The position numbers were made by a program, and so were the translations under genes. This document shows, in pieces, positions 1 through 64,000 of a stretch of 64,000 bases of DNA (its first letter is position 1; every line of letters starts with the position of its first letter). The notes under the pieces were generated by a model. That model ran no database searches. It was given only the letters and a program-made list of their open reading frames with translations, and was not told the origin of the DNA. Source of the DNA: Verminephrobacter eiseniae EF01-2 (lineage in GTDB: Bacteria > Pseudomonadota > Gammaproteobacteria > Burkholderiales > Burkholderiaceae_C); the NCBI RefSeq assembly GCF_000015565.1, contig NC_008786.1, positions 3,770,501-3,834,500 of the forward strand, given 5' to 3'.

Positions 1-234
1 TTTCAAACGCTGCAAATGGCCAATGGCGCGTTCCACACGAGGCGCCAGAGCCAGGCGCTGGCGTGGATGTGGCAGCGCATCGACGCCGGGCTGAAGCAGT
101 CTTTCAAAAACCACCCGGCCGTGCGCCAGCAACTGCCGCAACTCAGCGCCGCAGTGCAGTCCGGGCAGATCGCGGCCAGCACGGCTGCGCGCCATCTGCT
201 TGCGGCGGCCGTCGGCGAGGTCCCAACGGATTGA
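1..234 (+). CDS. meaB: MeaB/ArgK-type GTPase, C-terminal end (partial)
   Basis: The first 77 codons in frame 1 are the tail of a G3E P-loop GTPase of the MeaB family, which protects and reloads methylmalonyl-CoA mutase with cobalamin. Only the C-terminal helical dimerisation part is here; the Walker motifs lie upstream of the window. The recognisable part is the stretch around [11 protein letters not shown] followed by an alanine-rich helix ending in VPTD. It stops 32 bases before pccB, the usual partner in propionate catabolism (propionyl-CoA to methylmalonyl-CoA to succinyl-CoA). The family call rests on a short fragment plus this context. Confidence 0.75.
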
Positions 235-266
235 GCCGAAAAGATCGAACCGCGGAGAAAGAAACC

Positions 267-1799
267 ATGCACGACATCCTTGCGCAGCTCGAAATCAAGC
301 GCGAACGCGCGCGCCAGGGCGGTGGCGAGAAACGCATCGCCACCCAGCACGCAAAAGGCAAGCTCACGGCGCGTGAGCGCCTGGAACTGTTGCTCGACGA
401 TGGCACGTTTGAAGAGTGGGACATGTTTGTCGAGCACCGCTGCGTGGACTTTGGCATGCAGGAGCAGAAAGTGCCCGGCGACGGCGTGGTCACCGGCTAC
501 GGCATGATCAATGGCCGCCTGGTGTTCGTGTTCAGCCAGGACTTCACCGTGTTTGGCGGCGCGCTGTCGGAGGCGCACGCCGAGAAGATTTGCAAGGTGA
601 TGGACCAGGCCATGAAGGTCGGCGCCCCCGTCATCGGCCTGAACGACTCGGGCGGTGCGCGCATACAGGAGGGCGTGGCGTCCCTGGGCGGCTATGCCGA
701 TGTGTTCCAGCGCAACGTGCTGGCCAGCGGCGTGATTCCGCAGATCAGCATGATCATGGGACCGAGCGCCGGTGGCGCGGTATACAGCCCGGCCATGACC
801 GACTTCATCTTCATGGTCAAGGATTCCAGCTACATGTTCGTCACCGGCCCCGAAGTGGTCAAAACCGTGACGCATGAAGAAGTCAGCGCCGAAGAACTGG
901 GCGGCGCCATCACCCACTCCACCAAGAGCGGCGTGGCCGATCTGGCCTTCGACAACGATGTGCAAGCGCTGCTGATGCTGCGCCGCCTGTACAACTACCT
1001 GCCGCTGAGCAACCGCGAGAAAGCGCCGGTGCGCCAAAGCGGCGACCCGATAGAGCGGCAGGAGCCAAGCCTGGACACCCTGGTGCCCGAGCACCCGAAC
1101 AAGCCATACGACATGCAGGAGTTGATCGTCAAAACCGTCGACGATGGCGACTTCTTCGAGTTGCAGCCCGAGTACGCCAAGAACATCCTGATCGGCTTTG
1201 CCCGCATGGACGGCCAGACCGTCGGCATCGTGGCCAACCAGCCGCTGGTGCTGGCCGGCTGCCTGGACATCAAAAGCAGCATCAAGGCCGCGCGCTTCGT
1301 GCGCTTTTGCGATGCGTTCAACATTCCCGTCGTCACCTTTGTCGATGTGCCCGGCTTCATGCCCGGCACCGGCCAAGAATACGGCGGCATCATCAAGCAT
1401 GGCGCCAAGCTGCTGTACGCCTATGCCGAGTGCACGGTGCCCAAGATCACCGTCATCACCCGCAAAGCCTATGGCGGGGCCTACGATGTGATGAGCTCCA
1501 AGCACCTGCGCGGCGACGTGAACCTGGCCTGGCCGAGCGCCGAAATTGCCGTCATGGGCGCCAAGGGGGCGGTGGAAATCATCTTTCGCGAAGACAAGAA
1601 CGACCCGGTCAAGCTCGCCGCCCGCGAAGCCGGCTACAAGGAGCGCTTTGCCAACCCGTTCGTGGCCGGTGCCCGTGGCTTCATCGACGACGTGATCATG
1701 CCGCACGAGACGCGCAAACGCATCTGTCGCAGCCTGCTGATGCTGCGTGACAAAAAGCTGCAAAATCCTTGGCGCAAGCATGGCAACATCCCGCTGTAA
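267..1799 (+). CDS. pccB: Propionyl-CoA carboxylase beta subunit (carboxyltransferase)
   Basis: A 510-residue acyl-CoA carboxyltransferase. It moves CO2 from carboxybiotin on PccA to propionyl-CoA and gives methylmalonyl-CoA in the cytoplasm. Both carboxyltransferase halves are complete: the N half carries the oxyanion-hole glycines in [14 protein letters not shown] and [13 protein letters not shown], and the C half has [18 protein letters not shown] and [10 protein letters not shown]. The start at 267 is preceded by CGGAGAAAG and matches the family N-terminus MHDILAQLE; the frame is open further upstream but that part is not family-like. The gene lies between meaB and pccA, so an anaplerotic or propionate role is likely. 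Length is normal. Confidence 0.96.
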
Positions 1800-1834
1800 G
1801 GCGCCCCCTGCAGGCCGCCATCGAAAGGCATGCC

Positions 1835-2131
1835 ATGTTTGAATTCCTCGCCGAATGGATCGGCATCGGCCTGGTGTTTTGTGCGGATGTGTTTCTGCTG
1901 CGCAAAATCCGTGCGGCCAGGGGGCGGCCCGCGCATGCGGTGAGTGAAGACGCGCTGGACATGGCCGTGCTCACCTGGTGGGTGATGCCACTGGTGGCAG
2001 TGGCGGCGCTGGCCGTCTTTGCCGTTTCGTACTTCAGCTTCGATCTGCCCCTGTGGCTGAGCTTTGGCGGGCCGATACTGATCGGCGGCCTGTACTGCGC
2101 CTACAAATACCGGCAACTGTTCCGGCGCTGA
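1835..2131 (+). CDS. Small membrane protein between pccB and pccA
   Basis: A 98-residue protein with three hydrophobic stretches (about residues 5-22, 45-65 and 72-90) and a basic C-terminus (YKYRQLFRR). The start at 1835 was chosen because GAAAGG lies just upstream and the hydrophobic segment begins at once. It sits on the same strand between pccB (35 bases upstream) and pccA (42 bases downstream), so it is presumably co-transcribed with the carboxylase. I do not recognise a family with a known function. A role in substrate entry or membrane association of the carboxylase would be speculation. Confidence 0.8.
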   Translation: MFEFLAEWIGIGLVFCADVFLLRKIRAARGRPAHAVSEDALDMAVLTWWVMPLVAVAALAVFAVSYFSFDLPLWLSFGGPILIGGLYCAYKYRQLFRR

Positions 2132-2173
2132 ATGGCGACGCCCCCGAAGTTTCCACGCTGCACCCACCATGTC

Positions 2174-4222
<2,049 letters not shown>

Positions 4223-4486
4223 GGGATTCGGTAGCGCCCGGTCCGTGGCCGGCGGATGCCATCCCGGTGCCGGTGCCGGTGCAATGGGTCTGCGCCCGGG
4301 GCGGCGACCCGGATATCTTCTGCCCGGGTCTCGGGGTTTCTTCGGGTTTTCTTCGGGTCCCCCGGGATGGGCGCAGCGCCTGCCCGGCACGGGCTCGGCG
4401 CAATCCGCGTGCACCATTCTTTTGGCTTGTGCCCAGGCTGCACGCGCATAATGCAAACGCCCCGGAGACAAGCGGAGACAAGCCCC

Positions 4487-6217
<1,731 letters not shown>

Positions 6218-6239
6218 AATCTTCTGAAGGAGACGCGCA

Positions 6240-6950
6240 GTGCATCCCGCCACCCGCGAGCAGTTGCTGAAGGTCAGCACCGCCACCCTGTGCACAGCCC
6301 TGTTCAAGCGCGGTCTGCGCAACCAGTTCATCCAGGACCTGCGGCCGCTGAACCCCGGTCTGCCGAACATGGTGGGCCCGGCCTTCACGCTGCGCTACAT
6401 GCCGGCGCGCGAGGACCTGAACCCGATCAGCGTCTTTCTCGAACGCAACCACCCGCAGCGCCAGGCGATCGAGCAATGCCCCGCCGGCGCGGTGCTGGTG
6501 ATCGACAGCCGCAAGGACGCGCGCGCCGCCTCGGCCGGCGCCATCCTGGTCACGCGGCTGATGCAGCGCGGCGCCGCCGGGGTGGTGACCGACGGCGGTT
6601 TGCGCGACAGCCCCGACATCGCCCGGCTGGCCTTCCCGGCCTACCACCAGCGCCCGAGCGCGCCAACCAATCTGACGCTGCACCAGGCCATAGACATCAA
6701 CCGGCCCATAGGCTGCGGCGATGCGCCGGTGTTTCCCGGCGACGTGATCGTCGGCGACGCGGAAGGCGTGGTCGTCCTTCCGGCCCATTGGGCCGACGAA
6801 CTCGCCGCCGAAGCCACCGAGATGACGGTCTTCGAAGACTTCGTGCAAGAAATGGTGCTCCAGGGCCGTTCCATCCTCGGCCTGTACCCGCCCACCGACG
6901 AAAAAAGCCGCGCCGACTTTGCCGCCTGGCGCCAGGCCAGGGGCCGCTGA
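6240..6950 (+). CDS. RraA-like / HMG aldolase family protein
   Basis: A 236-residue protein of the RraA/dimethylmenaquinone methyltransferase-like superfamily, which contains 4-hydroxy-4-methyl-2-oxoglutarate aldolases and related pyruvate-forming lyases. The core metal and pyruvate site is seen as TDGGLRDSPDIA (about residues 118-130), followed by the GCGDAPVFPGDVIVGDAEGVVVLP strand-loop region. GTG start at 6240, preceded by GAAGGAGA at 6226-6233. It is longer at both ends than the roughly 160-residue RNase E regulator RraA, so a catabolic lyase acting on the product of the upstream dehydratase is more likely. Same operon as 4487-6217. Confidence 0.8.
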   Translation: MHPATREQLLKVSTATLCTALFKRGLRNQFIQDLRPLNPGLPNMVGPAFTLRYMPAREDLNPISVFLERNHPQRQAIEQCPAGAVLVIDSRKDARAASAGAILVTRLMQRGAAGVVTDGGLRDSPDIARLAFPAYHQRPSAPTNLTLHQAIDINRPIGCGDAPVFPGDVIVGDAEGVVVLPAHWADELAAEATEMTVFEDFVQEMVLQGRSILGLYPPTDEKSRADFAAWRQARGR

Positions 6951-7023
6951 GGCCCCGCGAGAGCCTGCCCAGGCCCGTTCCGGCCCGATCCATCTCGATC
7001 CATTTCGAGGAGACGACACCATC

Positions 7024-7992
7024 ATGCGCTGCATCCCGCTGTTGATAGCCCTGCTCAGCCCGATAGCCGCCGGGGCCCAGGCCATCGAATGGCCGGGCGC
7101 CAAGAGCATCGTCTACATCGTGCCTTTTACCGCCGGCGGCACGACCGACACCATAGGCCGCACATTGGCGCACAAGCTCGGCGAGAGCCTGCGCCAGACG
7201 GTAGTGATCGAAAACAGGCCCGGCCAGGCCGGCGGCATCGGCGCCGCCTACGTCGCCCGGGCCGCAGCCGACGGCTACACGCTGTTCGGCGGCACCATCA
7301 GCACGCACGCCATCAACGCCAGCCTGTACAAGAAGCTGCCCTACGACCCGATGAAAGACTTCGAGCCCGTCGCGCTGGTCGGGCGCCTGCCCAACGTGCT
7401 CCTCGTCAACAGCCAGCTTGGCCTGAACTCGGTGGCCGACCTGGTCGCGCTGCTGAAAAAGGACGAGAGCAAGCGCAGTTTCGCCTCCTCCGGTGCCGGC
7501 GCGTCCTCCCACCTGGCGGGCGAAATGTTCGCCAACTTCGTCGGCGTCAAACTCACGCACATCCCGTACAAAGGCAGCCCCCCGGCCCTGAACGACGTGG
7601 CCGCAGGGCGGGTGCCGATGATGTTCGACCAGGTGACCGCCGCGCTGCCACTGGTCAGAAGCGGCAAACTCAAACTGCTCGCCGTGACCACAGGCCAGCG
7701 CATCGCGTTGCTGCCCGAGTTGCCGACCATGATCGAATCGGGCGTCACCGGCTTCGAGATGTCATCGTGGCAGGCGGTATACGCGCCCAAGGGCACGCCC
7801 GAAGCCATCGTGCAGCGCCTGAACGCCGAGATCGTGAAGGCGCTGCAACAGCCCGATGTGCAGGCCAAGTTCTCGAACCAGTTGGCCATGGAGATCGTTG
7901 GCAGCACCCCGCAGGAACTGCGCGAGTACATGGCCAAGGAAATTCCGCGCTGGGCTGAACTGGTCCAAAAATCAGGCGCGATGGCCGATTGA
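7024..7992 (+). CDS. Tripartite tricarboxylate transporter receptor (Bug/TctC), copy 1
   Basis: A 322-residue periplasmic binding protein of the Bug/TctC family. It has a Sec signal peptide (MRCIPLLIALLSPIAAGAQA), the family loop IVPFTAGGTTDTIGR, the ENRPGQAGGIGAAYVARA ligand loop, and the GSPPALNDVAAGRVPMMFD region. Such receptors bind small carboxylates for TctAB permeases, but no tctA or tctB is present here, so it must use permeases encoded elsewhere or act as a sensor. It follows the dehydratase/aldolase pair and precedes a near-duplicate. Start 7024 follows GAGGAGACGACACC. Confidence 0.92.
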   Translation: MRCIPLLIALLSPIAAGAQAIEWPGAKSIVYIVPFTAGGTTDTIGRTLAHKLGESLRQTVVIENRPGQAGGIGAAYVARAAADGYTLFGGTISTHAINASLYKKLPYDPMKDFEPVALVGRLPNVLLVNSQLGLNSVADLVALLKKDESKRSFASSGAGASSHLAGEMFANFVGVKLTHIPYKGSPPALNDVAAGRVPMMFDQVTAALPLVRSGKLKLLAVTTGQRIALLPELPTMIESGVTGFEMSSWQAVYAPKGTPEAIVQRLNAEIVKALQQPDVQAKFSNQLAMEIVGSTPQELREYMAKEIPRWAELVQKSGAMAD

Positions 7993-8015
7993 GGAAAGAC
8001 CGAGGAGACCCATCC

Positions 8016-8984
8016 ATGCGCTGCATCCCGTTATTGCTGGCCCTGCTCAGCCCGGTCGCCACCTGGGCCCAAGCCGTCGAATGGCCGGGCGCCAAGAGCA
8101 TCGTCTACATCGTGCCTTTCACCCCCGGCGGCACGGTCGACACCATAGGCCGCACATTGGCGCAAAAGCTCGGCGAGAGTCTGCACCAGACCGTGGTGGT
8201 CGAGAACAAGCCCGGCCAGGCCGGCGGCATCGGCGCCGCCTATGTCGCCCGGGCCGCAGCCGACGGCTATACGCTGCTCGGCGGCACCATCAGCACGCAC
8301 GCCATCAACGCCAGCATCTACAAGAAGCTGCCCTACGATCCGATAAAGGACTTCGAACCCGTCACGCTGGTCGGACGCCTGCCCAACGTGCTCGTCGTCA
8401 ACAGCCAGCTTGGCGTGGGCTCAGTGGCCGAACTGGTGGCGCTGCTGAAAAGGGATGAAAGCAAGCGCAATTTCGCCTCTCCCGGTGCCGGCACCACCAA
8501 CCACATGGCCGGCCAAATGTTCGCCAACGCCATCGGCGTCAAACTCACCCATGTGCCGTACAAGGGCAGCGTCCCGGCCTTCAACGATGTCGCCGCAGGG
8601 CAGGTGTCACTGTTGTTCGACCAGGTGACAGCCGCATTGCCGTTGGTCAGAAGCGGCAAACTCAAACTGCTCGCCGTGACCACAGGCCAACGCATCGCGT
8701 TGCTGCCCGAGTTGCCGACCATGATCGAATCGGGCATCGCCGACTTCGAAATATCGTCGTGGCAGGCGGTGTACGCGCCCAAGGGCACGCCCGAAGCCAT
8801 CGTGCAGCGCCTGAACGCCGAGATCGTGAAGGCGCTGCGCCAGCCCGACGTGCAGGCCAGGCTCTCGAACCAATTGGCCATGGAGATCGTTGGCAGCACA
8901 CCGCAGGAACTGCGCGAGCATACGGCCAAAGAAATCCCGCGCTGGGCCGAACTGGTCAAGAAATCCGGTGCGATGGCCGACTGA
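8016..8984 (+). CDS. Tripartite tricarboxylate transporter receptor (Bug/TctC), copy 2
   Basis: Same length (322 residues) and architecture as the gene just upstream. I count about 46 amino-acid differences by eye, or about 86% identity. Differences cluster in ligand-loop positions: TAGGTTDT becomes TPGGTVDT, ASSGAGASSHLAGE becomes ASPGAGTTNHMAGQ, and PMMFD becomes SLLFD. This suggests diverged ligand preference after tandem duplication. A stretch around 8640-8740 is almost identical at DNA level to 7620-7720, which would fit recent duplication or gene conversion. Start 8016 follows CGAGGAGACC, 23 bases after copy 1. No TctAB partner nearby. Confidence 0.92.
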   Translation: MRCIPLLLALLSPVATWAQAVEWPGAKSIVYIVPFTPGGTVDTIGRTLAQKLGESLHQTVVVENKPGQAGGIGAAYVARAAADGYTLLGGTISTHAINASIYKKLPYDPIKDFEPVTLVGRLPNVLVVNSQLGVGSVAELVALLKRDESKRNFASPGAGTTNHMAGQMFANAIGVKLTHVPYKGSVPAFNDVAAGQVSLLFDQVTAALPLVRSGKLKLLAVTTGQRIALLPELPTMIESGIADFEISSWQAVYAPKGTPEAIVQRLNAEIVKALRQPDVQARLSNQLAMEIVGSTPQELREHTAKEIPRWAELVKKSGAMAD

Positions 8985-9047
8985 GCCGATTCACTTGCGC
9001 AGACTGATATTAAAAACATGGCGAACATCTCGAAAGCGGAGAATCCG

Positions 9048-9515
9048 ATGACAGCCACCCGACCGTTCAAGGTTCTGGGCATACAGCAAGTCGCCATCGG
9101 CGGCACCGACAAGCAGCGCATGAAAGCCCTGTGGGTCGACATGCTGGGCCTGACCCCCAGGGGCAGTTTCCAAAGCGAGCGTGAAAACGTCGATGAAGAC
9201 ATCCTGTCCATGGGCCGCAATGCGCACCAGGTCGAGGTCGACCTGATGCAACCGCTGGACATCAGCAAAAAACCCGCCGTGCACAGCCCGCCGCTGAACC
9301 ACATCGGCCTGTGGATCGACGACTTGCCCCGGGCCGTGCAATGGCTCAGCGCCCGGGGCGTGCGCTTTGCCCCGGGCGGCATCCGCAAGGGCGCTGCAGG
9401 CCATGACATTACCTTTTTGCACCCGAAAAGCAACGACGAGTTCCCGATTGCCGGCGAGGGCGTATTGATCGAACTGGTGCAGGCGCCCGCCGAGGTGATC
9501 GAGGCGCTGGGTTGA
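9048..9515 (+). CDS. VOC-superfamily (glyoxalase-like) protein
   Basis: A 155-residue vicinal-oxygen-chelate protein with two beta-alpha-beta-beta-beta modules: [13 protein letters not shown]...[12 protein letters not shown] at the N-terminus and [21 protein letters not shown] in the second half, ending [10 protein letters not shown]. This shape is that of lactoylglutathione lyases and methylmalonyl-CoA epimerases. The canonical first histidine is replaced by Q in the GIQQVAI strand, so I would not assign either activity firmly. ATG 9048 was chosen over 9018 because GCGGAGAAT precedes it and 9018 has no ribosome site. Last gene of the sugar-acid cassette, 63 bases after the second Bug receptor. 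Confidence 0.75.
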
Positions 9516-9592
9516 GGGCTGAGGTTGACTTTGATGGTTGAGGCCGGCGTGTGCCAACACCAGGACATGGCTGGCAGCGCATCGAGCGCATC

Positions 9593-9650
9593 GATTGGAT
9601 CGACCCGAATCCAATCGAATCCAATCATATATTTAACATAATATACATCG
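9593..9650. promoter_or_regulatory. AT-rich promoter region with inverted and direct repeats upstream of metC-like gene
   Basis: GATTGGAT at 9593-9600 is the reverse complement of ATCCAATC at 9609-9616, and ATCCAATC recurs at 9619-9626. Then come about 25 bases of A/T (9626-9650), very unusual in this GC-rich window and the likely promoter. The repeat trio looks like a regulator site. Which regulator uses it cannot be told from the sequence. Confidence 0.45.
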
Positions 9651-9740
9651 TATGTCTCGAATGACGATCGTTCAAAAGAAGTGCATCTCAAGCTGCTTTT
9701 CGTCGACCACGCGCCGGGACATTTCCGCCGGCGCGCTACC

Positions 9741-11021
9741 ATGGCAGGCATGAACCATACAGACGCCGACGATCTCAGCACCCGCATCGTCCACCACGAC
9801 TACATCCCGCCAGCGGGATTTGCGGCCTTGCAGCCCGGGGTTTACAAGGCTTCCACCGTGATCTTCCCGAACGTGGCGGCAATGCGCACCCGTGAGTGGA
9901 AGGACAAGAGCAGTTACACCTACGGGCTGCATGGCACGCCCACCACGTTCACGCTCGAAGAGCGGTTGTGCATGTTGGAGGGCGGCCTGCAATGCGTGCT
10001 GCAGCCCAGTGGTTTGGCGGCGATCGCCAATGTGGCGCTGGCGCTGCTCGAAACCGGCGATGAGGTGCTGCTTCCCGACAATGTCTACGGCCCGAGCCTG
10101 GCACTGGCCAATGGTGAACTGGCCCGTTTCGGCATCCGCCATGGCTTGTACGATCCGCTGGACAAGGCCGATTTGGCCGCGCGCATCACGCCTGCCACGC
10201 GGCTGGTGTGGCTGGAGGCGCCGGGTTCGGTGACCATGGAGTTTCCCGATCTGTGCGGGCAGGTGCGCATCTGCCGTGCGCGGGGTGTGATCACGGCCCT
10301 GGACAATACCTGGGGCGCCGGTTTGGCATTTGCGCCGTTTGACCTCACCGGCGACGGCAGCCGCAGCCTCGGGGTCGACATTTCGGCCCATGCGCTGACC
10401 AAATTCCCGAGCGGCAACGGCGATGTGCTGATGGGTAGCGTGATCACGCGCGACCCCGAACTGCACATGAAGATCAAGCTCACCCATATGCGGCTGGGCC
10501 TGGGTGTGGCGGGCAATGACGCCGAGGCGGTGCTGCGCGCGCTGCCCAGCATCGGTCTGCGTTACCGTGCCCACGACGCGGCCGCGCGCCAGTTGGCGCT
10601 GTGGCTGCAGCAGCAGCCGGCGATCGCGCAGGTGCTGCATCCGGCGCTGGCCGGTTCGCCCGGCCACGCGCACTGGCAGGCGCTGTGCGGCGCCGGTGTC
10701 ACTGAAGCGCCATGCGGCGCCGATACGGCTACCCGGGGCGCTGCGGCGGGCTTGTTCAGCGTGATCATCGATGCGCGCTACACGCAGTCGCAGGTGGACG
10801 CCTTCTGCGATGGCTTGCGCCTGTTCAAAATCGGCTACAGCTGGGGCGGGCCGATGAGCCTGGTGGTGCCCTACCACCTTGCCAGCATGCGCCTGCGCCC
10901 TGCCCCGCATCTGAAGCCGGGCACGTTGGTGCGGTTTTTCATCGGGCTGGAAGCGGTGCCGGATCTGCAGCAGGATTTGCAGCAGGCGCTCGAGCGCGCC
11001 TTCGCGGCGGATGGACCCTAG
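9741..11021 (+). CDS. metC: Cystathionine beta-lyase-type PLP enzyme
   Basis: A 426-residue Cys/Met-metabolism PLP enzyme. The PLP lysine lies in SAHALTKFPSGNGDVLMG (about Lys221), with the substrate/cofactor tyrosine loop YTYGLHGTPTT and the aspartate in ITALDNTWGAGLAF. It most likely cleaves cystathionine to homocysteine, pyruvate and ammonia; other members of this fold (gamma-synthase, gamma-lyase) cannot be excluded. The start is uncertain: ATG 9741 and 9750 are both possible, neither with a strong ribosome site, and a GTG at 9681 is open upstream. Its TAG stop at 11019-11021 is made of the TA target plus the first base of a MITE-like repeat. Confidence 0.85.
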   Translation: MAGMNHTDADDLSTRIVHHDYIPPAGFAALQPGVYKASTVIFPNVAAMRTREWKDKSSYTYGLHGTPTTFTLEERLCMLEGGLQCVLQPSGLAAIANVALALLETGDEVLLPDNVYGPSLALANGELARFGIRHGLYDPLDKADLAARITPATRLVWLEAPGSVTMEFPDLCGQVRICRARGVITALDNTWGAGLAFAPFDLTGDGSRSLGVDISAHALTKFPSGNGDVLMGSVITRDPELHMKIKLTHMRLGLGVAGNDAEAVLRALPSIGLRYRAHDAAARQLALWLQQQPAIAQVLHPALAGSPGHAHWQALCGAGVTEAPCGADTATRGAAAGLFSVIIDARYTQSQVDAFCDGLRLFKIGYSWGGPMSLVVPYHLASMRLRPAPHLKPGTLVRFFIGLEAVPDLQQDLQQALERAFAADGP

Positions 11022-11180
11022 TGTCGTGTCACTGATCAGATGTCGTAGGCTGCGCGCAGCCATCGGAGCGCAGCGCAAGGCGCATAGCGCGGCCAATACC
11101 GAGCGTATTGGCAAGCGATGCAACGCCGCGATGCGCTTCGATGGCCAGCGCAGACCGACAGATGATCGGTGACGCGACAC
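11021..11180. mobile_element. MITE-like element, copy A (160 bp)
   Basis: A non-coding element bounded by near-perfect inverted repeats (GTGTCGTGTCACTGATCA at the left, TGATCGGTGACGCGACAC at the right) and flanked on both sides by TA (11019-11020 and 11181-11182). TA duplication is the habit of IS630/Tc1-type transposases, so this is probably a non-autonomous derivative. The interior contains a small palindrome, CCAATACCGAGCGTATTGG. The left end overlaps the stop codon of the metC-like gene. Other copies are at 14790, 22076, 22238 and 34024. Confidence 0.85.
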
Positions 11181-11305
11181 TAGCCCCGCAGGGGTTCCGG
11201 CCCGGGGTGGTAGTTTCCTCAGTGGCGCAGCGGCTGTGGCTGGCTTACCGTGCAGGCATCGGTTTCACGCCAGCCCATACGCCACACCATCGACCGCCTG
11301 CCTGC

Positions 11306-12133
11306 ATGACCGCCACACCGCCCAACCCGGCTCCGGAGCCGGCCGCCGATCCACCGGCACCCCCGCCCCCAGCGGCGCAGCCTGTCACGCTGCAACGGCT
11401 GCGCTTGGCCGATCCCTTGCGCTGGCTGCTCAAGGGTCTGCAGGATATGCGCGCCGCCCCCGGCATTGCCTCGTTCTACGGCATGTGTTTTTGGGGCATG
11501 GCGCTGGTGCTGGGCTGGGTGTTCCGCACCCGGGCGGAGTATGTGATGTCGCTGGTCAGCGGCTGCCTGCTGCTCGGCCCGTTTCTGGCGATGGGGCTGT
11601 ACGACACCAGCCGCCGCCTCGAGGCGGGGCTTGCGCCCGGACTGGGCGAGTCGCTCACCTGCTGGGACAGTCGCCTGGGCAGCATGGGCATGCTGGTGTT
11701 GTTGCTGGTGGTGCTGGAGCTGTTGTGGGGCCGAGCCTCGCTGGTGGTGTTCGCGGTGTTCTTCGACACCGGCATGCCGTCGACCAGCGGTGTGCTGCAA
11801 GCGCTGTTCAGCCCGCAAAACTGGGGGTTCGTCGCGGTGTACACCGCAGTCGGCGGGGTGTTTGCCGGGCTGGTGTTTGCCAGTTGCGTGGTGTCGATCC
11901 CGATGATTCTCGACCGCGACACCGATGCGCTCACCGCCGGCATTACCAGCCTGCGGGTGGTGCTCGACAACCAGGCCGTGATGCTGCTCTGGGGGGCGCT
12001 GATCACGGCCATCGTCGCGCTGTCGCTCTGGTTCTGGGGCGCAGGGCTGCTGCTGGCAGGGCCGGTGCTGGGCCATGCCAGTTGGCACGCTTACCGCGCA
12101 GCCGTCTCTCCCACCCGGTCCGCTGCCGCATGA
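11306..12133 (+). CDS. DUF2189 integral membrane protein
   Basis: A 275-residue inner-membrane protein. A proline- and alanine-rich cytoplasmic N-terminus (to about residue 32) is followed by a conserved helix (LRLADPLRWLLKGLQDM) and about five or six hydrophobic segments. It looks like the DUF2189 family: duplicated membrane pairs, with the polar loop YDTSRRLEAGLAPG between. Function of the family is unknown. Start 11306 is used because the frame upstream runs through the MITE and is not protein-like. No clear ribosome site. Confidence 0.7.
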   Translation: MTATPPNPAPEPAADPPAPPPPAAQPVTLQRLRLADPLRWLLKGLQDMRAAPGIASFYGMCFWGMALVLGWVFRTRAEYVMSLVSGCLLLGPFLAMGLYDTSRRLEAGLAPGLGESLTCWDSRLGSMGMLVLLLVVLELLWGRASLVVFAVFFDTGMPSTSGVLQALFSPQNWGFVAVYTAVGGVFAGLVFASCVVSIPMILDRDTDALTAGITSLRVVLDNQAVMLLWGALITAIVALSLWFWGAGLLLAGPVLGHASWHAYRAAVSPTRSAAA

Positions 12134-12191
12134 ACCCGAAACCCCGGGACCATGCTGTTACAGTGAGGCTTCACTTCAGGAAGTAATTACC

Positions 12192-12392
12192 TTGGCAACA
12201 CCCAACTACGGCTACGAGAAACGCCAGCGCGAACTCGCCAAAAAGCAAAAAAAGCAAGACAAGCTCCGGGCCAAAACACAGCGCAAACCGAACGACCCGC
12301 AGGGCAGCGGCCCGCCGGCGGACAGCCAGTCCATCGGCGATGCGGCGGGGGCGCCGGATCAGCCGTCGTCGGGCGCTGCGCCCGGCACCTGA
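12192..12392 (+). CDS. Small highly basic hypothetical protein (TTG start)
   Basis: A 66-residue protein beginning ATPNYGYEKRQRELAKK after an initiating TTG, preceded by CAGGAAG about 9 bases upstream. The first half is a lysine/arginine-rich helix; the second half is disordered and rich in Gly, Pro, Ala and Ser. Small proteins of this type are common in Burkholderiales and may bind nucleic acid, but no function is established. The TTG is preferred because the upstream in-frame part (from 12075) overlaps the DUF2189 gene and does not look like protein. Confidence 0.6.
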   Translation: MATPNYGYEKRQRELAKKQKKQDKLRAKTQRKPNDPQGSGPPADSQSIGDAAGAPDQPSSGAAPGT

Positions 12393-12562
12393 CCCTGCCG
12401 GCGGCCATTGCTGCACATGCCCTGCCGGCGGCGACTGCACGACTGCACGCCCTGCATCGAGACCCAAGCCAGCGGATGCCGCAGAGCCCGCGCCCCCGGT
12501 TGGCGGGGGCCTGATCCTCGGCGTCCCCTCTCGGCGCCAAGGCGCCGCAGGCGCGTTGGCGC

Positions 12563-13228
12563 TCACTGCAACAGTTTTTTCAGTTCCGGCCACACATTGG
12601 CCAGCAACTGCGGCTGCGCTTCGGCGCGCGGGTGGATGCGGTCTGGCTGGAACAGGCGGGTCGGGTCCGGCCCGTCGGCCACCCCTTTGAGCAAAAAAGG
12701 CACCACTGCGGCCTTGCGGGCCTGCGCTACCGTGGTGAACAAGGCCGCAAACCGGTCGGCGTAAGCGGCGCCATAGTTGGGCGGCACCTGCATGCCCAGC
12801 AGCAGGACTTTTGCGCCGGCCTGCTGCGCCGTCCGGGTCATCCAGTCCAGGTTCTCTTCGATGCTTTTCAAAGGCAGTCCGCGCAGCGCATCATTGCCGC
12901 CGAGCTCGATCACCACATGGCTGGGCTGGTGCTGCGCCAGCAAGGCCGCAAGGCGTGAGCGTCCGCCCGATGTGGTCTCGCCGCTGACGCTGGCGTTGAG
13001 CACGGTGACCTGGGGTCGCTCCTGCCGCAATTGCTGCTCCAGCAGTGCCACCCAACCCGTGCCGCGTGCCAGGCCGTATTCGGCGCTGAGCGAGTCGCCC
13101 AGCACCAGCACCAGCGCCGGGCGGGACGCCGGGGCCTGGGCCATCGCGGCGGCGGCCAGCAGGCCGGCCGCAGCGCACACGATAAAGTCACGCCGATGCC
13201 AATTGCAAATCACCATTGAGCCTTTCAT
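12563..13228 (-). CDS. tesA: SGNH/GDSL arylesterase / acyl-CoA thioesterase I-like
   Basis: A 221-residue secreted serine hydrolase with a signal peptide (hydrophobic core FIVCAAAGLLAAAAMAQA). Block I is VLVLGDSLSAEYG with the nucleophile Ser, block III is ELGGNDALRG with the oxyanion Gly/Asn, and block V is DRIHPRAEAQ with the catalytic Asp and His. This is the TesA/arylesterase pattern. It is divergent from an ABC ATPase, as tesA is from ybbA in E. coli. ATG at 13228 overlaps the partner's start codon by 2 bases; an internal ATG at 13216 is an alternative start nearer the signal peptide. Confidence 0.9.
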   Translation of the reverse strand: MKGSMVICNWHRRDFIVCAAAGLLAAAAMAQAPASRPALVLVLGDSLSAEYGLARGTGWVALLEQQLRQERPQVTVLNASVSGETTSGGRSRLAALLAQHQPSHVVIELGGNDALRGLPLKSIEENLDWMTRTAQQAGAKVLLLGMQVPPNYGAAYADRFAALFTTVAQARKAAVVPFLLKGVADGPDPTRLFQPDRIHPRAEAQPQLLANVWPELKKLLQ

Positions 13229-13940
13229 GTCCGAACCCTCCACACCGCCACCCGCATCACCCCAGGCCGTTGCCGCCACAGCGATGATTGCCGTGGAACA
13301 TGTTTTCAAATCGGTGACGGATTCCACCGGAACCCTCGATATTCTGCGGGATATCGATTTCCGTCTGGCGGCCCGGGAAACGGTGGCCATCGTCGGCGCC
13401 TCGGGCTCGGGCAAGAGCAGCCTGCTGGCCATCATCGCCGGGCTCGATTGCCCCACGCGCGGCACGGTGCGGCTCGGTGGCCATGACCTGTTTGCCATCG
13501 ACGAGGACGCGCGCGCCGCCCTGCGGGCACAGCAACTGGGCTTCGTGTTCCAGAGCTTCCAACTGATGGGCCACCTCACGGCGCTGGAGAACGTGATGCT
13601 GCCGCTGGAACTGGCCAATCGCCGCGACGCGCGCCAGGCCGCCACCGAGATGCTGGCCCGCGTGGGCCTGAGCCAGCGCCTCAGGCATTACCCCAGGGTG
13701 CTGTCGGGCGGCGAACAACAGCGCGTGGCGCTGGCGCGGGCCTTTGTCGTGCAGCCGGCCGTGCTGCTGGCCGACGAGCCTACCGGCAGCCTGGACTTTG
13801 CGACGGGCGAGACCATCATGCAACTGATGTTCGCGCTCAACCGCGAGCAGGGCACGACGCTGGTGCTGGTCACGCATGACCGCAGCATTGCCGACCGGTG
13901 CCAGCGGCGCATCACCATCGACGCCGGCCGCGTGCTGTGA
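13227..13940 (+). CDS. ybbA: ABC transporter ATP-binding protein, YbbA/LolD-type
   Basis: A 237-residue ATPase with Walker A GASGSGKSS, Q-loop FVFQSFQLM, signature LSGGEQQRVALARAF, Walker B VLLADEPTGSLD and the switch histidine LVTHD. It is of the MacB/LolD class that works with FtsX-like permeases. Its E. coli counterpart precedes the permease ybbP; here no permease follows, only 103 bases and then rlmB, so it is an orphan in this window. ATG 13227 overlaps tesA head to head; ATG 13284 is an alternative that would remove 19 residues. Confidence 0.88.
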   Translation: MSEPSTPPPASPQAVAATAMIAVEHVFKSVTDSTGTLDILRDIDFRLAARETVAIVGASGSGKSSLLAIIAGLDCPTRGTVRLGGHDLFAIDEDARAALRAQQLGFVFQSFQLMGHLTALENVMLPLELANRRDARQAATEMLARVGLSQRLRHYPRVLSGGEQQRVALARAFVVQPAVLLADEPTGSLDFATGETIMQLMFALNREQGTTLVLVTHDRSIADRCQRRITIDAGRVL

Positions 13941-14043
13941 TCGGCGCTGCGCTTGGCCCATGATGCAAGCAGATCATTCATCGGAAGCTATGTTTTCGGT
14001 AGCAACATGACGCTGCCATCGGCCGCCAGCGGATAATCGCCCG

Positions 14044-14790
14044 ATGTCCAGCCCCAAAGTCCTGTTCGGCTTTCACGCCGTGGGCGTGCGTCTGAAGACC
14101 GCGCCCGAATCGGTCATCGAGATCTACCACGAGGCCACGCGGCGCGACGCGCGCATGCGCCAGTTTCTCGAACGCGCCCGCGCGGCCGGCGCCCGCCTGA
14201 TCGAGGCTGACGGCATGCGCATCGCCAAGCTGGCCGGCAGCCATGGCCACCAGGGCGTGGCCGCGCGCGTGCAGCCCGTGGCGCCGATCAGTTCGCTCGA
14301 CGAACTGCTGGAAAAGCTCCAGGCCGCAGGCAGCGGACCGCCCTTGCTGCTGGTGCTCGACGGCGTGACCGACCCGCACAACCTCGGGGCCTGCCTGCGT
14401 GTGGCCGACGGGGCCGGGGCGCATGCCGTGATTGCGCCCAAGGACCATGCCGTGGGCATCAACGCCACCGTGGCCAAGGTGGCCAGCGGGGCGGCCGAGA
14501 CCATGCCGTACTTCATGGTGACCAACCTCGCGCGCACGCTCGATGAACTCAAGGAGCGCAGCATCTGGTGCATAGGCACCTGCGACGACGCGCCCGGCAC
14601 CTTGTACCAACTCGACCTCAAAGGCCCCGTGGCACTGGTGCTGGGCGCCGAGGGCAGCGGCATGCGCCAGCGCACCCGCAAGACCTGCGACGAACTGGCG
14701 CGCATCCCGATGCAGGGCGCGGTGGAGAGCCTGAACGTCTCGGTGGCCAGCGGCATATGCCTGTACGAGGCCCTGCGCCAACGCGCCTAG
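14044..14790 (+). CDS. rlmB: 23S rRNA (guanosine-2'-O)-methyltransferase RlmB
   Basis: A 248-residue SPOUT methyltransferase. An N-terminal substrate-binding domain (VLFGFHAVGVRLK) is followed by the trefoil-knot catalytic domain with LDGVTDPHNLGACLR, VLGAEGSGMRQ and VESLNVSVASGICLYE, which form the SAM pocket. It methylates the ribose of G2251 (E. coli numbering) in the peptidyl-transferase P-loop of 23S rRNA. Start 14044 is the first ATG matching the family N-terminus. Its stop codon TAG (14788-14790) is composed of the TA flank plus the first G of a minimal MITE copy, so the 3' end of the gene has been touched by an insertion. Confidence 0.93.
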   Translation: MSSPKVLFGFHAVGVRLKTAPESVIEIYHEATRRDARMRQFLERARAAGARLIEADGMRIAKLAGSHGHQGVAARVQPVAPISSLDELLEKLQAAGSGPPLLLVLDGVTDPHNLGACLRVADGAGAHAVIAPKDHAVGINATVAKVASGAAETMPYFMVTNLARTLDELKERSIWCIGTCDDAPGTLYQLDLKGPVALVLGAEGSGMRQRTRKTCDELARIPMQGAVESLNVSVASGICLYEALRQRA

Positions 14791-14827
14791 TGTCGCGTCA
14801 CCGATCATCTGACCGGTGACGCGACAC
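14790..14827. mobile_element. MITE-like element, copy B (38 bp, ends only; hairpin after rlmB)
   Basis: Only the two inverted ends of the repeat remain: a 14-bp perfect stem (GTGTCGCGTCACCG with CGGTGACGCGACAC) around a 10-base loop, flanked by TA on both sides (14788-14789, 14828-14829). The interior of about 120 bp seen in the other copies is missing. Lying right behind the rlmB stop, the hairpin could act as a transcription terminator or mRNA end-protector, though no U-run follows. Confidence 0.8.
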
Positions 14828-14924
14828 TAGTCTGCGCTCCCTTGAGCGCCGCCATCACCGGCCTATGGTCTGCGCAACGTGGCGCGCTGCGCTCATCCTG
14901 CGCCGCCATTTGCCGCTATGTGTG

Positions 14925-16241
14925 CTATTTGTAATAACCCCCCTTGCGCATCTCCCGGTCTGCGGCGGTCTGCCCGGTCTTGAGCGCCTGCGCCACACTG
15001 ACCTTGCCCGCCAGCGCGGCGCCCAACTGTTGGCCCACGGCCAAGCCTATCGCCTGAAACTCGGCAATGGCGGCAAACTGGACCCCGGTGTACGGGGACT
15101 TGGGCAGCGTCTGATCATCGGGATTGGCCGCCAAGATGGCTTTGCGCTCCATCTGGCCAAACCTGGAGACCTGCTGGTACTCGGCGCGGTCATAGGTCGA
15201 AGCGCGGTTGCCGGTGGGCACGGCGATCCAGCCCGACTCCTTGGCCACCAGTTGCACGTAATCCCTGGATGTCGCCCAGTTGATGAACCTTTGCGCCTGC
15301 TCTTCCTTCTTCGTGGCGCCCGGAATCGCCAGCGCCCAAGCCCACAGCCAGCTCGCGCCCTTGGGCGTGACGGCGATCGGCGCCTTGGCGAAGGCCACTT
15401 TGTCGGCCACCTTGCTGAACTTCGGGTCTGCCACCGAGGTCCCGGCGCTGGTGGCATCCACCCAGACCCCGCATTTGCCTTCAGCAAAGAGCGCCAGGTT
15501 TTCGTTGAAGCTGTTGGCGCTCGCACCTGGCGGGCCGTACTTTTTCATCAGGTCCAGATAAAACGAGATCGCGTCGTGCCACGCCTTGCTGTCCACCTGG
15601 GGCTTCCAGCCCATGTCGAACCATTGGCCACCAAAGGTGTTGACCATGGTCGACAGCAGCGCCATGTTGTCGCCCCAGCCAGGCTTGCCGCGCAGGCACA
15701 CGCCATACAGGCCCTTGCCGGGGTTGTGGACCTTGGCGGCGAAAGCGCGAATCTGCTCCCAGGTGGGCTGCTCGGGCAGGCTCGCGCCGACCGCCTGCGC
15801 CAGGTCGGCGCGGTACATCGTGAACGAGCTCTCGCCATAGAACGGGGCCGCATACAGCTTGCCGTTGGCCGACAGACCGGCACGGATGGGGGCCAGCAGA
15901 TCGTCGACGTCGTACCCGGCGTCCGGCTTGAACTCCTTGAGCCAGCCTTTCTTGCCCCAGATCGGCGTCTCGTACATGCCGATGGTCATCACGTCGAACT
16001 GCCCGCCCTGCGTCGCAATGTCCGTCGTGACGCGCTGGCGCAGCGCGCCCTCCTCCAGCGTCACCCACTTGAGCTTGATGTCGGGATGGCTCTTTTCGAA
16101 CTGCGGCGTGAGCTTTTGCATCTCTATCATCTGCCGGTTGTTGACCGTGGCGATGACCAGTTCGGTCGTGCTGGCAGCCTGCGCTGCGCCTGCCGTGCAC
16201 AGCGCAAAGCACAGTGCGATCCGGGTCTTGCGATACATCAT
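14925..16241 (-). CDS. Extracellular solute-binding protein family 1 (polyol/sugar), orphan
   Basis: A 438-residue periplasmic binding protein with a signal peptide ending TAGAAQAAST and the family-1 fold (ELVIATVNNRQMIEMQKLTPQFEKS). It resembles sorbitol/mannitol receptors (SmoE-like), for example in its YGESSFTMYRADL and GGQWFDMGWKPQ regions. Start 16241 follows GGAGATTACCCG. No MalFG-type permease or UgpC ATPase adjoins it: the genes upstream on the same strand form a ribose-type operon with its own receptor. It must borrow permeases, or it is the remainder of a lost operon. Confidence 0.88.
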   Translation of the reverse strand: MMYRKTRIALCFALCTAGAAQAASTTELVIATVNNRQMIEMQKLTPQFEKSHPDIKLKWVTLEEGALRQRVTTDIATQGGQFDVMTIGMYETPIWGKKGWLKEFKPDAGYDVDDLLAPIRAGLSANGKLYAAPFYGESSFTMYRADLAQAVGASLPEQPTWEQIRAFAAKVHNPGKGLYGVCLRGKPGWGDNMALLSTMVNTFGGQWFDMGWKPQVDSKAWHDAISFYLDLMKKYGPPGASANSFNENLALFAEGKCGVWVDATSAGTSVADPKFSKVADKVAFAKAPIAVTPKGASWLWAWALAIPGATKKEEQAQRFINWATSRDYVQLVAKESGWIAVPTGNRASTYDRAEYQQVSRFGQMERKAILAANPDDQTLPKSPYTGVQFAAIAEFQAIGLAVGQQLGAALAGKVSVAQALKTGQTAADREMRKGGYYK

Positions 16242-16471
16242 CGGGTAATCTCCATAGGTTGGTTGATGGGGTCGAGACCGATCGGCCGATCAAAGCCGAT
16301 GCGGTGCCGTTCAGGCTGGCGCCGCCACCCTGCCCGTGTCGCCCTGACCCGGCAGGCGAGCGCGTAAGGTTTGCCGGCGCGCAGCGCATCCGATGCAGCG
16401 CCGGGCCATGCGGGTTCGCCGCGCCGCCCAATGGCTCGCGCCGGCCCGGGCTGGCTCGGCAGGCCCGGCAT

Positions 16472-17407
16472 TCATGGCCGCGCCAGCAGCGCATCGAGTT
16501 GCTCGAAGTCGGAGGTTCCCTCCATCGGGCCCTTGACCCGCACGGCCAGGGCGCCGCTGGCATTGGCATAGCGCAATGCCTCCTCGGGCCCTTTGCCCAG
16601 GTGCCTGCAGGTCACGAACGTGGCACCGAAGCAATCGCCGGCCCCGGTCGGGTCCAACTCCTCGACCGCAAGCGCCGCCACCTCCAACCGGGCGCCACGG
16701 GCGAAGTAGCTGCAGCCCTGCGGGCCGCGCTTGACGACGATCTCTTTGACCCCTTTGGCGAACAGCTCGTCAATGGCGCCCGCCTCATCCGCAGCGTCGG
16801 TCAGCAGGCTGACCTCGTGGCCGCTGGGCAAGAGGATGTCGGTGAACTCCAGGATGTAGCCCAGTGCTTCGCGCATCTCGCAGATGCGCAGCATTTCCTT
16901 GCGGATGTTGGGGTCGAAGGAGACCATGCCCCCCTGCCCTTTGACGATTTCGATCGCCTTCTTCATCGCATCGATGATCCGGAAGGAGAACAACGACGAG
17001 CCCATCACATGAAAGTGCGAGCAATCTTTCAGCGCCGCCGCACTGACATGGGCGGGCTGCAACTGCGCCGAAGCGCTATTGGTGATGTTGAAGATGAAAT
17101 CGCGCTCGCCGTCCAGGCGATAGGTCACGAAGGCGCTGCCGGTGACGGCGGTCTTCAATACGCTGATCGCGCTCGTGTCCACGCCATCGCGCTGCAGCCG
17201 CTCGATGTTCAGCCAGCCGAAGTCGTCATCGCCCACGCAGCCAATGATCGCGGCCGGATGGCCCAGGCGGGCCACCTGGTCGATGAAAATCGCCGGCGCA
17301 CCGCTGGCATAGGGCCCGGCCAGGCTGCCAGGCGCGCGCAGACTCTGGCCGCGCCGGGTGGCCATGATCTCCACCAGAATCTCGCCCATGGTCATGATCT
17401 TTTCCAT
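16472..17407 (-). CDS. PfkB-family carbohydrate kinase
   Basis: A 311-residue ribokinase-fold sugar kinase with the N-terminal substrate loop (GSLAGPYASGAPAIF), the C-terminal signature DPTGAGDCFGATF (about residues 252-264; catalytic Asp258), and nucleotide-site strand IVVKRGPQGCSYF. It phosphorylates a sugar imported by the ABC transporter whose genes lie directly upstream on the same strand (27 bases apart). Substrate cannot be read from sequence; ribose-, fructose- or 2-keto-3-deoxygluconate-type sugars are possible. Start 17407 matches the usual short N-terminus before the first strand. Confidence 0.88.
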   Translation of the reverse strand: MEKIMTMGEILVEIMATRRGQSLRAPGSLAGPYASGAPAIFIDQVARLGHPAAIIGCVGDDDFGWLNIERLQRDGVDTSAISVLKTAVTGSAFVTYRLDGERDFIFNITNSASAQLQPAHVSAAALKDCSHFHVMGSSLFSFRIIDAMKKAIEIVKGQGGMVSFDPNIRKEMLRICEMREALGYILEFTDILLPSGHEVSLLTDAADEAGAIDELFAKGVKEIVVKRGPQGCSYFARGARLEVAALAVEELDPTGAGDCFGATFVTCRHLGKGPEEALRYANASGALAVRVKGPMEGTSDFEQLDALLARP

Positions 17408-17434
17408 CCCGATCCTTTGACATTTGCGCCCGGG

Positions 17435-18381
17435 CTACCCGCGGCGCTTTTTGTTTTGCACATCGATGCAGACCGCCACGAGGATGACGGCGCCCTTGAC
17501 GATGAGTTGGTAGAAGTACGGCACGCTCATCAGGTTCATGCCGTTGTTGATGACGCCGATGATCAACGCACCGATCAGCGTGCCGACCATGGTTCCGTAG
17601 CCGCCGGCCAAACTGGTGCCGCCCAGAACGGCTGCCGCAATCGCGTCGAGCTCCCAGCCGAGCGCTGCGTTCGGCTGCGCGGAGTACAGCCGCGCCGTCA
17701 GCACCATGCCGCCCACTGCGGCCATCAACCCCGAGAGCGTGAAGATGGCGATTTTCAGACGCTTGACGCGAATGCCCGCATAGACCGCCGCCTCTGCGTT
17801 GCCGCCGGCAAGATACGCCTTGCGGCCAAAGACGGTCTTGGACAGCACGCAGTGGTTCAGCGCCAGCAGCGCTGCCAAGATCCAGATCGGCACCGGCAGA
17901 CCGAGCATGTGGCCGTTGCCGATCCGGATGAAGGCTTCGTCGTCGACCGGCACCGGCATGCCGTCCGAGGCAATGAAAGCCAGCCCGCGAAAGATGCCCA
18001 TCGTCGCCACCGTCACGATGAACGACGGAATGCCGAGCAGCGCCGACAAGGCTCCGTTGACGGCGCCCAGCACCAGCCCGCAGGCCAGCGTGGCACCGAC
18101 GACCCACAGGAGCGGCATTTCCCGGGCCAGCAGCAGACCGGCAACGCTGCCGCACAGCGCGATGATCGCGCCCACGGACAGATCGATCTCGCCGAGCAGC
18201 AACACATAGGTGATACCGAACGCGACGATGGCGATGATCGACACCTGCAGCACGATATTGAGCAGATTCCCGGTCGTCAGAAAGGCCGGCGACAGCAGCG
18301 CAAACAGCAGCACCAGCGCGATCAGACCGAGCAAAATGCCGCCGTAGCGCCGGGCGATGCGCCCCCAGTACGTGCTGACGC

Positions 18382-18385
<4 letters not shown>
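17435..18385 (-). CDS. Ribose-type ABC transporter permease (RbsC family)
   Basis: A 316-residue polytopic membrane protein of the branched RbsC/XylH family, with about eight to ten hydrophobic segments. It shows the family stretch GEIDLSVGAIIALCGSVAGLL and the cytoplasmic coupling region AVLGGTSLAGGYGTMVGTLIGA near the C-terminus. It forms the membrane channel for the operon's ATPase and receptor. Its start overlaps the ATPase stop by 4 bases (ATGA), which indicates translational coupling. Confidence 0.92.
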
Positions 18386-20018
<1,633 letters not shown>

Positions 20019-20022
<4 letters not shown>

Positions 20023-20927
20023 TGGTGCGCCGCCGTATAGACGCCGGGCACCACGGGATTGAGTTTGTCGACCTTCTTGCCAGCCAGCACGGCAACGGCC
20101 AACCCGATCGCCCGCGCGCCCATCTGGTCGGGGTATTGACGGATCACCCCGACGAACGCCGGCTCCTTGTCCACGGCGGCACGCGCCTCAGCCATTCCGT
20201 CGAAGCCGACCACCTTGACCTGGCCGAGCTTGTTGGCCGCCTTGATGCTCGCCAGCGCGGCCAGCGCAGCGTCATCGCCGAAGCCGAAGATGCCCGCCAG
20301 GTCCGGGTGGGCCTGCAACATGTTCTGCGCTGCCGTCAAGGCTTCGGCGCGCGTGATGCCCGGCTGGATCGACACGATCTTCATCTGCGGATGGGCCGAC
20401 AGGGCCTTTTTGAACCCTTCGACACGGTCCACCACGGACTGCACCGTGGGGTAGTGGAGAACGCCAATCCGGCCCTTGCCGGCGGTCGCCTGCGCCATCA
20501 ACTCGCCCGCCTTCACGCCGCCGGCGTAGTTGTCGGTGGCCACATGGGCCACCACCGCTACGCCACTGGCTGCAATGTCGACGGTGATCACGGGAATGCC
20601 GGCGGCGCCGGCCTTGAGCACGGCGGCCTTGACCCCTTTGGAGTCCACCGGCGACAAGATGATGGCGTCGACCTTCTTGCTGATGAAGTCCTCGACATCC
20701 GAAAGCTGCTTGTTCAGGTCTTGATTGGCAATGCTCAGGTCGAGCCTGACGCCATCCTTGGCCGCCTGTTTCTTCATCGCGTCGGCCAGTTCGATGTAGA
20801 AAGGATGCTGCTGCGTCAGCAGCGACGCGCCCACGGTGTATTTCCCGGCAGTCTGGGCTGGCACGGCAAAACCTGCGCAGCACAGGCAGCTTGCGGCCAG
20901 GCACTTGAAAAAGGCATTTCTGTTCAT
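20019..20927 (-). CDS. Ribose-type periplasmic sugar-binding protein
   Basis: A 302-residue periplasmic-binding-protein-1 fold receptor with a signal peptide (CLAASCLCCAGFAVPAQT). Typical positions include the N-domain strand YTVGASLLTQQHPFY, the DAIILSPVDSKG turn, and FGFGDDAALAALASIKAAN in the C-domain. First structural gene of the ABC operon, 30 bases downstream of the DeoR regulator. Ligand probably a monosaccharide. Start 20927 follows CGGAGACAAGC. Confidence 0.92.
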
Positions 20928-20957
20928 GCTTGTCTCCGTTCTGGGTGGATGGAAAAA

Positions 20958-21770
20958 TCAGGCTTTGCGAAATTCGAGCACACCGCCAGCCTTTCGATCG
21001 ACCCGCAGCTGATGCTCGGCCAACAGATCGAAGACGCCCGCTTCGATGTCGTGGTGGACGACGAACGCATCGAGCTCGCCCACGCCGCACACCGGGTGCC
21101 CGAAGCCCGCACCGGCATCGAGCCCGCGCGCCAGGCTGATCGCCTTCGAGCAGTGACCGACCGCCGCTGCGTACAGGCGCGCCGCACCGGCAAACTGCGA
21201 CAGGATGCGGCCGCGCGCGTCGATGCCGCTGACTTCGATCACACACAAATCCACCGGGTGTGAGCGCAACCCCAGTTCGGCAGCCGGCCCGATCAGACCC
21301 GGCTCGTCATCGCTGTGCGCGCCGCCCGTCACATGGATCTCGCAGCTCAGAAACTGCCGGGCCGTGGCGACCATCGACAGGTCGTGCAGCGTCAGCGCCA
21401 GGCCCGGCTTGCCCACCAACTGCGGCAGCAGCCGGTGCACCAAGGCCCCGCCACCGAGAAACAGCGCCATCCCGTCGGCGATCCAGTGCAGCGCGGCGCC
21501 AGCGACCAAGCTCAGCAGCGGAGCGGCGGGCGTTGCCCGGCTCTCCTGCGGCTGTGGCACGGCGTTGAGCAGCGCCGGGTTGTAGCGCGCGCGCCCGAAT
21601 GTGCGCACCACATAGCCCTGCTGCTCAAGGTAGTTCAGGTCGTTGCGGATGGTGACCGTGGAAACCCCGAACAGCGCGCTGAGCGCTTCGACCTTCACCG
21701 CGTCGGATTTGCGCGCGAGATCAACGATCTGAAGCCTGCGTTTGAGCGGGCTACTGCCATGGTCTTGCAT
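20958..21770 (-). CDS. DeoR-family transcriptional regulator of the sugar ABC operon
   Basis: A 270-residue DeoR regulator. The N-terminal winged helix-turn-helix spans about residues 9-62 (KSDAVKVEALSALFGVSTVT, then a recognition helix). The C-terminal DeoRC sensor domain, which binds a sugar phosphate, has the GGALVHRLLPQL and CEIHVTGG regions. It heads the transport/kinase operon, so it probably represses it and is relieved by a phosphosugar from the kinase. Start 21770 is preceded by CCGGAGAT. In-frame codons further upstream run through the palindrome and MITE copies and are not part of the gene. Confidence 0.9.
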   Translation of the reverse strand: MQDHGSSPLKRRLQIVDLARKSDAVKVEALSALFGVSTVTIRNDLNYLEQQGYVVRTFGRARYNPALLNAVPQPQESRATPAAPLLSLVAGAALHWIADGMALFLGGGALVHRLLPQLVGKPGLALTLHDLSMVATARQFLSCEIHVTGGAHSDDEPGLIGPAAELGLRSHPVDLCVIEVSGIDARGRILSQFAGAARLYAAAVGHCSKAISLARGLDAGAGFGHPVCGVGELDAFVVHHDIEAGVFDLLAEHQLRVDRKAGGVLEFRKA

Positions 21771-21779
21771 ATCTCCGGT

Positions 21780-21815
21780 CTTTCGATTGGAAAGACATCT
21801 CTTTCCAATCGAAAG
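21780..21815. promoter_or_regulatory. Perfect 15+15 bp palindrome, probable DeoR operator
   Basis: CTTTCGATTGGAAAG at 21780-21794 and its exact reverse complement CTTTCCAATCGAAAG at 21801-21815 are separated by 6 bases (ACATCT). It lies 10-45 bases ahead of the DeoR start codon, the expected place for an autoregulatory operator. TTTCG...CGAAA half-sites are common for DeoR-family repressors. As an mRNA hairpin it could also affect translation, but no U-run follows. Confidence 0.75.
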
Positions 21816-21959
21816 TGTCGGCGTGAACAGCCATCGCGTCAAGCAAGATGCCGTCGGGGTTAATACTGAGCGCACTGAGCGCACTGAGCGCGGCACTGGG
21901 CGAGCGCATGGCGCAAGGCGACGGCGCTGCCGCAAAGAACACCACAGCCCCAAGCGCCC

Positions 21960-22075
21960 CCGGTGCATCCGCCGGCAAGCGCATCCGTTGCGTATTTGCA
22001 GACGGTGGCCAGAGAGCTTTTGACCACGGCCTGGAGACATTCCACAAAGCGGGTGGTCGCAGGCGAAAGCGCCTG
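21960..22075 (-). pseudogene. Possible LysR-type regulator 3' remnant cut by MITE copy C
   Basis: On the minus strand, directly against the end of the MITE, the reading QALSPATTRFVECLQAVV resembles the C-terminal end of LysR-type regulators. The match then fades into a non-protein-like tail. A 25-base part (TACGCAACGGATGCGCT) also recurs at about 25184-25200 as TACGCAACGGACGCGCT. No other part of a regulator is present. Weak call, based on one short motif. Confidence 0.25.
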
Positions 22076-22235
22076 GTGTCGCGTCACCGATCATCTGTCG
22101 GTCTGCGCTGGCCATCGAAGCACATCGCGGCGTTGCATCGCTTGCCAATACGCTCGGTATTGGCTGCGCGATGCGCCTTGCGCTGCGCTCCGATGGCTGC
22201 GCGCAGCCTACGACATCTGATCCGTGACGCGACAC
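22076..22235. mobile_element. MITE-like element, copy C (160 bp, reverse orientation)
   Basis: Same ends (GTGTCGCGTCACCGATCA and its complement with one change, GGATCAG) and same interior as copy A, but inverted. It is joined head to tail with copy D through the two bases CA (22236-22237). Its outer left flank is TG instead of TA. Confidence 0.85.
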
Positions 22236-22237
22236 CA

Positions 22238-22398
22238 GTGTCGCGTCACGGATCAGATGTCGGTCTGCGCTGGCCATCGAAGCGCATCGCGGCGTTGCAT
22301 CGCTTGCCAATACAGCTCGGTATGGGCTGCGCGATGCGCCTTGCGCTGCGCTCCGATGGCTGCGCGCAGCCTACGACATCTGATCGGTGACGCGACAC
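22238..22398. mobile_element. MITE-like element, copy D (161 bp, reverse orientation)
   Basis: Second unit of the tandem pair, same orientation as copy C and almost identical inside. It differs in one spot where the central palindrome reads CCAATACAGCTCGGTATGGG. Flanks are CA (left, shared with C) and TG (right), so the TA rule seen for A, B and E is broken here, by mutation or by recombination between copies. Confidence 0.85.
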
Positions 22399-22526
22399 TG
22401 GCAGGACTGGCTGTACACCGACCAATTCGCGGTAAAAAATCGGCACCTGAAGCGCCAGAATGAGCAGCCCGCAGGCCTTCACCAGTGGCTTTGTAATGCG
22501 GGCTTCCCCAGCACAGGAACCCGCCC

Positions 22527-22928
22527 ATGACACCCGCCGCCGTCCCCCATTTCGTACCCATCCATGGCGTGCGCCACTTTGCCTGGCGCTGCCGCGACAG
22601 CGAGGAAGACAGCGAGGAAACCCGGCGTTTCCACGAAGACCTGCCGGGCCTGCCGCTGGTGCATCGGATGGAGGGCGGCCATGTGCCGGGCACGGGGGAG
22701 TACGGCCCCGGCATGCACCTCTTTTTTCAGATGCGCGGCGGCTCGCACATCGCCTTGTTCGGCCTCGGCGATGGTGCGGCAGCCCTGCCCTCGCCCAACA
22801 CGCCGGCCTGGGTGAACCGCATCGCCCTGCGCGTGGACTCGGCGCTCGCCGAGTTGCGCGCCGCCAAGGCTCGGTGGGTGGAACAACGAACTGCCGATGC
22901 CATGGCCGCGTGGATGCGCGCGCTCTGA
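22527..22928 (+). CDS. VOC-family protein, C-terminally truncated
   Basis: A 133-residue vicinal-oxygen-chelate protein. The N-terminal module is intact (HGVRHFAWRCRD...FHEDLPGLPLVHRMEGGHVPG, HLFFQMRGGSHIALFGLGD), and the second module begins normally with WVNRIALRVDSALAELRAAKAR. It then breaks off into an unrelated 14-residue tail, so the usual last strands carrying the metal-ligand Glu are missing. A 12-base direct duplication (22596-22607 and 22608-22619) adds EDSE in the first helix. Start 22527 follows CACAGGAAC. Probably non-functional. It sits just ahead of a flavin monooxygenase and may once have been its ring-cleavage partner. Confidence 0.7.
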   Translation: MTPAAVPHFVPIHGVRHFAWRCRDSEEDSEETRRFHEDLPGLPLVHRMEGGHVPGTGEYGPGMHLFFQMRGGSHIALFGLGDGAAALPSPNTPAWVNRIALRVDSALAELRAAKARWVEQRTADAMAAWMRAL

Positions 22929-22972
22929 GCGCCACCGAATCCCCGAAAACCCGAACCTTGGAGACAAATTGG

Positions 22973-24625
22973 ATGGAAACCGATACCTTTGCCCCGGCCT
23001 ATGAGCTGCCGAGCTGGCCCTTCGAGTCGCCGCCCGAACTCGGTGGCAGCGCCATTCGACGCCACCCGATCGTGATCGTCGGCGCGGGCCTGGCCGGCCT
23101 CACGCTGGCCTGCGATCTCGCGCAGCGCGGCGTGCGGGCGGTGCTGCTCGACGAGGACGACACCGTGGGCGTGCGCGGCGCCTCCTCGCGCGGCATTTGC
23201 TACGCGCAAAAGAGCCTGGAGATCTTCGAGCGTCTGGGCCTGTACCGGCGCGTCGCGGACAAGGGCATCACCTGGTCCTTCGGCCGCACCTTCTCGGGGG
23301 AGACCGAGGTCTACAGCTTCAACCTGCAGACCGGCAGCGTCTCGGCGCAGCCGCCCTTCATCAACCTGCAGCAGTTCTACATCGAGTGGTTCCTGGTCGA
23401 CCGCATCCTCGAACTCGGCCTCACCGATGTGCGCTGGAAGAACCGCGCAACGCATGTGGAACCCCTGGCCGACGGCGTGCGCCTGGAGATCGAAACCCCG
23501 GCCGGCGCCTACACGATGGAAACGGACTACCTCATCGACGCCACCGGCGCGAGCAGCCCGATTCGCACACAGCTCGGCCTCGAGGCGCACGCCTCGCGCA
23601 GCACCGACCGCTGGTGCATCAGCGACGTGCGCTTCAAGAAGCCGCTCCCGGTGGAGCGCTGGACCTGGGTGGATGCGCCCTTCAACGACGGTCGCGCCGT
23701 CTGGCAGCACCTGATGGCCGACGGTGTGTGGCGCATCGACTACCAGATGCCCGAGGACTGCGACACCCGGCAGATCAGCCGCCCGGAGGTGGCGGGCGCG
23801 CGTCTGCGCGAGCAGCTCGGCCCCGATGTCGAATTCGAATTCGTCTGGATCGGCCCCTACGGCTACCGCGACCACCTGCTGGAACGCTTCCGGCACGGGC
23901 GCCTGTTCTTCATCGGCGACTCTGCCCATGTGGTCAGCCCCTTCGGCGCGCGCGGTGGCAATACCGGCATCCAGGACGCCGGCAACCTCGGCTGGAAGCT
24001 CGCCCTGGTGCTGCAGGGCCACGCCGGCGACGCGCTGCTGGACACCTACGATGCCGAACGCCGCGCCGCAGCCGTGCAGAACCTCGAGGTGACGAGCCGC
24101 TCGGCGCGCTTTCTGGCGCCGCGCTCGCCGGCCGAGCACAGGCTGCGCCGCGCCGTGGTCGCATTGGCGGCGCGCCATCCGTTCGCGCGCGCCCTCGTCA
24201 ACACCGGCCGCATGTCGGTGGCCAATGATTACCCGGCGGCGCCACACCTGCCCGAAGGCGGCCGCAGCGTGCAGAACCTGCCGCTGCGCCGGGCCGATGG
24301 CACGGCAACGACGCTGATGCAACTGCTGGCCGAGGGCACGCAATGCCTGGGCCTGTGGTTCGCACCGTCCCCGGAGCAGGCGCGCGCCGCGCTCGATACC
24401 CTGGCGGCGCGGCCGCTGCGCCTGCTGGCCGTCGGCGGCGACGGCACCCTGCCCACATTGCAGGCCGACGAAACCCTCAGCCGCCAGCTCGGCGCCGGCG
24501 CACCGGGCAGCTTCGTGCTGGTGCGCCCCGACGCTTACCGCGCCGCCGTGCTGGCCAACGCCACACCGGCCGCCATCGCCACCACGCTGCGCACCGCCCT
24601 GGCCCGGGAAGGAGACCGCCCATGA
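22973..24625 (+). CDS. FAD-dependent aromatic hydroxylase (MhpA/PheA-like)
   Basis: A 550-residue flavoprotein monooxygenase of the p-hydroxybenzoate hydroxylase class. FAD-binding GxGxxG is in IVIVGAGLAGLTLACDL (about residues 35-51), and the second FAD motif is FFIGDSAHVVSPFGARGGNTG with DAGNLGWKL; a thioredoxin-like C-terminal domain follows. It should add one oxygen to a phenolic or related substrate with NAD(P)H. Start 22973 follows TTGGAGACAAATT. A DUF2783 protein overlaps its stop by 4 bases, a coupling often seen with such monooxygenases. No regulator is adjacent; substrate unknown. Confidence 0.88.
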   Translation: METDTFAPAYELPSWPFESPPELGGSAIRRHPIVIVGAGLAGLTLACDLAQRGVRAVLLDEDDTVGVRGASSRGICYAQKSLEIFERLGLYRRVADKGITWSFGRTFSGETEVYSFNLQTGSVSAQPPFINLQQFYIEWFLVDRILELGLTDVRWKNRATHVEPLADGVRLEIETPAGAYTMETDYLIDATGASSPIRTQLGLEAHASRSTDRWCISDVRFKKPLPVERWTWVDAPFNDGRAVWQHLMADGVWRIDYQMPEDCDTRQISRPEVAGARLREQLGPDVEFEFVWIGPYGYRDHLLERFRHGRLFFIGDSAHVVSPFGARGGNTGIQDAGNLGWKLALVLQGHAGDALLDTYDAERRAAAVQNLEVTSRSARFLAPRSPAEHRLRRAVVALAARHPFARALVNTGRMSVANDYPAAPHLPEGGRSVQNLPLRRADGTATTLMQLLAEGTQCLGLWFAPSPEQARAALDTLAARPLRLLAVGGDGTLPTLQADETLSRQLGAGAPGSFVLVRPDAYRAAVLANATPAAIATTLRTALAREGDRP

Positions 24626-24861
24626 TCACCGAACCCCGCATCCCCGATCCCGACGGCTTCTACGCCGCCTGGCTCAGCGCCCACGAGGGCCTCGACGAGG
24701 CCCGCAGCGCCGACCTCGATGCCCGCCTGGTGCTGTTGCTGGCCAACCAGTGCGGCGACCAGGCCGTGCTGCTCGACTGCATCCGCGCTGCGGCCGAGGC
24801 CGGCACAGCAACGCGGGCGACAGCCTGCGCGGCTGCTTCGGGCGCGCCGGGCAGGCCATGA
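24622..24861 (+). CDS. DUF2783 small protein coupled to the flavin monooxygenase
   Basis: A 79-residue protein starting MITEPRIPDPDGFYAAWL and containing LDARLVLLLANQCGD, the pattern of DUF2783 proteins encoded next to aromatic flavin monooxygenases. The start overlaps the monooxygenase stop (ATGA), with GGAAGGAGA upstream. The last 15 or so residues (ATRATACAAASGAPGRP) look atypical, so the original 3' end may have been altered. Function unknown; an accessory role for the hydroxylase is inference from position. Confidence 0.7.
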   Translation: MITEPRIPDPDGFYAAWLSAHEGLDEARSADLDARLVLLLANQCGDQAVLLDCIRAAAEAGTATRATACAAASGAPGRP

Positions 24862-25294
24862 AACCGCGCCTCGGCGACGGGCCGGTTTTCCGGCATGTGC
24901 TGCCCTTCGATGTCGCGCGCGCATGACGAATGACGGGCCGGGGCCGTGAGCCGACCTGGATTGCTTCGATGTCTGTCTCGCGCGCGCATGACGAATTGCG
25001 TGGCATCGAACACCACCCGGTAAACACCCGGTGATCCGAAGCGCCGCGCGCGCCGCACCATGGTGGCAGTTGCTGCGCGGCGGAGCGCCTCTGGATGCGC
25101 AGATGCACCCACCTCGCAAGGAGATGAGGGCTGGCAATGCGCCCAAGCGGCAACAGCCCTCGGTGCGTGCGTCGGCATGGGGAGCGCGTCCGTTGCGTAG
25201 TTGCACACCGTGCCCGCATCGCCCCATGCCGCGCCCGGCATCGTTCGCGCCAGCGCGTGCCGTCCGTAGAATCGACGGCAGCCCCGGGTGCTCC
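24862..25294. other. Intergenic stretch with partial repeats; no gene seen
   Basis: A tiny reading frame, 24858-24926 (MKPRLGDGPVFRHVLPFDVA), overlaps the DUF2783 stop as ATGA and may be the leftover start of a lost third operon gene. CGCGCGCGCATGACGAAT occurs twice about 60 bases apart (near 24917 and 24979). The 15-mer GTGGCATCGAACACC at 25000-25014 resembles those at 31006 and 36280. No promoter or terminator stands out. Confidence 0.4.
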
Positions 25295-25912
25295 ATGAAG
25301 CTTTCCACCGTCGCCACATTTGCCCTGGCTTTGCTGCTGGTGTTCTCTGTGGTCGAAAAATTGCGCGAGCACCGGGCCGACCGGCGTCTGCAAAGCTACG
25401 CCACCGGGCAGGTATTTGCCGACAGCCCCGTGCAAACGGCCACCAGCGACCCGCCCTTTATGCTGCATGGCTACCGGATCAGGCCGCTGGCGGCGTTTGC
25501 GCTGCGTGCACGGGTGCTTTCGCGCGAGAACTATTACTTCGACAGGGGGGCCGGGCTGTCGCGCGTCGATCTGGCGGTGGGCTGGAGGCGCATGGCCGAT
25601 CCGGCGGTGTACGAGTCGATGCACATCACCCAGGGCTGGCGCTGGCTTTACTTCGAATGGAACGACCTGCCGCCCATCCCGGCGCAGGAGATCATCGAGT
25701 CGTCCGCCAACATGCACATGATTGCGGCCAACCCGATGATCGAGCGTGCGCTGCAAAAAATCCGCAAAGGCGTCTACGTGCGCATCACCGGCAAACTGGT
25801 GGAAGTCACGTCCCGGAACGGTTGGCGCTGGACCAGTTCCCTGAGCCGCACGGACACCGGCGCCCATGCGTGCGAAGTGGTGTTTGCCGAATCGGTGCAG
25901 GTGGAGAACTGA
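25295..25912 (+). CDS. Hypothetical membrane-anchored periplasmic protein
   Basis: A 205-residue protein with one N-terminal hydrophobic segment (LSTVATFALALLLVFSVV, residues 3-20), then a soluble domain rich in aromatic residues (YESMHITQGWRWLYFEWNDLPPIP) and a C-terminal part YVRITGKLVEVTSRNGWRW that looks like a small beta-barrel. This is typical of an exported protein of unknown function. Start 25295 is the first ATG giving the signal anchor. It stands alone, 280 bases ahead of the peptide transporter operon on the same strand. I do not recognise the family. Confidence 0.7.
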   Translation: MKLSTVATFALALLLVFSVVEKLREHRADRRLQSYATGQVFADSPVQTATSDPPFMLHGYRIRPLAAFALRARVLSRENYYFDRGAGLSRVDLAVGWRRMADPAVYESMHITQGWRWLYFEWNDLPPIPAQEIIESSANMHMIAANPMIERALQKIRKGVYVRITGKLVEVTSRNGWRWTSSLSRTDTGAHACEVVFAESVQVEN

Positions 25913-26192
25913 CCGGGGCACCGCCGCCGGCGCCATGCGGGTGCGAAAGCCGCCTCCAAGCCTGTGCAGACCAGCGCTGCCGACCAGGGCGACGCGGGAT
26001 AACCCCGGTTGTGCGCGCCTGACCGCGCTTGTAGGCTGCATCCATGTCTTGGCATGCAGGTGTTGACGAGTTGACGAATCGAACCATCGACAGACATGCG
26101 TTGGCGGCACGCAGCGCAAGCCCGGAGAAAGCCGGGCGCCAACGGGCCGCGAACCCGCGCGCGTGCAGCACCGGCCCTTGGCGACTGGCCCC

Positions 26193-27199
<1,007 letters not shown>

Positions 27200-27203
<4 letters not shown>

Positions 27204-28327
27204 GTGCCGCCCGGCCGCCCGAAGGCACTCATACCGTAGCCGAAGGCGAAGGTACCCCAGTGGGCGCCCCGCCCGTCATCGAAGTGCGCCAACTGCGCGT
27301 GCTGTTTCCGACGCGCGACCGTTCGCAGACCGTCAAGGCCGTCGACGGCGTGAGCTTCGATGTGCGCGCCGGCGAGACCTTCGGCATCATTGGCGAATCA
27401 GGCTCCGGCAAGACCACCCTGGGCCGCGCGCTCGTCGCACTCGTGGCACCGACCGAAGGCGTCGTGCTGCACGGCGGGATCGACCCCTGGCAGCTTGCGC
27501 GCGCCGCGTTGCAAACGCGGCGCCGCGACTACCAGATCGTGTTCCAGGACCCGCACTCGGCGCTCGATCCACGGCTGCGCATCATCGATTCGACGCTGGA
27601 GCCGCTGCAAGCCTCGGGCGGCAAAGACCGCCCGGCCCGGCGCCGCGCCGCGCTCGATGCGTTGGCGCGTGTCGGCCTGTCCGAAGAAATGGCGCAGCGC
27701 TATCCGCACCAGCTCTCGGGCGGCCAAAAGCAGCGGGCCAACATTGCGCGTGTGCTCACGCTGCGGCCCAAGGTCATCGTCTGCGACGAAGTGGTGGCGG
27801 CGCTCGATGTCTCGATCCGTGGCGCGATCCTGAACCTGTTCGCCGACCTGCAGCGCGAGTTCGGTCTGACCTATGTGTTCATCACCCATGACCTGTCGGT
27901 GGTCGCGCATATCAGCGACCGTATCGCGGTGATGTACCTCGGGCGCTTCATGGAACTGGGCCCGAACCAAAGCCTGACCCGACAGCCCATGCACCCGTAC
28001 ACGGCGGCGCTGCTGTCGGCCGAACCGGTGGCGCTGCCGGCGCATCTGCGCGCGCTGCGCCCGCGCCGCATCACCCTGGAGGGCGAGATGCCAAGCCCTA
28101 TCGATCCGCCCTCGGGTTGCCGCCTGCGCACGCGCTGCCCCTGGGCATCCGCGCGCTGCGCCGCCGAGGCGCCGGCGTTGCGCGAGCTGCGGCCACAGCA
28201 CTGGGTGGCCTGCCATTGGGCAACGGCGGCAGGGCCGCCCGCAGGCAACGGCGGCGCGGCCGCCGGTTGCCATCGCCCCGGCACCACCGACCACGGCATC
28301 GTTCACACCGCATGGGAGACAGCATGA
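27200..28327 (+). CDS. Dipeptide/oligopeptide-type ABC transporter ATPase (DppF-like)
   Basis: A 375-residue second ATPase of the operon. Walker A is GESGSGKTT, signature LSGGQKQRANIARVL, Walker B VIVCDEVVAALDVS, switch FITHD. The usual DEPT is DEVV, as in many DppF proteins (DEPV/DEVV). The C-terminal CRLRTRCPWASARC region is also present, followed by a Gly/Ala-rich tail of about 35 residues that is longer than usual. Overlaps its neighbours on both sides by ATGA. Confidence 0.92.
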
Positions 28328-29904
28328 GTCAGCGTCGAGATGACAGGGTTTCACGGCTTCCTTCGAGCGCCTTGCAGCGCCGCGACGCTTTGGGCCTGGC
28401 GGGCTTGGGTCTGGCGGGCCTGGGCCTGGGCTGGCCCGTGTTCGCGCAGACCGCGCCGAAGAAGGGTGGCGTGCTGAGGATCGCGAGTCCGGCCAATCCT
28501 TCGAGTCTCGACCCGGCGGTGGGTGGCGCCGGCTCCGACCATGCCATCTTGTGGACGATGTACGACACGCTGGTCGAATGGGACTACGCCACACTCAAGC
28601 CCAAGCCCGGCATGGCCGAATGGATCTTTCCGGACCCGAAGACCATGCTGCTGCGCATCAAGCCGGGCATCTCGTTTCATGACGGCACGCCGTGCGACGC
28701 CGAGGCCGTGCGCTGGAACATCGAGCGCAATCGCGGCGATGCGGCCTCGAACCTGAAGGCCGACCTGTCGAGCATCGAGGCCAGCGCCGTCGTCAGCCCG
28801 ACGCAGGTCAAGCTCATGCTCGACCAACCCGACGCGGCGCTCCCCGCCGTCTTTTCCGACCGTGCGGGCATGATGGTTTCGCCCACGGCCCAGAAGGCGG
28901 CGGGCAAGGCTTTCGGCCGCAATCCGGTGGGCGCAGGGCCGTGGCGGTTTGTCAGTTGGGCCGACAACCAAAAGGTGATCGTCACGCGCCACGCGCAGTA
29001 CTGGCGCACCGGCCTGCCGTACCTCGACGGCATCGAGTTTTCGATCATTCCCGAACTGGCCACCGGCCTGCGCTCGGTGGTGTCCCGGCAGAACGATCTG
29101 GCCTACCAGCTATCGGCGCGCTACCGCCCGATCATTACGCGCGAGAAGGCGCTCCGGCTGGTGACAGGCCCCACGCTCTACTGCATACAGCTGTACATGA
29201 ATTACGCGCGGGCGCCGCTGGACAACCCGAAGCTGCGGCAGGCGATCAACTTCGCGCTGAACCGCGAGGCTTTCGTCAAGGCCACGATGGACGGTGTTGG
29301 CGAGCCCGCGCATATGAACCTGCCGAGCACCCACTGGGCCTACGACAAGAGCGTGGCCGGCCTGTATCCGCATGACGTGGCAAAGGCCAGGCAACTGATG
29401 GCCGACGCCGGGCTGGCCGCCGGCATCGATCTGACGATCGGCGGCTACACCGACCAGGACGCAGTGCGCCGCGGCGAAATCGTGATGGATCAACTCGGCA
29501 AGATCGGCATCCGCCTGAAGTTCACGAACGGCACGATCCCCGAGATCAGCGGCCAGTTCTTCGGCACAGAAAAGAAGTTCGACATGCTGCTGTCGGCCTG
29601 GACTGGCCGCCCCGACCCGAGCATGAGCTACTCGCTGATGTACGCCAAGGGCGCCTACTACAACGCCGGGCGCAGCGAGTTCTCGCCGGAACTCTCGGCA
29701 CTGCTGCAGGAAAGCCGCGCCAGGGAAGATATCCAGTGGCGCAAAAGCGTGTTCGCCAAAATCCAGCGCATGGTGATGGAAAACGCGCTGGTGGCGCCGC
29801 TGGCCTTTCAATTCGAGATCGACGCCTTGTCCAACGCGGTGCAGGGCTTCGTTCCGAATCTGCTGGGCAAGCCGAAATTCAACAACCTGTCCTTGTCCGG
29901 CTGA
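28324..29904 (+). CDS. Peptide/acid-binding protein, ABC transporter family 5
   Basis: A 526-residue family-5 extracellular receptor (DppA/OppA/NikA type). The N-terminus LQRRDALGLAGLGLAGLG is a twin-arginine-like signal. The mature part starts GGVLRIASPANPSSLDPAVG, with the family signature FPDPKTMLLRIKPGISFHDGTP and NPVGAGPWRFVSW. Start 28324 overlaps the DppF stop (ATGA); the stop overlaps the dppB start by one base. It determines ligand for the transporter; the ligand is not predictable here. Confidence 0.92.
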   Translation: MSQRRDDRVSRLPSSALQRRDALGLAGLGLAGLGLGWPVFAQTAPKKGGVLRIASPANPSSLDPAVGGAGSDHAILWTMYDTLVEWDYATLKPKPGMAEWIFPDPKTMLLRIKPGISFHDGTPCDAEAVRWNIERNRGDAASNLKADLSSIEASAVVSPTQVKLMLDQPDAALPAVFSDRAGMMVSPTAQKAAGKAFGRNPVGAGPWRFVSWADNQKVIVTRHAQYWRTGLPYLDGIEFSIIPELATGLRSVVSRQNDLAYQLSARYRPIITREKALRLVTGPTLYCIQLYMNYARAPLDNPKLRQAINFALNREAFVKATMDGVGEPAHMNLPSTHWAYDKSVAGLYPHDVAKARQLMADAGLAAGIDLTIGGYTDQDAVRRGEIVMDQLGKIGIRLKFTNGTIPEISGQFFGTEKKFDMLLSAWTGRPDPSMSYSLMYAKGAYYNAGRSEFSPELSALLQESRAREDIQWRKSVFAKIQRMVMENALVAPLAFQFEIDALSNAVQGFVPNLLGKPKFNNLSLSG

Positions 29905-30902
29905 TGTCCGCAGACAAGACCACGGCGGCCGACGGCAGCGCGTTGCGCCGCCTGTGCCGCCTGCGCCACCACCTGCTCGCGCGCCGGCTGATGCAGGCTT
30001 TGCCGGTGCTGCTGTTTGCCACCTTCGTCGTCTTCGGCTTGCTCAAACTCGTGCCGGGCGACATCGCCGTGGCGCTGGCCGGGGACAACGCCAGCGACGC
30101 GCGCCTGGCCGAGATCCGGGCGCTCTACGGGCTGGACCAGCCCTTTCTGGTGCAATACGGCCACTGGCTGTGGCAGGCGCTGCAGGGCGACCTGTCCCAG
30201 TCGCTGATGTCCGGCGAAGCGGTGACCGTGTCGATCGCGCGCTGCCTGCCGAAAACCGCGCTGATCGTCGGCCTGGCACTGCTGATCGCGCTGGCGGTCG
30301 GCATCCCGCTGGGCATGTGGGCCGCCGCAAAGTGCGGCACCTGGGTCGATGGCTGGGTGATGACGCTGGCCTCGCTCGGTGTCGCCGTGCCGAACTTCTG
30401 GCTCGCGATGGTGCTGATCGCCTGGTTCGCCTTGCAACTGAACTGGCTGCCGGCGACAGGCTCGGCCTCGCTCGGCGCCGAGCCTGTCGAGGCGCTGCGC
30501 CATGCCTTGCTGCCGGCGCTGGCGCTGGCCGCCGGCGGCATCGCCGAGGTGTCGCGGCAACTGCGCAGTTCGCTGGTCGACCTGCTGTCGTCGCAGCAGG
30601 TGCGCACGCTGCACGCCAAGGGCCTGTCGCCTGCGGCCATCCTTTGCAAGCATGGCCTGAAGAATGTCGGCGTGAACTTGCTGACGGTGGTCACCCTGCT
30701 GGCCAACCGGATGCTGGCCGCCACGGTGGTGATCGAGGCGGTGTTCGCGATCCCGGGCATGGGCGGGCTGATCGTGCAGGGCGCGCTGTCGCGCGACTTC
30801 CCCGTGGTGCAGGGCGTGGTGTTCACGATGGTGCTGATCGTGATCACGATCAACCTGGGTGCCGATTTGCTATATGGCGTGATCGATCCGAGGGTCAAGT
30901 AA
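29904..30902 (+). CDS. Dipeptide-type ABC transporter permease (DppB-like)
   Basis: A 332-residue permease with six predicted membrane segments and a long periplasmic region after the first (VPGDIAVALAGDNASDARLAEIRALYGLD). The cytoplasmic EAA-type loop reads RTLHAKGLSPAAILCKHGLKN. It should pair with a DppC permease, which normally follows at once; here the next 5.5 kb is a sugar cassette and dppC only appears at 36415. Start 29904 overlaps the receptor stop. Confidence 0.92.
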   Translation: MSADKTTAADGSALRRLCRLRHHLLARRLMQALPVLLFATFVVFGLLKLVPGDIAVALAGDNASDARLAEIRALYGLDQPFLVQYGHWLWQALQGDLSQSLMSGEAVTVSIARCLPKTALIVGLALLIALAVGIPLGMWAAAKCGTWVDGWVMTLASLGVAVPNFWLAMVLIAWFALQLNWLPATGSASLGAEPVEALRHALLPALALAAGGIAEVSRQLRSSLVDLLSSQQVRTLHAKGLSPAAILCKHGLKNVGVNLLTVVTLLANRMLAATVVIEAVFAIPGMGGLIVQGALSRDFPVVQGVVFTMVLIVITINLGADLLYGVIDPRVK

Positions 30903-31005
30903 AAAGTCTCGCGCATCACGACCATGGCAGGCAAAGCCAGAACCGTCGATGCGCCACGGGCGCGAGCACAAAGTCAGAGCACACTGCGCGGAAAGCATCC
31001 ACGGT

Positions 31006-31020
31006 GTGGAATCGAACACC
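31006..31020 (+). repeat. 15-base motif, inverted partner of 36280-36294
   Basis: GTGGAATCGAACACC; the reverse complement of 36280-36294 matches it in 14 of 15 bases. A related form (GTGGCATCGAACACC) lies at 25000-25014. The pair brackets the sugar cassette that separates dppB and dppC, so it could mark ends or hot spots of an inserted segment. Confidence 0.4.
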
Positions 31021-31110
31021 ACCAACGCAATATCGGAGAACAGCGACAGTAAAATCCAACGCGCCAAATACCGTGCCCGCAAATTTGGAAACAGCAACAC
31101 CCCCATCGAC

Positions 31111-31164
31111 ATGATCCATTTCTTGTGTGCTAGACTGGCGTTTTCTTGCCCACGGCATTCCACA
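31111..31164 (+). repeat. Left direct repeat flanking the sugar cassette
   Basis: ATGATCCATTTCTTG...GCGTTTTCTTGCCCACGGCATTCCACA; about 80% identical by eye to 36359-36414. It lies between dppB and the first gene of the inserted cassette. The 27 bases at its right end differ from the other copy at only three or four positions. Confidence 0.7.
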
Positions 31165-31185
31165 ACACACCATCAGGAGACCATC

Positions 31186-32136
31186 ATGATTTCACGCTTG
31201 ACTGCTTTGCTTCTCGGCATTTTTATATTCTCAGCCTGCTCGACCGTTGCCACGGCCCAATCCAAAACCAGGAAAATTTACCTGATGACCCATGGCAGTG
31301 ACGCCGATCCGATGTGGATAGAATGGAATCGTGGTGCCATCGCAGCCTGCGCAAAAATCCATGCCAAGTGCCATATCTCATTCCACTCGAACAATGTCTC
31401 GTCCCAAAAGGAGGCCTTCAATTCAGCGATTGCCGCAAGAGCGGATGGCATAGCAACGACCAGCGCCGAGCCAAAAATCTGGAACAAGGAAGTCGCTGCG
31501 GCCACCAAAGCCGGCATTCCTGTGGTGTTCTTCAATTCCGATGACCCTGCCGCAGGCCGTTACTCCTATGTCGGGGCAGACCTCTTTCAGGCCGGTGTGA
31601 TCTGGGCAAAATACCTCGTCGACAACAAAGTCGTGAAAGCGGGAGACAAGGTTTTCCTGCCGGTCGAAGCCGCCGGGGCGACCTACCAGGTGCTGGAAAC
31701 CAAGGGGGTGGCCAGCGTGTTTGACCCATTGGGCATCAAATACAGCGTGCTCGAAGTAGGCTCTGAACCCGCCAGCCTGATCACGCGGATGACCGAATAC
31801 CTGACCGCAAACCGTGATGTCAAAGCCATCATCGGGCTTGGCGATCTGGTGACTGCCCACTCACGGGCAGCACTGAAAAACATTGGCGCCAAGCCCGGAC
31901 AGATTCCGGTGGTGGGCTGGGGCTATAGCAAAGATACCGCAGAGGCTGTCATGGAAGGATATGCCATGGCCGGTCTGTGGCAATTCCCCTACGACCTGGG
32001 CTACCTGCCCGTCATGATCGTGGATGGTCTTGCCAAGGCAGGCGGCAAAGGATATGACATCACCACGCTGGACCTGTACGACAAATCGAATGTCCAGACC
32101 TTCCTCAAAACCATGATGGCAGCGCAGAAAAAATAA
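31186..32136 (+). CDS. Sugar-binding protein of the inserted ribose-type ABC transporter
   Basis: A 316-residue type-1 periplasmic receptor. The signal sequence (LLGIFIFSACSTVATAQS) contains a cysteine that could be lipidated, although FSAC is a weak lipobox. The mature protein begins KTRKIYLMTHGSDADPMW, with ligand-loop positions NSAIAARADGIATTSAEPKIW and AIIGLGDLVTAHSRAALKN. It is distinct from the receptor at 20019. Start 31186 follows ATCAGGAGACC. Base composition is visibly more A/T-rich than the flanking dpp genes, consistent with acquired DNA. Confidence 0.88.
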   Translation: MISRLTALLLGIFIFSACSTVATAQSKTRKIYLMTHGSDADPMWIEWNRGAIAACAKIHAKCHISFHSNNVSSQKEAFNSAIAARADGIATTSAEPKIWNKEVAAATKAGIPVVFFNSDDPAAGRYSYVGADLFQAGVIWAKYLVDNKVVKAGDKVFLPVEAAGATYQVLETKGVASVFDPLGIKYSVLEVGSEPASLITRMTEYLTANRDVKAIIGLGDLVTAHSRAALKNIGAKPGQIPVVGWGYSKDTAEAVMEGYAMAGLWQFPYDLGYLPVMIVDGLAKAGGKGYDITTLDLYDKSNVQTFLKTMMAAQKK

Positions 32137-32165
32137 TCCGCAACTCACTCACCGGGGTAGAACGA

Positions 32166-33194
32166 ATGGCGACAGGCACCCGCAATGCAGCGACCACAGA
32201 GGCTGGCATGACGAACCGATTGAAGCTCTCGTTTCTGAGGCTATTGGCGCAACACCGTGAACTCAGCCCACTGATCATCCTGGTCGCGTTATGCATCGCC
32301 TTTTCAATGGGCAACGCCAGTTTTTTCTCGGCTTTGAATTTGACGAATCTGTTGTCCATCCTCCCGGAACTGGGAATCATCGCCTTGGCGATGACTTTGC
32401 TGCTGACCACCGGCGAGTTCGACCTTTCCGTGGGTGCCGTATTCGCGCTGGCGCCGATTCTCCTGCTGCTGATGGTTCAGTCGGGCGTGCCGCTTCCGGT
32501 GGCGCTTGCGCTGGCCCTTGCGGTGTCGGCTGCGATCGGCTGCCTCAACGGCTGGCTGGTCACCGGGATGGCGATCACCTCTTTTCTCGTGACGCTCTCC
32601 ATGTTGCTGATCGTTCGCGGCGTGGCGCTTTTCATCACCAACGGCTTCCCGCAGAAACCATTGGAGGATGAATCCTGGTTGCGCTGGATGCTCTCTGGCG
32701 GCGTTGACATCGGAGAATTCACCATCCATGCCTCGCTGTTGTGGTTTATCGCGCTTAGCGTGATGTGCCATTACCTCTTGCGCCGATCGAAGTTGGGAAA
32801 CTGGATTTTGGCTACGGGCAGCAACGGCCCTGCGGCAATCGCCCGTGGCGTGCCGACGGCAAAAGTCAAAACCGGCCTGTTTGCCTTGACCTCCCTGTTT
32901 GCCGGCTTCGCCGGCATTCTGAGTGCCCTGCGAATCTCGTCCGCCTCTCCCATAGCGGGTACCGGGTACGAACTTGAGGTCATTGCCATGGTGGTGGTCG
33001 GCGGAACGGCGCTGACGGGTGGTTTGGGTACGATCATTGGAACCGTGATTGGTGTCATGCTGCTGCGGATCATCCGCAATGGAATCATCATGGCCGGCGT
33101 GCCAGGGCTTGCTTACAATATTTTCGTCGGGGTCATCATCCTTGCCATGCTGATCATCAACTCCCGCCTCGAAAAACACATCAAACTGCGTTGA
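32166..33194 (+). CDS. Ribose-type ABC transporter permease (inserted cassette)
   Basis: A 342-residue RbsC-family permease with about ten hydrophobic segments, the TGEFDLSVGAVFALAPILL signature and the cytoplasmic coupling segment AMVVVGGTALTGGLGTIIG. The N-terminal 40 residues (MATGTRNAATTEAG...) precede the first helix; an internal ATG after 14 residues is an alternative start. It follows the receptor by 29 bases and precedes the ATPase by 4. Confidence 0.9.
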   Translation: MATGTRNAATTEAGMTNRLKLSFLRLLAQHRELSPLIILVALCIAFSMGNASFFSALNLTNLLSILPELGIIALAMTLLLTTGEFDLSVGAVFALAPILLLLMVQSGVPLPVALALALAVSAAIGCLNGWLVTGMAITSFLVTLSMLLIVRGVALFITNGFPQKPLEDESWLRWMLSGGVDIGEFTIHASLLWFIALSVMCHYLLRRSKLGNWILATGSNGPAAIARGVPTAKVKTGLFALTSLFAGFAGILSALRISSASPIAGTGYELEVIAMVVVGGTALTGGLGTIIGTVIGVMLLRIIRNGIIMAGVPGLAYNIFVGVIILAMLIINSRLEKHIKLR

Positions 33195-33198
33195 TCAT

Positions 33199-33969
33199 AT
33201 GACTACCGAACTTATCCGCCTCGAAGGCATCAACAAGTCGTTCGGCAATGTGCAGGCGTTGAAGGATATCGATCTCAAAATCGATTCCGGCGAAATAGTT
33301 GCCTTGTTGGGAGATAATGGAGCGGGAAAGTCGACACTGATCAAAGCCCTGTCCGGCGTCTATCCGATCGATAAGGGCGCCATCTTCTTCAAAGGCAAGC
33401 ATGCGTCGATTCGTAGCGCACGCGATGCCATCGACCTTGGCATAGAAACCATCCACCAGGATTCATCCCTGGCTCCAGACCTTTCGATTGCCAATAATCT
33501 TTTCCTGGGCCGCGAACCGATGCGATACGCCTGGATGGGCGCCTTCTCCCCGATCGATCGTGCCTATGTGGAATCACGTACCCGTGAGTTGCTGCGCAAG
33601 GCAGGGATTTCAAAAAACCTGGACCCGCATACCAAAATCAAGGGACTGTCCGGTGGTGAGCGCCAGTCCATCGCCATTGCCCGTGCCATGTTCTTTTCCT
33701 CTGACCTGATCATTCTGGATGAGCCAACCAACAATCTCGGTGTCGACGAAACACGCGCCGTCCTCCGATTCATCAGGGAAGCCCGCGCCTCGGGTCACTC
33801 CTGCATTTACATCACACATAGCCTGCACCATGTTTTCGAAGTGGCAGACCGCGTCATCATCATGCGGCAGGGAACCATCATCTCGGATTTGCCGCGTTCG
33901 GAAACCGATCTGATACGCACGGAGATGCTGATCACTGAAGGAGTGGTACGATCTGCTGAAACCTCCTGA
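33199..33969 (+). CDS. Sugar ABC transporter ATPase, single domain (FrcA-like)
   Basis: A 256-residue ATPase with Walker A GDNGAGKST, Q-loop ETIHQDSSLAPDL, signature LSGGERQSIAIARAM and Walker B LIILDEPTNNLG. It has only one nucleotide-binding domain, unlike the fused RbsA-type ATPase at 18382, and so resembles the fructose-type FrcA, which works as a dimer. Downstream, 54 bases later, the operon is interrupted by MITE copy E before the oxidoreductase gene. Confidence 0.9.
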   Translation: MTTELIRLEGINKSFGNVQALKDIDLKIDSGEIVALLGDNGAGKSTLIKALSGVYPIDKGAIFFKGKHASIRSARDAIDLGIETIHQDSSLAPDLSIANNLFLGREPMRYAWMGAFSPIDRAYVESRTRELLRKAGISKNLDPHTKIKGLSGGERQSIAIARAMFFSSDLIILDEPTNNLGVDETRAVLRFIREARASGHSCIYITHSLHHVFEVADRVIIMRQGTIISDLPRSETDLIRTEMLITEGVVRSAETS

Positions 33970-34023
33970 ACTGCCATCTTTCCGCAACGGCTCGGACTTT
34001 CAAACCGGGGGAAATGGGGGCTA

Positions 34024-34182
34024 GTGTCGCGTCACCGATCAGATGTCGTAGGCTGCGCGCAGCCATCGGAGCGCAGCGCAAGGCGCATCGCTTGCCAATA
34101 CCGAGCGTATTGGCAAGCGATGCAACGCCGCGATGCGCTTCGATGGCCAGCGCGGACCGACAGATGATCGGTGACGCGACAC
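34024..34182. mobile_element. MITE-like element, copy E (159 bp)
   Basis: Same orientation as copy A, with ends GTGTCGCGTCACCGATCA and TGATCGGTGACGCGACAC that are perfect inverted repeats over 18 bases, flanked by TA on each side (34022-34023, 34183-34184). It lies inside the sugar cassette between the ATPase and the Gfo/Idh gene, so it inserted after or together with the cassette. Confidence 0.87.
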
Positions 34183-34242
34183 TAGGGTGCACCACGCTTG
34201 CCGGTGGACCACCGCTGCATCGACAAAATATCGGAGACAAAC

Positions 34243-35334
34243 ATGAAGATACTACCGCAGCCTGACGTGCCCATCCGCTGCAGAGAGTTCCGCATCGGCG
34301 CTATCGGTGCCGGGTTCATCATGAGTGAAGTGCAACTGGAGGCATACCGCGAAGCCAACTTCAGCGTGCTTGCCATTGCATCGCGCACGCGCTCCAAGGC
34401 CGAGGCGGCCGCAAAGCGTTACGGAATTCTCACCGTTCACGATACCCCCGAAGACCTCATCCGCGACCCCCGGGTCGAGATTGTCGATATCGCGTTCCCC
34501 CCGGACATGCAACCCGGCCTGATACGCTTGGCGCTCCAGCAGCCACATATCAAGGGCATCTTGGCGCAAAAGCCGCTGGCGCTCGATTTTGTGACGGCAC
34601 GCGAACCGGCCAGGGAGTGCAGGACGTCGGGAAAGCGGGTGTCGGTCAACCAGAATATGCGCTTCGATCAATCGATGCGGGTACTCAAACAGATTCTCGA
34701 CAACGGTGAGTTGGGTCTCCCCGTCCTGGCTACGATAGAAATGCGGGCGATTCCGCATTGGCAGGGCTTCCTGAAACAGTATGGACGGCTGACCTTGCTG
34801 AATATGAGCATCCATCACCTGGATGTGTTGCGCTTTCTCTTCGGTGAGCCCATCGACATCTTCAGCGCCGCGCGCCCGGACCCCCGCACCGAGTTTGCGC
34901 ACACCGACGGCATCGTTTGCTCCACGCTCCGCTTTCAGAACGGACTGATGGCCGTCAGTCTGGAGGATGTGTGGAGCGGGCCGCGCGAGGCAAACTTTGC
35001 ATCGGATACCTATATCAAATGGCGTGTAGAAGGCACTGAGGGTCTGGCGCAGGGCAGTATCGGCTGGCCTGATTACCCCGCAGGCAGTCCCAGCACACTG
35101 CGATACTGTTCGCGCAGAACGACCGACGGTCGCTGGATCGAGCCGACCTGGGGCACATGCTGGTTTCCCCAGGCATTTGCCGGTGTGATGGAGCAACTGC
35201 AATGGGCCTTGAAAAGCAATCAGCCGCCCATGTTGGGCGTAGATGACAATCTCAGGACGATGGCTCTGGTCGAGGCCGGCTATCGTTCGATGGCAGAGCG
35301 GCGCACCGTCTTGCTTGCTGAATTTGAGGTATGA
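34243..35334 (+). CDS. Gfo/Idh/MocA-family oxidoreductase
   Basis: A 363-residue NAD(P)-dependent sugar or inositol dehydrogenase-like protein. The Rossmann domain begins FRIGAIGAGFIMSEVQLEAY, with the acidic and basic cofactor positions in IASRTRSKAEAAAKRYG. The usual EKPLA motif appears as QKPLA, a change at a residue often conserved. The catalytic-domain histidine region is NMSIHHLDVLRFLFG. Start 34243 follows ATCGGAGACAAAC. It most likely oxidises the sugar imported by the genes upstream and works with the isomerase downstream, as in inositol or keto-sugar pathways. Confidence 0.88.
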   Translation: MKILPQPDVPIRCREFRIGAIGAGFIMSEVQLEAYREANFSVLAIASRTRSKAEAAAKRYGILTVHDTPEDLIRDPRVEIVDIAFPPDMQPGLIRLALQQPHIKGILAQKPLALDFVTAREPARECRTSGKRVSVNQNMRFDQSMRVLKQILDNGELGLPVLATIEMRAIPHWQGFLKQYGRLTLLNMSIHHLDVLRFLFGEPIDIFSAARPDPRTEFAHTDGIVCSTLRFQNGLMAVSLEDVWSGPREANFASDTYIKWRVEGTEGLAQGSIGWPDYPAGSPSTLRYCSRRTTDGRWIEPTWGTCWFPQAFAGVMEQLQWALKSNQPPMLGVDDNLRTMALVEAGYRSMAERRTVLLAEFEV

Positions 35335-35376
35335 GTTGGATAGCGGTTTCGTGTAACCCGGCAGGAGGAATTTACC

Positions 35377-36288
35377 ATGATTCAAACAGGAATCTTCACC
35401 GGCTATTTTCCTTATTCACTGGAGGAATCCGCCCAGCGGATCAGGGCGCAGGGATTCAACACCGTTCAGTTGGACCTGGCATTCAAGGACATGGATTTCC
35501 AGACCCCTGATTCCATCACCAGCGACAAATGCCGGCATGTGCGTGACACCTTTCGCAGGCACGATTTACCGGTGAGTTGCGTCTCGGCGTATACCAACAT
35601 CGTCCACCCTGATCCTGGTGAGCGGCGCAAACGTAACGCATATCTGAAGGCCATACTTCGCCATGCCCGCGATTGTGGCAGTCCTTACGTCATCAGTGAG
35701 ACCGGAACGGTGAACCCTGACAGTGATTGGTCCAGCCACCCGGACAACAAAAGCGAGCGCGCCTATGAGGATTGCGTGAAAATCGTTCGGGAGATTGCGC
35801 AAGAGGCTTACGATCATGGCGCAATGTTTTTGGTCGAGACATACGTCAACAACATCATTGGTTCGATCGAGGAAACTTCGCGCTTGTTTGCCGACGTCGA
35901 CCATCCGGGCCTGGGGCTGCTGATGGATCCGACCAACTATTTCGAGGCGCACAATATCGACCGGATGGACCAGGTGCTCAACCAGATGTTTGATGTCCTG
36001 TCCGACAAAATAAAAATTGCCCATGCCAAGGATGTCAAGCGCAGCAGCAGTGATGACAAGGGTGAGAAATTCGCCGCCATCGATGCCTCCGAGGCGCACC
36101 AGTTTCGCGGGGTTGGCGCGATTGAACTGCCAGCCCCCGGACTGGGTTCCCTGAACTACATACTGTACCTCAAACGCCTGGCCAGGCAGCACCCCAACAT
36201 TCCCATCATCATCGAGCATCTGGACGAGAGCGATGTGCCGCGCGCAAAAGAATTTCTGGATCGCAAGCTCATCGATGCAGGTGTTTGA
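35377..36288 (+). CDS. Sugar-phosphate isomerase/epimerase-like TIM-barrel protein
   Basis: A 303-residue AP-endonuclease-2-fold protein of the IolE/IolI/keto-3-epimerase group. Metal-ligand positions typical of the family are visible: the Glu in FLVETYVNN, Asp in GLLMDPTNYF, His in KIAHAKDVK and Glu in IIIEHLDES. Start 35377 has a strong ribosome site (GCAGGAGGAATTTACC). Last gene of the cassette; its stop lies within a few bases of the inverted 15-mer at 36280. Confidence 0.88.
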   Translation: MIQTGIFTGYFPYSLEESAQRIRAQGFNTVQLDLAFKDMDFQTPDSITSDKCRHVRDTFRRHDLPVSCVSAYTNIVHPDPGERRKRNAYLKAILRHARDCGSPYVISETGTVNPDSDWSSHPDNKSERAYEDCVKIVREIAQEAYDHGAMFLVETYVNNIIGSIEETSRLFADVDHPGLGLLMDPTNYFEAHNIDRMDQVLNQMFDVLSDKIKIAHAKDVKRSSSDDKGEKFAAIDASEAHQFRGVGAIELPAPGLGSLNYILYLKRLARQHPNIPIIIEHLDESDVPRAKEFLDRKLIDAGV

Positions 36289-36294
36289 TTCCAC
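36280..36294 (-). repeat. 15-base motif, inverted partner of 31006-31020
   Basis: Read on the minus strand this is GTGGAATCAAACACC, differing from 31006-31020 by one base. It overlaps the last codons and stop of the isomerase gene. Confidence 0.4.
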
Positions 36295-36334
36295 CCGCCA
36301 AACGCCGTTCTCGCGGACTTGTAACCATCGACAG

Positions 36335-36361
36335 CCATATCCATATGCCATATGCCATATG
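36335..36361 (+). repeat. Short tandem repeat CCATATG
   Basis: CCATAT followed by CCATATG three times, immediately ahead of the right direct repeat. It is an A/T-rich tract in the gap between the isomerase and dppC. Confidence 0.7.
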
Positions 36362-36414
36362 GTCCATTTCTCGTAATGCAATGAGCCGACGTTTTCTTGC
36401 CCACGGTATTTCAC
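36359..36414 (+). repeat. Right direct repeat flanking the sugar cassette
   Basis: Imperfect copy of 31111-31164, ending ACGTTTTCTTGCCCACGG then TATTTCAC directly before the dppC start codon. Together with the left copy it brackets the cassette of about 5.2 kb. Confidence 0.7.
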
Positions 36415-37278
36415 ATGGACCCGGTAAAAATGAATGAAGCACGCAGTATCCGGGTGCTGCGCTGGCTGCGCAGCGATCTGCGGGCGGCGCTCAGCCTGGC
36501 TTTTCTGGTGCTCTTGCTGCTGCTGTCGGTCACGGCGCCATGGATCGCCCCGCACGCACCGAGCGCGCAAAATCTCGATGCCACGCTGCAACCGATCTCC
36601 GGCGCGCATTGGCTGGGCACCGACGACCTGGGCCGCGACATTCTGAGCCGCATGATCCACGGCGCGCCAGTCACCCTCTACGCGAGCTTGCTGGCGGTCG
36701 GCGTGGCGATCGTGCTGGGCCTGCCGATCGGCCTGCTGGCGGGCTACCTCGGCGGCTGGCTCGACGAAGTGGTCGGCCGGCTGATCGACACGCTGCTGTC
36801 GTTTCCGGCCATCGTGCTGGCCATCGCCGTGACCGGCGCCCTGGGCATTGGCCTGACCAACGCGATGATCTCGGTCGGCATCGTGTTCGCGCCACAACTG
36901 GCGCGCATCGTGCGGGCGCGCACGCTGGTGGTCAAGCAGGAACTGTATGTGGATGCCGCGCGCTGCTTTGGCGCGTCCACGCGCAGCATCCTGTGGCGCC
37001 ATGTGCTGCCGAACACGATACAGCCGGTGATCGTGCAGATCACGCTGCTGTTGGCCGGCGCCTTGCTGGCCGAAGCCAGCCTGAGCTTCCTGGGCCTGGG
37101 CATACAGCCGCCCAACGCCAGTTGGGGCGCCATGCTCGCCCGCGCCTACCAGAACATGGAAATCGCGCCGGAGCAGATGTATGCGCCGGGCCTGGCGATC
37201 CTCTCGACCGCCATCGCGTTCAACACGCTCGGCGAGTCGCTGCGCGTGGCGCTCGACCCCACGCACCAGCGACTTTGA
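36415..37278 (+). CDS. Dipeptide-type ABC transporter permease (DppC-like), separated from dppB
   Basis: A 287-residue permease with the DppC N-terminus (first helix LAFLVLLLLLSVTAPWIAP), the periplasmic LGTDDLGRDILSRMIHGAP signature and the cytoplasmic EAA loop VVKQELYVDAARCFGASTR. It completes the transporter encoded at 26193-30902, yet lies 5.5 kb further on. ATG 36415 and 36430 are both possible starts; neither has a good ribosome site, as if the original upstream DNA was lost when the cassette came in. Expression may depend on read-through from the cassette. Confidence 0.88.
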   Translation: MDPVKMNEARSIRVLRWLRSDLRAALSLAFLVLLLLLSVTAPWIAPHAPSAQNLDATLQPISGAHWLGTDDLGRDILSRMIHGAPVTLYASLLAVGVAIVLGLPIGLLAGYLGGWLDEVVGRLIDTLLSFPAIVLAIAVTGALGIGLTNAMISVGIVFAPQLARIVRARTLVVKQELYVDAARCFGASTRSILWRHVLPNTIQPVIVQITLLLAGALLAEASLSFLGLGIQPPNASWGAMLARAYQNMEIAPEQMYAPGLAILSTAIAFNTLGESLRVALDPTHQRL

Positions 37279-37322
37279 TCCCGGCCGCAGTGCCGAACCA
37301 GTGACCTTCCCGAAGGAACGAC

Positions 37323-39083
37323 ATGACCCCGCTGACCCCAATGACCCGGCTGACCCCGCAACAGGTTTTTGACGACATGCGCGCGCAAGGCGACATGGTG
37401 CTCGACAAGCTCGACGAATGCGCCGCGCAGATGCCCGACAAGGTGTACCTGCACTACGGTGAAGACAACATCCGCATGCGCTTTTCCGAGGTCAAGGCGC
37501 AAACCGACCGCATCGCTGCCGCGCTGGCGGCAATGGGCCTGCCGCCAGGCCAGCCGGTGAGCGTGCTGACCCGCAATTCGCTCGTGGGCACGCTCGCGAT
37601 GTATGCGATCTGGCGCGCCGGGGGTGTCTTCGCGCCCGTCAATTTCGGTTTTCGCGGCGCGCTGCTGTCCTACCAGCTCAACGACACCGCGCCGTTCGCG
37701 TTGATCACCGACAGCTCGTTTGCAGCGGCGCTGTCGGAGATTGCCGCCGAGATCGAACTCAGGCGGCTGCTCGTGCACCGGCCGGGCGCCGGCGATCACG
37801 ACTTCAGCGCCGGGCCGGTGCCCGATTTCGATCCACGGTTCGCGCTCAGCGACTTCGCGGCGCTGCGCGGACACAGCGGCCCGGTGCCCCATGTGCCGCG
37901 CGGCCCCCTGGATATCGCCAACATCGTCTACACCTCGGGCACGACCGGGCCGTCCAAAGGTGTGCTGCAGCCTTTTCGCTGGATGAACCACTACACGTAC
38001 CCGCTGCGCGCAACGACCACCAGCGCCGACGTGCTCTATTGCGACCTGCCGCTATACCATGTCGGGGGCGCCTTTGCGCTCGTCGCGCGGGCGCTGTGGC
38101 AGGGCAACACCGTCGGCCTGTGGGACCGCTTCAGCCCGACACGGTTTTGGGAGCGCATCGAGGACTGCGGCGCGAGCAGTTGCATCTTGCTCGACGTGAT
38201 GATCCCGTGGCTGATGAACGCCGCGCCGCGCCCCGGCGACCGCGCCAACACGCTCAACAAGGTGCACATGCAGCCGCTGCCGGTCAACCACAACGAAGTG
38301 GCGCGCCGCTTTGGCATCGACTTCGTCAGTTGCGGCTTCGGACAAACCGAATCCGGCTCGGGCTTCGCTTGCGTCATCGATGAACTCGGCGACCAGACGG
38401 GAACCCCGGCAGCACTGTGGAAGGGGCGCTCGAAGGCCGAGTACCGCGCCAGTTGCCAAGCCTCCGGGCGGCTGCTGGTCGATGGCAACCAGCCGCTGCC
38501 CAAGGGCTTCATGGGGCGCGCCAATCCGGTGCTCGAGGTCGCGATCCTCGATGAGGACGACAACCATGTGCCGCCCGGCGCCGTCGGCCAGCTCGCCTTT
38601 CGGCCGCGCTTTCCGGGTTTGCTGCTCCAGGAGTACCTGCGCAAGCCGCAAGTCACCGTCAAGGCGCAACGCAACTGCTGGTTCCACACCGGCGACGCCT
38701 GCCGCCAGATCGCCGAGGCTCCCGACACCTACGCCTTCGTCGACCGCATGGGCGGCTTGTGCCGTGTGCGCGGCGAGAACGTATCGTCCTTCGATGTCGA
38801 GGCATTGCTGGCCAGGCAGCCCGGCGTGCGCGCGGTCGCTGCCGTGCCGATACCGGCGCAGGTGGGCGATGAAGACGAGATCGCCGTCTTCATCGAGGTG
38901 ACGAGCGGCGCGACGCTCGACGAGGCCGCAGTGCGCCGCCATGCGCAGGCGTCGATGCCAGGCTTCATGCAGCCGCGCTACATCCGCCTGGTCGATGCGC
39001 TGCCCGTCACGGCCACCAACAAAATCGAAAAATACAAGCTCAAACAGCAACTGCTGCAAGAGTTGGGCAGCGCGGCGGCCTGA
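37323..39083 (+). CDS. AMP-forming acyl-CoA ligase (crotonobetaine/carnitine-CoA ligase-like)
   Basis: A 586-residue adenylate-forming enzyme. The P-loop motif is IVYTSGTTGPSKGV, the A5 motif GFGQTESGSG, the hinge motif is represented by WFHTGDACRQ and RMGGLCRVRGENVS, and the C-terminal lysine motif is TATNKIEKYKL. It joins an organic acid to CoA with ATP. It is 45 bases downstream of dppC and 13 upstream of another ligase, so the dpp-type transporter may import an acid or acyl-peptide activated here. Substrate unknown. Start 37323 follows CGAAGGAACGAC. Confidence 0.88.
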   Translation: MTPLTPMTRLTPQQVFDDMRAQGDMVLDKLDECAAQMPDKVYLHYGEDNIRMRFSEVKAQTDRIAAALAAMGLPPGQPVSVLTRNSLVGTLAMYAIWRAGGVFAPVNFGFRGALLSYQLNDTAPFALITDSSFAAALSEIAAEIELRRLLVHRPGAGDHDFSAGPVPDFDPRFALSDFAALRGHSGPVPHVPRGPLDIANIVYTSGTTGPSKGVLQPFRWMNHYTYPLRATTTSADVLYCDLPLYHVGGAFALVARALWQGNTVGLWDRFSPTRFWERIEDCGASSCILLDVMIPWLMNAAPRPGDRANTLNKVHMQPLPVNHNEVARRFGIDFVSCGFGQTESGSGFACVIDELGDQTGTPAALWKGRSKAEYRASCQASGRLLVDGNQPLPKGFMGRANPVLEVAILDEDDNHVPPGAVGQLAFRPRFPGLLLQEYLRKPQVTVKAQRNCWFHTGDACRQIAEAPDTYAFVDRMGGLCRVRGENVSSFDVEALLARQPGVRAVAAVPIPAQVGDEDEIAVFIEVTSGATLDEAAVRRHAQASMPGFMQPRYIRLVDALPVTATNKIEKYKLKQQLLQELGSAAA

Positions 39084-39096
39084 AGGACGGCCCGGC

Positions 39097-40839
39097 ATGA
39101 ACCCACACGACGACCCTCTCGCGCAAGACCCCCTGCTGCGCGAACTCGCCGAACTGCAGCAGCGGCACTGGCCCGCCGCCATCGCGCGCAAACCCGCCTA
39201 TCCGTTCGGCGAGCTTGCGCTGAGCGAGTACCTGCGCCGCTGGGCCGCGCTACAGCCGCAAAAGGCGGCCGTGATCTTCTACGGCCAGACCATCACCTAC
39301 GCGCAGCTCGACGCCTTGAGCGAGCGCTGCGCCGCGCTGCTGGCCAGCCATGGCGTGCAGGCCGGCGAGCGCGTGGCGGTCATGCTCCCGAACTGCCCGC
39401 AGTACCACATCGTGTTCTTCGCGATCCTCAAGCTCGGTGCGGTGCATGTGCCGGTGAACCCGCTGTTCAAGGCGCAGGAACTGCTCTACGAACTCAACGA
39501 CAGTGGCGCCAAGACACTGGTCGTGCTGGACCAGTTGGCCGAAATGGCAGGCCGGGTGCTGCCCCGGACCTCGGTCACGACGGGCTTTTTTACCAGCATG
39601 CACGACATGCTGCCGGCTGCACCCACGCTGCCGGTGCCGCCGAGCATCCTCGGGCCACGCATCGCACCGGCCGGCATGCTGGACCTGATGCCTGCACTGC
39701 ACGCCAGCACACAGCAAGCACCGCAACCGTCGCAACCGCCGCAATGGACACGGCGGACGCCCGAACTCGATGCGCCTGCGGCATTGAACTACACGGGCGG
39801 CACCACGGGCATGCCCAAGGGCTGTGTGCACACGCAGCGCGACATGATCTACACGGCCGCCACCACCTGCAGCGTGGCCCACCAGATCGGGCCGGACGAC
39901 ATCACGCTCAACTACATGGCGCTGTTCTGGATCGCAGGCGAAAACGCCGGGATGATCTTCCCGATCTTCTCCGGCAGCACCGTCGTGCTTCTGGCGCGCT
40001 GGGACCCGGTGGGCGCGATGGCGGCCATCGAGCGCTACGGCATCACGCGCGCCGGCATGGTGCTCGACAACGCGGTCGAGATCATGGAGCACCCGCAAGC
40101 AGGCGCTTACGACCTGCGCTCGCTCAAGGTGGTGCGCGTGTCCTCGTTCGTGAAAAAGCTCAACCCGGAATACCGCCGGCGCTGGTGCCAACTCACCGGC
40201 ACGGTGATGATCGAGGCCGCCTGGGGCATGACCGAGACGCACACCTGCGACACCTTCACCGCCGGCCAGCAAGACGATGACCTGGACCTGCGCGGCCAGC
40301 CGGTGTTCGTCGGTCTGCCGGTGCCCGGCACCGTCATCAAAATTTGCAGTTTCCAGACCGGCGCCACCCTGCCGATCGGGCAAGAGGGCGAGATCGTGGT
40401 GCGCAGCCCCTCGCTGCTCAAAGCCTACTGGAACAAGGCCGAAGCCACCACCGAATCGCTGCGCGGCGGTTGGCTGCACACCGGCGACATCGGCGTGTTC
40501 GACGCGCGCGGCTGCCTGCACTTTCTCGGCCGTGCCAAGGAGATGCTCAAGGTCAAGGGCATGAGCGTGTTCCCGTCCGAAGTCGAGGCGCTGCTGGGCC
40601 GGCATCCCGAGGTGCTGGGCTGCGGCGTGGTGGGTCAGGCCGACGCCGAAAAGGGCGAGATCCCGATCGCCTTCGTGCGCCTGCGCGACGCCAGCGCGCT
40701 GACCGAAGCCGACCTCGCCGCCTGGTGCCGCGACAACATGGCCGGCTACAAGGTGCCGCAGATCCGCTTGGTCAGCGCGCTGCCGATGACGGCCACCGGC
40801 AAGGTCAAAAAGCACGAGTTGCAGGCGCTGTTGCAATGA
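39097..40839 (+). CDS. AMP-forming acyl-CoA ligase (fatty/aromatic acid type)
   Basis: A 580-residue adenylate-forming ligase, complete, with LNYTGGTTGMPKGCVHTQ, GMTETHTCDTF, GWLHTGDIGVFD and the C-terminal TATGKVKKHELQ with the catalytic lysine. A Pro/Gln-rich insertion (about residues 185-225) is unlike most relatives. Start 39097 follows GAAGGACGGCC. Last gene of the plus-strand series; it converges on the FAH hydrolase at 41136. The two ligases probably act on related acids. Confidence 0.88.
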   Translation: MNPHDDPLAQDPLLRELAELQQRHWPAAIARKPAYPFGELALSEYLRRWAALQPQKAAVIFYGQTITYAQLDALSERCAALLASHGVQAGERVAVMLPNCPQYHIVFFAILKLGAVHVPVNPLFKAQELLYELNDSGAKTLVVLDQLAEMAGRVLPRTSVTTGFFTSMHDMLPAAPTLPVPPSILGPRIAPAGMLDLMPALHASTQQAPQPSQPPQWTRRTPELDAPAALNYTGGTTGMPKGCVHTQRDMIYTAATTCSVAHQIGPDDITLNYMALFWIAGENAGMIFPIFSGSTVVLLARWDPVGAMAAIERYGITRAGMVLDNAVEIMEHPQAGAYDLRSLKVVRVSSFVKKLNPEYRRRWCQLTGTVMIEAAWGMTETHTCDTFTAGQQDDDLDLRGQPVFVGLPVPGTVIKICSFQTGATLPIGQEGEIVVRSPSLLKAYWNKAEATTESLRGGWLHTGDIGVFDARGCLHFLGRAKEMLKVKGMSVFPSEVEALLGRHPEVLGCGVVGQADAEKGEIPIAFVRLRDASALTEADLAAWCRDNMAGYKVPQIRLVSALPMTATGKVKKHELQALLQ

Positions 40840-40873
40840 AACATCCCGCGCAGCGCGTGCGGCGTCTTCAGCG

Positions 40874-40908
40874 CCTGCCGCCTGCCGCCTGCTGCCTGCT
40901 GCCTCGTG
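40874..40908 (+). repeat. Heptamer tandem repeat CCTGCYG
   Basis: Four units (CCTGCCG twice, CCTGCTG twice) plus a degenerate fifth, in the 296-base space between the converging ligase and hydrolase genes. No gene or clear terminator is visible in the rest of that space. Confidence 0.7.
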
Positions 40909-41135
40909 CCCGGCGTCGGCCCCCCTGCCAAGGCAAGCCCCGCTGCGCGCTGGCGGCGGTGGTCGGGCCGTGGAGGGTGTGGCGCGCGCCGCAGGGCAGC
41001 GGCACGCCCGAAGCCTTCGGCCGCGCCGTGCACAGTGCGTGCGCATGCCGCCGGGTGATCGTGCCGGGCGCCACTTCCGAAGAGCAGGCCCATCCCGTGC
41101 CCGGCGCACTGCACATGGGCACTGTCCGAGCACCG

Positions 41136-41975
41136 TCAGACACACTCCGCTGCAATGGTGTTGGCCAGCACCCCCACCTGGCTGACCTCCACCTCGACCA
41201 GATCCCCCGGCTTCATCCACACCGCAGGATGGCGCTTGGCGCCCACGCCGCCGGGTGTTCCGGTGACGATCACGTCGCCAGGCTGCAACGTGGTGAAAGT
41301 GGAGATGTAGGCCATCAGCACCGGGATCGGAAAGATCATCGCCGCCGTGCTGCTGTGCTGCATCACCTGGCCATTGAGCCGGGTTTGCAGCGTCAGCTCG
41401 CAGCCATCGGCGATCTCGCCACGGGTGACCAGCCAGGGGCCGAAGGCGCCGGTGCCGCTGAAGTTCTTGCCAGCGGTGAACTGCATGCTGTGGCGTTGCC
41501 AGTCGCGGATCGAGCCATCGTTGTAGGCGCTGTAGCCGGCCACATGCGCCCACGCATCCTCTGCCCTGATGCGCCGTCCGGCCTTGCCGATGACGACCGC
41601 GATTTCGCCCTCGTAGTCGAGTTCGGTGGATTCGGCCGGGCGCCGGATCGGCTGCAAATGCGCCGTCTGCGACTCGGCCACACGCAGGAACAGCAACGGA
41701 TGCCGGGTCTCGTCGCGCGCGGTCTCGATGCGGTGTTCCTCGTAGTTGTGGCCCACGCAGAAAATCTTGCCCGGCGCGGGAATCACCGGCAGGAACCGTA
41801 TCCCGGCCAGCGGCAAGGCCGGTGCGCGGGCCTGCGCGGCAATGGCATCGAGCTGGCCGGCCTGCAACGCGCTGAGCAGCGTCGGGTAGCTTGCGCTGTG
41901 CAGCGGCACCAGGCCGGCGTCGGTGACCAGGCCCCAGCCGGGTTGGTCCAGGTGTTGGTAGCTGACCAGTTTCAT
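41136..41975 (-). CDS. Fumarylacetoacetate hydrolase-family protein
   Basis: A 279-residue FAH-superfamily enzyme. The metal site ExE is in ELDYEGEIAVVIGK with a further ligand in YSAYNDGSIRDWQ, and GDVIVTGTPGGVGAKR is the C-terminal signature. Such enzymes hydrolyse or decarboxylate ring-fission products of catechols (for example acylpyruvates or homoprotocatechuate products). Last gene of the minus-strand aromatic cluster, 9 bases behind the Bug receptor. Together with the hydroxylase and VOC dioxygenase upstream it suggests a meta-cleavage route. Confidence 0.88.
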   Translation of the reverse strand: MKLVSYQHLDQPGWGLVTDAGLVPLHSASYPTLLSALQAGQLDAIAAQARAPALPLAGIRFLPVIPAPGKIFCVGHNYEEHRIETARDETRHPLLFLRVAESQTAHLQPIRRPAESTELDYEGEIAVVIGKAGRRIRAEDAWAHVAGYSAYNDGSIRDWQRHSMQFTAGKNFSGTGAFGPWLVTRGEIADGCELTLQTRLNGQVMQHSSTAAMIFPIPVLMAYISTFTTLQPGDVIVTGTPGGVGAKRHPAVWMKPGDLVEVEVSQVGVLANTIAAECV

Positions 41976-41984
41976 GGGTTGCTT

Positions 41985-42968
41985 TCAATCGAGCGTGATG
42001 CCGAGCCGTTGGATGGTCTGGCCATAGCGCTGCGTGTCGCTGCGCAGTTGCTGCAGAAATTGCGCGCCGTCGAGCGCATAAGGCTCGTAGAACATGCTGG
42101 CGTATTTGTCCCTCACCCCGGGCTCGGCCAGCACGGCCGCCACGTCCTTGCGGATCTTCTCGACCACGGCCTGCGCGGTGCCCTTGGGCGCGAGCAGCGC
42201 AGTCCAGGCGCTGAGCTCGAAGCCGGCCGGGCCGCCGGATTCGGCCACCGTCGGCACATCGGGAAAGCCCGCCACCCGCTGCGGCGCCGCGACCGCCAGA
42301 TAGCGCGTCTTGCCCGCGCGCTGCATGCCGCCGGCACTGGCGGCGCTGCCGAAAGCCCAGTCGAGTTCCCGGTTGCCCACGGCCACGTAGAGCTGCGACA
42401 TATCCTTGTACGGCACATGGGTCATGCGGGTGGCGCTGGCCATCTCCAGCATCACCGCGCCGATATGGCCCGGGCTGCCGACAAACCACGAACCGTAGTT
42501 CACCTGGTGGGGCGCCGCCTTGGCGCTGGCCAGCAGATCGGCCATGGTCTTGTGGCGGCTGCCGGCGGGCACGTTCACGAAGAAGTAGTTGCGCAGCAGC
42601 GGCGTCACCGGCTCGAAGTCGCGCAGCAGGTCGTAGGGCAATTTCTTGAACAAAAAGGGCTGGGCCGCCATCTGTGCGTTGTCCATCTGCAGCAGTTCAT
42701 GGCCGTCGGGCGTGGCGCGCTTGACCGCCTCGATGGCGATGAAGCCGCTGGCGCCGGGGCGGTTGTCGACGATCACCGGCTGGCCCCAGCGCTTGCCGAG
42801 CCGGTCTGCGACCAGGCGCAAGGCCACCTCCGGGCCGCTACCGGCCGGAAACGGCGTGACCACCCTGACCGGTTTGGCGGGAAAGGTTTGGGCCTGCGCT
42901 GGCTGTAGCGCCAGGGTCTGCATGGCCAGCATGGCGCTGGCCAGGGCCTGGGTGATGAAGGGGGGCAT
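41985..42968 (-). CDS. Bug/TctC-type receptor of the aromatic cluster
   Basis: A 327-residue periplasmic receptor with a signal peptide ending LALQPAQAQT, the family loop VVTPFPAGSGPEVALRLVADRL, DNRPGASGFIAIEA and MTHVPYKDMSQLYVAVGNRE. No TctAB permease adjoins it. Position between hydroxylase and hydrolase suggests it binds the aromatic acid used by this cluster. It is only distantly similar to the pair at 7024 and 8016. Start 42968 follows TGAGGAGACAACG. Confidence 0.9.
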   Translation of the reverse strand: MPPFITQALASAMLAMQTLALQPAQAQTFPAKPVRVVTPFPAGSGPEVALRLVADRLGKRWGQPVIVDNRPGASGFIAIEAVKRATPDGHELLQMDNAQMAAQPFLFKKLPYDLLRDFEPVTPLLRNYFFVNVPAGSRHKTMADLLASAKAAPHQVNYGSWFVGSPGHIGAVMLEMASATRMTHVPYKDMSQLYVAVGNRELDWAFGSAASAGGMQRAGKTRYLAVAAPQRVAGFPDVPTVAESGGPAGFELSAWTALLAPKGTAQAVVEKIRKDVAAVLAEPGVRDKYASMFYEPYALDGAQFLQQLRSDTQRYGQTIQRLGITLD

Positions 42969-43010
42969 CGTTGTCTCCTCATATCTTTCAGATCATTCAA
43001 ACTTCAGTGG

Positions 43011-44828
43011 TCAAGGCGTGGTTGCCAGCCTCGATGGCTGAAGCGGTTTGACTTGGTCATTCGAGATGGTTGCTGCGGGGGTGGAAAGTGCGAAAGCGCA
43101 GCCCTCGTCGCGGTGCGGGCGCGCGCTCTGTGCGTCCAGCGTTTTGCGCGGCGGCGCGCACCATGCGGCCAGTGGCTGCAAGCGGGCAGCGTCCGGCGCG
43201 CCAGCGCAGCCGAGGTAGGCAAGCACATACCGGTCGGGGCGCAGCAGCACGGCGTTGGCACCGGCGCTGCGCAGCAGTCTTTCGAGCGTGCCATCCACAT
43301 CGCGCAGCACTGCGCACTGCGCCGCCTGTGCAGGCTGCACGGGCTGCACGGGCAGAAAATCGTCCTGCTGCGCCACCACCCGCAGGTGGCGGCAGGGCAG
43401 GCCAAAGTCGGGCGGCACGGCCGCATCGGCCAAGCCCAGCCAGGCAAAGCCGGGGCCCAGCATGTCGTCGAGCGCCACCCGGGCGCCGCCGGGCAACTCC
43501 ACCTGCGGCTGCGGCAGCAACTGGCCTGCGGGCACCAGCGCTGCAGCACTCTCGCCGGGCAGGAAGAAGCCTTCATGGAACCTCGGTCTGGGCTTGAACC
43601 TGAGCTGCAGCACATGCTCGCGCACCGGCGGATACAGGCTGCACAGCCTGAGCGCGCCCTGTGCCAGCAGCGCCGCCCAGACCGACTTGGGTTGCATGAA
43701 ACGGCCGATGCGCACGGCCATCCCGATCAACGACCAGGCATGCGGCTTGCGCTCCTGCGCATAGGTGGCCAGCAGGCCGGGCGCCATCTCGCCGCGCACC
43801 ACGGCAGCGAGTTTCCAGGCCAGATTGGCGGCGTCGCGCACGCCGCTGTTCATGCCCTGGCCGGCGAACGGCGGCGTCAGATGGGCCGCGTCGCCGGCCA
43901 GCAACACCCGGCCCGATTGCCAGCGCTCGGCAACACGGGCATGGAAGGCATAGACCACCTTGCGGGTGATGGCCAGCCGCGCATCGGCCGGATGGCGCGC
44001 GTGGATCCAGCGGCGCACATTTTCTTCCTGCAACACCTGCTCGGGGTCTTCGCCGGCGTGCAGCATGAACTCGTAACGCAGCGTGCCCTGCGGCCCTGGC
44101 AGCCGGATCGCAGGCCGCGCCGGGTCGCACCAGGTGCGGGCGTGGCGCAAGGCCGAACTGCGCCCGAGCAGGTCGACGATCAGCCATTTCTCGTCGTAGC
44201 TGCTGCCGACCAGCGCGATCCCGAGCCGCTCGCGCACCATGCTGCGGCCACCGTCGCAGGCCACCAGCCATTGGCAGCGCAGGTGTTTGGTCGCACCGTC
44301 GTGGCCAAGCTGCAGGTGCACCACCTGGCCGTTTTCACCTTCGTCGCGGAACTGCAGCAGTTCGTGGCCGAACCAGATGGCGCTGTGTGCAAAACGCTGC
44401 AGGCCAGCGCGCAACTGCTCCAGCAGCAGCGGCTGGTGAAACGCATTGCGCTTGGGAAAACCATATTCCTGGCCCTGCGGCTCTATGCGCGCGAACTCCT
44501 TGCCGCGCCACGAGTAGTAGCGCACGCCGTAGCCCAGCACCACCTGCGGCAGCACCTGCCCCATCAGGCCGCTGGCCTGCACCGTGCGCAGACTTTCGTC
44601 GTCGATGGTGACGGCGCGCGACTCGGCCACGGTGCTGCGGTTGCGCTCGATCACCAGCGTGCGCACCCCCTGTTGGCCCAGCAGATTGGCCAGCATCAGC
44701 CCGGTAGGGCCGGCGCCGACGATGACCACCGGGAAATGGGCCTGATCATGGGTCTGATCATGGGCCGGATCGTGGGCCTGGTCGGCCCTGCATGGCGGCG
44801 GTTCGGACACAGGCAATGCGCGATTCAT
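43011..44828 (-). CDS. FAD-dependent aromatic hydroxylase (MhpA-like)
   Basis: A 605-residue flavin monooxygenase. The FAD site is VVIVGAGPTGLMLANLL, the DG motif lies in VACDGGRSMVRERLG, and VLLAGDAAHLTPPFAGQGMN with DAANLAWKL is the second FAD motif. The pattern fits 3-(3-hydroxyphenyl)propionate hydroxylase-type enzymes. The N-terminus carries a His/Asp-rich repeat (DPAHDQTHDQAHF) before the first strand, which is unusual. Start 44828 overlaps the IclR stop by 4 bases and has GGGAGATGCC before it. It should create a dihydroxylated ring for the dioxygenase at 45615. Confidence 0.9.
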   Translation of the reverse strand: MNRALPVSEPPPCRADQAHDPAHDQTHDQAHFPVVIVGAGPTGLMLANLLGQQGVRTLVIERNRSTVAESRAVTIDDESLRTVQASGLMGQVLPQVVLGYGVRYYSWRGKEFARIEPQGQEYGFPKRNAFHQPLLLEQLRAGLQRFAHSAIWFGHELLQFRDEGENGQVVHLQLGHDGATKHLRCQWLVACDGGRSMVRERLGIALVGSSYDEKWLIVDLLGRSSALRHARTWCDPARPAIRLPGPQGTLRYEFMLHAGEDPEQVLQEENVRRWIHARHPADARLAITRKVVYAFHARVAERWQSGRVLLAGDAAHLTPPFAGQGMNSGVRDAANLAWKLAAVVRGEMAPGLLATYAQERKPHAWSLIGMAVRIGRFMQPKSVWAALLAQGALRLCSLYPPVREHVLQLRFKPRPRFHEGFFLPGESAAALVPAGQLLPQPQVELPGGARVALDDMLGPGFAWLGLADAAVPPDFGLPCRHLRVVAQQDDFLPVQPVQPAQAAQCAVLRDVDGTLERLLRSAGANAVLLRPDRYVLAYLGCAGAPDAARLQPLAAWCAPPRKTLDAQSARPHRDEGCAFALSTPAATISNDQVKPLQPSRLATTP

Positions 44829-45607
44829 GGCATCTCCCTTTTGCGTATCGCGCGGGCCTTGTCGCGCTGGTCTTGCAACCGGCCTTCGATGCGGCCAGCC
44901 ACACTTTGCAGGCGACTGAGCACCCATTGGCGCAGCGCAGCCGTCAGCGTGGCGGCGGGCAGCACCACGCTCAGGCTGCCGAGCAGATGCTCCGCGTCGC
45001 GCAGCGCTACCGCCAGGCCCACGGCGTCGGGGTCGATCTCGCCTGCGGTCACGCAGTGGCCGCTCTGGCGCAACGCGCCGAGCACCCGGGTCAGTTCGGC
45101 GTAATCGTCGGGCAGACCGGCGGCCACTGCGGTCTGGCGTTCACTGGCCCACAGTCGTTCGAGTTGGGCTGGCGGCAGATAGGCCAGGATGATCTTGGAC
45201 GTGGCCCCTCGGTACAGCGGCATCGCGCGGCCGCGCTGATAGCTGACCGACAGCGCCGGGTTGCGCCCGCTGACCTGGTGGATGCACAGCACCTTGCTGC
45301 CGTGAAAGCGGCACAGCAAGACGGCGCCGCCCGTCTCATCGGCCAACTTGGCGGGGAGCTCCTGCGCCGCCTGTAGCAGCGGGTCGGCCAGGCGAACCTG
45401 CCGGTCGAGTTCGACCACCATCGGCCCGAGCACATAACCCCTGTCGGCCACACGCTCGAGCATGCCGGCGCGGGTCAGTTGGCCAAGGTCGCGGTACACG
45501 CTGGCGCGCGACACGCCGAATTCGTCGATCAACTGCTCGGGCGTGATCACCGGGCGCTCCAGAGCGAACAGGCCCAGGATGCGCAACATGCGGTTGGTGC
45601 CCGGCAT
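44825..45607 (-). CDS. IclR-family transcriptional regulator of the aromatic cluster
   Basis: A 260-residue IclR regulator. The N-terminal winged helix (ITPEQLIDEFGVSRASVYRD, about residues 22-41) is followed by an effector domain with the ligand pocket region GRAMPLYRGATSKIILAYL. It lies between the dioxygenase gene (7 bases downstream of its end) and the hydroxylase, which it overlaps by 4 bases. It probably controls the whole cluster in response to the aromatic substrate. Start 45607 chosen at the family N-terminus (PGTNRMLRILGLFALERP). Confidence 0.9.
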   Translation of the reverse strand: MPGTNRMLRILGLFALERPVITPEQLIDEFGVSRASVYRDLGQLTRAGMLERVADRGYVLGPMVVELDRQVRLADPLLQAAQELPAKLADETGGAVLLCRFHGSKVLCIHQVSGRNPALSVSYQRGRAMPLYRGATSKIILAYLPPAQLERLWASERQTAVAAGLPDDYAELTRVLGALRQSGHCVTAGEIDPDAVGLAVALRDAEHLLGSLSVVLPAATLTAALRQWVLSRLQSVAGRIEGRLQDQRDKARAIRKREMP

Positions 45608-45614
45608 GATGCGC

Positions 45615-46472
45615 TCAACCTCTCGAAATGGCCGGACCCCAGCGATTGAGCGTGCGCTCCTCATGGGGCCATTCGCCGACGGCACGGCCAGGTTCGCAGT
45701 GCTCGATCTCCGACGAAATCTCGACCAGATTGCCATCCGGGTCGCGCACCATGAAGAACACATCGTTGCCCGGCCCATGGCGCCCCAGACCCCAGACGAT
45801 AGGCTCGCGCAGCCGCGCCATATGGTCGCCCCAGGTCTTCATGCAAGCCCAGTCGGGCACCTCGAAAGACAGGTGGTCGAAGCAGGCCATCGGCGCCAGA
45901 AACAGCGCCAGCGCATGGTGCAGCGGGTCGCTGCGCAAAAAGCAGGCGCGCAGACGGCCTTCGGGGTCGCGCACCAAGTCCGACAGCACCAGACCCAACT
46001 GCCCGGTGTAGAAGGCCAGCATCTGCGGCAACTGCGGCGTGCGCAGCGCAAAGTGCTGCAACATGGCCGCCGGCAGGCCCGCATCCGGGCCGGGAGCGGC
46101 ACCGCCACCGGGCGCGGTAAAGACGATCAGATTGCCATCCGGGTCGCGCCAGGCGACGGCAGCGCCTGCCCCGCCTGCCCCGCCTTCTGCACAGTGGGCA
46201 GGCAATGGGGCCTGGGCCGGCACCCGGACCCGTTGGCGCAGGGCCTGCCAGGCCGCATCGGAGTGCAGCATGAACTGCGCAAACCCCAGTTGCTTGGCCG
46301 GGCCACGGCTGATCTGCACCGAGCGACCCGGGCCGCAGCAGGCATATCCGCCTGCCACCGCGTCCAGCGACATGCCATAAGCACGGCTGTAAAAGCGCGC
46401 CATGGCCAGCGGATCGGGCGAGCGCAGGTGAATGGTATGCAGCGCGGCTTGCAGTTCAGTGGCATGTTCCAT
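45615..46472 (-). CDS. Extradiol dioxygenase-like VOC protein (two modules)
   Basis: A 285-residue protein with two VOC modules. The second has the pattern of type I extradiol dioxygenases: His in LQHFALRTP, His in CFDHLSFEVPD and Glu in NLVEISSE, with DVFFMVRDPDGNLVE as the signature. It should open a catechol-type ring next to the hydroxyls using Fe(II) and O2. First gene of the minus-strand cluster. ATG 46472 is used; in-frame TTG codons upstream are less likely. A Gly/Ala-rich loop (EGGAGGAGAAVA) in the first module is unusual. Confidence 0.8.
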   Translation of the reverse strand: MEHATELQAALHTIHLRSPDPLAMARFYSRAYGMSLDAVAGGYACCGPGRSVQISRGPAKQLGFAQFMLHSDAAWQALRQRVRVPAQAPLPAHCAEGGAGGAGAAVAWRDPDGNLIVFTAPGGGAAPGPDAGLPAAMLQHFALRTPQLPQMLAFYTGQLGLVLSDLVRDPEGRLRACFLRSDPLHHALALFLAPMACFDHLSFEVPDWACMKTWGDHMARLREPIVWGLGRHGPGNDVFFMVRDPDGNLVEISSEIEHCEPGRAVGEWPHEERTLNRWGPAISRG

Positions 46473-46930
46473 GGCGTCGATCGGTCGCAACAAGCAATGC
46501 CGCGACTGTCGGTTTCGCCCTGAAAGCCGTCAATGTGCAGTCTCGAAGGGTGAGATTGACGCCTGTTTTTTGCTGCTCTCCTGCGCGATGCATGCCCAGG
46601 CCCGGGCCAGCGCCTTGGTGCCGGACGCGCTCATGCGGCCCTCCAGTTGCGCAGCCGTTCAGGACAGTTCCCGGACTTCGATGGTGAGCACCTGATCGGC
46701 AGGGCCAGCGGCGATTCTGTCCCGGTGCAGGATGATGTGGCCTTTCCAGCCTGCGGGCATCACGTAGCCATCGCCGATGATGCTCATGTCGTCGTGGTCT
46801 GGTGTGCCATTGGCGAGTATTGGCAACATATTGCCCGCCTTGGCGGTGTAGCGGTTCGGATAACCAGCACTGGATAGCTGGGTGGCCTGGCAGTGATCGG
46901 CTCGTCAAGAACGGCCCTCTACCGAAGTAC
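46473..46930. other. Gene-poor stretch with possible decayed coding on the minus strand
   Basis: Contains the promoter side of the aromatic cluster. On the minus strand about 46659-46783 reads as a short protein-like piece with GDGYVMPAGWKGHI, reminiscent of a cupin tail, ending in a stop. It is followed by GGAGGGCCGC and a 34-codon frame (MSASGTKALARAWAC...). Neither is a full gene. I read this as debris of lost genes, without firm family assignment. Confidence 0.3.
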
Positions 46931-47110
46931 ATGGGGCGTCTCTTGAAACACGCAGAGATGTTCCGCTACGTGGCCGACGACGAAGGCGACTCTGTTGAAC
47001 CGAGCGATGCGCAGGATATGCTGGAACAGGCCGCAATCGTCGTTGCCGCCATGCGGGCCGATTTCATGCCAAGCAATTCAAGCGACAACAACCACGGGAT
47101 GAAACCATGA
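46931..47110 (+). CDS. Small hypothetical protein, possibly a remnant
   Basis: A 59-codon frame beginning MGRLLKHAEMFRYVADDEGD and ending in an Asn-rich tail. Its stop overlaps a nine-codon frame (MTNDNEFSA) by ATGA, as if a truncated two-gene unit. Acidic and helix-rich; no ribosome site of note. No family recognised. Could be chance. Confidence 0.3.
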   Translation: MGRLLKHAEMFRYVADDEGDSVEPSDAQDMLEQAAIVVAAMRADFMPSNSSDNNHGMKP

Positions 47111-47244
47111 CCAATGACAACGAATTTTCTGCCTGAAGCAAACACCACCAAGCACATGCCAACAGACCCTGGCTGGCGTGAACGCCTGCACAACAAAAAA
47201 CACACGATGCAACGGCCCCGCGCAATCCGTGCCTGTGCAAGTGC

Positions 47245-47316
47245 TTGACGGCGGTGTGCCTTCCTCCAAAAATTCATCCATCATTTTATGGGCAGTGCGT
47301 TTTCCAAGGCTACAAT
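47245..47316 (+). promoter_or_regulatory. Candidate sigma-70 promoter(s) of the gamma-glutamyltransferase gene
   Basis: TTGACG at 47245-47250 is followed after 17 bases by AAAAAT (47268-47273). A second -10-like TACAAT lies at 47311-47316. Both are ahead of the start at 47348 in an A/T-richer patch. Neither has both hexamers near consensus. Confidence 0.35.
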
Positions 47317-47347
47317 CCCGAGAATGTCACTGTCCAGGAGATCTCCC

Positions 47348-49093
47348 ATGTGGAAAATCAAAGGCTTCATCAAATCAACCTGTATTGCATTACTGCCCCT
47401 CTACACTTTCTGCGCATTTGCCCAGGCACAAACTGCGGCGCAGGCCCCCCGGTATGACCTGACCTACGACATCATCAGCCCGGTGATGGGCAGAAATGGC
47501 ATGGTCGCTTCCGAGCAGGCGCTGGCCTCGCAAGTCGGTCTCGACATCCTCCAGCGTGGCGGCAATGCCGTCGATGCTGCCGTTGCGGTCGGCTTTGCCT
47601 TGGCGGTCGTGCTGCCGAATGCCGGCAATATCGGCGGTGGCGGTTTCATGATGATTCACGATGCAAAGACCGGCAAAAACGTCGCCCTCGATTTCCGTGA
47701 AATGGCGCCGGCCAAAGCCAGCCGCGACATGTATCTGGATGGGCAGGGCAATGTCGTGCCCGGACGCTCGCTCCATACCCACCTCGCCGTCGGCGTGCCC
47801 GGCACGGTCGCGGGCCTGGCCCACGCGCTGCAAAAATACGGCACGATGAAACTCTCCGACGTGATTGCGCCGGCGGTCGAGCTGGCTGAAACAGGCTACC
47901 CTGTCAGCCCGGGTCTGGCGCTGATTCTGGCCGAAGAACGCGCGCACCTCGGTCAATGGGAATCGAGCAAGGCGATTTTCTTCAAGGACGGCCGTCCGCT
48001 GCAAGCCGGTGAACGGCTGGTGCAAAAAGACCTGGCCAGGTCGCTCGAACTGATCGGCAAGCAAGGCCCGGCTGCCTTCTATGAAGGCGAGATCGGCCAG
48101 AAAATCGTCGCTGAAATGGCGCAGCACCAGGGCTTGATCACCAGCGCCGATCTGAAGAATTACAAGGTGATCGAACGCGAGCCGGTGGTTGGCAATTATC
48201 GTGGCTATCAGGTGGTGTCGATGCCGCCGCCAAGCTCAGGCGGTGTTCACATCATCCAGATGATGAATATCCTCGAACGCTATCCCTTGCAGCAATACGG
48301 CGCCAACAGCGCACAAACCATCCATCTGAAGGCCGAAGCGATGAAACGGGCTTATGCCGATCGCGCCGAATATCTGGGCGATCCGGATTTCACCAAGGTG
48401 CCGGTCAAGGGGCTGACATCGCGCGCCTATGCCGATGAGTTGGCGCAGAAAATCGATCCAGAGCGCGCCACTCCCTCCTCAGACATCAAGCCCGGCAAAC
48501 CGCTGCCTCATGAAAGCGATCAAACCACGCACTTTTCCGTTGCCGACGAGAAAGGCAATCTGGTCGCCGCCACTTATACGCTGAATCTGAATTTCGGCAG
48601 CGGCATCGTCGCCGCCGGCACCGGCATCATGCTCAACAATGAGATGGATGACTTCTCGGCCAAGCCCGGCGTGCCAAACGCCTTCGGCCTGGTGGGTGGT
48701 GACGCCAACGCCGTCGGCCCCGGCAAACGCCCGCTGAGCTCCATGTCGCCGACCTTTGTGCTCAAGGATGGCAAGCCATTCCTGGCCACTGGCAGCCCGG
48801 GCGGCAGCCGCATCATCACCACCACGATGCAAACCATCCTGAACGTGATCGACCACGACATGAACGTTGCCGAAGCAGCGGTCACGCCGCGCATCCACCA
48901 CCAATGGGCGCCAGATCAGTTGCGTATCGAAAAAGGCATCAGCGCCGATACGCTCAGGATTTTGCAAAACAAGGGGCAAACCATCAGCGTGCAGCCTGCC
49001 ATGGGGCGCACCCAAACCATACAGATCAAGGATGGCGCTTTCTACGGCTATTCAGACCCGCGCAATCCGGATGGACGCACGCTGGGATTTTGA
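47348..49093 (+). CDS. ggt: Gamma-glutamyltransferase (periplasmic)
   Basis: A 581-residue Ntn-hydrolase precursor with a signal peptide (TCIALLPLYTFCAFAQAQ). The autoprocessing nucleophile is in DQTTHFSVAD (about Thr393), the gamma-glutamyl carboxylate arginine in LDFREMAP (about Arg117), and GKRPLSSMSPTFV and SPGGSRIITT are in the small subunit. It cleaves glutathione and other gamma-glutamyl compounds in the periplasm, supplying cysteinyl-glycine and glutamate. Start 47348 follows CCAGGAGATCTCCC. Somewhat more A/T-rich than its neighbours. It converges on the hydratase, with 6 bases between stops. It could supply substrate for a peptide transporter such as the dpp system, but that link is inference. 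Confidence 0.95.
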   Translation: MWKIKGFIKSTCIALLPLYTFCAFAQAQTAAQAPRYDLTYDIISPVMGRNGMVASEQALASQVGLDILQRGGNAVDAAVAVGFALAVVLPNAGNIGGGGFMMIHDAKTGKNVALDFREMAPAKASRDMYLDGQGNVVPGRSLHTHLAVGVPGTVAGLAHALQKYGTMKLSDVIAPAVELAETGYPVSPGLALILAEERAHLGQWESSKAIFFKDGRPLQAGERLVQKDLARSLELIGKQGPAAFYEGEIGQKIVAEMAQHQGLITSADLKNYKVIEREPVVGNYRGYQVVSMPPPSSGGVHIIQMMNILERYPLQQYGANSAQTIHLKAEAMKRAYADRAEYLGDPDFTKVPVKGLTSRAYADELAQKIDPERATPSSDIKPGKPLPHESDQTTHFSVADEKGNLVAATYTLNLNFGSGIVAAGTGIMLNNEMDDFSAKPGVPNAFGLVGGDANAVGPGKRPLSSMSPTFVLKDGKPFLATGSPGGSRIITTTMQTILNVIDHDMNVAEAAVTPRIHHQWAPDQLRIEKGISADTLRILQNKGQTISVQPAMGRTQTIQIKDGAFYGYSDPRNPDGRTLGF

Positions 49094-49099
49094 GGCCGT

Positions 49100-49930
49100 T
49101 CAATCGGGTTCATACAGCGCGGCTTCGACCCTGCCTGCGCGCAGGCCGACTTGGCCAAGCCCGGGGAAGCGAACCAGCACCTCGGCGTTTGCCGGCATCG
49201 GGATGGCGCCTACCCAGGAACCGGTGGTGACCACGCTGTGCGCGGCCACGGTGCGGCCGCCGCGCGTGGCGTGGCGCAGCCAGATCGGCAGCAGCCACAG
49301 CGGATCGCCCAGGGAGTAAGCGCCGGTGTTGGCGCTCACTGGCGGCGCCGCGCCAAAGCGCAGTTCGCAGCGCTGGCGCGCCCAGTCTTGCGCTCGGCAG
49401 CGCATCCACGGGCCCAGAACCAAGGCCCCATGCGAGCCCTGATCGGCCAGCCGCAGGGCGGCCGGTGCCTGCAAGCCCTCTTGCCAGCGCGAGTCGGCGA
49501 TCTCGATCGCGACGGCCATGGCGTCCACCAGGCCCGGGCCATCGGCGTGGCTCAGCCGCTGCGCCTGTTCGGGTGTCACCTCCCGGGCCAGGCGCAGCGC
49601 GATCTCGGCCTCGACGGCCGGCTGCTGCCAGCGCAGGTCGGCCAGCGATTGCCCCGCCGTGCGCACGCCGGCAGGTGGCAGGGCCGCGTGGGTCAGCGCC
49701 ATGTCCCGCGCTGCGCCACCCGATTTCCAGTACTTGGGCGGGCTGTCGCCAAACCAGCCCAGCGCGCTGGCCACGGCATCCTGGATGGCGTAGGCCTCGT
49801 CGTCGCTGCACACCGCTTGCGCCAGGGCCGATGCCGGCCGTCCACTGCGCCGCGCCGCGACCAGGCTGGTGACAACCGCCAAGGCGCTGCTGCCAAGCGG
49901 TGGGGGACGAGGATGTCGATCGTGGTTCAT
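49100..49930 (-). CDS. 2-keto-4-pentenoate hydratase-like protein
   Basis: A 276-residue member of the MhpD/DmpE hydratase family: early helix DEAYAIQDAVASALGW, then PPKYWKSGGAARD, AVEAEIALRLAREV with the metal-binding Glu residues, and GALVLGPWM and SVVTTGSWVG near the C-terminus. Hydratases of this type add water to 2-hydroxypentadienoate in meta-cleavage. Start at ATG 49930; an in-frame TTG five codons earlier is less likely. It is the last gene of the minus-strand sugar ABC operon (135 bases behind the dehydrogenase), an unusual partner for such a transporter. Confidence 0.82.
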   Translation of the reverse strand: MNHDRHPRPPPLGSSALAVVTSLVAARRSGRPASALAQAVCSDDEAYAIQDAVASALGWFGDSPPKYWKSGGAARDMALTHAALPPAGVRTAGQSLADLRWQQPAVEAEIALRLAREVTPEQAQRLSHADGPGLVDAMAVAIEIADSRWQEGLQAPAALRLADQGSHGALVLGPWMRCRAQDWARQRCELRFGAAPPVSANTGAYSLGDPLWLLPIWLRHATRGGRTVAAHSVVTTGSWVGAIPMPANAEVLVRFPGLGQVGLRAGRVEAALYEPD

Positions 49931-50065
49931 GGTCGAAAAAATCAACAGGTCAGTGGAGGCCAGGCCAGGCTGCCGCGCGCGCTTCTTCTCTTTCGTCCCG
50001 GCGCAGGCCGGTGGGCGCGTGCAAGGCCGGCGCCGGATTGTGTTCGCTCATGGCACCGGCCTGCA

Positions 50066-51073
50066 TCAGGATGAAGCGCCGATGGGGCTGCGCCAAACCA
50101 GGTTGATCGGCTCTGCGCCATCCATCCAGCGCCGGATATTGTCGGCCATGGTTTCCTGGCGCCGGCGCACGGTGCCGGCGGTCCAGCCCGACATATGCGG
50201 GGTCATCAGCAGGTTCGGCAGCGACTCGAAATCCAGGTGCGCGGGCTTGCATTCGGGCTGGTGCGCGCTCGGGTAGCGGTACCAAGTGTCAATGATGGCG
50301 CCGCCGATGCGGCGCCGGGACAGCGCATCGAACAGCGCCTGCTCATCGATCACCGGGCCTCGCCCGACGTTCAGGATCAATGCCTCGGGCCGCATCGCGG
50401 CCAGGGCCTGGGCACCGACCAGGCCCGTGGTCTGCGGCGTCAACGGCAGCGAGACCACGATGGCGTCGGCCGAGGCCATGAATGCGGGCAACTGTTCCAG
50501 CGTGAACACCTGGTCTGCGCGCTGGTCGTGAACGTGACTGCGGTTGGCGACCGTGACCCGCATGCCGAAAGCCTTGGCCCTTGCCAGGATGGCCTGCGCG
50601 ATATGCCCAAAACCCAGCAACCCCAGCGTCTGCGCCCCCAGTTCGCTGTGCAGCGCGTTCGGCCTGCCGGCCCAGTAGGTCCAGCGCTGCCGGCGCAGAT
50701 CGGCGTCGGCCTGCGCCAGCGGGACATGGCGTTGCAGCAGCGCCGCCAGCACATATTCGGCAATCGCCTGCTCATGGCCGAAGCAGTTGCACAGCATGGC
50801 GCCCGGCGGCAGCAGCGCCTGGTCGATGGCATCGGTGCCCGCAGACGGCGCGTGGAACAGGCGCACCCGCGCAGGTCCGGGGAGCTCGCGATCGAGCCGG
50901 ATACTGACGATGACCTCGGCGCTCGCGTAATGCGCGCGCTCGCCGGGGGCGGCCAGCGTGTCGCTCAGATCGACGATCTCGAACGGGTGCCGCAGGTGCC
51001 CGATCAGGGTCTCGAAACCCTGGCGGAAATTGGCGGCGTTCGTGCCGTGAAATGCGATTTTGATGGTGTGCAT
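50066..51073 (-). CDS. D-2-hydroxyacid dehydrogenase family protein
   Basis: A 335-residue NAD-dependent dehydrogenase of the D-isomer-specific family. The cofactor motif is LLGFGHIAQAILARAKAFGM; catalytic positions are Arg in LNVGRGPVIDEQAL with the following acidic residue, and His in MTPHMSGWTAG. It interconverts a 2-keto acid and a D-2-hydroxy acid (glyoxylate/hydroxypyruvate-reductase-like). It follows the ABC ATPase by 22 bases. Start 51073 gives the normal first strand (TIKIAFHGTN). Confidence 0.88.
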   Translation of the reverse strand: MHTIKIAFHGTNAANFRQGFETLIGHLRHPFEIVDLSDTLAAPGERAHYASAEVIVSIRLDRELPGPARVRLFHAPSAGTDAIDQALLPPGAMLCNCFGHEQAIAEYVLAALLQRHVPLAQADADLRRQRWTYWAGRPNALHSELGAQTLGLLGFGHIAQAILARAKAFGMRVTVANRSHVHDQRADQVFTLEQLPAFMASADAIVVSLPLTPQTTGLVGAQALAAMRPEALILNVGRGPVIDEQALFDALSRRRIGGAIIDTWYRYPSAHQPECKPAHLDFESLPNLLMTPHMSGWTAGTVRRRQETMADNIRRWMDGAEPINLVWRSPIGASS

Positions 51074-51095
51074 GGCTGGCCCCGGGTCAGAGGAA

Positions 51096-52277
51096 TCAAT
51101 GCCGGCGGTCATGCGCCGGAACGCGGATGCGCTGGCCGGCGCGATCGAACACGACGGCTTCGCCCAGATCGGGCGACAACTGCACCGGCTGGCCGGCGCA
51201 CAAGTCGCTGTAACCCTGGAGCACGAGCATGACCTCGGCGGCACTGGTGCCGTCCTCGTGGTGGGCGGTGTGGGCATGGTCGAGCCTGATGCTGACGATG
51301 GACTCGGCCCCGGCATGCTCGACGAGCACCACCTGGCCGGCCAGCAGGTCTTTGCCCCGGCCCGGACGCAGCGCATGCGGGCGGATGCCGAGCAGGACAT
51401 CGCGCGCCGTCGGCTGCTCCAATGCGGCCAGGTGCCCGGGCAGCGGCAGCAGCACCGGGCCAATGGCCAGGCCGCGCTGCGGCACGATGCGCGCTTCGAT
51501 CAGGTTCATCGGCGGCGTGCCGATGAAGCGGGCCACGAAGCTGTTGGCCGGGTCGGTGTAGATGTCGCGCGGCGTGCCGAACTGCTGCACCACGCCGTCG
51601 CGCATCAGCGCGATGCGCGTGCCCATGGTCATGGCTTCGATCTGGTCATGCGTCACATAGACGAAGGTGCTGCCCACTTCGCGGTGCAGTTTGATGATCT
51701 CGGCGCGCATCGAACTGCGCAGCTTGGCGTCGAGGTTGGACAGCGGCTCGTCCATCAGGAACACCTCGGGCTGGCGCACCAGCGCGCGCCCGAGCGCCAC
51801 ACGCTGGCGCTGCCCGCCCGATAGCGTTCGCGGGTACTGATCGAGCATGTCGGTCAGTGCCAGCGTCCTGGCCGTGCGCTCGACCAGGGCGCGCACCGCC
51901 GGCGTCTGCTCGATGCGCCGCTTGGCCAGGCCGCCGATCAGCGGCAGATGGAACCACCAGCGGTGCGCGCGCATGATCAGCGGGAAAGTGATGTTGCGCC
52001 GCACCGTCATATGCGGGTACAGCGCATAGGACTGGAACACGAAGGCCATGTCGCGCGCGCTGGGCGGCAAGGTATCGACGCGCCGCGCACCGACATGGAT
52101 TTCGCCGCTGCCGACTTGCTCCAGACCCGCCAGCATGCGCAGCAAGGTCGATTTGCCGCAGCCCGAAGGCCCGAGCAGCACCAGGAATTCGCGGTCGGCG
52201 ACATCGAACGTGATCTGATCGGCGACCTTCTTGCCACCGAAGCTCTTGCTCACGCCCCGCAGGGAGATGGCTGCCAT
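51096..52277 (-). CDS. Sugar ABC transporter ATPase (UgpC/MalK type)
   Basis: A 393-residue ATPase with a C-terminal regulatory OB domain. Walker A is GPSGCGKST, Q-loop FVFQSYALYPH, signature LSGGQRQRVALGRAL, Walker B VFLMDEPLSNLD, switch VTHDQIEAM. An insertion of about 25 residues (RAHRWWFHLPLIGGLAKRRI) in the helical domain is longer than in typical MalK. It drives the MalFG-type permeases encoded just upstream (22 bases). Confidence 0.92.
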   Translation of the reverse strand: MAAISLRGVSKSFGGKKVADQITFDVADREFLVLLGPSGCGKSTLLRMLAGLEQVGSGEIHVGARRVDTLPPSARDMAFVFQSYALYPHMTVRRNITFPLIMRAHRWWFHLPLIGGLAKRRIEQTPAVRALVERTARTLALTDMLDQYPRTLSGGQRQRVALGRALVRQPEVFLMDEPLSNLDAKLRSSMRAEIIKLHREVGSTFVYVTHDQIEAMTMGTRIALMRDGVVQQFGTPRDIYTDPANSFVARFIGTPPMNLIEARIVPQRGLAIGPVLLPLPGHLAALEQPTARDVLLGIRPHALRPGRGKDLLAGQVVLVEHAGAESIVSIRLDHAHTAHHEDGTSAAEVMLVLQGYSDLCAGQPVQLSPDLGEAVVFDRAGQRIRVPAHDRRH

Positions 52278-52299
52278 GATGGATGTGTCCGCAAAAGGC

Positions 52300-53121
52300 T
52301 CAGCCCTTGACGCTGCCGGCGGTCATGCCGGAGACGACATAGCGCTGCACGAAAAGGTAGAAGATGACGGCGGGCAGCGTGTACATCAGCCCGACGGACA
52401 TCACGGTATGCACGGGGGTGCTCAGTTCCCCGACGAATCCGGCCAGGCCGACCGAAGCGGTCTGCAAGCCCTGGTCGCTGATCAGCGTCTGGGCGAACAC
52501 ATATTCGTTCCAGCCGTGGAAGAAAGCGATCACGGCAGCGGCCGCCAGGGTGGGCGCCACCAGCGGCAGCACCACGGTCAGCACCAGCCCCAGGCGCGAG
52601 CAGCCGTCGATGCCGGCAGCCTCCTCGATGTCGATCGGCACGCCGTCAACCGCCCCCTTGAGGATCAGCGTGATCACCGGCACCGTGAACGCCGTATTGG
52701 CCAGGATCAGGCCCGTCAGGCTGTCGAGCAGGCCCAGTTGGCCGAAGATCGCGTACAACGGAACCACCAGCATGGCCTCGGGCAGCATCTGCGTGACAAA
52801 CAGCGCGACCCCCAGGATGGCGAGCGCCCGGCTGCGGTAGCGCGACAGCACATAGGCCGGAAAGAGCGCCAGCGCGATGCTCAGCGCCGCCGTGCCGAAG
52901 GCGACGATGGCGCTGTTCCTGAGCCAGACGGCAACGGCCGTGGCGCTGAACGCATGGCCGTAGACCGGCCATTGCGACCAGTCCGGCAGCAGTTGCGGCC
53001 TGGCCGCGAACAGGTTCGGCGACGCGGTCAGCGAGGTGACCAGCATCCAGTACAGCGGGAACGCGGCCACGCCCAGCAGCGCCAACACCAGCATCATGCG
53101 CAGCGCGTGCTGCCAACTCAT
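52300..53121 (-). CDS. Sugar ABC transporter permease (MalG type)
   Basis: A 273-residue permease with six hydrophobic segments and the EAA loop DIEEAAGIDGCSRLGLVLTVVLP. Start 53121 overlaps the MalF-type gene's stop by 4 bases. Short C-terminal tail SGMTAGSVKG is typical. Confidence 0.92.
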   Translation of the reverse strand: MSWQHALRMMLVLALLGVAAFPLYWMLVTSLTASPNLFAARPQLLPDWSQWPVYGHAFSATAVAVWLRNSAIVAFGTAALSIALALFPAYVLSRYRSRALAILGVALFVTQMLPEAMLVVPLYAIFGQLGLLDSLTGLILANTAFTVPVITLILKGAVDGVPIDIEEAAGIDGCSRLGLVLTVVLPLVAPTLAAAAVIAFFHGWNEYVFAQTLISDQGLQTASVGLAGFVGELSTPVHTVMSVGLMYTLPAVIFYLFVQRYVVSGMTAGSVKG

Positions 53122-54077
53122 CGCTGCCGTTCCCCGGGCGCTCGGCGCGCCACGGTCTTGCCGTGCCCGGCGCGCTGCATATGGCGGAAATAGACCACGG
53201 TGATGAGCAGCGCAATCGACAAGCCCACCATGCCGACAGCCGCACCCTGCCCCAGATCGCGGTAGACAAAGGCCCGCCGGTACAGCTCGATCACCAGGGT
53301 GTTGGTCGAGCCGATCGGGCCGCCCTGCGTCATCAGCCAGATCAGGTCGAAGCGGCGCAGGGACCAAATGCTCAGGAACAGCGCGAGCAGTGCCACCGAG
53401 GGCTGTATGCTCGGCCAGACCACGGCGCGAAATACGCTCAGCCGGTGCGCGCCGTCGATCACCGCAGCCTCGCGCAGCTCAGAGGAGACGCCTTGCAGCG
53501 CGGCCAGGATGACGACGGCGGCAAACGGAAAAATCTGCCAGATGGTCGTCAGCAACACCGCAGGCAAGGCCAGCGCCGGGCTGTCGAGCCAGCTCTCGAG
53601 CCGGGCCGACCCGCCGAGCGCGCCCAGCAGATGGTTGAAGATGCCGTACTGGCCGTTGTAGATCCAGACGAAGATCAGCGCCACGGCCACCGGCGGCGCG
53701 GCCCAGGGAATCGTCACCAACGCCCGCGCCAGGCCCCGTCCGCGAAACGGCGCATCCAGCAGCAGCGCCGCACCCAGGCCCAGCGCAATCGCCGCCACCA
53801 CGCAAACCACCGTGTAGATGGCGGTGATCAGCAAAACCTGGCGGAAGTCCTCCTGCGTCACCAGATCGATGTAGTTCTGCAACCCGACAAACACATGCTG
53901 GTCGGGCGTCAGCAACGCGGTCGAGGTGAAGCTCAGATAAAGCTCCTGCACCAGCGGATAGCCCTGGAACAGCAGCAAATAAAGGGCCACGGGCGCGGCG
54001 AACCAGTATGGCGTCCAGTCACGGCCCGGCCGCGCCGGCATGGCGGCGACCGGAGATGGCGCGGCATGGGGGCGCAT
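53118..54077 (-). CDS. Sugar ABC transporter permease (MalF type)
   Basis: A 319-residue permease with six hydrophobic segments and the EAA loop SSELREAAVIDGAHRLSVF. ATG 54077 gives an N-terminus of about 20 residues before the first helix (YWFAAPVALYLLLFQGYP); an internal ATG near 54041 is possible. It lies 37 bases behind the receptor gene. Confidence 0.9.
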   Translation of the reverse strand: MRPHAAPSPVAAMPARPGRDWTPYWFAAPVALYLLLFQGYPLVQELYLSFTSTALLTPDQHVFVGLQNYIDLVTQEDFRQVLLITAIYTVVCVVAAIALGLGAALLLDAPFRGRGLARALVTIPWAAPPVAVALIFVWIYNGQYGIFNHLLGALGGSARLESWLDSPALALPAVLLTTIWQIFPFAAVVILAALQGVSSELREAAVIDGAHRLSVFRAVVWPSIQPSVALLALFLSIWSLRRFDLIWLMTQGGPIGSTNTLVIELYRRAFVYRDLGQGAAVGMVGLSIALLITVVYFRHMQRAGHGKTVARRAPGERQR

Positions 54078-54114
54078 CGGGTGAATCGGGCGAGCCGGCG
54101 GCGCAGGCACGGGT

Positions 54115-55371
54115 TTACTTGCGCAGCACGCGCGCCAAGACCAAACGCTGGGCATCGTCCAGCGCCTTCTTCGGCGCCATGCCGCCCTGCAAGACCTTGA
54201 GCACCTGCTCGAGCACGATCTGCTGGATCTCCGGCGTCTTGGCCTCCAGGCCCGCAACCACCTGCGGAATGCCATGCGGAGCCTGCTCGTCATACACCTT
54301 CAGCCAGGGCTTGCTGGCCAGATCCTCCGGGCTGCGATCGACCACGGTGGCCACGCTGCTGGCGCCCAGAAGCTCTTGCAATTGCTTTTGGTTCCCGGGT
54401 TGCAGCGCCCACTTGACGAAGGCTTGCGCGGCCGCCTTGTGTTTGGTGTTGGCATTGATCGTGAGCGCGGTCAGCACCATGCCCTGCGCCCGGGTCGGAA
54501 ATGGCGCCGGCGCGGCCGCAAACGACAACTGCGGCGCCTGCTGGCTGAAGATGCCGGCCACGCCGCCGTTGTCGATCTCCATCGCCAGTTTGCGCTCCCA
54601 GAACATGCGCCGATAGGTGGCAGCATCCGCCCCCTTGGGAATCACGCCGGCGTCGTAGACTTTCTTGTAAGCGGCCACACCCTCGATCACCTTCGGGTCG
54701 TTCAGCGTCAGGCGACCCTGCGCATCGCTCCAGCGGCCGCCAAAGCCGTAGACGAAACTGCACAGGTCTTGCCAAAAGCCCGAACCCTCGGCCATCGTGG
54801 CGCGGTACGCAAAGCCGTAGACGCCGTTGCCGGTGGCAGCCTTGGCGCTGGCCAGGAATTCGTCGAAATCGGCCGGTGGCCTGCCGCCCTTGAGCAGCGC
54901 CGGGTTGTACAGCAGCACGTAATGGCTGATCTCGAAAGGCACGCCGTAGCGCTTGCCGCCGATGATCATGTGCCTGTCCGAGGCCGTGAACCGGTAGTCC
55001 TCGGCCTTGAGCAAGTCATCGAGCGCCAAGACGCGCCTGGCTTGTACCGCCGCGTAGTAGTCGATCAAGTCCATGCGCACCAGATCAGGCCCCGCGCCGC
55101 CGCCCATCTGCGTGAACACCGTCTTGGCAAAGCTCCCGAAGGGAATGGCGATGGGCTGGATTTCGGCAGCAGTCTGGCTCTGGTTGAACTTCCCGACCCA
55201 GGCCTTCAGGCGTTCGCCCCGACCAGCCTCGCTGAACGTGACGGCCGCAAAACTCAGCCTCGCCTTGTCTTGCGCCCGGAGCACCCGATGGCCGGCGAGC
55301 AGCGCGGCAGCAACGGCAACGCCGCTCCCCCTCAGGATACGGCGACGGGACGGGATGCTGAGGGAATGCAC
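54115..55371 (-). CDS. Sugar-binding protein, ABC family 1, with a twin-arginine signal
   Basis: A 418-residue receptor of the MalE/UgpB class. The N-terminus IPSRRRILRGSGVAVAAALLAG matches a twin-arginine signal, uncommon for this class. The mature part has FGSFAKTVFTQMGGGAGPDLVRMD and GGRWSDAQGRLTLNDPKVIE. GTG at 55371 is chosen because CCAGGAGACC sits just ahead; a GTG at 55401 is also open. First gene of the minus-strand operon that runs through the permeases, ATPase, dehydrogenase and hydratase. Confidence 0.88.
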   Translation of the reverse strand: MHSLSIPSRRRILRGSGVAVAAALLAGHRVLRAQDKARLSFAAVTFSEAGRGERLKAWVGKFNQSQTAAEIQPIAIPFGSFAKTVFTQMGGGAGPDLVRMDLIDYYAAVQARRVLALDDLLKAEDYRFTASDRHMIIGGKRYGVPFEISHYVLLYNPALLKGGRPPADFDEFLASAKAATGNGVYGFAYRATMAEGSGFWQDLCSFVYGFGGRWSDAQGRLTLNDPKVIEGVAAYKKVYDAGVIPKGADAATYRRMFWERKLAMEIDNGGVAGIFSQQAPQLSFAAAPAPFPTRAQGMVLTALTINANTKHKAAAQAFVKWALQPGNQKQLQELLGASSVATVVDRSPEDLASKPWLKVYDEQAPHGIPQVVAGLEAKTPEIQQIVLEQVLKVLQGGMAPKKALDDAQRLVLARVLRK

Positions 55372-55582
55372 GGGGGGGTCTCCTGGGTCATCGAAATGCA
55401 CACGGAATGCACAGCATGTCCTGGTATTTCAGAAAAACAAGCGGGGTTTCCACGAGATTCATCCGTGCTGCAAGCGCTCGCTGCTCGCAAGGAGGAAAGA
55501 GGAAGAAAGGTGGCAGGTGGCCTGGCCTGCACCGCCATACCGGCGCGGGTTGGCGCTGCTCGACACCCAGCATGTCAAGAAT

Positions 55583-55597
55583 GATAGTCATACTATC
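55583..55597. promoter_or_regulatory. 15-bp palindrome with GT-N3-AC core, candidate GntR-type operator
   Basis: GATAGTCATACTATC, perfectly symmetric around the central CAT. The GT-CAT-AC core is the pattern bound by GntR/FadR-class regulators. It lies in the 830-base space between the two divergent sugar operons (receptor start at 55371 on the minus strand, ATPase start at 56202 on the plus). The FadR-type protein at 62811 is a candidate to bind it. Confidence 0.5.
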
Positions 55598-55731
55598 TGT
55601 TCTGAATCGATGCTTCGTCAGGGTTTTTCCGGTAATTACGGCAAAGAAAGTCTGCCTATCATCGTTTCGCCACGCATTCCATCGCTGCAAGTTCTTCGAG
55701 CGGGTCAGGGGTCAGTCAACCGGGAGTCAAC

Positions 55732-55926
55732 GTGATCAACGCAATGGCGACCAGGCGTCGCGAGATCGTCCCACTCGGCGGCGCCGTGCTGGCTGCCGTG
55801 GCTGCAAGCGCTGACATGGCACAGGCCGGTCTGAACGGCTTTCAGGAATTCATGGCGGCACCCGAGCGCCGAGAGCAGATTCGACAGCGGCTGGAGGCCA
55901 CGCGCAAACGGGTCTGCCCATCCTGA
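55732..55926 (+). CDS. Small hypothetical protein between divergent sugar operons
   Basis: A 64-codon frame with GTG start at 55732 preceded by CGGGAGTCAAC. It has a basic start (MATRRREIVPLGG), a short hydrophobic segment (GAVLAAVAASADMAQAG) and a charged helical end (ERREQIRQRLEATRKR). It might be a small exported or membrane-associated peptide. No family recognised. The rest of this space (55372-56201) holds the palindrome at 55583 and short direct repeats (TTCACGAAGGTCACGAAGG near 55943), but no other gene. Confidence 0.35.
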   Translation: MINAMATRRREIVPLGGAVLAAVAASADMAQAGLNGFQEFMAAPERREQIRQRLEATRKRVCPS

Positions 55927-56201
55927 ATTCGTGGCGCTCGCATTCACGAAGGTCACGAAGGTTTTCATGTCGCCGTCGTCCGTCAAGCCCGGGTTCGCCG
56001 AATGCTTCGGAAGCGCCGACAAGAACGGGTCGATGCGCTGCCGTTTCAACCGACAGCGGCGGTTACCGCACGCTGTATGCCGCGCATGTGCGGCAGGCCG
56101 GCGCAGGCTGCGGCTCCGATCGTCTTGCCGGCCGGCGCGGCGCGGCTGTGCCACGGCATTTGCATCGACTACAGCCCAAACGATTTCAGGAGACGCGCAC
56201 C

Positions 56202-57335
56202 ATGGACGGCATCCAGATCACCGGACTCGACAAGCGCTATGGCGCGGTCGAGGTCATCAGGAACTTCAACCTCGAGATCGGGCGCGGCGAGTTCTTCGTG
56301 TTCCTTGGTCCGTCCGGTTGCGGCAAATCGACCTTGCTGCGCATGATCGCCGGTCTCGACTCGGTGTCGGCCGGGCAGATTCATATTGCCGGACGTGATG
56401 TCACGCAACTGGCGCCCGGTGCGCGCGGCGTGGCCATGGTGTTTCAGCACTACGCGCTGTACTCGCACATGACGGTCTACGAGAACATGGCGTTCGGCCT
56501 GCGCAATGTGCGCCTGCCTGCCGCCGAGATCGACCGGCGCGTGCAGGAGGCCGCCCGCATGCTGGAACTGGCGCCGCTGTTGCAGCGCCGGCCGGCGCAG
56601 ATGTCGGGCGGGCAGCGCCAGCGTGTGGCAATCGGTCGCGCCATTGTGAAGGACCCCTACGCCTTCCTCTTTGACGAGCCGCTGTCCAACCTCGATGCCG
56701 CCCTGCGCTCCCGCACCCGGGTCGAGCTTGCGCGGCTGCACCAGCGTTTGCAGTCGACCATGATTTTCGTCACGCACGACCAGGTGGAAGCCATGACCTT
56801 GGCCACCCGCATCGTCGTGATGAACGAGGGCAAGATCGAGCAGGTCGGGCGCCCGATGGATATCTACCGCCAGCCCGCTTCGCGCTTCGTGGCCGGCTTC
56901 ATTGGTTCGCCCGCCATGAATTTCATCGCGGTGGAACTGGCGGCTGAGCGCGTCGGCGCGGTTGCGGTGCGGCTGCCCGATGGCTCGGTGGTGCAAACCA
57001 CGGTGGCTGCTGCGGGTTTGCCCGGTGGTGGTCGTGGTGGCCGCAGTGCTCATTACACGCTCGGCGTTCGGCCGGAAGCGCTGGTGATCGACCATTCCGG
57101 GCAAGCCGGCCTGATTGCTGGCCGGGTGGAATTGGTCGAGCGGCTCGGCGACCAGACCCATGTCCATGTCGTGCTGGGTTGCGGCAGTTCCGTGGTCGCC
57201 CACGCCCATCGCGACAGTGAGATCGCGGCAGGCGCAACGGTGGGGCTGCGCCTCGATGCCGCAGCCGTCCATCTGTTTGACGAAGCGGGGACCGCATACC
57301 ATGCCCTGCCGCGCCAACCACGGGGTGCGGCATGA
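56202..57335 (+). CDS. Sugar ABC transporter ATPase (UgpC type) of the arabinoside operon
   Basis: A 377-residue ATPase. Walker A is GPSGCGKST, Q-loop MVFQHYALYSH, signature MSGGQRQRVAIGRAI, Walker B FLFDEPLSNLD, then a C-terminal regulatory domain. Start 56202 follows TCAGGAGACGCGCACC. Its stop overlaps the first permease (ATGA). Unlike the opposite operon, here the ATPase comes first and the receptor last. Confidence 0.93.
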   Translation: MDGIQITGLDKRYGAVEVIRNFNLEIGRGEFFVFLGPSGCGKSTLLRMIAGLDSVSAGQIHIAGRDVTQLAPGARGVAMVFQHYALYSHMTVYENMAFGLRNVRLPAAEIDRRVQEAARMLELAPLLQRRPAQMSGGQRQRVAIGRAIVKDPYAFLFDEPLSNLDAALRSRTRVELARLHQRLQSTMIFVTHDQVEAMTLATRIVVMNEGKIEQVGRPMDIYRQPASRFVAGFIGSPAMNFIAVELAAERVGAVAVRLPDGSVVQTTVAAAGLPGGGRGGRSAHYTLGVRPEALVIDHSGQAGLIAGRVELVERLGDQTHVHVVLGCGSSVVAHAHRDSEIAAGATVGLRLDAAAVHLFDEAGTAYHALPRQPRGAA

Positions 57336-58231
57336 AGGCGGTGGCGGACCATGGGCATGGGCGTGTGCATGGCGCGCGCTGGTCGAATGCCCTCTTCATC
57401 GCGCCCTTCCTGGCGGTCTACCTCGCGCTGCTGGTGGCGCCGCTGGTGCGCGGCATGTGGACCAGCCTGCAGGATCTGGACATGCTGTCGCAGACCTCCG
57501 AGTTCGTCGGCCTGAAGAATTTCGCGGACCTTTGGGGCGACGAGATTTTCATGGGTTCAGTGCGCAACACCTTCTGTTTCGTGCTGATGTCAACGCCGGT
57601 GTTCGTGGTGCTGGGCCTGGCGCTGGCGTTGGCGCTGAACCGGCCGGGCCGCACCGGCGCGGTGTTGCGCGCCATCTTCTTTGGCTCGTCGGTGCTGTCG
57701 GTGACGATCGTCACGCTGGTGTGGAAACTGGTGCTGATGCCGCACCACGGGCTGCTGGCGAACCTTGCGAACGCCGCCGGCCTGCCCGGGTTCTCGCCGC
57801 TGACGAGCGAAGCCTGGGCCTTGCCGACGATTGCCGCCGTCACGGTGTGGTGGATCATCGGTTTGCCGATGATGCTGTTTCTGGCCGCGCTGCAACAGGT
57901 GCCGGGCGAGGTCTATGAAGCCGCCGCGCTCGACAACTCGAGCCGCTGGCGCACGCTGGTGCACATCACCCTGCCGGCCATTCGCCGCACGGTGGTGCTG
58001 GTGGCCGTGATCGAGGTCATTCTCCAGTTCCAGGTATTCGGGCAGGCGCAACTGCTGACCCAGGGCGGCCCGAACAATAGTTCGCGGCCCGTCGTGCAGT
58101 TCATCTACGAATCCGGCTTCACGCACTGGACACTGGGCAATGCCGCCGCTGCCTCGCAGGTGCTGCTGGGCATCATGCTGGTCGCCATGGCGCTCCAGAT
58201 GTGGGTGTCCGGCCGCAAGGAGGCGTTCTGA
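57332..58231 (+). CDS. Sugar ABC transporter permease (MalF type)
   Basis: A 299-residue permease with six hydrophobic segments and the EAA loop PGEVYEAAALDNSSRWRTLVH. It shows VFGQAQLLTQGGPNNSSRPV in the last periplasmic region, typical for the family. Overlaps the ATPase stop; the second permease starts 1 base after its stop. Confidence 0.92.
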   Translation: MKAVADHGHGRVHGARWSNALFIAPFLAVYLALLVAPLVRGMWTSLQDLDMLSQTSEFVGLKNFADLWGDEIFMGSVRNTFCFVLMSTPVFVVLGLALALALNRPGRTGAVLRAIFFGSSVLSVTIVTLVWKLVLMPHHGLLANLANAAGLPGFSPLTSEAWALPTIAAVTVWWIIGLPMMLFLAALQQVPGEVYEAAALDNSSRWRTLVHITLPAIRRTVVLVAVIEVILQFQVFGQAQLLTQGGPNNSSRPVVQFIYESGFTHWTLGNAAAASQVLLGIMLVAMALQMWVSGRKEAF

Positions 58232-58232
58232 C

Positions 58233-59066
58233 ATGAACATCGTCGGCAACAATCTGGCCGACCGCCTGGTGCTTGCGGCGGTCATTGCGCTGGCCATCGT
58301 GTGGGTGGCGCCGCTCATGTGGGTGTTCGCGCTCTCGTTCAAGCCGAACGAGTTTCTCACGCAGCGCACCGATGTGATCTTCTCCGGCCCGTTCACCCTC
58401 AAGAACTACATCGACATCATCGGCACCTCGGCGGTGTTCCGGTGGATCGTCAACAGCATCATCGTCGCGCTATCGCAAACCCTGGCCATGCTGGTGCTGG
58501 CCTCGCTGGCGGGCTACGGCTTCGCCCGCACCGAGTTCCCCGGCAAGAATGTGCTGTTCGTTCTGGTGCTGGCCGGGCTGGCCGTGCCGGAGCAGGCCAT
58601 CATCGTGCCCTTGCACCTGATGTTTGCCGACCTCGAGATGCACAACACCTACACGGCGCTGATCCTGCCCCGGCTGGCAATGCCCTTTGGCGTGTACTTG
58701 ATGACGCAGTACTTCAAGGCGATTCCGCGCGATATCGAGGAAGCAGCGCTGCTCGACAATGCCTCGCGCCTGAAGATTTTTTTCCGGGTGATCCTGCCGC
58801 TATCGATCCCCGCGCAGGCGACCCTGGGCATCTTCACCTTCCTGCATGCGTGGAACGATTATCTGTGGCCGCTGATTTCGGCGTCCAAACCGGAGATGTA
58901 CACGCTCACCCTGGGGCTGGCGTCCACCCAGTCCAACTTCGGCCAGTCCGAAGGCATCGGCTACCTGATGTCGCAAGCGGTGTTCGCAGGGCTGCCGGTG
59001 TTCATCCTCTACCTGTTTTTCCAGAAATACATCATTGCGGCGGTGTCCGGCACGACCGTGAAGTGA
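58233..59066 (+). CDS. Sugar ABC transporter permease (MalG type)
   Basis: A 277-residue permease with six hydrophobic segments and the EAA loop DIEEAALLDNASRLKIFFRV; C-terminus AAVSGTTVK. Start 58233 has CAAGGAGG ahead of it, within the end of the previous gene. Confidence 0.92.
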   Translation: MNIVGNNLADRLVLAAVIALAIVWVAPLMWVFALSFKPNEFLTQRTDVIFSGPFTLKNYIDIIGTSAVFRWIVNSIIVALSQTLAMLVLASLAGYGFARTEFPGKNVLFVLVLAGLAVPEQAIIVPLHLMFADLEMHNTYTALILPRLAMPFGVYLMTQYFKAIPRDIEEAALLDNASRLKIFFRVILPLSIPAQATLGIFTFLHAWNDYLWPLISASKPEMYTLTLGLASTQSNFGQSEGIGYLMSQAVFAGLPVFILYLFFQKYIIAAVSGTTVK

Positions 59067-59108
59067 TGACCCATCGATGACCCATCAATGACCGATAAGG
59101 AGACACGC

Positions 59109-60443
59109 ATGAAGATGACATCGCACCTGGCCGCCATTGGCCTGCTCGCCTGCGCTGCGGGCAGTGCGCTGGCCCAGGCCAGAACGGAGATCACGCTGGC
59201 GCGCTTTTTCGGCTCTTGCGAGGCCGACTACGGCAAATCGATCGACGTGAAAGCAGCGCGTGGCGAGTGCGGCATCATCACGACGCTGGTCAACAAATTC
59301 AATGCGACCAACAAGGACAACATCGTCGTCAAGCCGCAGATCGTGGAGTGGGGCCCGTACTACGACCAACTCACGGCGCGCATCGTGGCGCGCGATGTGC
59401 CGACCATCGCGGTCATGCACGAATCATCGCTGGGCGACTTCGTCCATCGCAAACTGATCGAGCCGATGGACGACAGTTTCAAGTCGGTGGGCATCGACAC
59501 GGCGCAGTTCAGCGATCAGGCCCGGGCCGGGACCAGTTTCTCCGGCAAAACCTACGCGCTGCCTTTCGACACCCACGCCTGGCTCTGGCATTTCAACCTG
59601 AACCTCATGAAGAAGGCGGGCCTGACCAAACCGGACGGCAGCCCCGTCATTCCAGGCTCGCCGGAAGAACTGTTCGCCCAGGCCAGGCAGTTCAAACAGG
59701 CCACGGGCAAGCCCTACTTCGCGTGGCAAACGGTCAACTCGTCGGCGTCCTACATGCGCACGTTTCTCACGCTGCTCTATCAGCAGAACGGCGCCAAGCT
59801 GTTTACGGATGGCGCCAAGCCGCGCATCGACATGAAGTCGCCGCAGGCGACCAAGGCGCTGAAGCTGATGAACCAGATCTACAGCGAAGGTCTGGTCATG
59901 ACCGGCCTCGACTACGGCCCCTCCAACCAGGCCTTTGTCAATGGCGAGGTCGGCGTTGTCGTCGTGGGCACCTGGAAGATCGACGACTTCGTGGCGCAAG
60001 CCGAGAAAGCCGACACCCCCTTGGCAAAAGGCTATGCGGTCTATCCCTTCCCGCAGTTGTTCGACCAGAAAGCGGTGTGCGCCGACGGCCACAGTTGGGT
60101 GATGCTCAAGGGCGGGGCCAAGGACGAGGCCAGCCGCAAGGCCGCGCTCGCCTTTCTGAAGTTCATCTGGGACAACGACGTGGAATGGGCGCGCACCGGC
60201 CACCTGCCGATCAGCAAGCTGACACTGTCCAGCCCGGGGTTCAAAGCCTTGCCGATGCGCAGCAACATCGCCGAGATATCCGCCAGCGGCCGCGGCATAC
60301 CGCTGTCCATTCCGCGCCAGCGGGCGATACAAATCGCGGTAGACCAAGAGATAGGCAACATGCTGACCAGCAAGAAGTCCTTGAAGGACATGCAGAACGC
60401 CGCCGAGACGCGCGTCAACAAACTGCTCGATTCGGTGCGCTGA
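59109..60443 (+). CDS. Sugar-binding protein, ABC family 1, of the arabinoside operon
   Basis: A 444-residue receptor with a Sec signal peptide (LAAIGLLACAAGSALAQA). The mature part begins RTEITLARFFGSCEADYG. Cysteines in GSCEADYG and RGECGIITT could form a disulfide. It shows ALPFDTHAWLWHFNLNLMKK and GVVVVGTWKIDDF, common in receptors for pentoses or oligosaccharides. Start 59109 follows AAGGAGACACGC. It precedes an arabinofuranosidase by 42 bases, so arabinose-containing oligosaccharides are the likely ligands. Confidence 0.9.
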   Translation: MKMTSHLAAIGLLACAAGSALAQARTEITLARFFGSCEADYGKSIDVKAARGECGIITTLVNKFNATNKDNIVVKPQIVEWGPYYDQLTARIVARDVPTIAVMHESSLGDFVHRKLIEPMDDSFKSVGIDTAQFSDQARAGTSFSGKTYALPFDTHAWLWHFNLNLMKKAGLTKPDGSPVIPGSPEELFAQARQFKQATGKPYFAWQTVNSSASYMRTFLTLLYQQNGAKLFTDGAKPRIDMKSPQATKALKLMNQIYSEGLVMTGLDYGPSNQAFVNGEVGVVVVGTWKIDDFVAQAEKADTPLAKGYAVYPFPQLFDQKAVCADGHSWVMLKGGAKDEASRKAALAFLKFIWDNDVEWARTGHLPISKLTLSSPGFKALPMRSNIAEISASGRGIPLSIPRQRAIQIAVDQEIGNMLTSKKSLKDMQNAAETRVNKLLDSVR

Positions 60444-60485
60444 TGCCCGCCCTCCATCCCCCCTTTCATCCATCAAGGACAAGAC

Positions 60486-62006
60486 ATGATCTCCACCCGC
60501 CTGGTCGTCGATAGCGACTTCGTCATCTCCGCGCTCGATCGCCGCGTGTTCGGTGCTTTTGTCGAGCACATGGGCCGCTGCGTCTACACGGGCATTTATG
60601 AACCCGGCCATCCCAGCGCCGATGCGCACGGCTTTCGCGGCGATGTCATGGCCTTGACGCGCGAGCTTGGGCCGACCATCGTGCGCTATCCCGGCGGGAA
60701 CTTCCTGTCGGGCTACCACTGGGAAGATGGCGTCGGCCCGCAGGAGGCCCGACCGACGCGGCTGGACCTGGCCTGGTTATCGACCGAAACCAACCAGTTT
60801 GGCACCAACGAGTTTATGGACTGGTGCCGCGCCGTCGGTGTCGAACCGATGTTTGCCGTCAACCTTGGCACCCGGGGGCCTGACCAGGCCAGGCATTTCC
60901 TGGAGTACTGCAACCATCCGGGCGGCACCGCGCTGTCCGACCTGCGCCGCTCGCATGGCTACGAAGCGCCGCATGGCATCAAGTTCTGGTGCCTGGGCAA
61001 CGAGCTCGACGGCCCTTGGCAAATCTGCGCCAAGACGGCCCAGGAGTATGGCCGCATCGCACAAGAGACCGCCAAACTGATGCGCCTGGTCGATCCGGGC
61101 GTCGTGCTGGCGGCCTGTGGCTCCTCCAATCATGGCATGCCGACGTTCGGGCAATGGGAGGACACGGTGCTGGAGCATTGCTTCGACGAGGTGGACTTCA
61201 TTTCGCTGCACACCTATTTCGAGAACCCGCACCATTCGAGCGCCGAGTTCCTCGCCAACATCGACCAGATGAATCGCTTCATCGAGGACACGGTTGCCGT
61301 GGCCGACAGCGTGGCGGCGCGCAAGCACTCGCACAAGCGCATCATGCTGTCGTTCGACGAATGGAACGTCTGGTACAAGGCGCGCACCCTGGACGATCGC
61401 CGCAAGCCAGGCTGGCCGCAGGCGCCACGGCTGATCGAAGAGGTCTACAACCACGAGGACGCGCTGGCCGTCGGCGGCGCGCTGATCGTGATGATGAACA
61501 ATGCCGACCGCGTGAAAACGGCCTGCATGGCGCAACTGGTCAATGTGATCGGCCCCATCATGACCGAGCCGGGAGGTGCGGCATGGCGCCAGACCATCTT
61601 CCATCCGTTTGCACAAGCCTCCCGCTTTGCCCACGGCAGGGTGCTGCGACCGGTGATTCGCTCGCCCGGCTATGAATCGAAGACCTTCCCGGAAGTGCCC
61701 TACCTGTGCGCCTGCGTCGTGCATGACGACGCCACCGGCCAGACCGCCATCTTCGCGCTGAACCGCCACTTGAGCCAAGAGCAGGAAATCACCATCGAAC
61801 TGCGCGGCCTGGGCGACCAGCAGCGTCTGGTCGCGGCCTCCGAACTGCACCACGCGGACATGAAGGCGGTCAATACGGTGGCGGCTCCGGACACGGTTTC
61901 CCCACGGCCCAACTCGCGGGTCGAGATCAGTGGCCATCTGGTGACGGCCACATTCAAGCCGGGTTCATGGAATGTGATCGTGACCACGAACGGCAAGCCA
62001 TCCTGA
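60486..62006 (+). CDS. abfA: Alpha-L-arabinofuranosidase, glycoside hydrolase family 51
   Basis: A 506-residue GH51 enzyme without signal peptide, so intracellular. The acid/base Glu is in WCLGNELDGPW (about residue 173) and the nucleophile Glu in LSFDEWNVWYK (about residue 292), the same spacing as characterised GH51 enzymes. The start MISTRLVVDSDF is family-like; a beta-sandwich domain follows the barrel. It releases L-arabinose from imported arabino-oligosaccharides. Last intact gene of the operon; only 10 bases separate it from the permease fragment downstream. Confidence 0.94.
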   Translation: MISTRLVVDSDFVISALDRRVFGAFVEHMGRCVYTGIYEPGHPSADAHGFRGDVMALTRELGPTIVRYPGGNFLSGYHWEDGVGPQEARPTRLDLAWLSTETNQFGTNEFMDWCRAVGVEPMFAVNLGTRGPDQARHFLEYCNHPGGTALSDLRRSHGYEAPHGIKFWCLGNELDGPWQICAKTAQEYGRIAQETAKLMRLVDPGVVLAACGSSNHGMPTFGQWEDTVLEHCFDEVDFISLHTYFENPHHSSAEFLANIDQMNRFIEDTVAVADSVAARKHSHKRIMLSFDEWNVWYKARTLDDRRKPGWPQAPRLIEEVYNHEDALAVGGALIVMMNNADRVKTACMAQLVNVIGPIMTEPGGAAWRQTIFHPFAQASRFAHGRVLRPVIRSPGYESKTFPEVPYLCACVVHDDATGQTAIFALNRHLSQEQEITIELRGLGDQQRLVAASELHHADMKAVNTVAAPDTVSPRPNSRVEISGHLVTATFKPGSWNVIVTTNGKPS

Positions 62007-62016
62007 TTCACGAACC

Positions 62017-62244
62017 ATGAACGTTTCAACAAGATGGCCATGGGCTTTTGGCGCAGCAACCGCAGTGGGCTCCATTGGCCCATTGGCTCTACCCGGTTAC
62101 CCGGTGCGGTTTCTTTTGCCCGGCATCGCGCTCTTTGGCACGATCATCGCCGCTTCTGCGGTGCAGAGCGTGTGGATCGGCTTGCACGACCGGGACGGCA
62201 TCGGCGCAAAGACCTGGGTCGGTTCGGATGACTACCGGGAATGA
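62017..62244 (+). pseudogene. N-terminal fragment of a MalF-type sugar permease
   Basis: A 75-codon frame whose second half (FLLPGIALFGTIIAASAVQS and WIGLHDRDGIGAKTWVGSDD) matches the first helix and following loop of binding-protein-dependent sugar permeases. It stops after about one quarter of the expected length. The remaining five membrane segments are absent; the sequence downstream belongs to other remnants. Confidence 0.6.
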
Positions 62245-62420
62245 CTCGACGACCCGCAGTGCTGCCGGTCGTTGACGAACAATGTCATCCGGGTGCTGGT
62301 GTCCATGCGCGCGCCTGCCATGGGTCTGGCGCTCGCGCTGGCCACCACGATGGCATTCCTTGCGGCTTCGTGCCCCCGCAGGACGATCTCTTGCGCCTGA
62401 CGGTTTTCTTCATCGCGCAT

Positions 62421-62450
62421 GGGGGTCAATGGGGGTCAATGGGGGTCATC
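62421..62450 (+). repeat. 10-base tandem repeat GGGGGTCAAT, three units
   Basis: Two perfect units and one with two changes, immediately ahead of the GH42 fragment. Since 10 is not a multiple of 3, a change in unit number shifts the frame. Confidence 0.85.
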
Positions 62451-62765
62451 TGCAAGGATGCGTGGACTCAGGCAATCGAGGCGTTCGCTCGCGCAGGAGG
62501 AACGGTGATCGCCGGCGCCCGCACCGGCACACGCGATGCCAACCGCCACGTCATTCGGGACACTGCGCCCGGCCGCGCGCTGCCCGCGCCATGTGGCGTG
62601 GAGGTGCAGGAGTTTGGCCTCATGCCTTCGTCGGCAGACGGGGCGGACATCGAAGGCGTTCCCGTCGGTGTCGAACGACGGACCGATCGCGTACATGGCA
62701 CCGGTGCGCTCAGGCGCGCGGCGCATGGCTGCGCCGTCATCAAACCGGCCAGCGCGCACGCATGA
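62448..62765 (+). pseudogene. Fragment of a GH42 beta-galactosidase (trimerisation domain)
   Basis: The reading KDAWTQAIEAFARAGGTVIA, then GARTGTRDANRHV and PCGVEVQEFG, matches the region of family-42 beta-galactosidases where the barrel ends and the trimerisation domain begins. Catalytic parts are missing and the C-terminal part loses similarity after about codon 145 of the frame. This is debris of a former galactosidase gene near an intact arabinofuranosidase operon. Confidence 0.5.
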
Positions 62766-62810
62766 ATTCCGGCAGGATGGGCACGCCAATCTTTTCTTCG
62801 AGCCACCACC

Positions 62811-63557
62811 ATGGGACTGCACCAATCTGACCTCGGGTACCGTTGCCCACCGGAACGCAAAAGCAGGCATTCGCGCATCGTGCACGAACTCGGCATTCGA
62901 ATCGTGGCGGGGGACTACAAGCCCGGGGAGAAACTGCCGCAGGAGGCGCGGCTTTGCGCAACTTACTCGGTCAGCAGGCCCGTCCTGCGCGAAGTCATGC
63001 GCGTGCTCGTCGCCAAGGGCCTGGTGATATCCCGGCAAGGCGCTGGCGCAATCGTCAGGGAGCGGATCGACTGGCACTTGCTCGATCCCGATGTCTTGTA
63101 CTGGATGATCCAGTCCAGACCGGCGCAAGAGTTCGTCGAGACGCTGATGACGATGCGGCGAATCTTTGAGCCGGCCACGGCGGCGCTTGCGGCAAAGGTA
63201 GCTTCCGCGCAAGCGCTGGAGAAAATCGCACAGGCATTCGCCGGGATGGAAGCGGCCAGCACGCCCCAAGAGCTGCTCGAGCCCGACCTGGCGTTCCACC
63301 GGAGCATCGCCCAGGCCACCGGCAACGACCTGGTCGCCTACATTGCAAACATGCTGTCGCTTGCGTTGAGCGAGTCCATCAAACTCAGCAGCAAGCACCC
63401 GAACACACACGCATTGTCCCTGCCCCGCCACAAGGCGATTCTCACCGCGCTGGTGAACCGTGACCCGCTCGCCGCGCGCCAAGCGACGCTTGTGCAACTC
63501 GACGAAACCCACGGTGACATTGCGCGCATCCTCGATTCCGGCATCGATCTGGCGTAA
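62811..63557 (+). CDS. GntR-family regulator, FadR/FCD subfamily
   Basis: A 248-residue regulator. The winged helix-turn-helix spans about residues 20-85 (LPQEARLCATYSVSRPVLRE is the DNA-reading part) and the FCD ligand domain follows, with metal-binding residues such as DLAFHRSIAQATGN and RHKAILTALVNRD. Such proteins sense sugar acids or short organic acids. It lies beyond the decayed galactosidase, same strand as the arabinoside operon. Candidate target: the GT-N3-AC palindrome at 55583. Start at ATG 62811; no strong ribosome site. Confidence 0.88.
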   Translation: MGLHQSDLGYRCPPERKSRHSRIVHELGIRIVAGDYKPGEKLPQEARLCATYSVSRPVLREVMRVLVAKGLVISRQGAGAIVRERIDWHLLDPDVLYWMIQSRPAQEFVETLMTMRRIFEPATAALAAKVASAQALEKIAQAFAGMEAASTPQELLEPDLAFHRSIAQATGNDLVAYIANMLSLALSESIKLSSKHPNTHALSLPRHKAILTALVNRDPLAARQATLVQLDETHGDIARILDSGIDLA

Positions 63558-63836
63558 CGCAGCGACCCATTCGCCGCCACGGCACGGGTGCGCAAGCCCA
63601 AGGGCGCATCGAACATTGCGTCAACGAAGCCCATGGGTTCGTCGGACGCCTCGATCGCCTGCTCCGCATGGCCGTTGGCGCCGGCGCCGGGCAAGGCCCG
63701 GTGCACATCGATGGTCTTGGCCAATCCGTCGCCGGGCGCGATCGTGCCGTTGCTGCTGGAGTAAACACTGTGCGCCGGAGCCGGAGCGCTTGCCGGGGTG
63801 GCGGCAAGATACCGCCGCTGCCGATGGCTCGGTCGC

Positions 63837-64000
63837 TCAGTCAGCCGCCGGCGCCAAGCCTTGCGGGCGGTCGTTGTCCAGTTGGGCCAGCGCCGCATTG
63901 CCGCCGAGCGACAACAGGCCGGCGCGCGCGTACACGCCGAGTTTGTCGCGGGTGTCCGCGATGTCCAGGTTGCGCATGGTCAGTTGGCCAATGCGGTCCA
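63837..64000 (-). CDS. argG: Argininosuccinate synthase, C-terminal end (partial)
   Basis: The last 53 codons, on the minus strand, read [27 protein letters not shown] and on to APAAD before TGA at 63837-63839, which is the typical end of argininosuccinate synthase. It forms argininosuccinate from citrulline and aspartate in arginine synthesis. The rest lies beyond the window. It converges with the FadR-type regulator across about 280 bases with no clear gene. (Residues are quoted as two parts of one end.). Confidence 0.75.

Follow-up and report, generated by a model that had tools for sequence, protein, structure and literature searches.

A sugar-transport and sugar-utilisation module of foreign composition between the permease genes of a dipeptide-type ABC transporter operon in Verminephrobacter eiseniae

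Mosaic operons, formed by horizontal transfer into an existing operon, are a known kind of arrangement. Among CUT2 sugar transporters, FrcBCA is encoded in the order binding protein, permease, ATPase, with an ATPase of about 260 aa. Both descriptions bear on a locus of Verminephrobacter eiseniae EF01-2 that we analysed within a 64,000-nt window (NC_008786.1, positions 3,770,501-3,834,500, forward strand), the whole stretch of DNA to which all coordinates here refer. Like Dpp, Nik and Opp operons, an operon in this window encodes two ABC ATPases with oligo_HPY ends, a family-5 binding protein and two BPD_transp_1 permeases, the set that marks a dipeptide/nickel ABC transporter. Its two permease genes, dppB and dppC, are separated by five sugar-related genes, and we consider it very probable that a 5.5-kb sugar module, acquired by horizontal transfer, broke into the ancestral dpp operon in this lineage. 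The split arrangement was read in one strain of the species; a literature search on Verminephrobacter with dipeptide, ABC transporter or sugar returned nothing.

The divided operon and its five sugar genes

The genes of the divided region, and a repeat lying among them, are as follows.

29904..30902, + strand: dppB, permease 1 of the dipeptide/nickel-type ABC transporter (BPD_transp_1 and N-terminal domain)
31186..32136, + strand: sugar ABC substrate-binding protein (Peripla_BP_4; best NCBIfam model rhizopine SBP, below cut-off)
32166..33194, + strand: CUT2 (ribose-type) permease (BPD_transp_2; ribose permease model below cut-off)
33199..33969, + strand: single-domain sugar ABC ATPase, 256 aa (one ABC_tran domain)
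34021..34185, + strand: 165-bp palindromic repeat with 28-nt inverted ends, MITE-like
34243..35334, + strand: Gfo/Idh/MocA-family oxidoreductase
35377..36288, + strand: sugar-phosphate isomerase/epimerase-like TIM barrel (AP_endonuc_2)
36430..37278, + strand: dppC, permease 2, 282 aa from its probable ancestral ATG at 36430 (by orthologue starts)
37323..39083, + strand: AMP-forming acyl-CoA ligase, the next gene of the original operon (AMP-binding domains)

The ancestral operon would have run dppD-dppF-binding protein-dppB-dppC-acyl-CoA ligase. The last gene before the insert is dppB. Its ATG overlaps the stop codon of the gene ahead of it, which encodes the dpp binding protein, and its product is Opp2B/NikB-like among NCBIfam models, with a score below the cut-off. 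A relative of the ligase (at least 50% identity) lies downstream of dppC in 11 of the 82 relatives listed, the closest (L018) included. By its sequence dppC remains conserved: dN/dS against L018 is 0.112, next to 0.117 for dppB, although these ratios say little about dppC expression after the insertion, because most of the divergence from L018 may predate it.

Peripla_BP_4, BPD_transp_2 and ABC_tran domains in one cluster identify the inserted transporter as a CUT2 sugar ABC transporter. The preliminary description of this DNA had called it a complete ribose-type transporter, which is right for the CUT2 binding protein, permease and ATPase but not for a two-domain RbsA; the ATPase matches just the first half of two-domain sugar ATPase models, and its length of 256 aa instead of a two-domain ~500 aa, together with Rbs models scoring below cut-off, rules out RbsABC proper. 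The module would import a sugar or polyol through this transporter, with its single-domain ATPase, and would start its breakdown by oxidation and isomerisation. The binding protein matches a protein named Pelomonas sp. KK5 at 73% and the metagenome proteins P0002-P0005 and P0007 at 71-78%; the isomerase matches a Variovorax paradoxus plasmid protein at 84% and a protein named Pseudorhodoferax soli at 81%. Among solved structures, we found distant relatives of the binding protein and the oxidoreductase, and no relative of the isomerase.

Intact junctions in relatives and foreign composition of the insert

We found that dppB adjoins dppC in all 82 relatives among the matches listed, with alignment gaps of -18 to 144 nt (median 54), in contrast to about 5.5 kb in the window. 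These relatives, chosen by dppC similarity, include alpha-, beta- and gammaproteobacteria, and in the stretch fetched from each, neither the binding protein nor the oxidoreductase nor the isomerase of the insert has a relative. Adjacency of dppB and dppC is the usual state in relatives. The preliminary description had proposed that a sugar cassette splits a dipeptide-type ABC operon and had staked the proposal on an uninterrupted junction in relatives; this comparison favours insertion, and with the foreign composition of the insert it bears the proposal out. The gene order and coordinates given then are right, apart from the start of dppC. Within the genus, dppC homologues at E <= 1e-20 were present in 47 of 47 genomes, the best outside this genome being 48% identical, and a search of these 47 genomes for dppC found no empty site; the best genus match, L160 (dppB 39%, dppC 52%), belongs to a different paralogous operon and so offers no orthologous site. 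In the family, dppC at E <= 1e-80 occurred in 3 of 299 genomes, this one included.

The composition of the insert is foreign. Positions 30903-36414 have a GC of 0.563, against 0.66 in a genome sample, and a scan of 117 segments, each 5512 bases long and with starts 500 bases apart (mean GC 0.653), reaches its minimum of 0.563 in the segment from 31001, which covers the insert. Pieces of 1 kb with GC of 0.575 or less account for 4 of 5 in the insert and 2 of 114 in the genome sample (38 other places). The five genes of the insert have GC3 values of 0.64-0.74, whereas those of the five dpp genes lie at 0.81-0.87; for dppF and dppB the open frames measured extend somewhat 5' of the likely starts. 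The A/T-richness reported from first inspection is thus upheld by GC and, gene by gene, by GC3.

Borders, repeats and the start of dppC

The borders of the insert carry short matches, non-coding sequence and direct repeats.

30899..30905, + strand: GTAAAAA, left copy (target duplication or microhomology)
30906..31185, + strand: left non-coding part of the insert, 280 nt, low GC
31091..31164, + strand: direct repeat, left copy, core 31139-31164 (gapped local alignment)
36331..36415, + strand: direct repeat, right copy, core 36390-36415 (gapped local alignment)
36424..36430, + strand: GTAAAAA, right copy, its last A being the A of the ancestral dppC ATG

The incoming DNA would have entered just 3' of the dppB stop, at or beside GTAAAAA, and the insert probably extends to about 36423. 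Joining the flanks at this motif gives an ordinary tight junction (TAA, 2 nt, ATG), and the predicted empty site reads GAGGGTCAAGTAAAAATGAATG; by our controls, flanks would share a match as long as the 7 bases of GTAAAAA in about 7% of cases. A metagenome protein, P0001, has a translated upstream stretch similar to the left non-coding part. On plasmids, the left border sequence had no match at E <= 0.1, and the right border matched one record over 28 bases in a CATATGC stretch (E 0.03), which we took as chance. A longer left border gave nine further genome matches at E 0.11-0.74, likewise taken as chance.

Direct repeats had been reported at both ends; they exist, with extents revised to 31091-31164 and 36331-36415 and cores identical at 24 of 26 positions. 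At E <= 0.001, each copy matches in the genome itself and its partner alone (81%, E 3e-5 to 1e-4), which rules out a genome-wide family. The insertion is probably not very recent, since the copies are only about 80% alike; despite this divergence, the GC of the insert has not drifted to the host level. The 15-base inverted pair described earlier (31006, 36280) is also real, agreeing at 14 of 15 positions. When the two gaps were block-shuffled 400 times, one shuffle reached this level, which makes the pair unusual for them; any role would be putative. The isomerase gene ends, stop codon included, within one of the arms. The pair is ruled out as transposon terminal repeats by its internal position, the arms lying some 100 nt inside the left border and some 130 nt inside the right one, and an inverted-repeat search (seed 9) found no other pair at the insert ends. 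The insert is taken up by one palindromic repeat and five genes, all of metabolism or transport; with neither a recombinase gene nor inverted repeats found at its ends, it lacks these marks of a transposon or integron-like cassette.

The palindromic repeat sits at the module boundary between transporter genes and enzyme genes, which is a new observation. It had 380 candidates in the genome, and all 40 that were scored matched at 95-100%. VeiPR1 is a published, very abundant palindromic repeat of Verminephrobacter eiseniae (PMC3975124), and the 165-bp repeat is probably VeiPR1, judging from its abundance and what is probably the same organism; the likeness is that of a very abundant palindromic repeat and not one of sequence, the relevant section of that paper giving none.

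The start of dppC had been placed at 36415, whereas its orthologues point to the ATG at 36430 as the probable ancestral start: three of seven others start at the equivalent residue (282 aa), three start one residue further out (283 aa) and one is 309 aa long. That dppC was left with no good ribosome site is not established, as anti-SD pairing at its two present starts (-4.8 and -3.0 kcal/mol) lies among the values of six relatives, which run from -2.9 to -5.9 kcal/mol. Pairing in the joined flanks is stronger than at both present starts, at -6.4 kcal/mol, and the insertion may have separated the dppC start codon from GAGGG in the end of dppB, a possible former ribosome-binding sequence. dppC and the ligase genes would now be transcribed behind the sugar genes, at the end of their operon or of one long message. 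A promoter scan found no + strand sigma-70-like promoter upstream of the sugar binding-protein gene. A terminator scan gave no + strand candidate within 30903-31185 or within 36289-36429, but it is weak evidence, as shuffled sequence would yield 5.2 sites for the region and 5 were seen.

Routes of arrival and comparison with known systems

The binding protein occurs in 1 of 399 genomes of the order at E <= 1e-50 (this one), in 2 of 399 genomes of the family at E <= 1e-60 (this one and G116) and in 9 of 398 genomes of the phylum, this one included; the isomerase, at E <= 1e-60, occurs in 1 of 299 genomes of the family (this one). A plasmid search with the binding protein gave 9 records, all Rhizobium, at 42-44%. 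Outside this genome the phylum search gave 11 places. Of six retrieved with wide flanking sequence, three (L152-L154, binding proteins at 54-56%) hold all five genes and three (binding proteins at about 44%) hold transporter genes only. The insert genes are thus found in other contexts, all five in L152-L154 and one half each in the betaproteobacterial relatives with a readable neighbourhood: G116 has the transporter set followed by other genes, with no oxidoreductase relative at E <= 1e-40, and on the Variovorax plasmid the oxidoreductase-isomerase pair adjoins a different transporter. L152-L154, of the same phylum, carry oxidoreductase-isomerase-binding protein-permease-ATPase on one strand; the window order, binding protein-permease-ATPase-oxidoreductase-isomerase, is by gene order a circular permutation of this, which is new.

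The preliminary description spoke of one cassette inserted, and the insertion holds; arrival as one cassette is likely, since the five genes form one cluster in L152-L154, and unproven, since the order there is permuted and the two betaproteobacterial relatives carry one half each. Two separate acquisitions, of transporter genes and of enzyme genes, would place their join at the palindromic repeat (34021-34185) between both groups and would fit the halves in G116 and on the Variovorax plasmid, yet we think this history unlikely, given the single five-gene cluster of L152-L154, a GC3 similarly low in both halves and a repeat that, being genome-wide, needs no special cause for a copy in a non-coding gap. 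We are just as doubtful that a circle or tandem array was the form in which the module arrived or through which it passed; an ancestral oxidoreductase-isomerase-(repeat)-binding protein-permease-ATPase, opened at the repeat, would then give the permuted order with a repeat at each end. The window order is such a permutation, one repeat copy precedes the binding-protein gene and the other follows the isomerase gene, as a circular order predicts, and the direct repeat is nowhere else in the genome at E <= 0.001. However, the copies are about 80% alike, the left copy leaves about 185 nt of the left end uncovered, the insert has no integrase, separate joining of two modules could also yield a different order, and the isomerase-binding protein spacers of L152-L154 lack clear similarity to either repeat in six comparisons, the best of which (L154 against the right copy) had a score reached by 20 of 300 shuffles.

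Less probable still is the fuller proposal that a recombinase-less sugar module of five genes, in an order permuted from that of the same-phylum clusters and with direct repeats of its own upstream region at its ends, travelled as a circle and entered between dppB and dppC, leaving the dipeptide-type transporter now dependent on sugar operon expression. An old split that healed in relatives, or dpp genes that moved around a resident sugar operon, is hardly credible: the intact junctions in 82 of 82 listed relatives, from alpha-, beta- and gammaproteobacteria, contradict it, the compositional oddity is in the insert and not in the flanks, and we found nothing in its favour.

The event as a whole, horizontal transfer into an operon, is of a known kind. 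It offers a clean before-and-after case, with a junction predicted from the flanks that can be checked, and makes testable whether a transporter still functions once its two permease genes are controlled differently. It is also a further example for the published view that this symbiont's genome is in flux. The inserted transporter shares with FrcBCA its gene order and a similar-sized ATPase, a likeness of description; unlike FrcBCA, it is linked to an oxidoreductase and an isomerase. In contrast to Dpp, Nik and Opp operons, the host operon has a binding protein and both permeases under NCBIfam equivalog cut-offs, continues into acyl-CoA ligase genes and is split. As in mosaic operons, foreign genes lie within a conserved operon, all in the same direction; unlike mosaic operons with replacement, they replace no resident homologue, look functionally unrelated to the host operon and separate two permeases that normally work together.

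Interruption of the dppB–dppC junction

The genome of Verminephrobacter eiseniae EF01-2, a nephridial symbiont of earthworms, comprises 5,597,943 bases and is divided between two contigs, of which the larger has 5,566,749 bases; within it (G000), the window is G000:C2:3770501-3834500. The genes and repeat that concern us are as follows.

Ending at TAA 30902, + strand: an overlapping series of two ABC ATPases carrying oligo_HPY ends, the family-5 binding protein and dppB
First insert gene, between dppB and dppC, + strand: Peripla_BP_4 binding protein
Insert, + strand: BPD_transp_2 permease
Insert, + strand: single-domain ABC ATPase, 256 aa
Insert, + strand: Gfo/Idh/MocA oxidoreductase
Insert, + strand: TIM-barrel isomerase/epimerase-like protein
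34021-34185, inside the insert: palindromic repeat with 28-nt arms
Ending at 37278, + strand: dppC, the partner permease, with acyl-CoA ligase genes next

The preliminary description read this layout as a dppB–dppC operon interrupted by a block of sugar genes; both the observation and this main interpretation hold. From a dppC scan of species genomes we kept the best 80 of 561 confirmed loci and added two same-family loci; in all 82 of these relatives the end of the dppB match adjoins the dppC match (alignment gaps of -18 to 144 nt, median 54). Under a coverage filter L027 lacked dppB and L070 showed a distant dppB only, because their contigs start a few hundred bases 5' of dppC; without the filter, the dppB end was present in both. 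Junction sequences were inspected for 15 of the 82, and in L018, a Rhodoferax MAG that is the closest relative in this set (dppC 88%), the junction reads stop, 7 nt, ATG. None of the 82 fetched stretches contained relatives of the insert's binding protein, oxidoreductase or isomerase (>35% identity over half their length). An acyl-CoA ligase (≥50% identity) follows dppC in 11 of the 82, meaning that a longer operon was split by the insert. From these comparisons, the split is the derived state.

The borders can be placed more closely. Among seven dppC orthologues, the seventh of which (P0132) has 309 aa, the start is equivalent to ATG 36430 in three and lies one residue further out in three; the ancestral dppC start was therefore most likely at 36430, and ATG 36415 most likely contributes merely five insert-derived residues. 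The heptamer GTAAAAA occurs both directly 3' of dppB (30899-30905) and right at ATG 36430 (36424-36430). An equally long match between flanks of 45-46 bases arose with shuffled controls at a frequency of 0.0745 and with random insert stretches at 0.0765, making this one weak by length alone, but its position makes it persuasive. Joining the flanks at GTAAAAA yields GAGGGTCAAG TAA AA ATG AAT GAA, an ordinary tight junction whose anti-SD pairing of -6.4 kcal/mol exceeds that of six relatives, all weaker at -2.9 to -5.9. Pairing at the two present dppC starts is -4.8 (bulged) and -3.0 kcal/mol, so that the insert removed a good pairing; as both values lie inside the range of the six relatives, the proposal that dppC was left without a good ribosome site is not established.

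The dpp operon with its acyl-CoA ligase genes (26163-40839) has its nearest counterpart in the environmental Rhodoferax MAG L018, and 46 other same-genus genomes hold no close counterpart (best dppC 48%); the operon itself may thus have been acquired, or widely lost. At E ≤ 1e-20, dppC has at least 27 matches in G000 (52 of 84 candidates scored) versus 1-16 in those 46 genomes, an expansion of Opp/Dpp-type permeases.

Composition and origin of the sugar genes

The insert is compositionally foreign and, as first described, more A/T-rich than its surroundings. GC is 0.563 over 30903-36414 against a mean of 0.653 for 117 equal-length windows (step 500 bases), the lowest of which starts at 31001 and covers the insert. 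Four of five insert pieces have GC ≤ 0.575, a level reached by two of 114 1-kb pieces sampled at 38 sites elsewhere in the genome, and GC3 is 0.64-0.74 in insert genes versus 0.81-0.87 in dpp genes. Among 399 genomes of the order, one had the insert's binding protein at E ≤ 1e-50, G000 itself; in a separate draw of 399 family genomes, at E ≤ 1e-60, it occurred in G000 and in the same-family genome G116. For the isomerase, the one hit at E ≤ 1e-60 among 299 family genomes was again G000.

Two origins may account for the five genes. Three loci from the same phylum (L152, L153 and L154) carry contiguous oxidoreductase, isomerase, binding protein, permease and ATPase genes in one direction at 54-70% identity, and circular permutation of that order gives the arrangement in the window, such that the insert may be a single module, permuted. 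The closer relatives with readable surroundings hold one half each: G116 has the transporter set (binding protein, permease and ATPase, 73-79%) with other genes coming next, its genome lacking the oxidoreductase at E ≤ 1e-40, and a Variovorax paradoxus plasmid has the oxidoreductase and isomerase (isomerase 84%) adjoining a different transporter, meaning that two modules may instead have been joined. Given the five-gene clusters and the separate halves, both readings are possible. Three further loci (binding protein about 44%) have the transporter genes and lack the enzymes, and outside G000 the best isomerase matches in a large protein collection reach 84%, the named ones being Pseudorhodoferax soli (81%) and Bordetella sp. 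(79%). Two more ABC ATPase matches lie upstream of the five genes in each of L152-L154.

Repeats at and within the insert

No recombinase is present among the insert's genes. The direct repeats reported at its borders are real, with a core identity of 24/26 and a gapped alignment extending the copies to 31091-31164 and 36331-36415. In a genome search at E ≤ 0.001 each copy matches its partner only; a search with the longer left border added nine weak matches (E 0.11-0.74). We saw no convincing similarity between the repeat and the isomerase–binding protein spacers of L152-L154. A short tandem repeat, CCATATGCCATATGCCATATGG, occupies 36341-36362 in the right copy and is mostly absent from the left. 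The 15-base inverted pair also exists, matching at 14/15, a level reached by one shuffle out of 400 when the two gaps were block-shuffled; we rejected it as transposon ends because it is internal to the borders and covers a gene's end.

The palindromic repeat is very abundant and MITE-like: the genome holds 380 candidates, and all 40 scored, including the window copy, match at 95-100%. In 23 of 34 copies inspected, GTGTCGCG...CGCGACAC has TA at each outer edge, a pattern reminiscent of IS630-type MITEs. Further terminal motifs lie at 11021-11180, 14790-14827 and 22076-22398 in the window, the last comprising two copies nearly back to back. The repeat is probably VeiPR1, the V. eiseniae palindromic repeat for which a passage in a review gives a figure of about 2.3% (PMC3975124).

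State and expression of dppC

dppC has no internal stops, and its dN/dS against L018 is 0.112, compared with 0.117 for dppB. Unique amino-acid changes, window versus L018, number 10 versus 7 in dppC, 15 versus 9 in dppB, and 15-55 versus 12-16 in the other four genes tested (dppD, dppF, the family-5 binding protein and the acyl-CoA ligase). No + strand terminator-like site was found in either gap, in a scan whose total of 5 sites compares with 5.2 expected by chance, and the same scan listed no promoter-like site on the + strand of the region. In the simplest view, dppC would be read at the end of the transcript that carries the sugar genes. P0001, a JGI metagenome protein with 10 member sequences, is 99% identical over the insert's binding protein and shares its 395-aa frame, with a similar upstream stretch, indicating that the insert's left-hand portion has persisted in a second sample as well. 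The arrival of foreign genes within an operon is a known kind of event, and this insertion sits in a genome for which flux has been described before.
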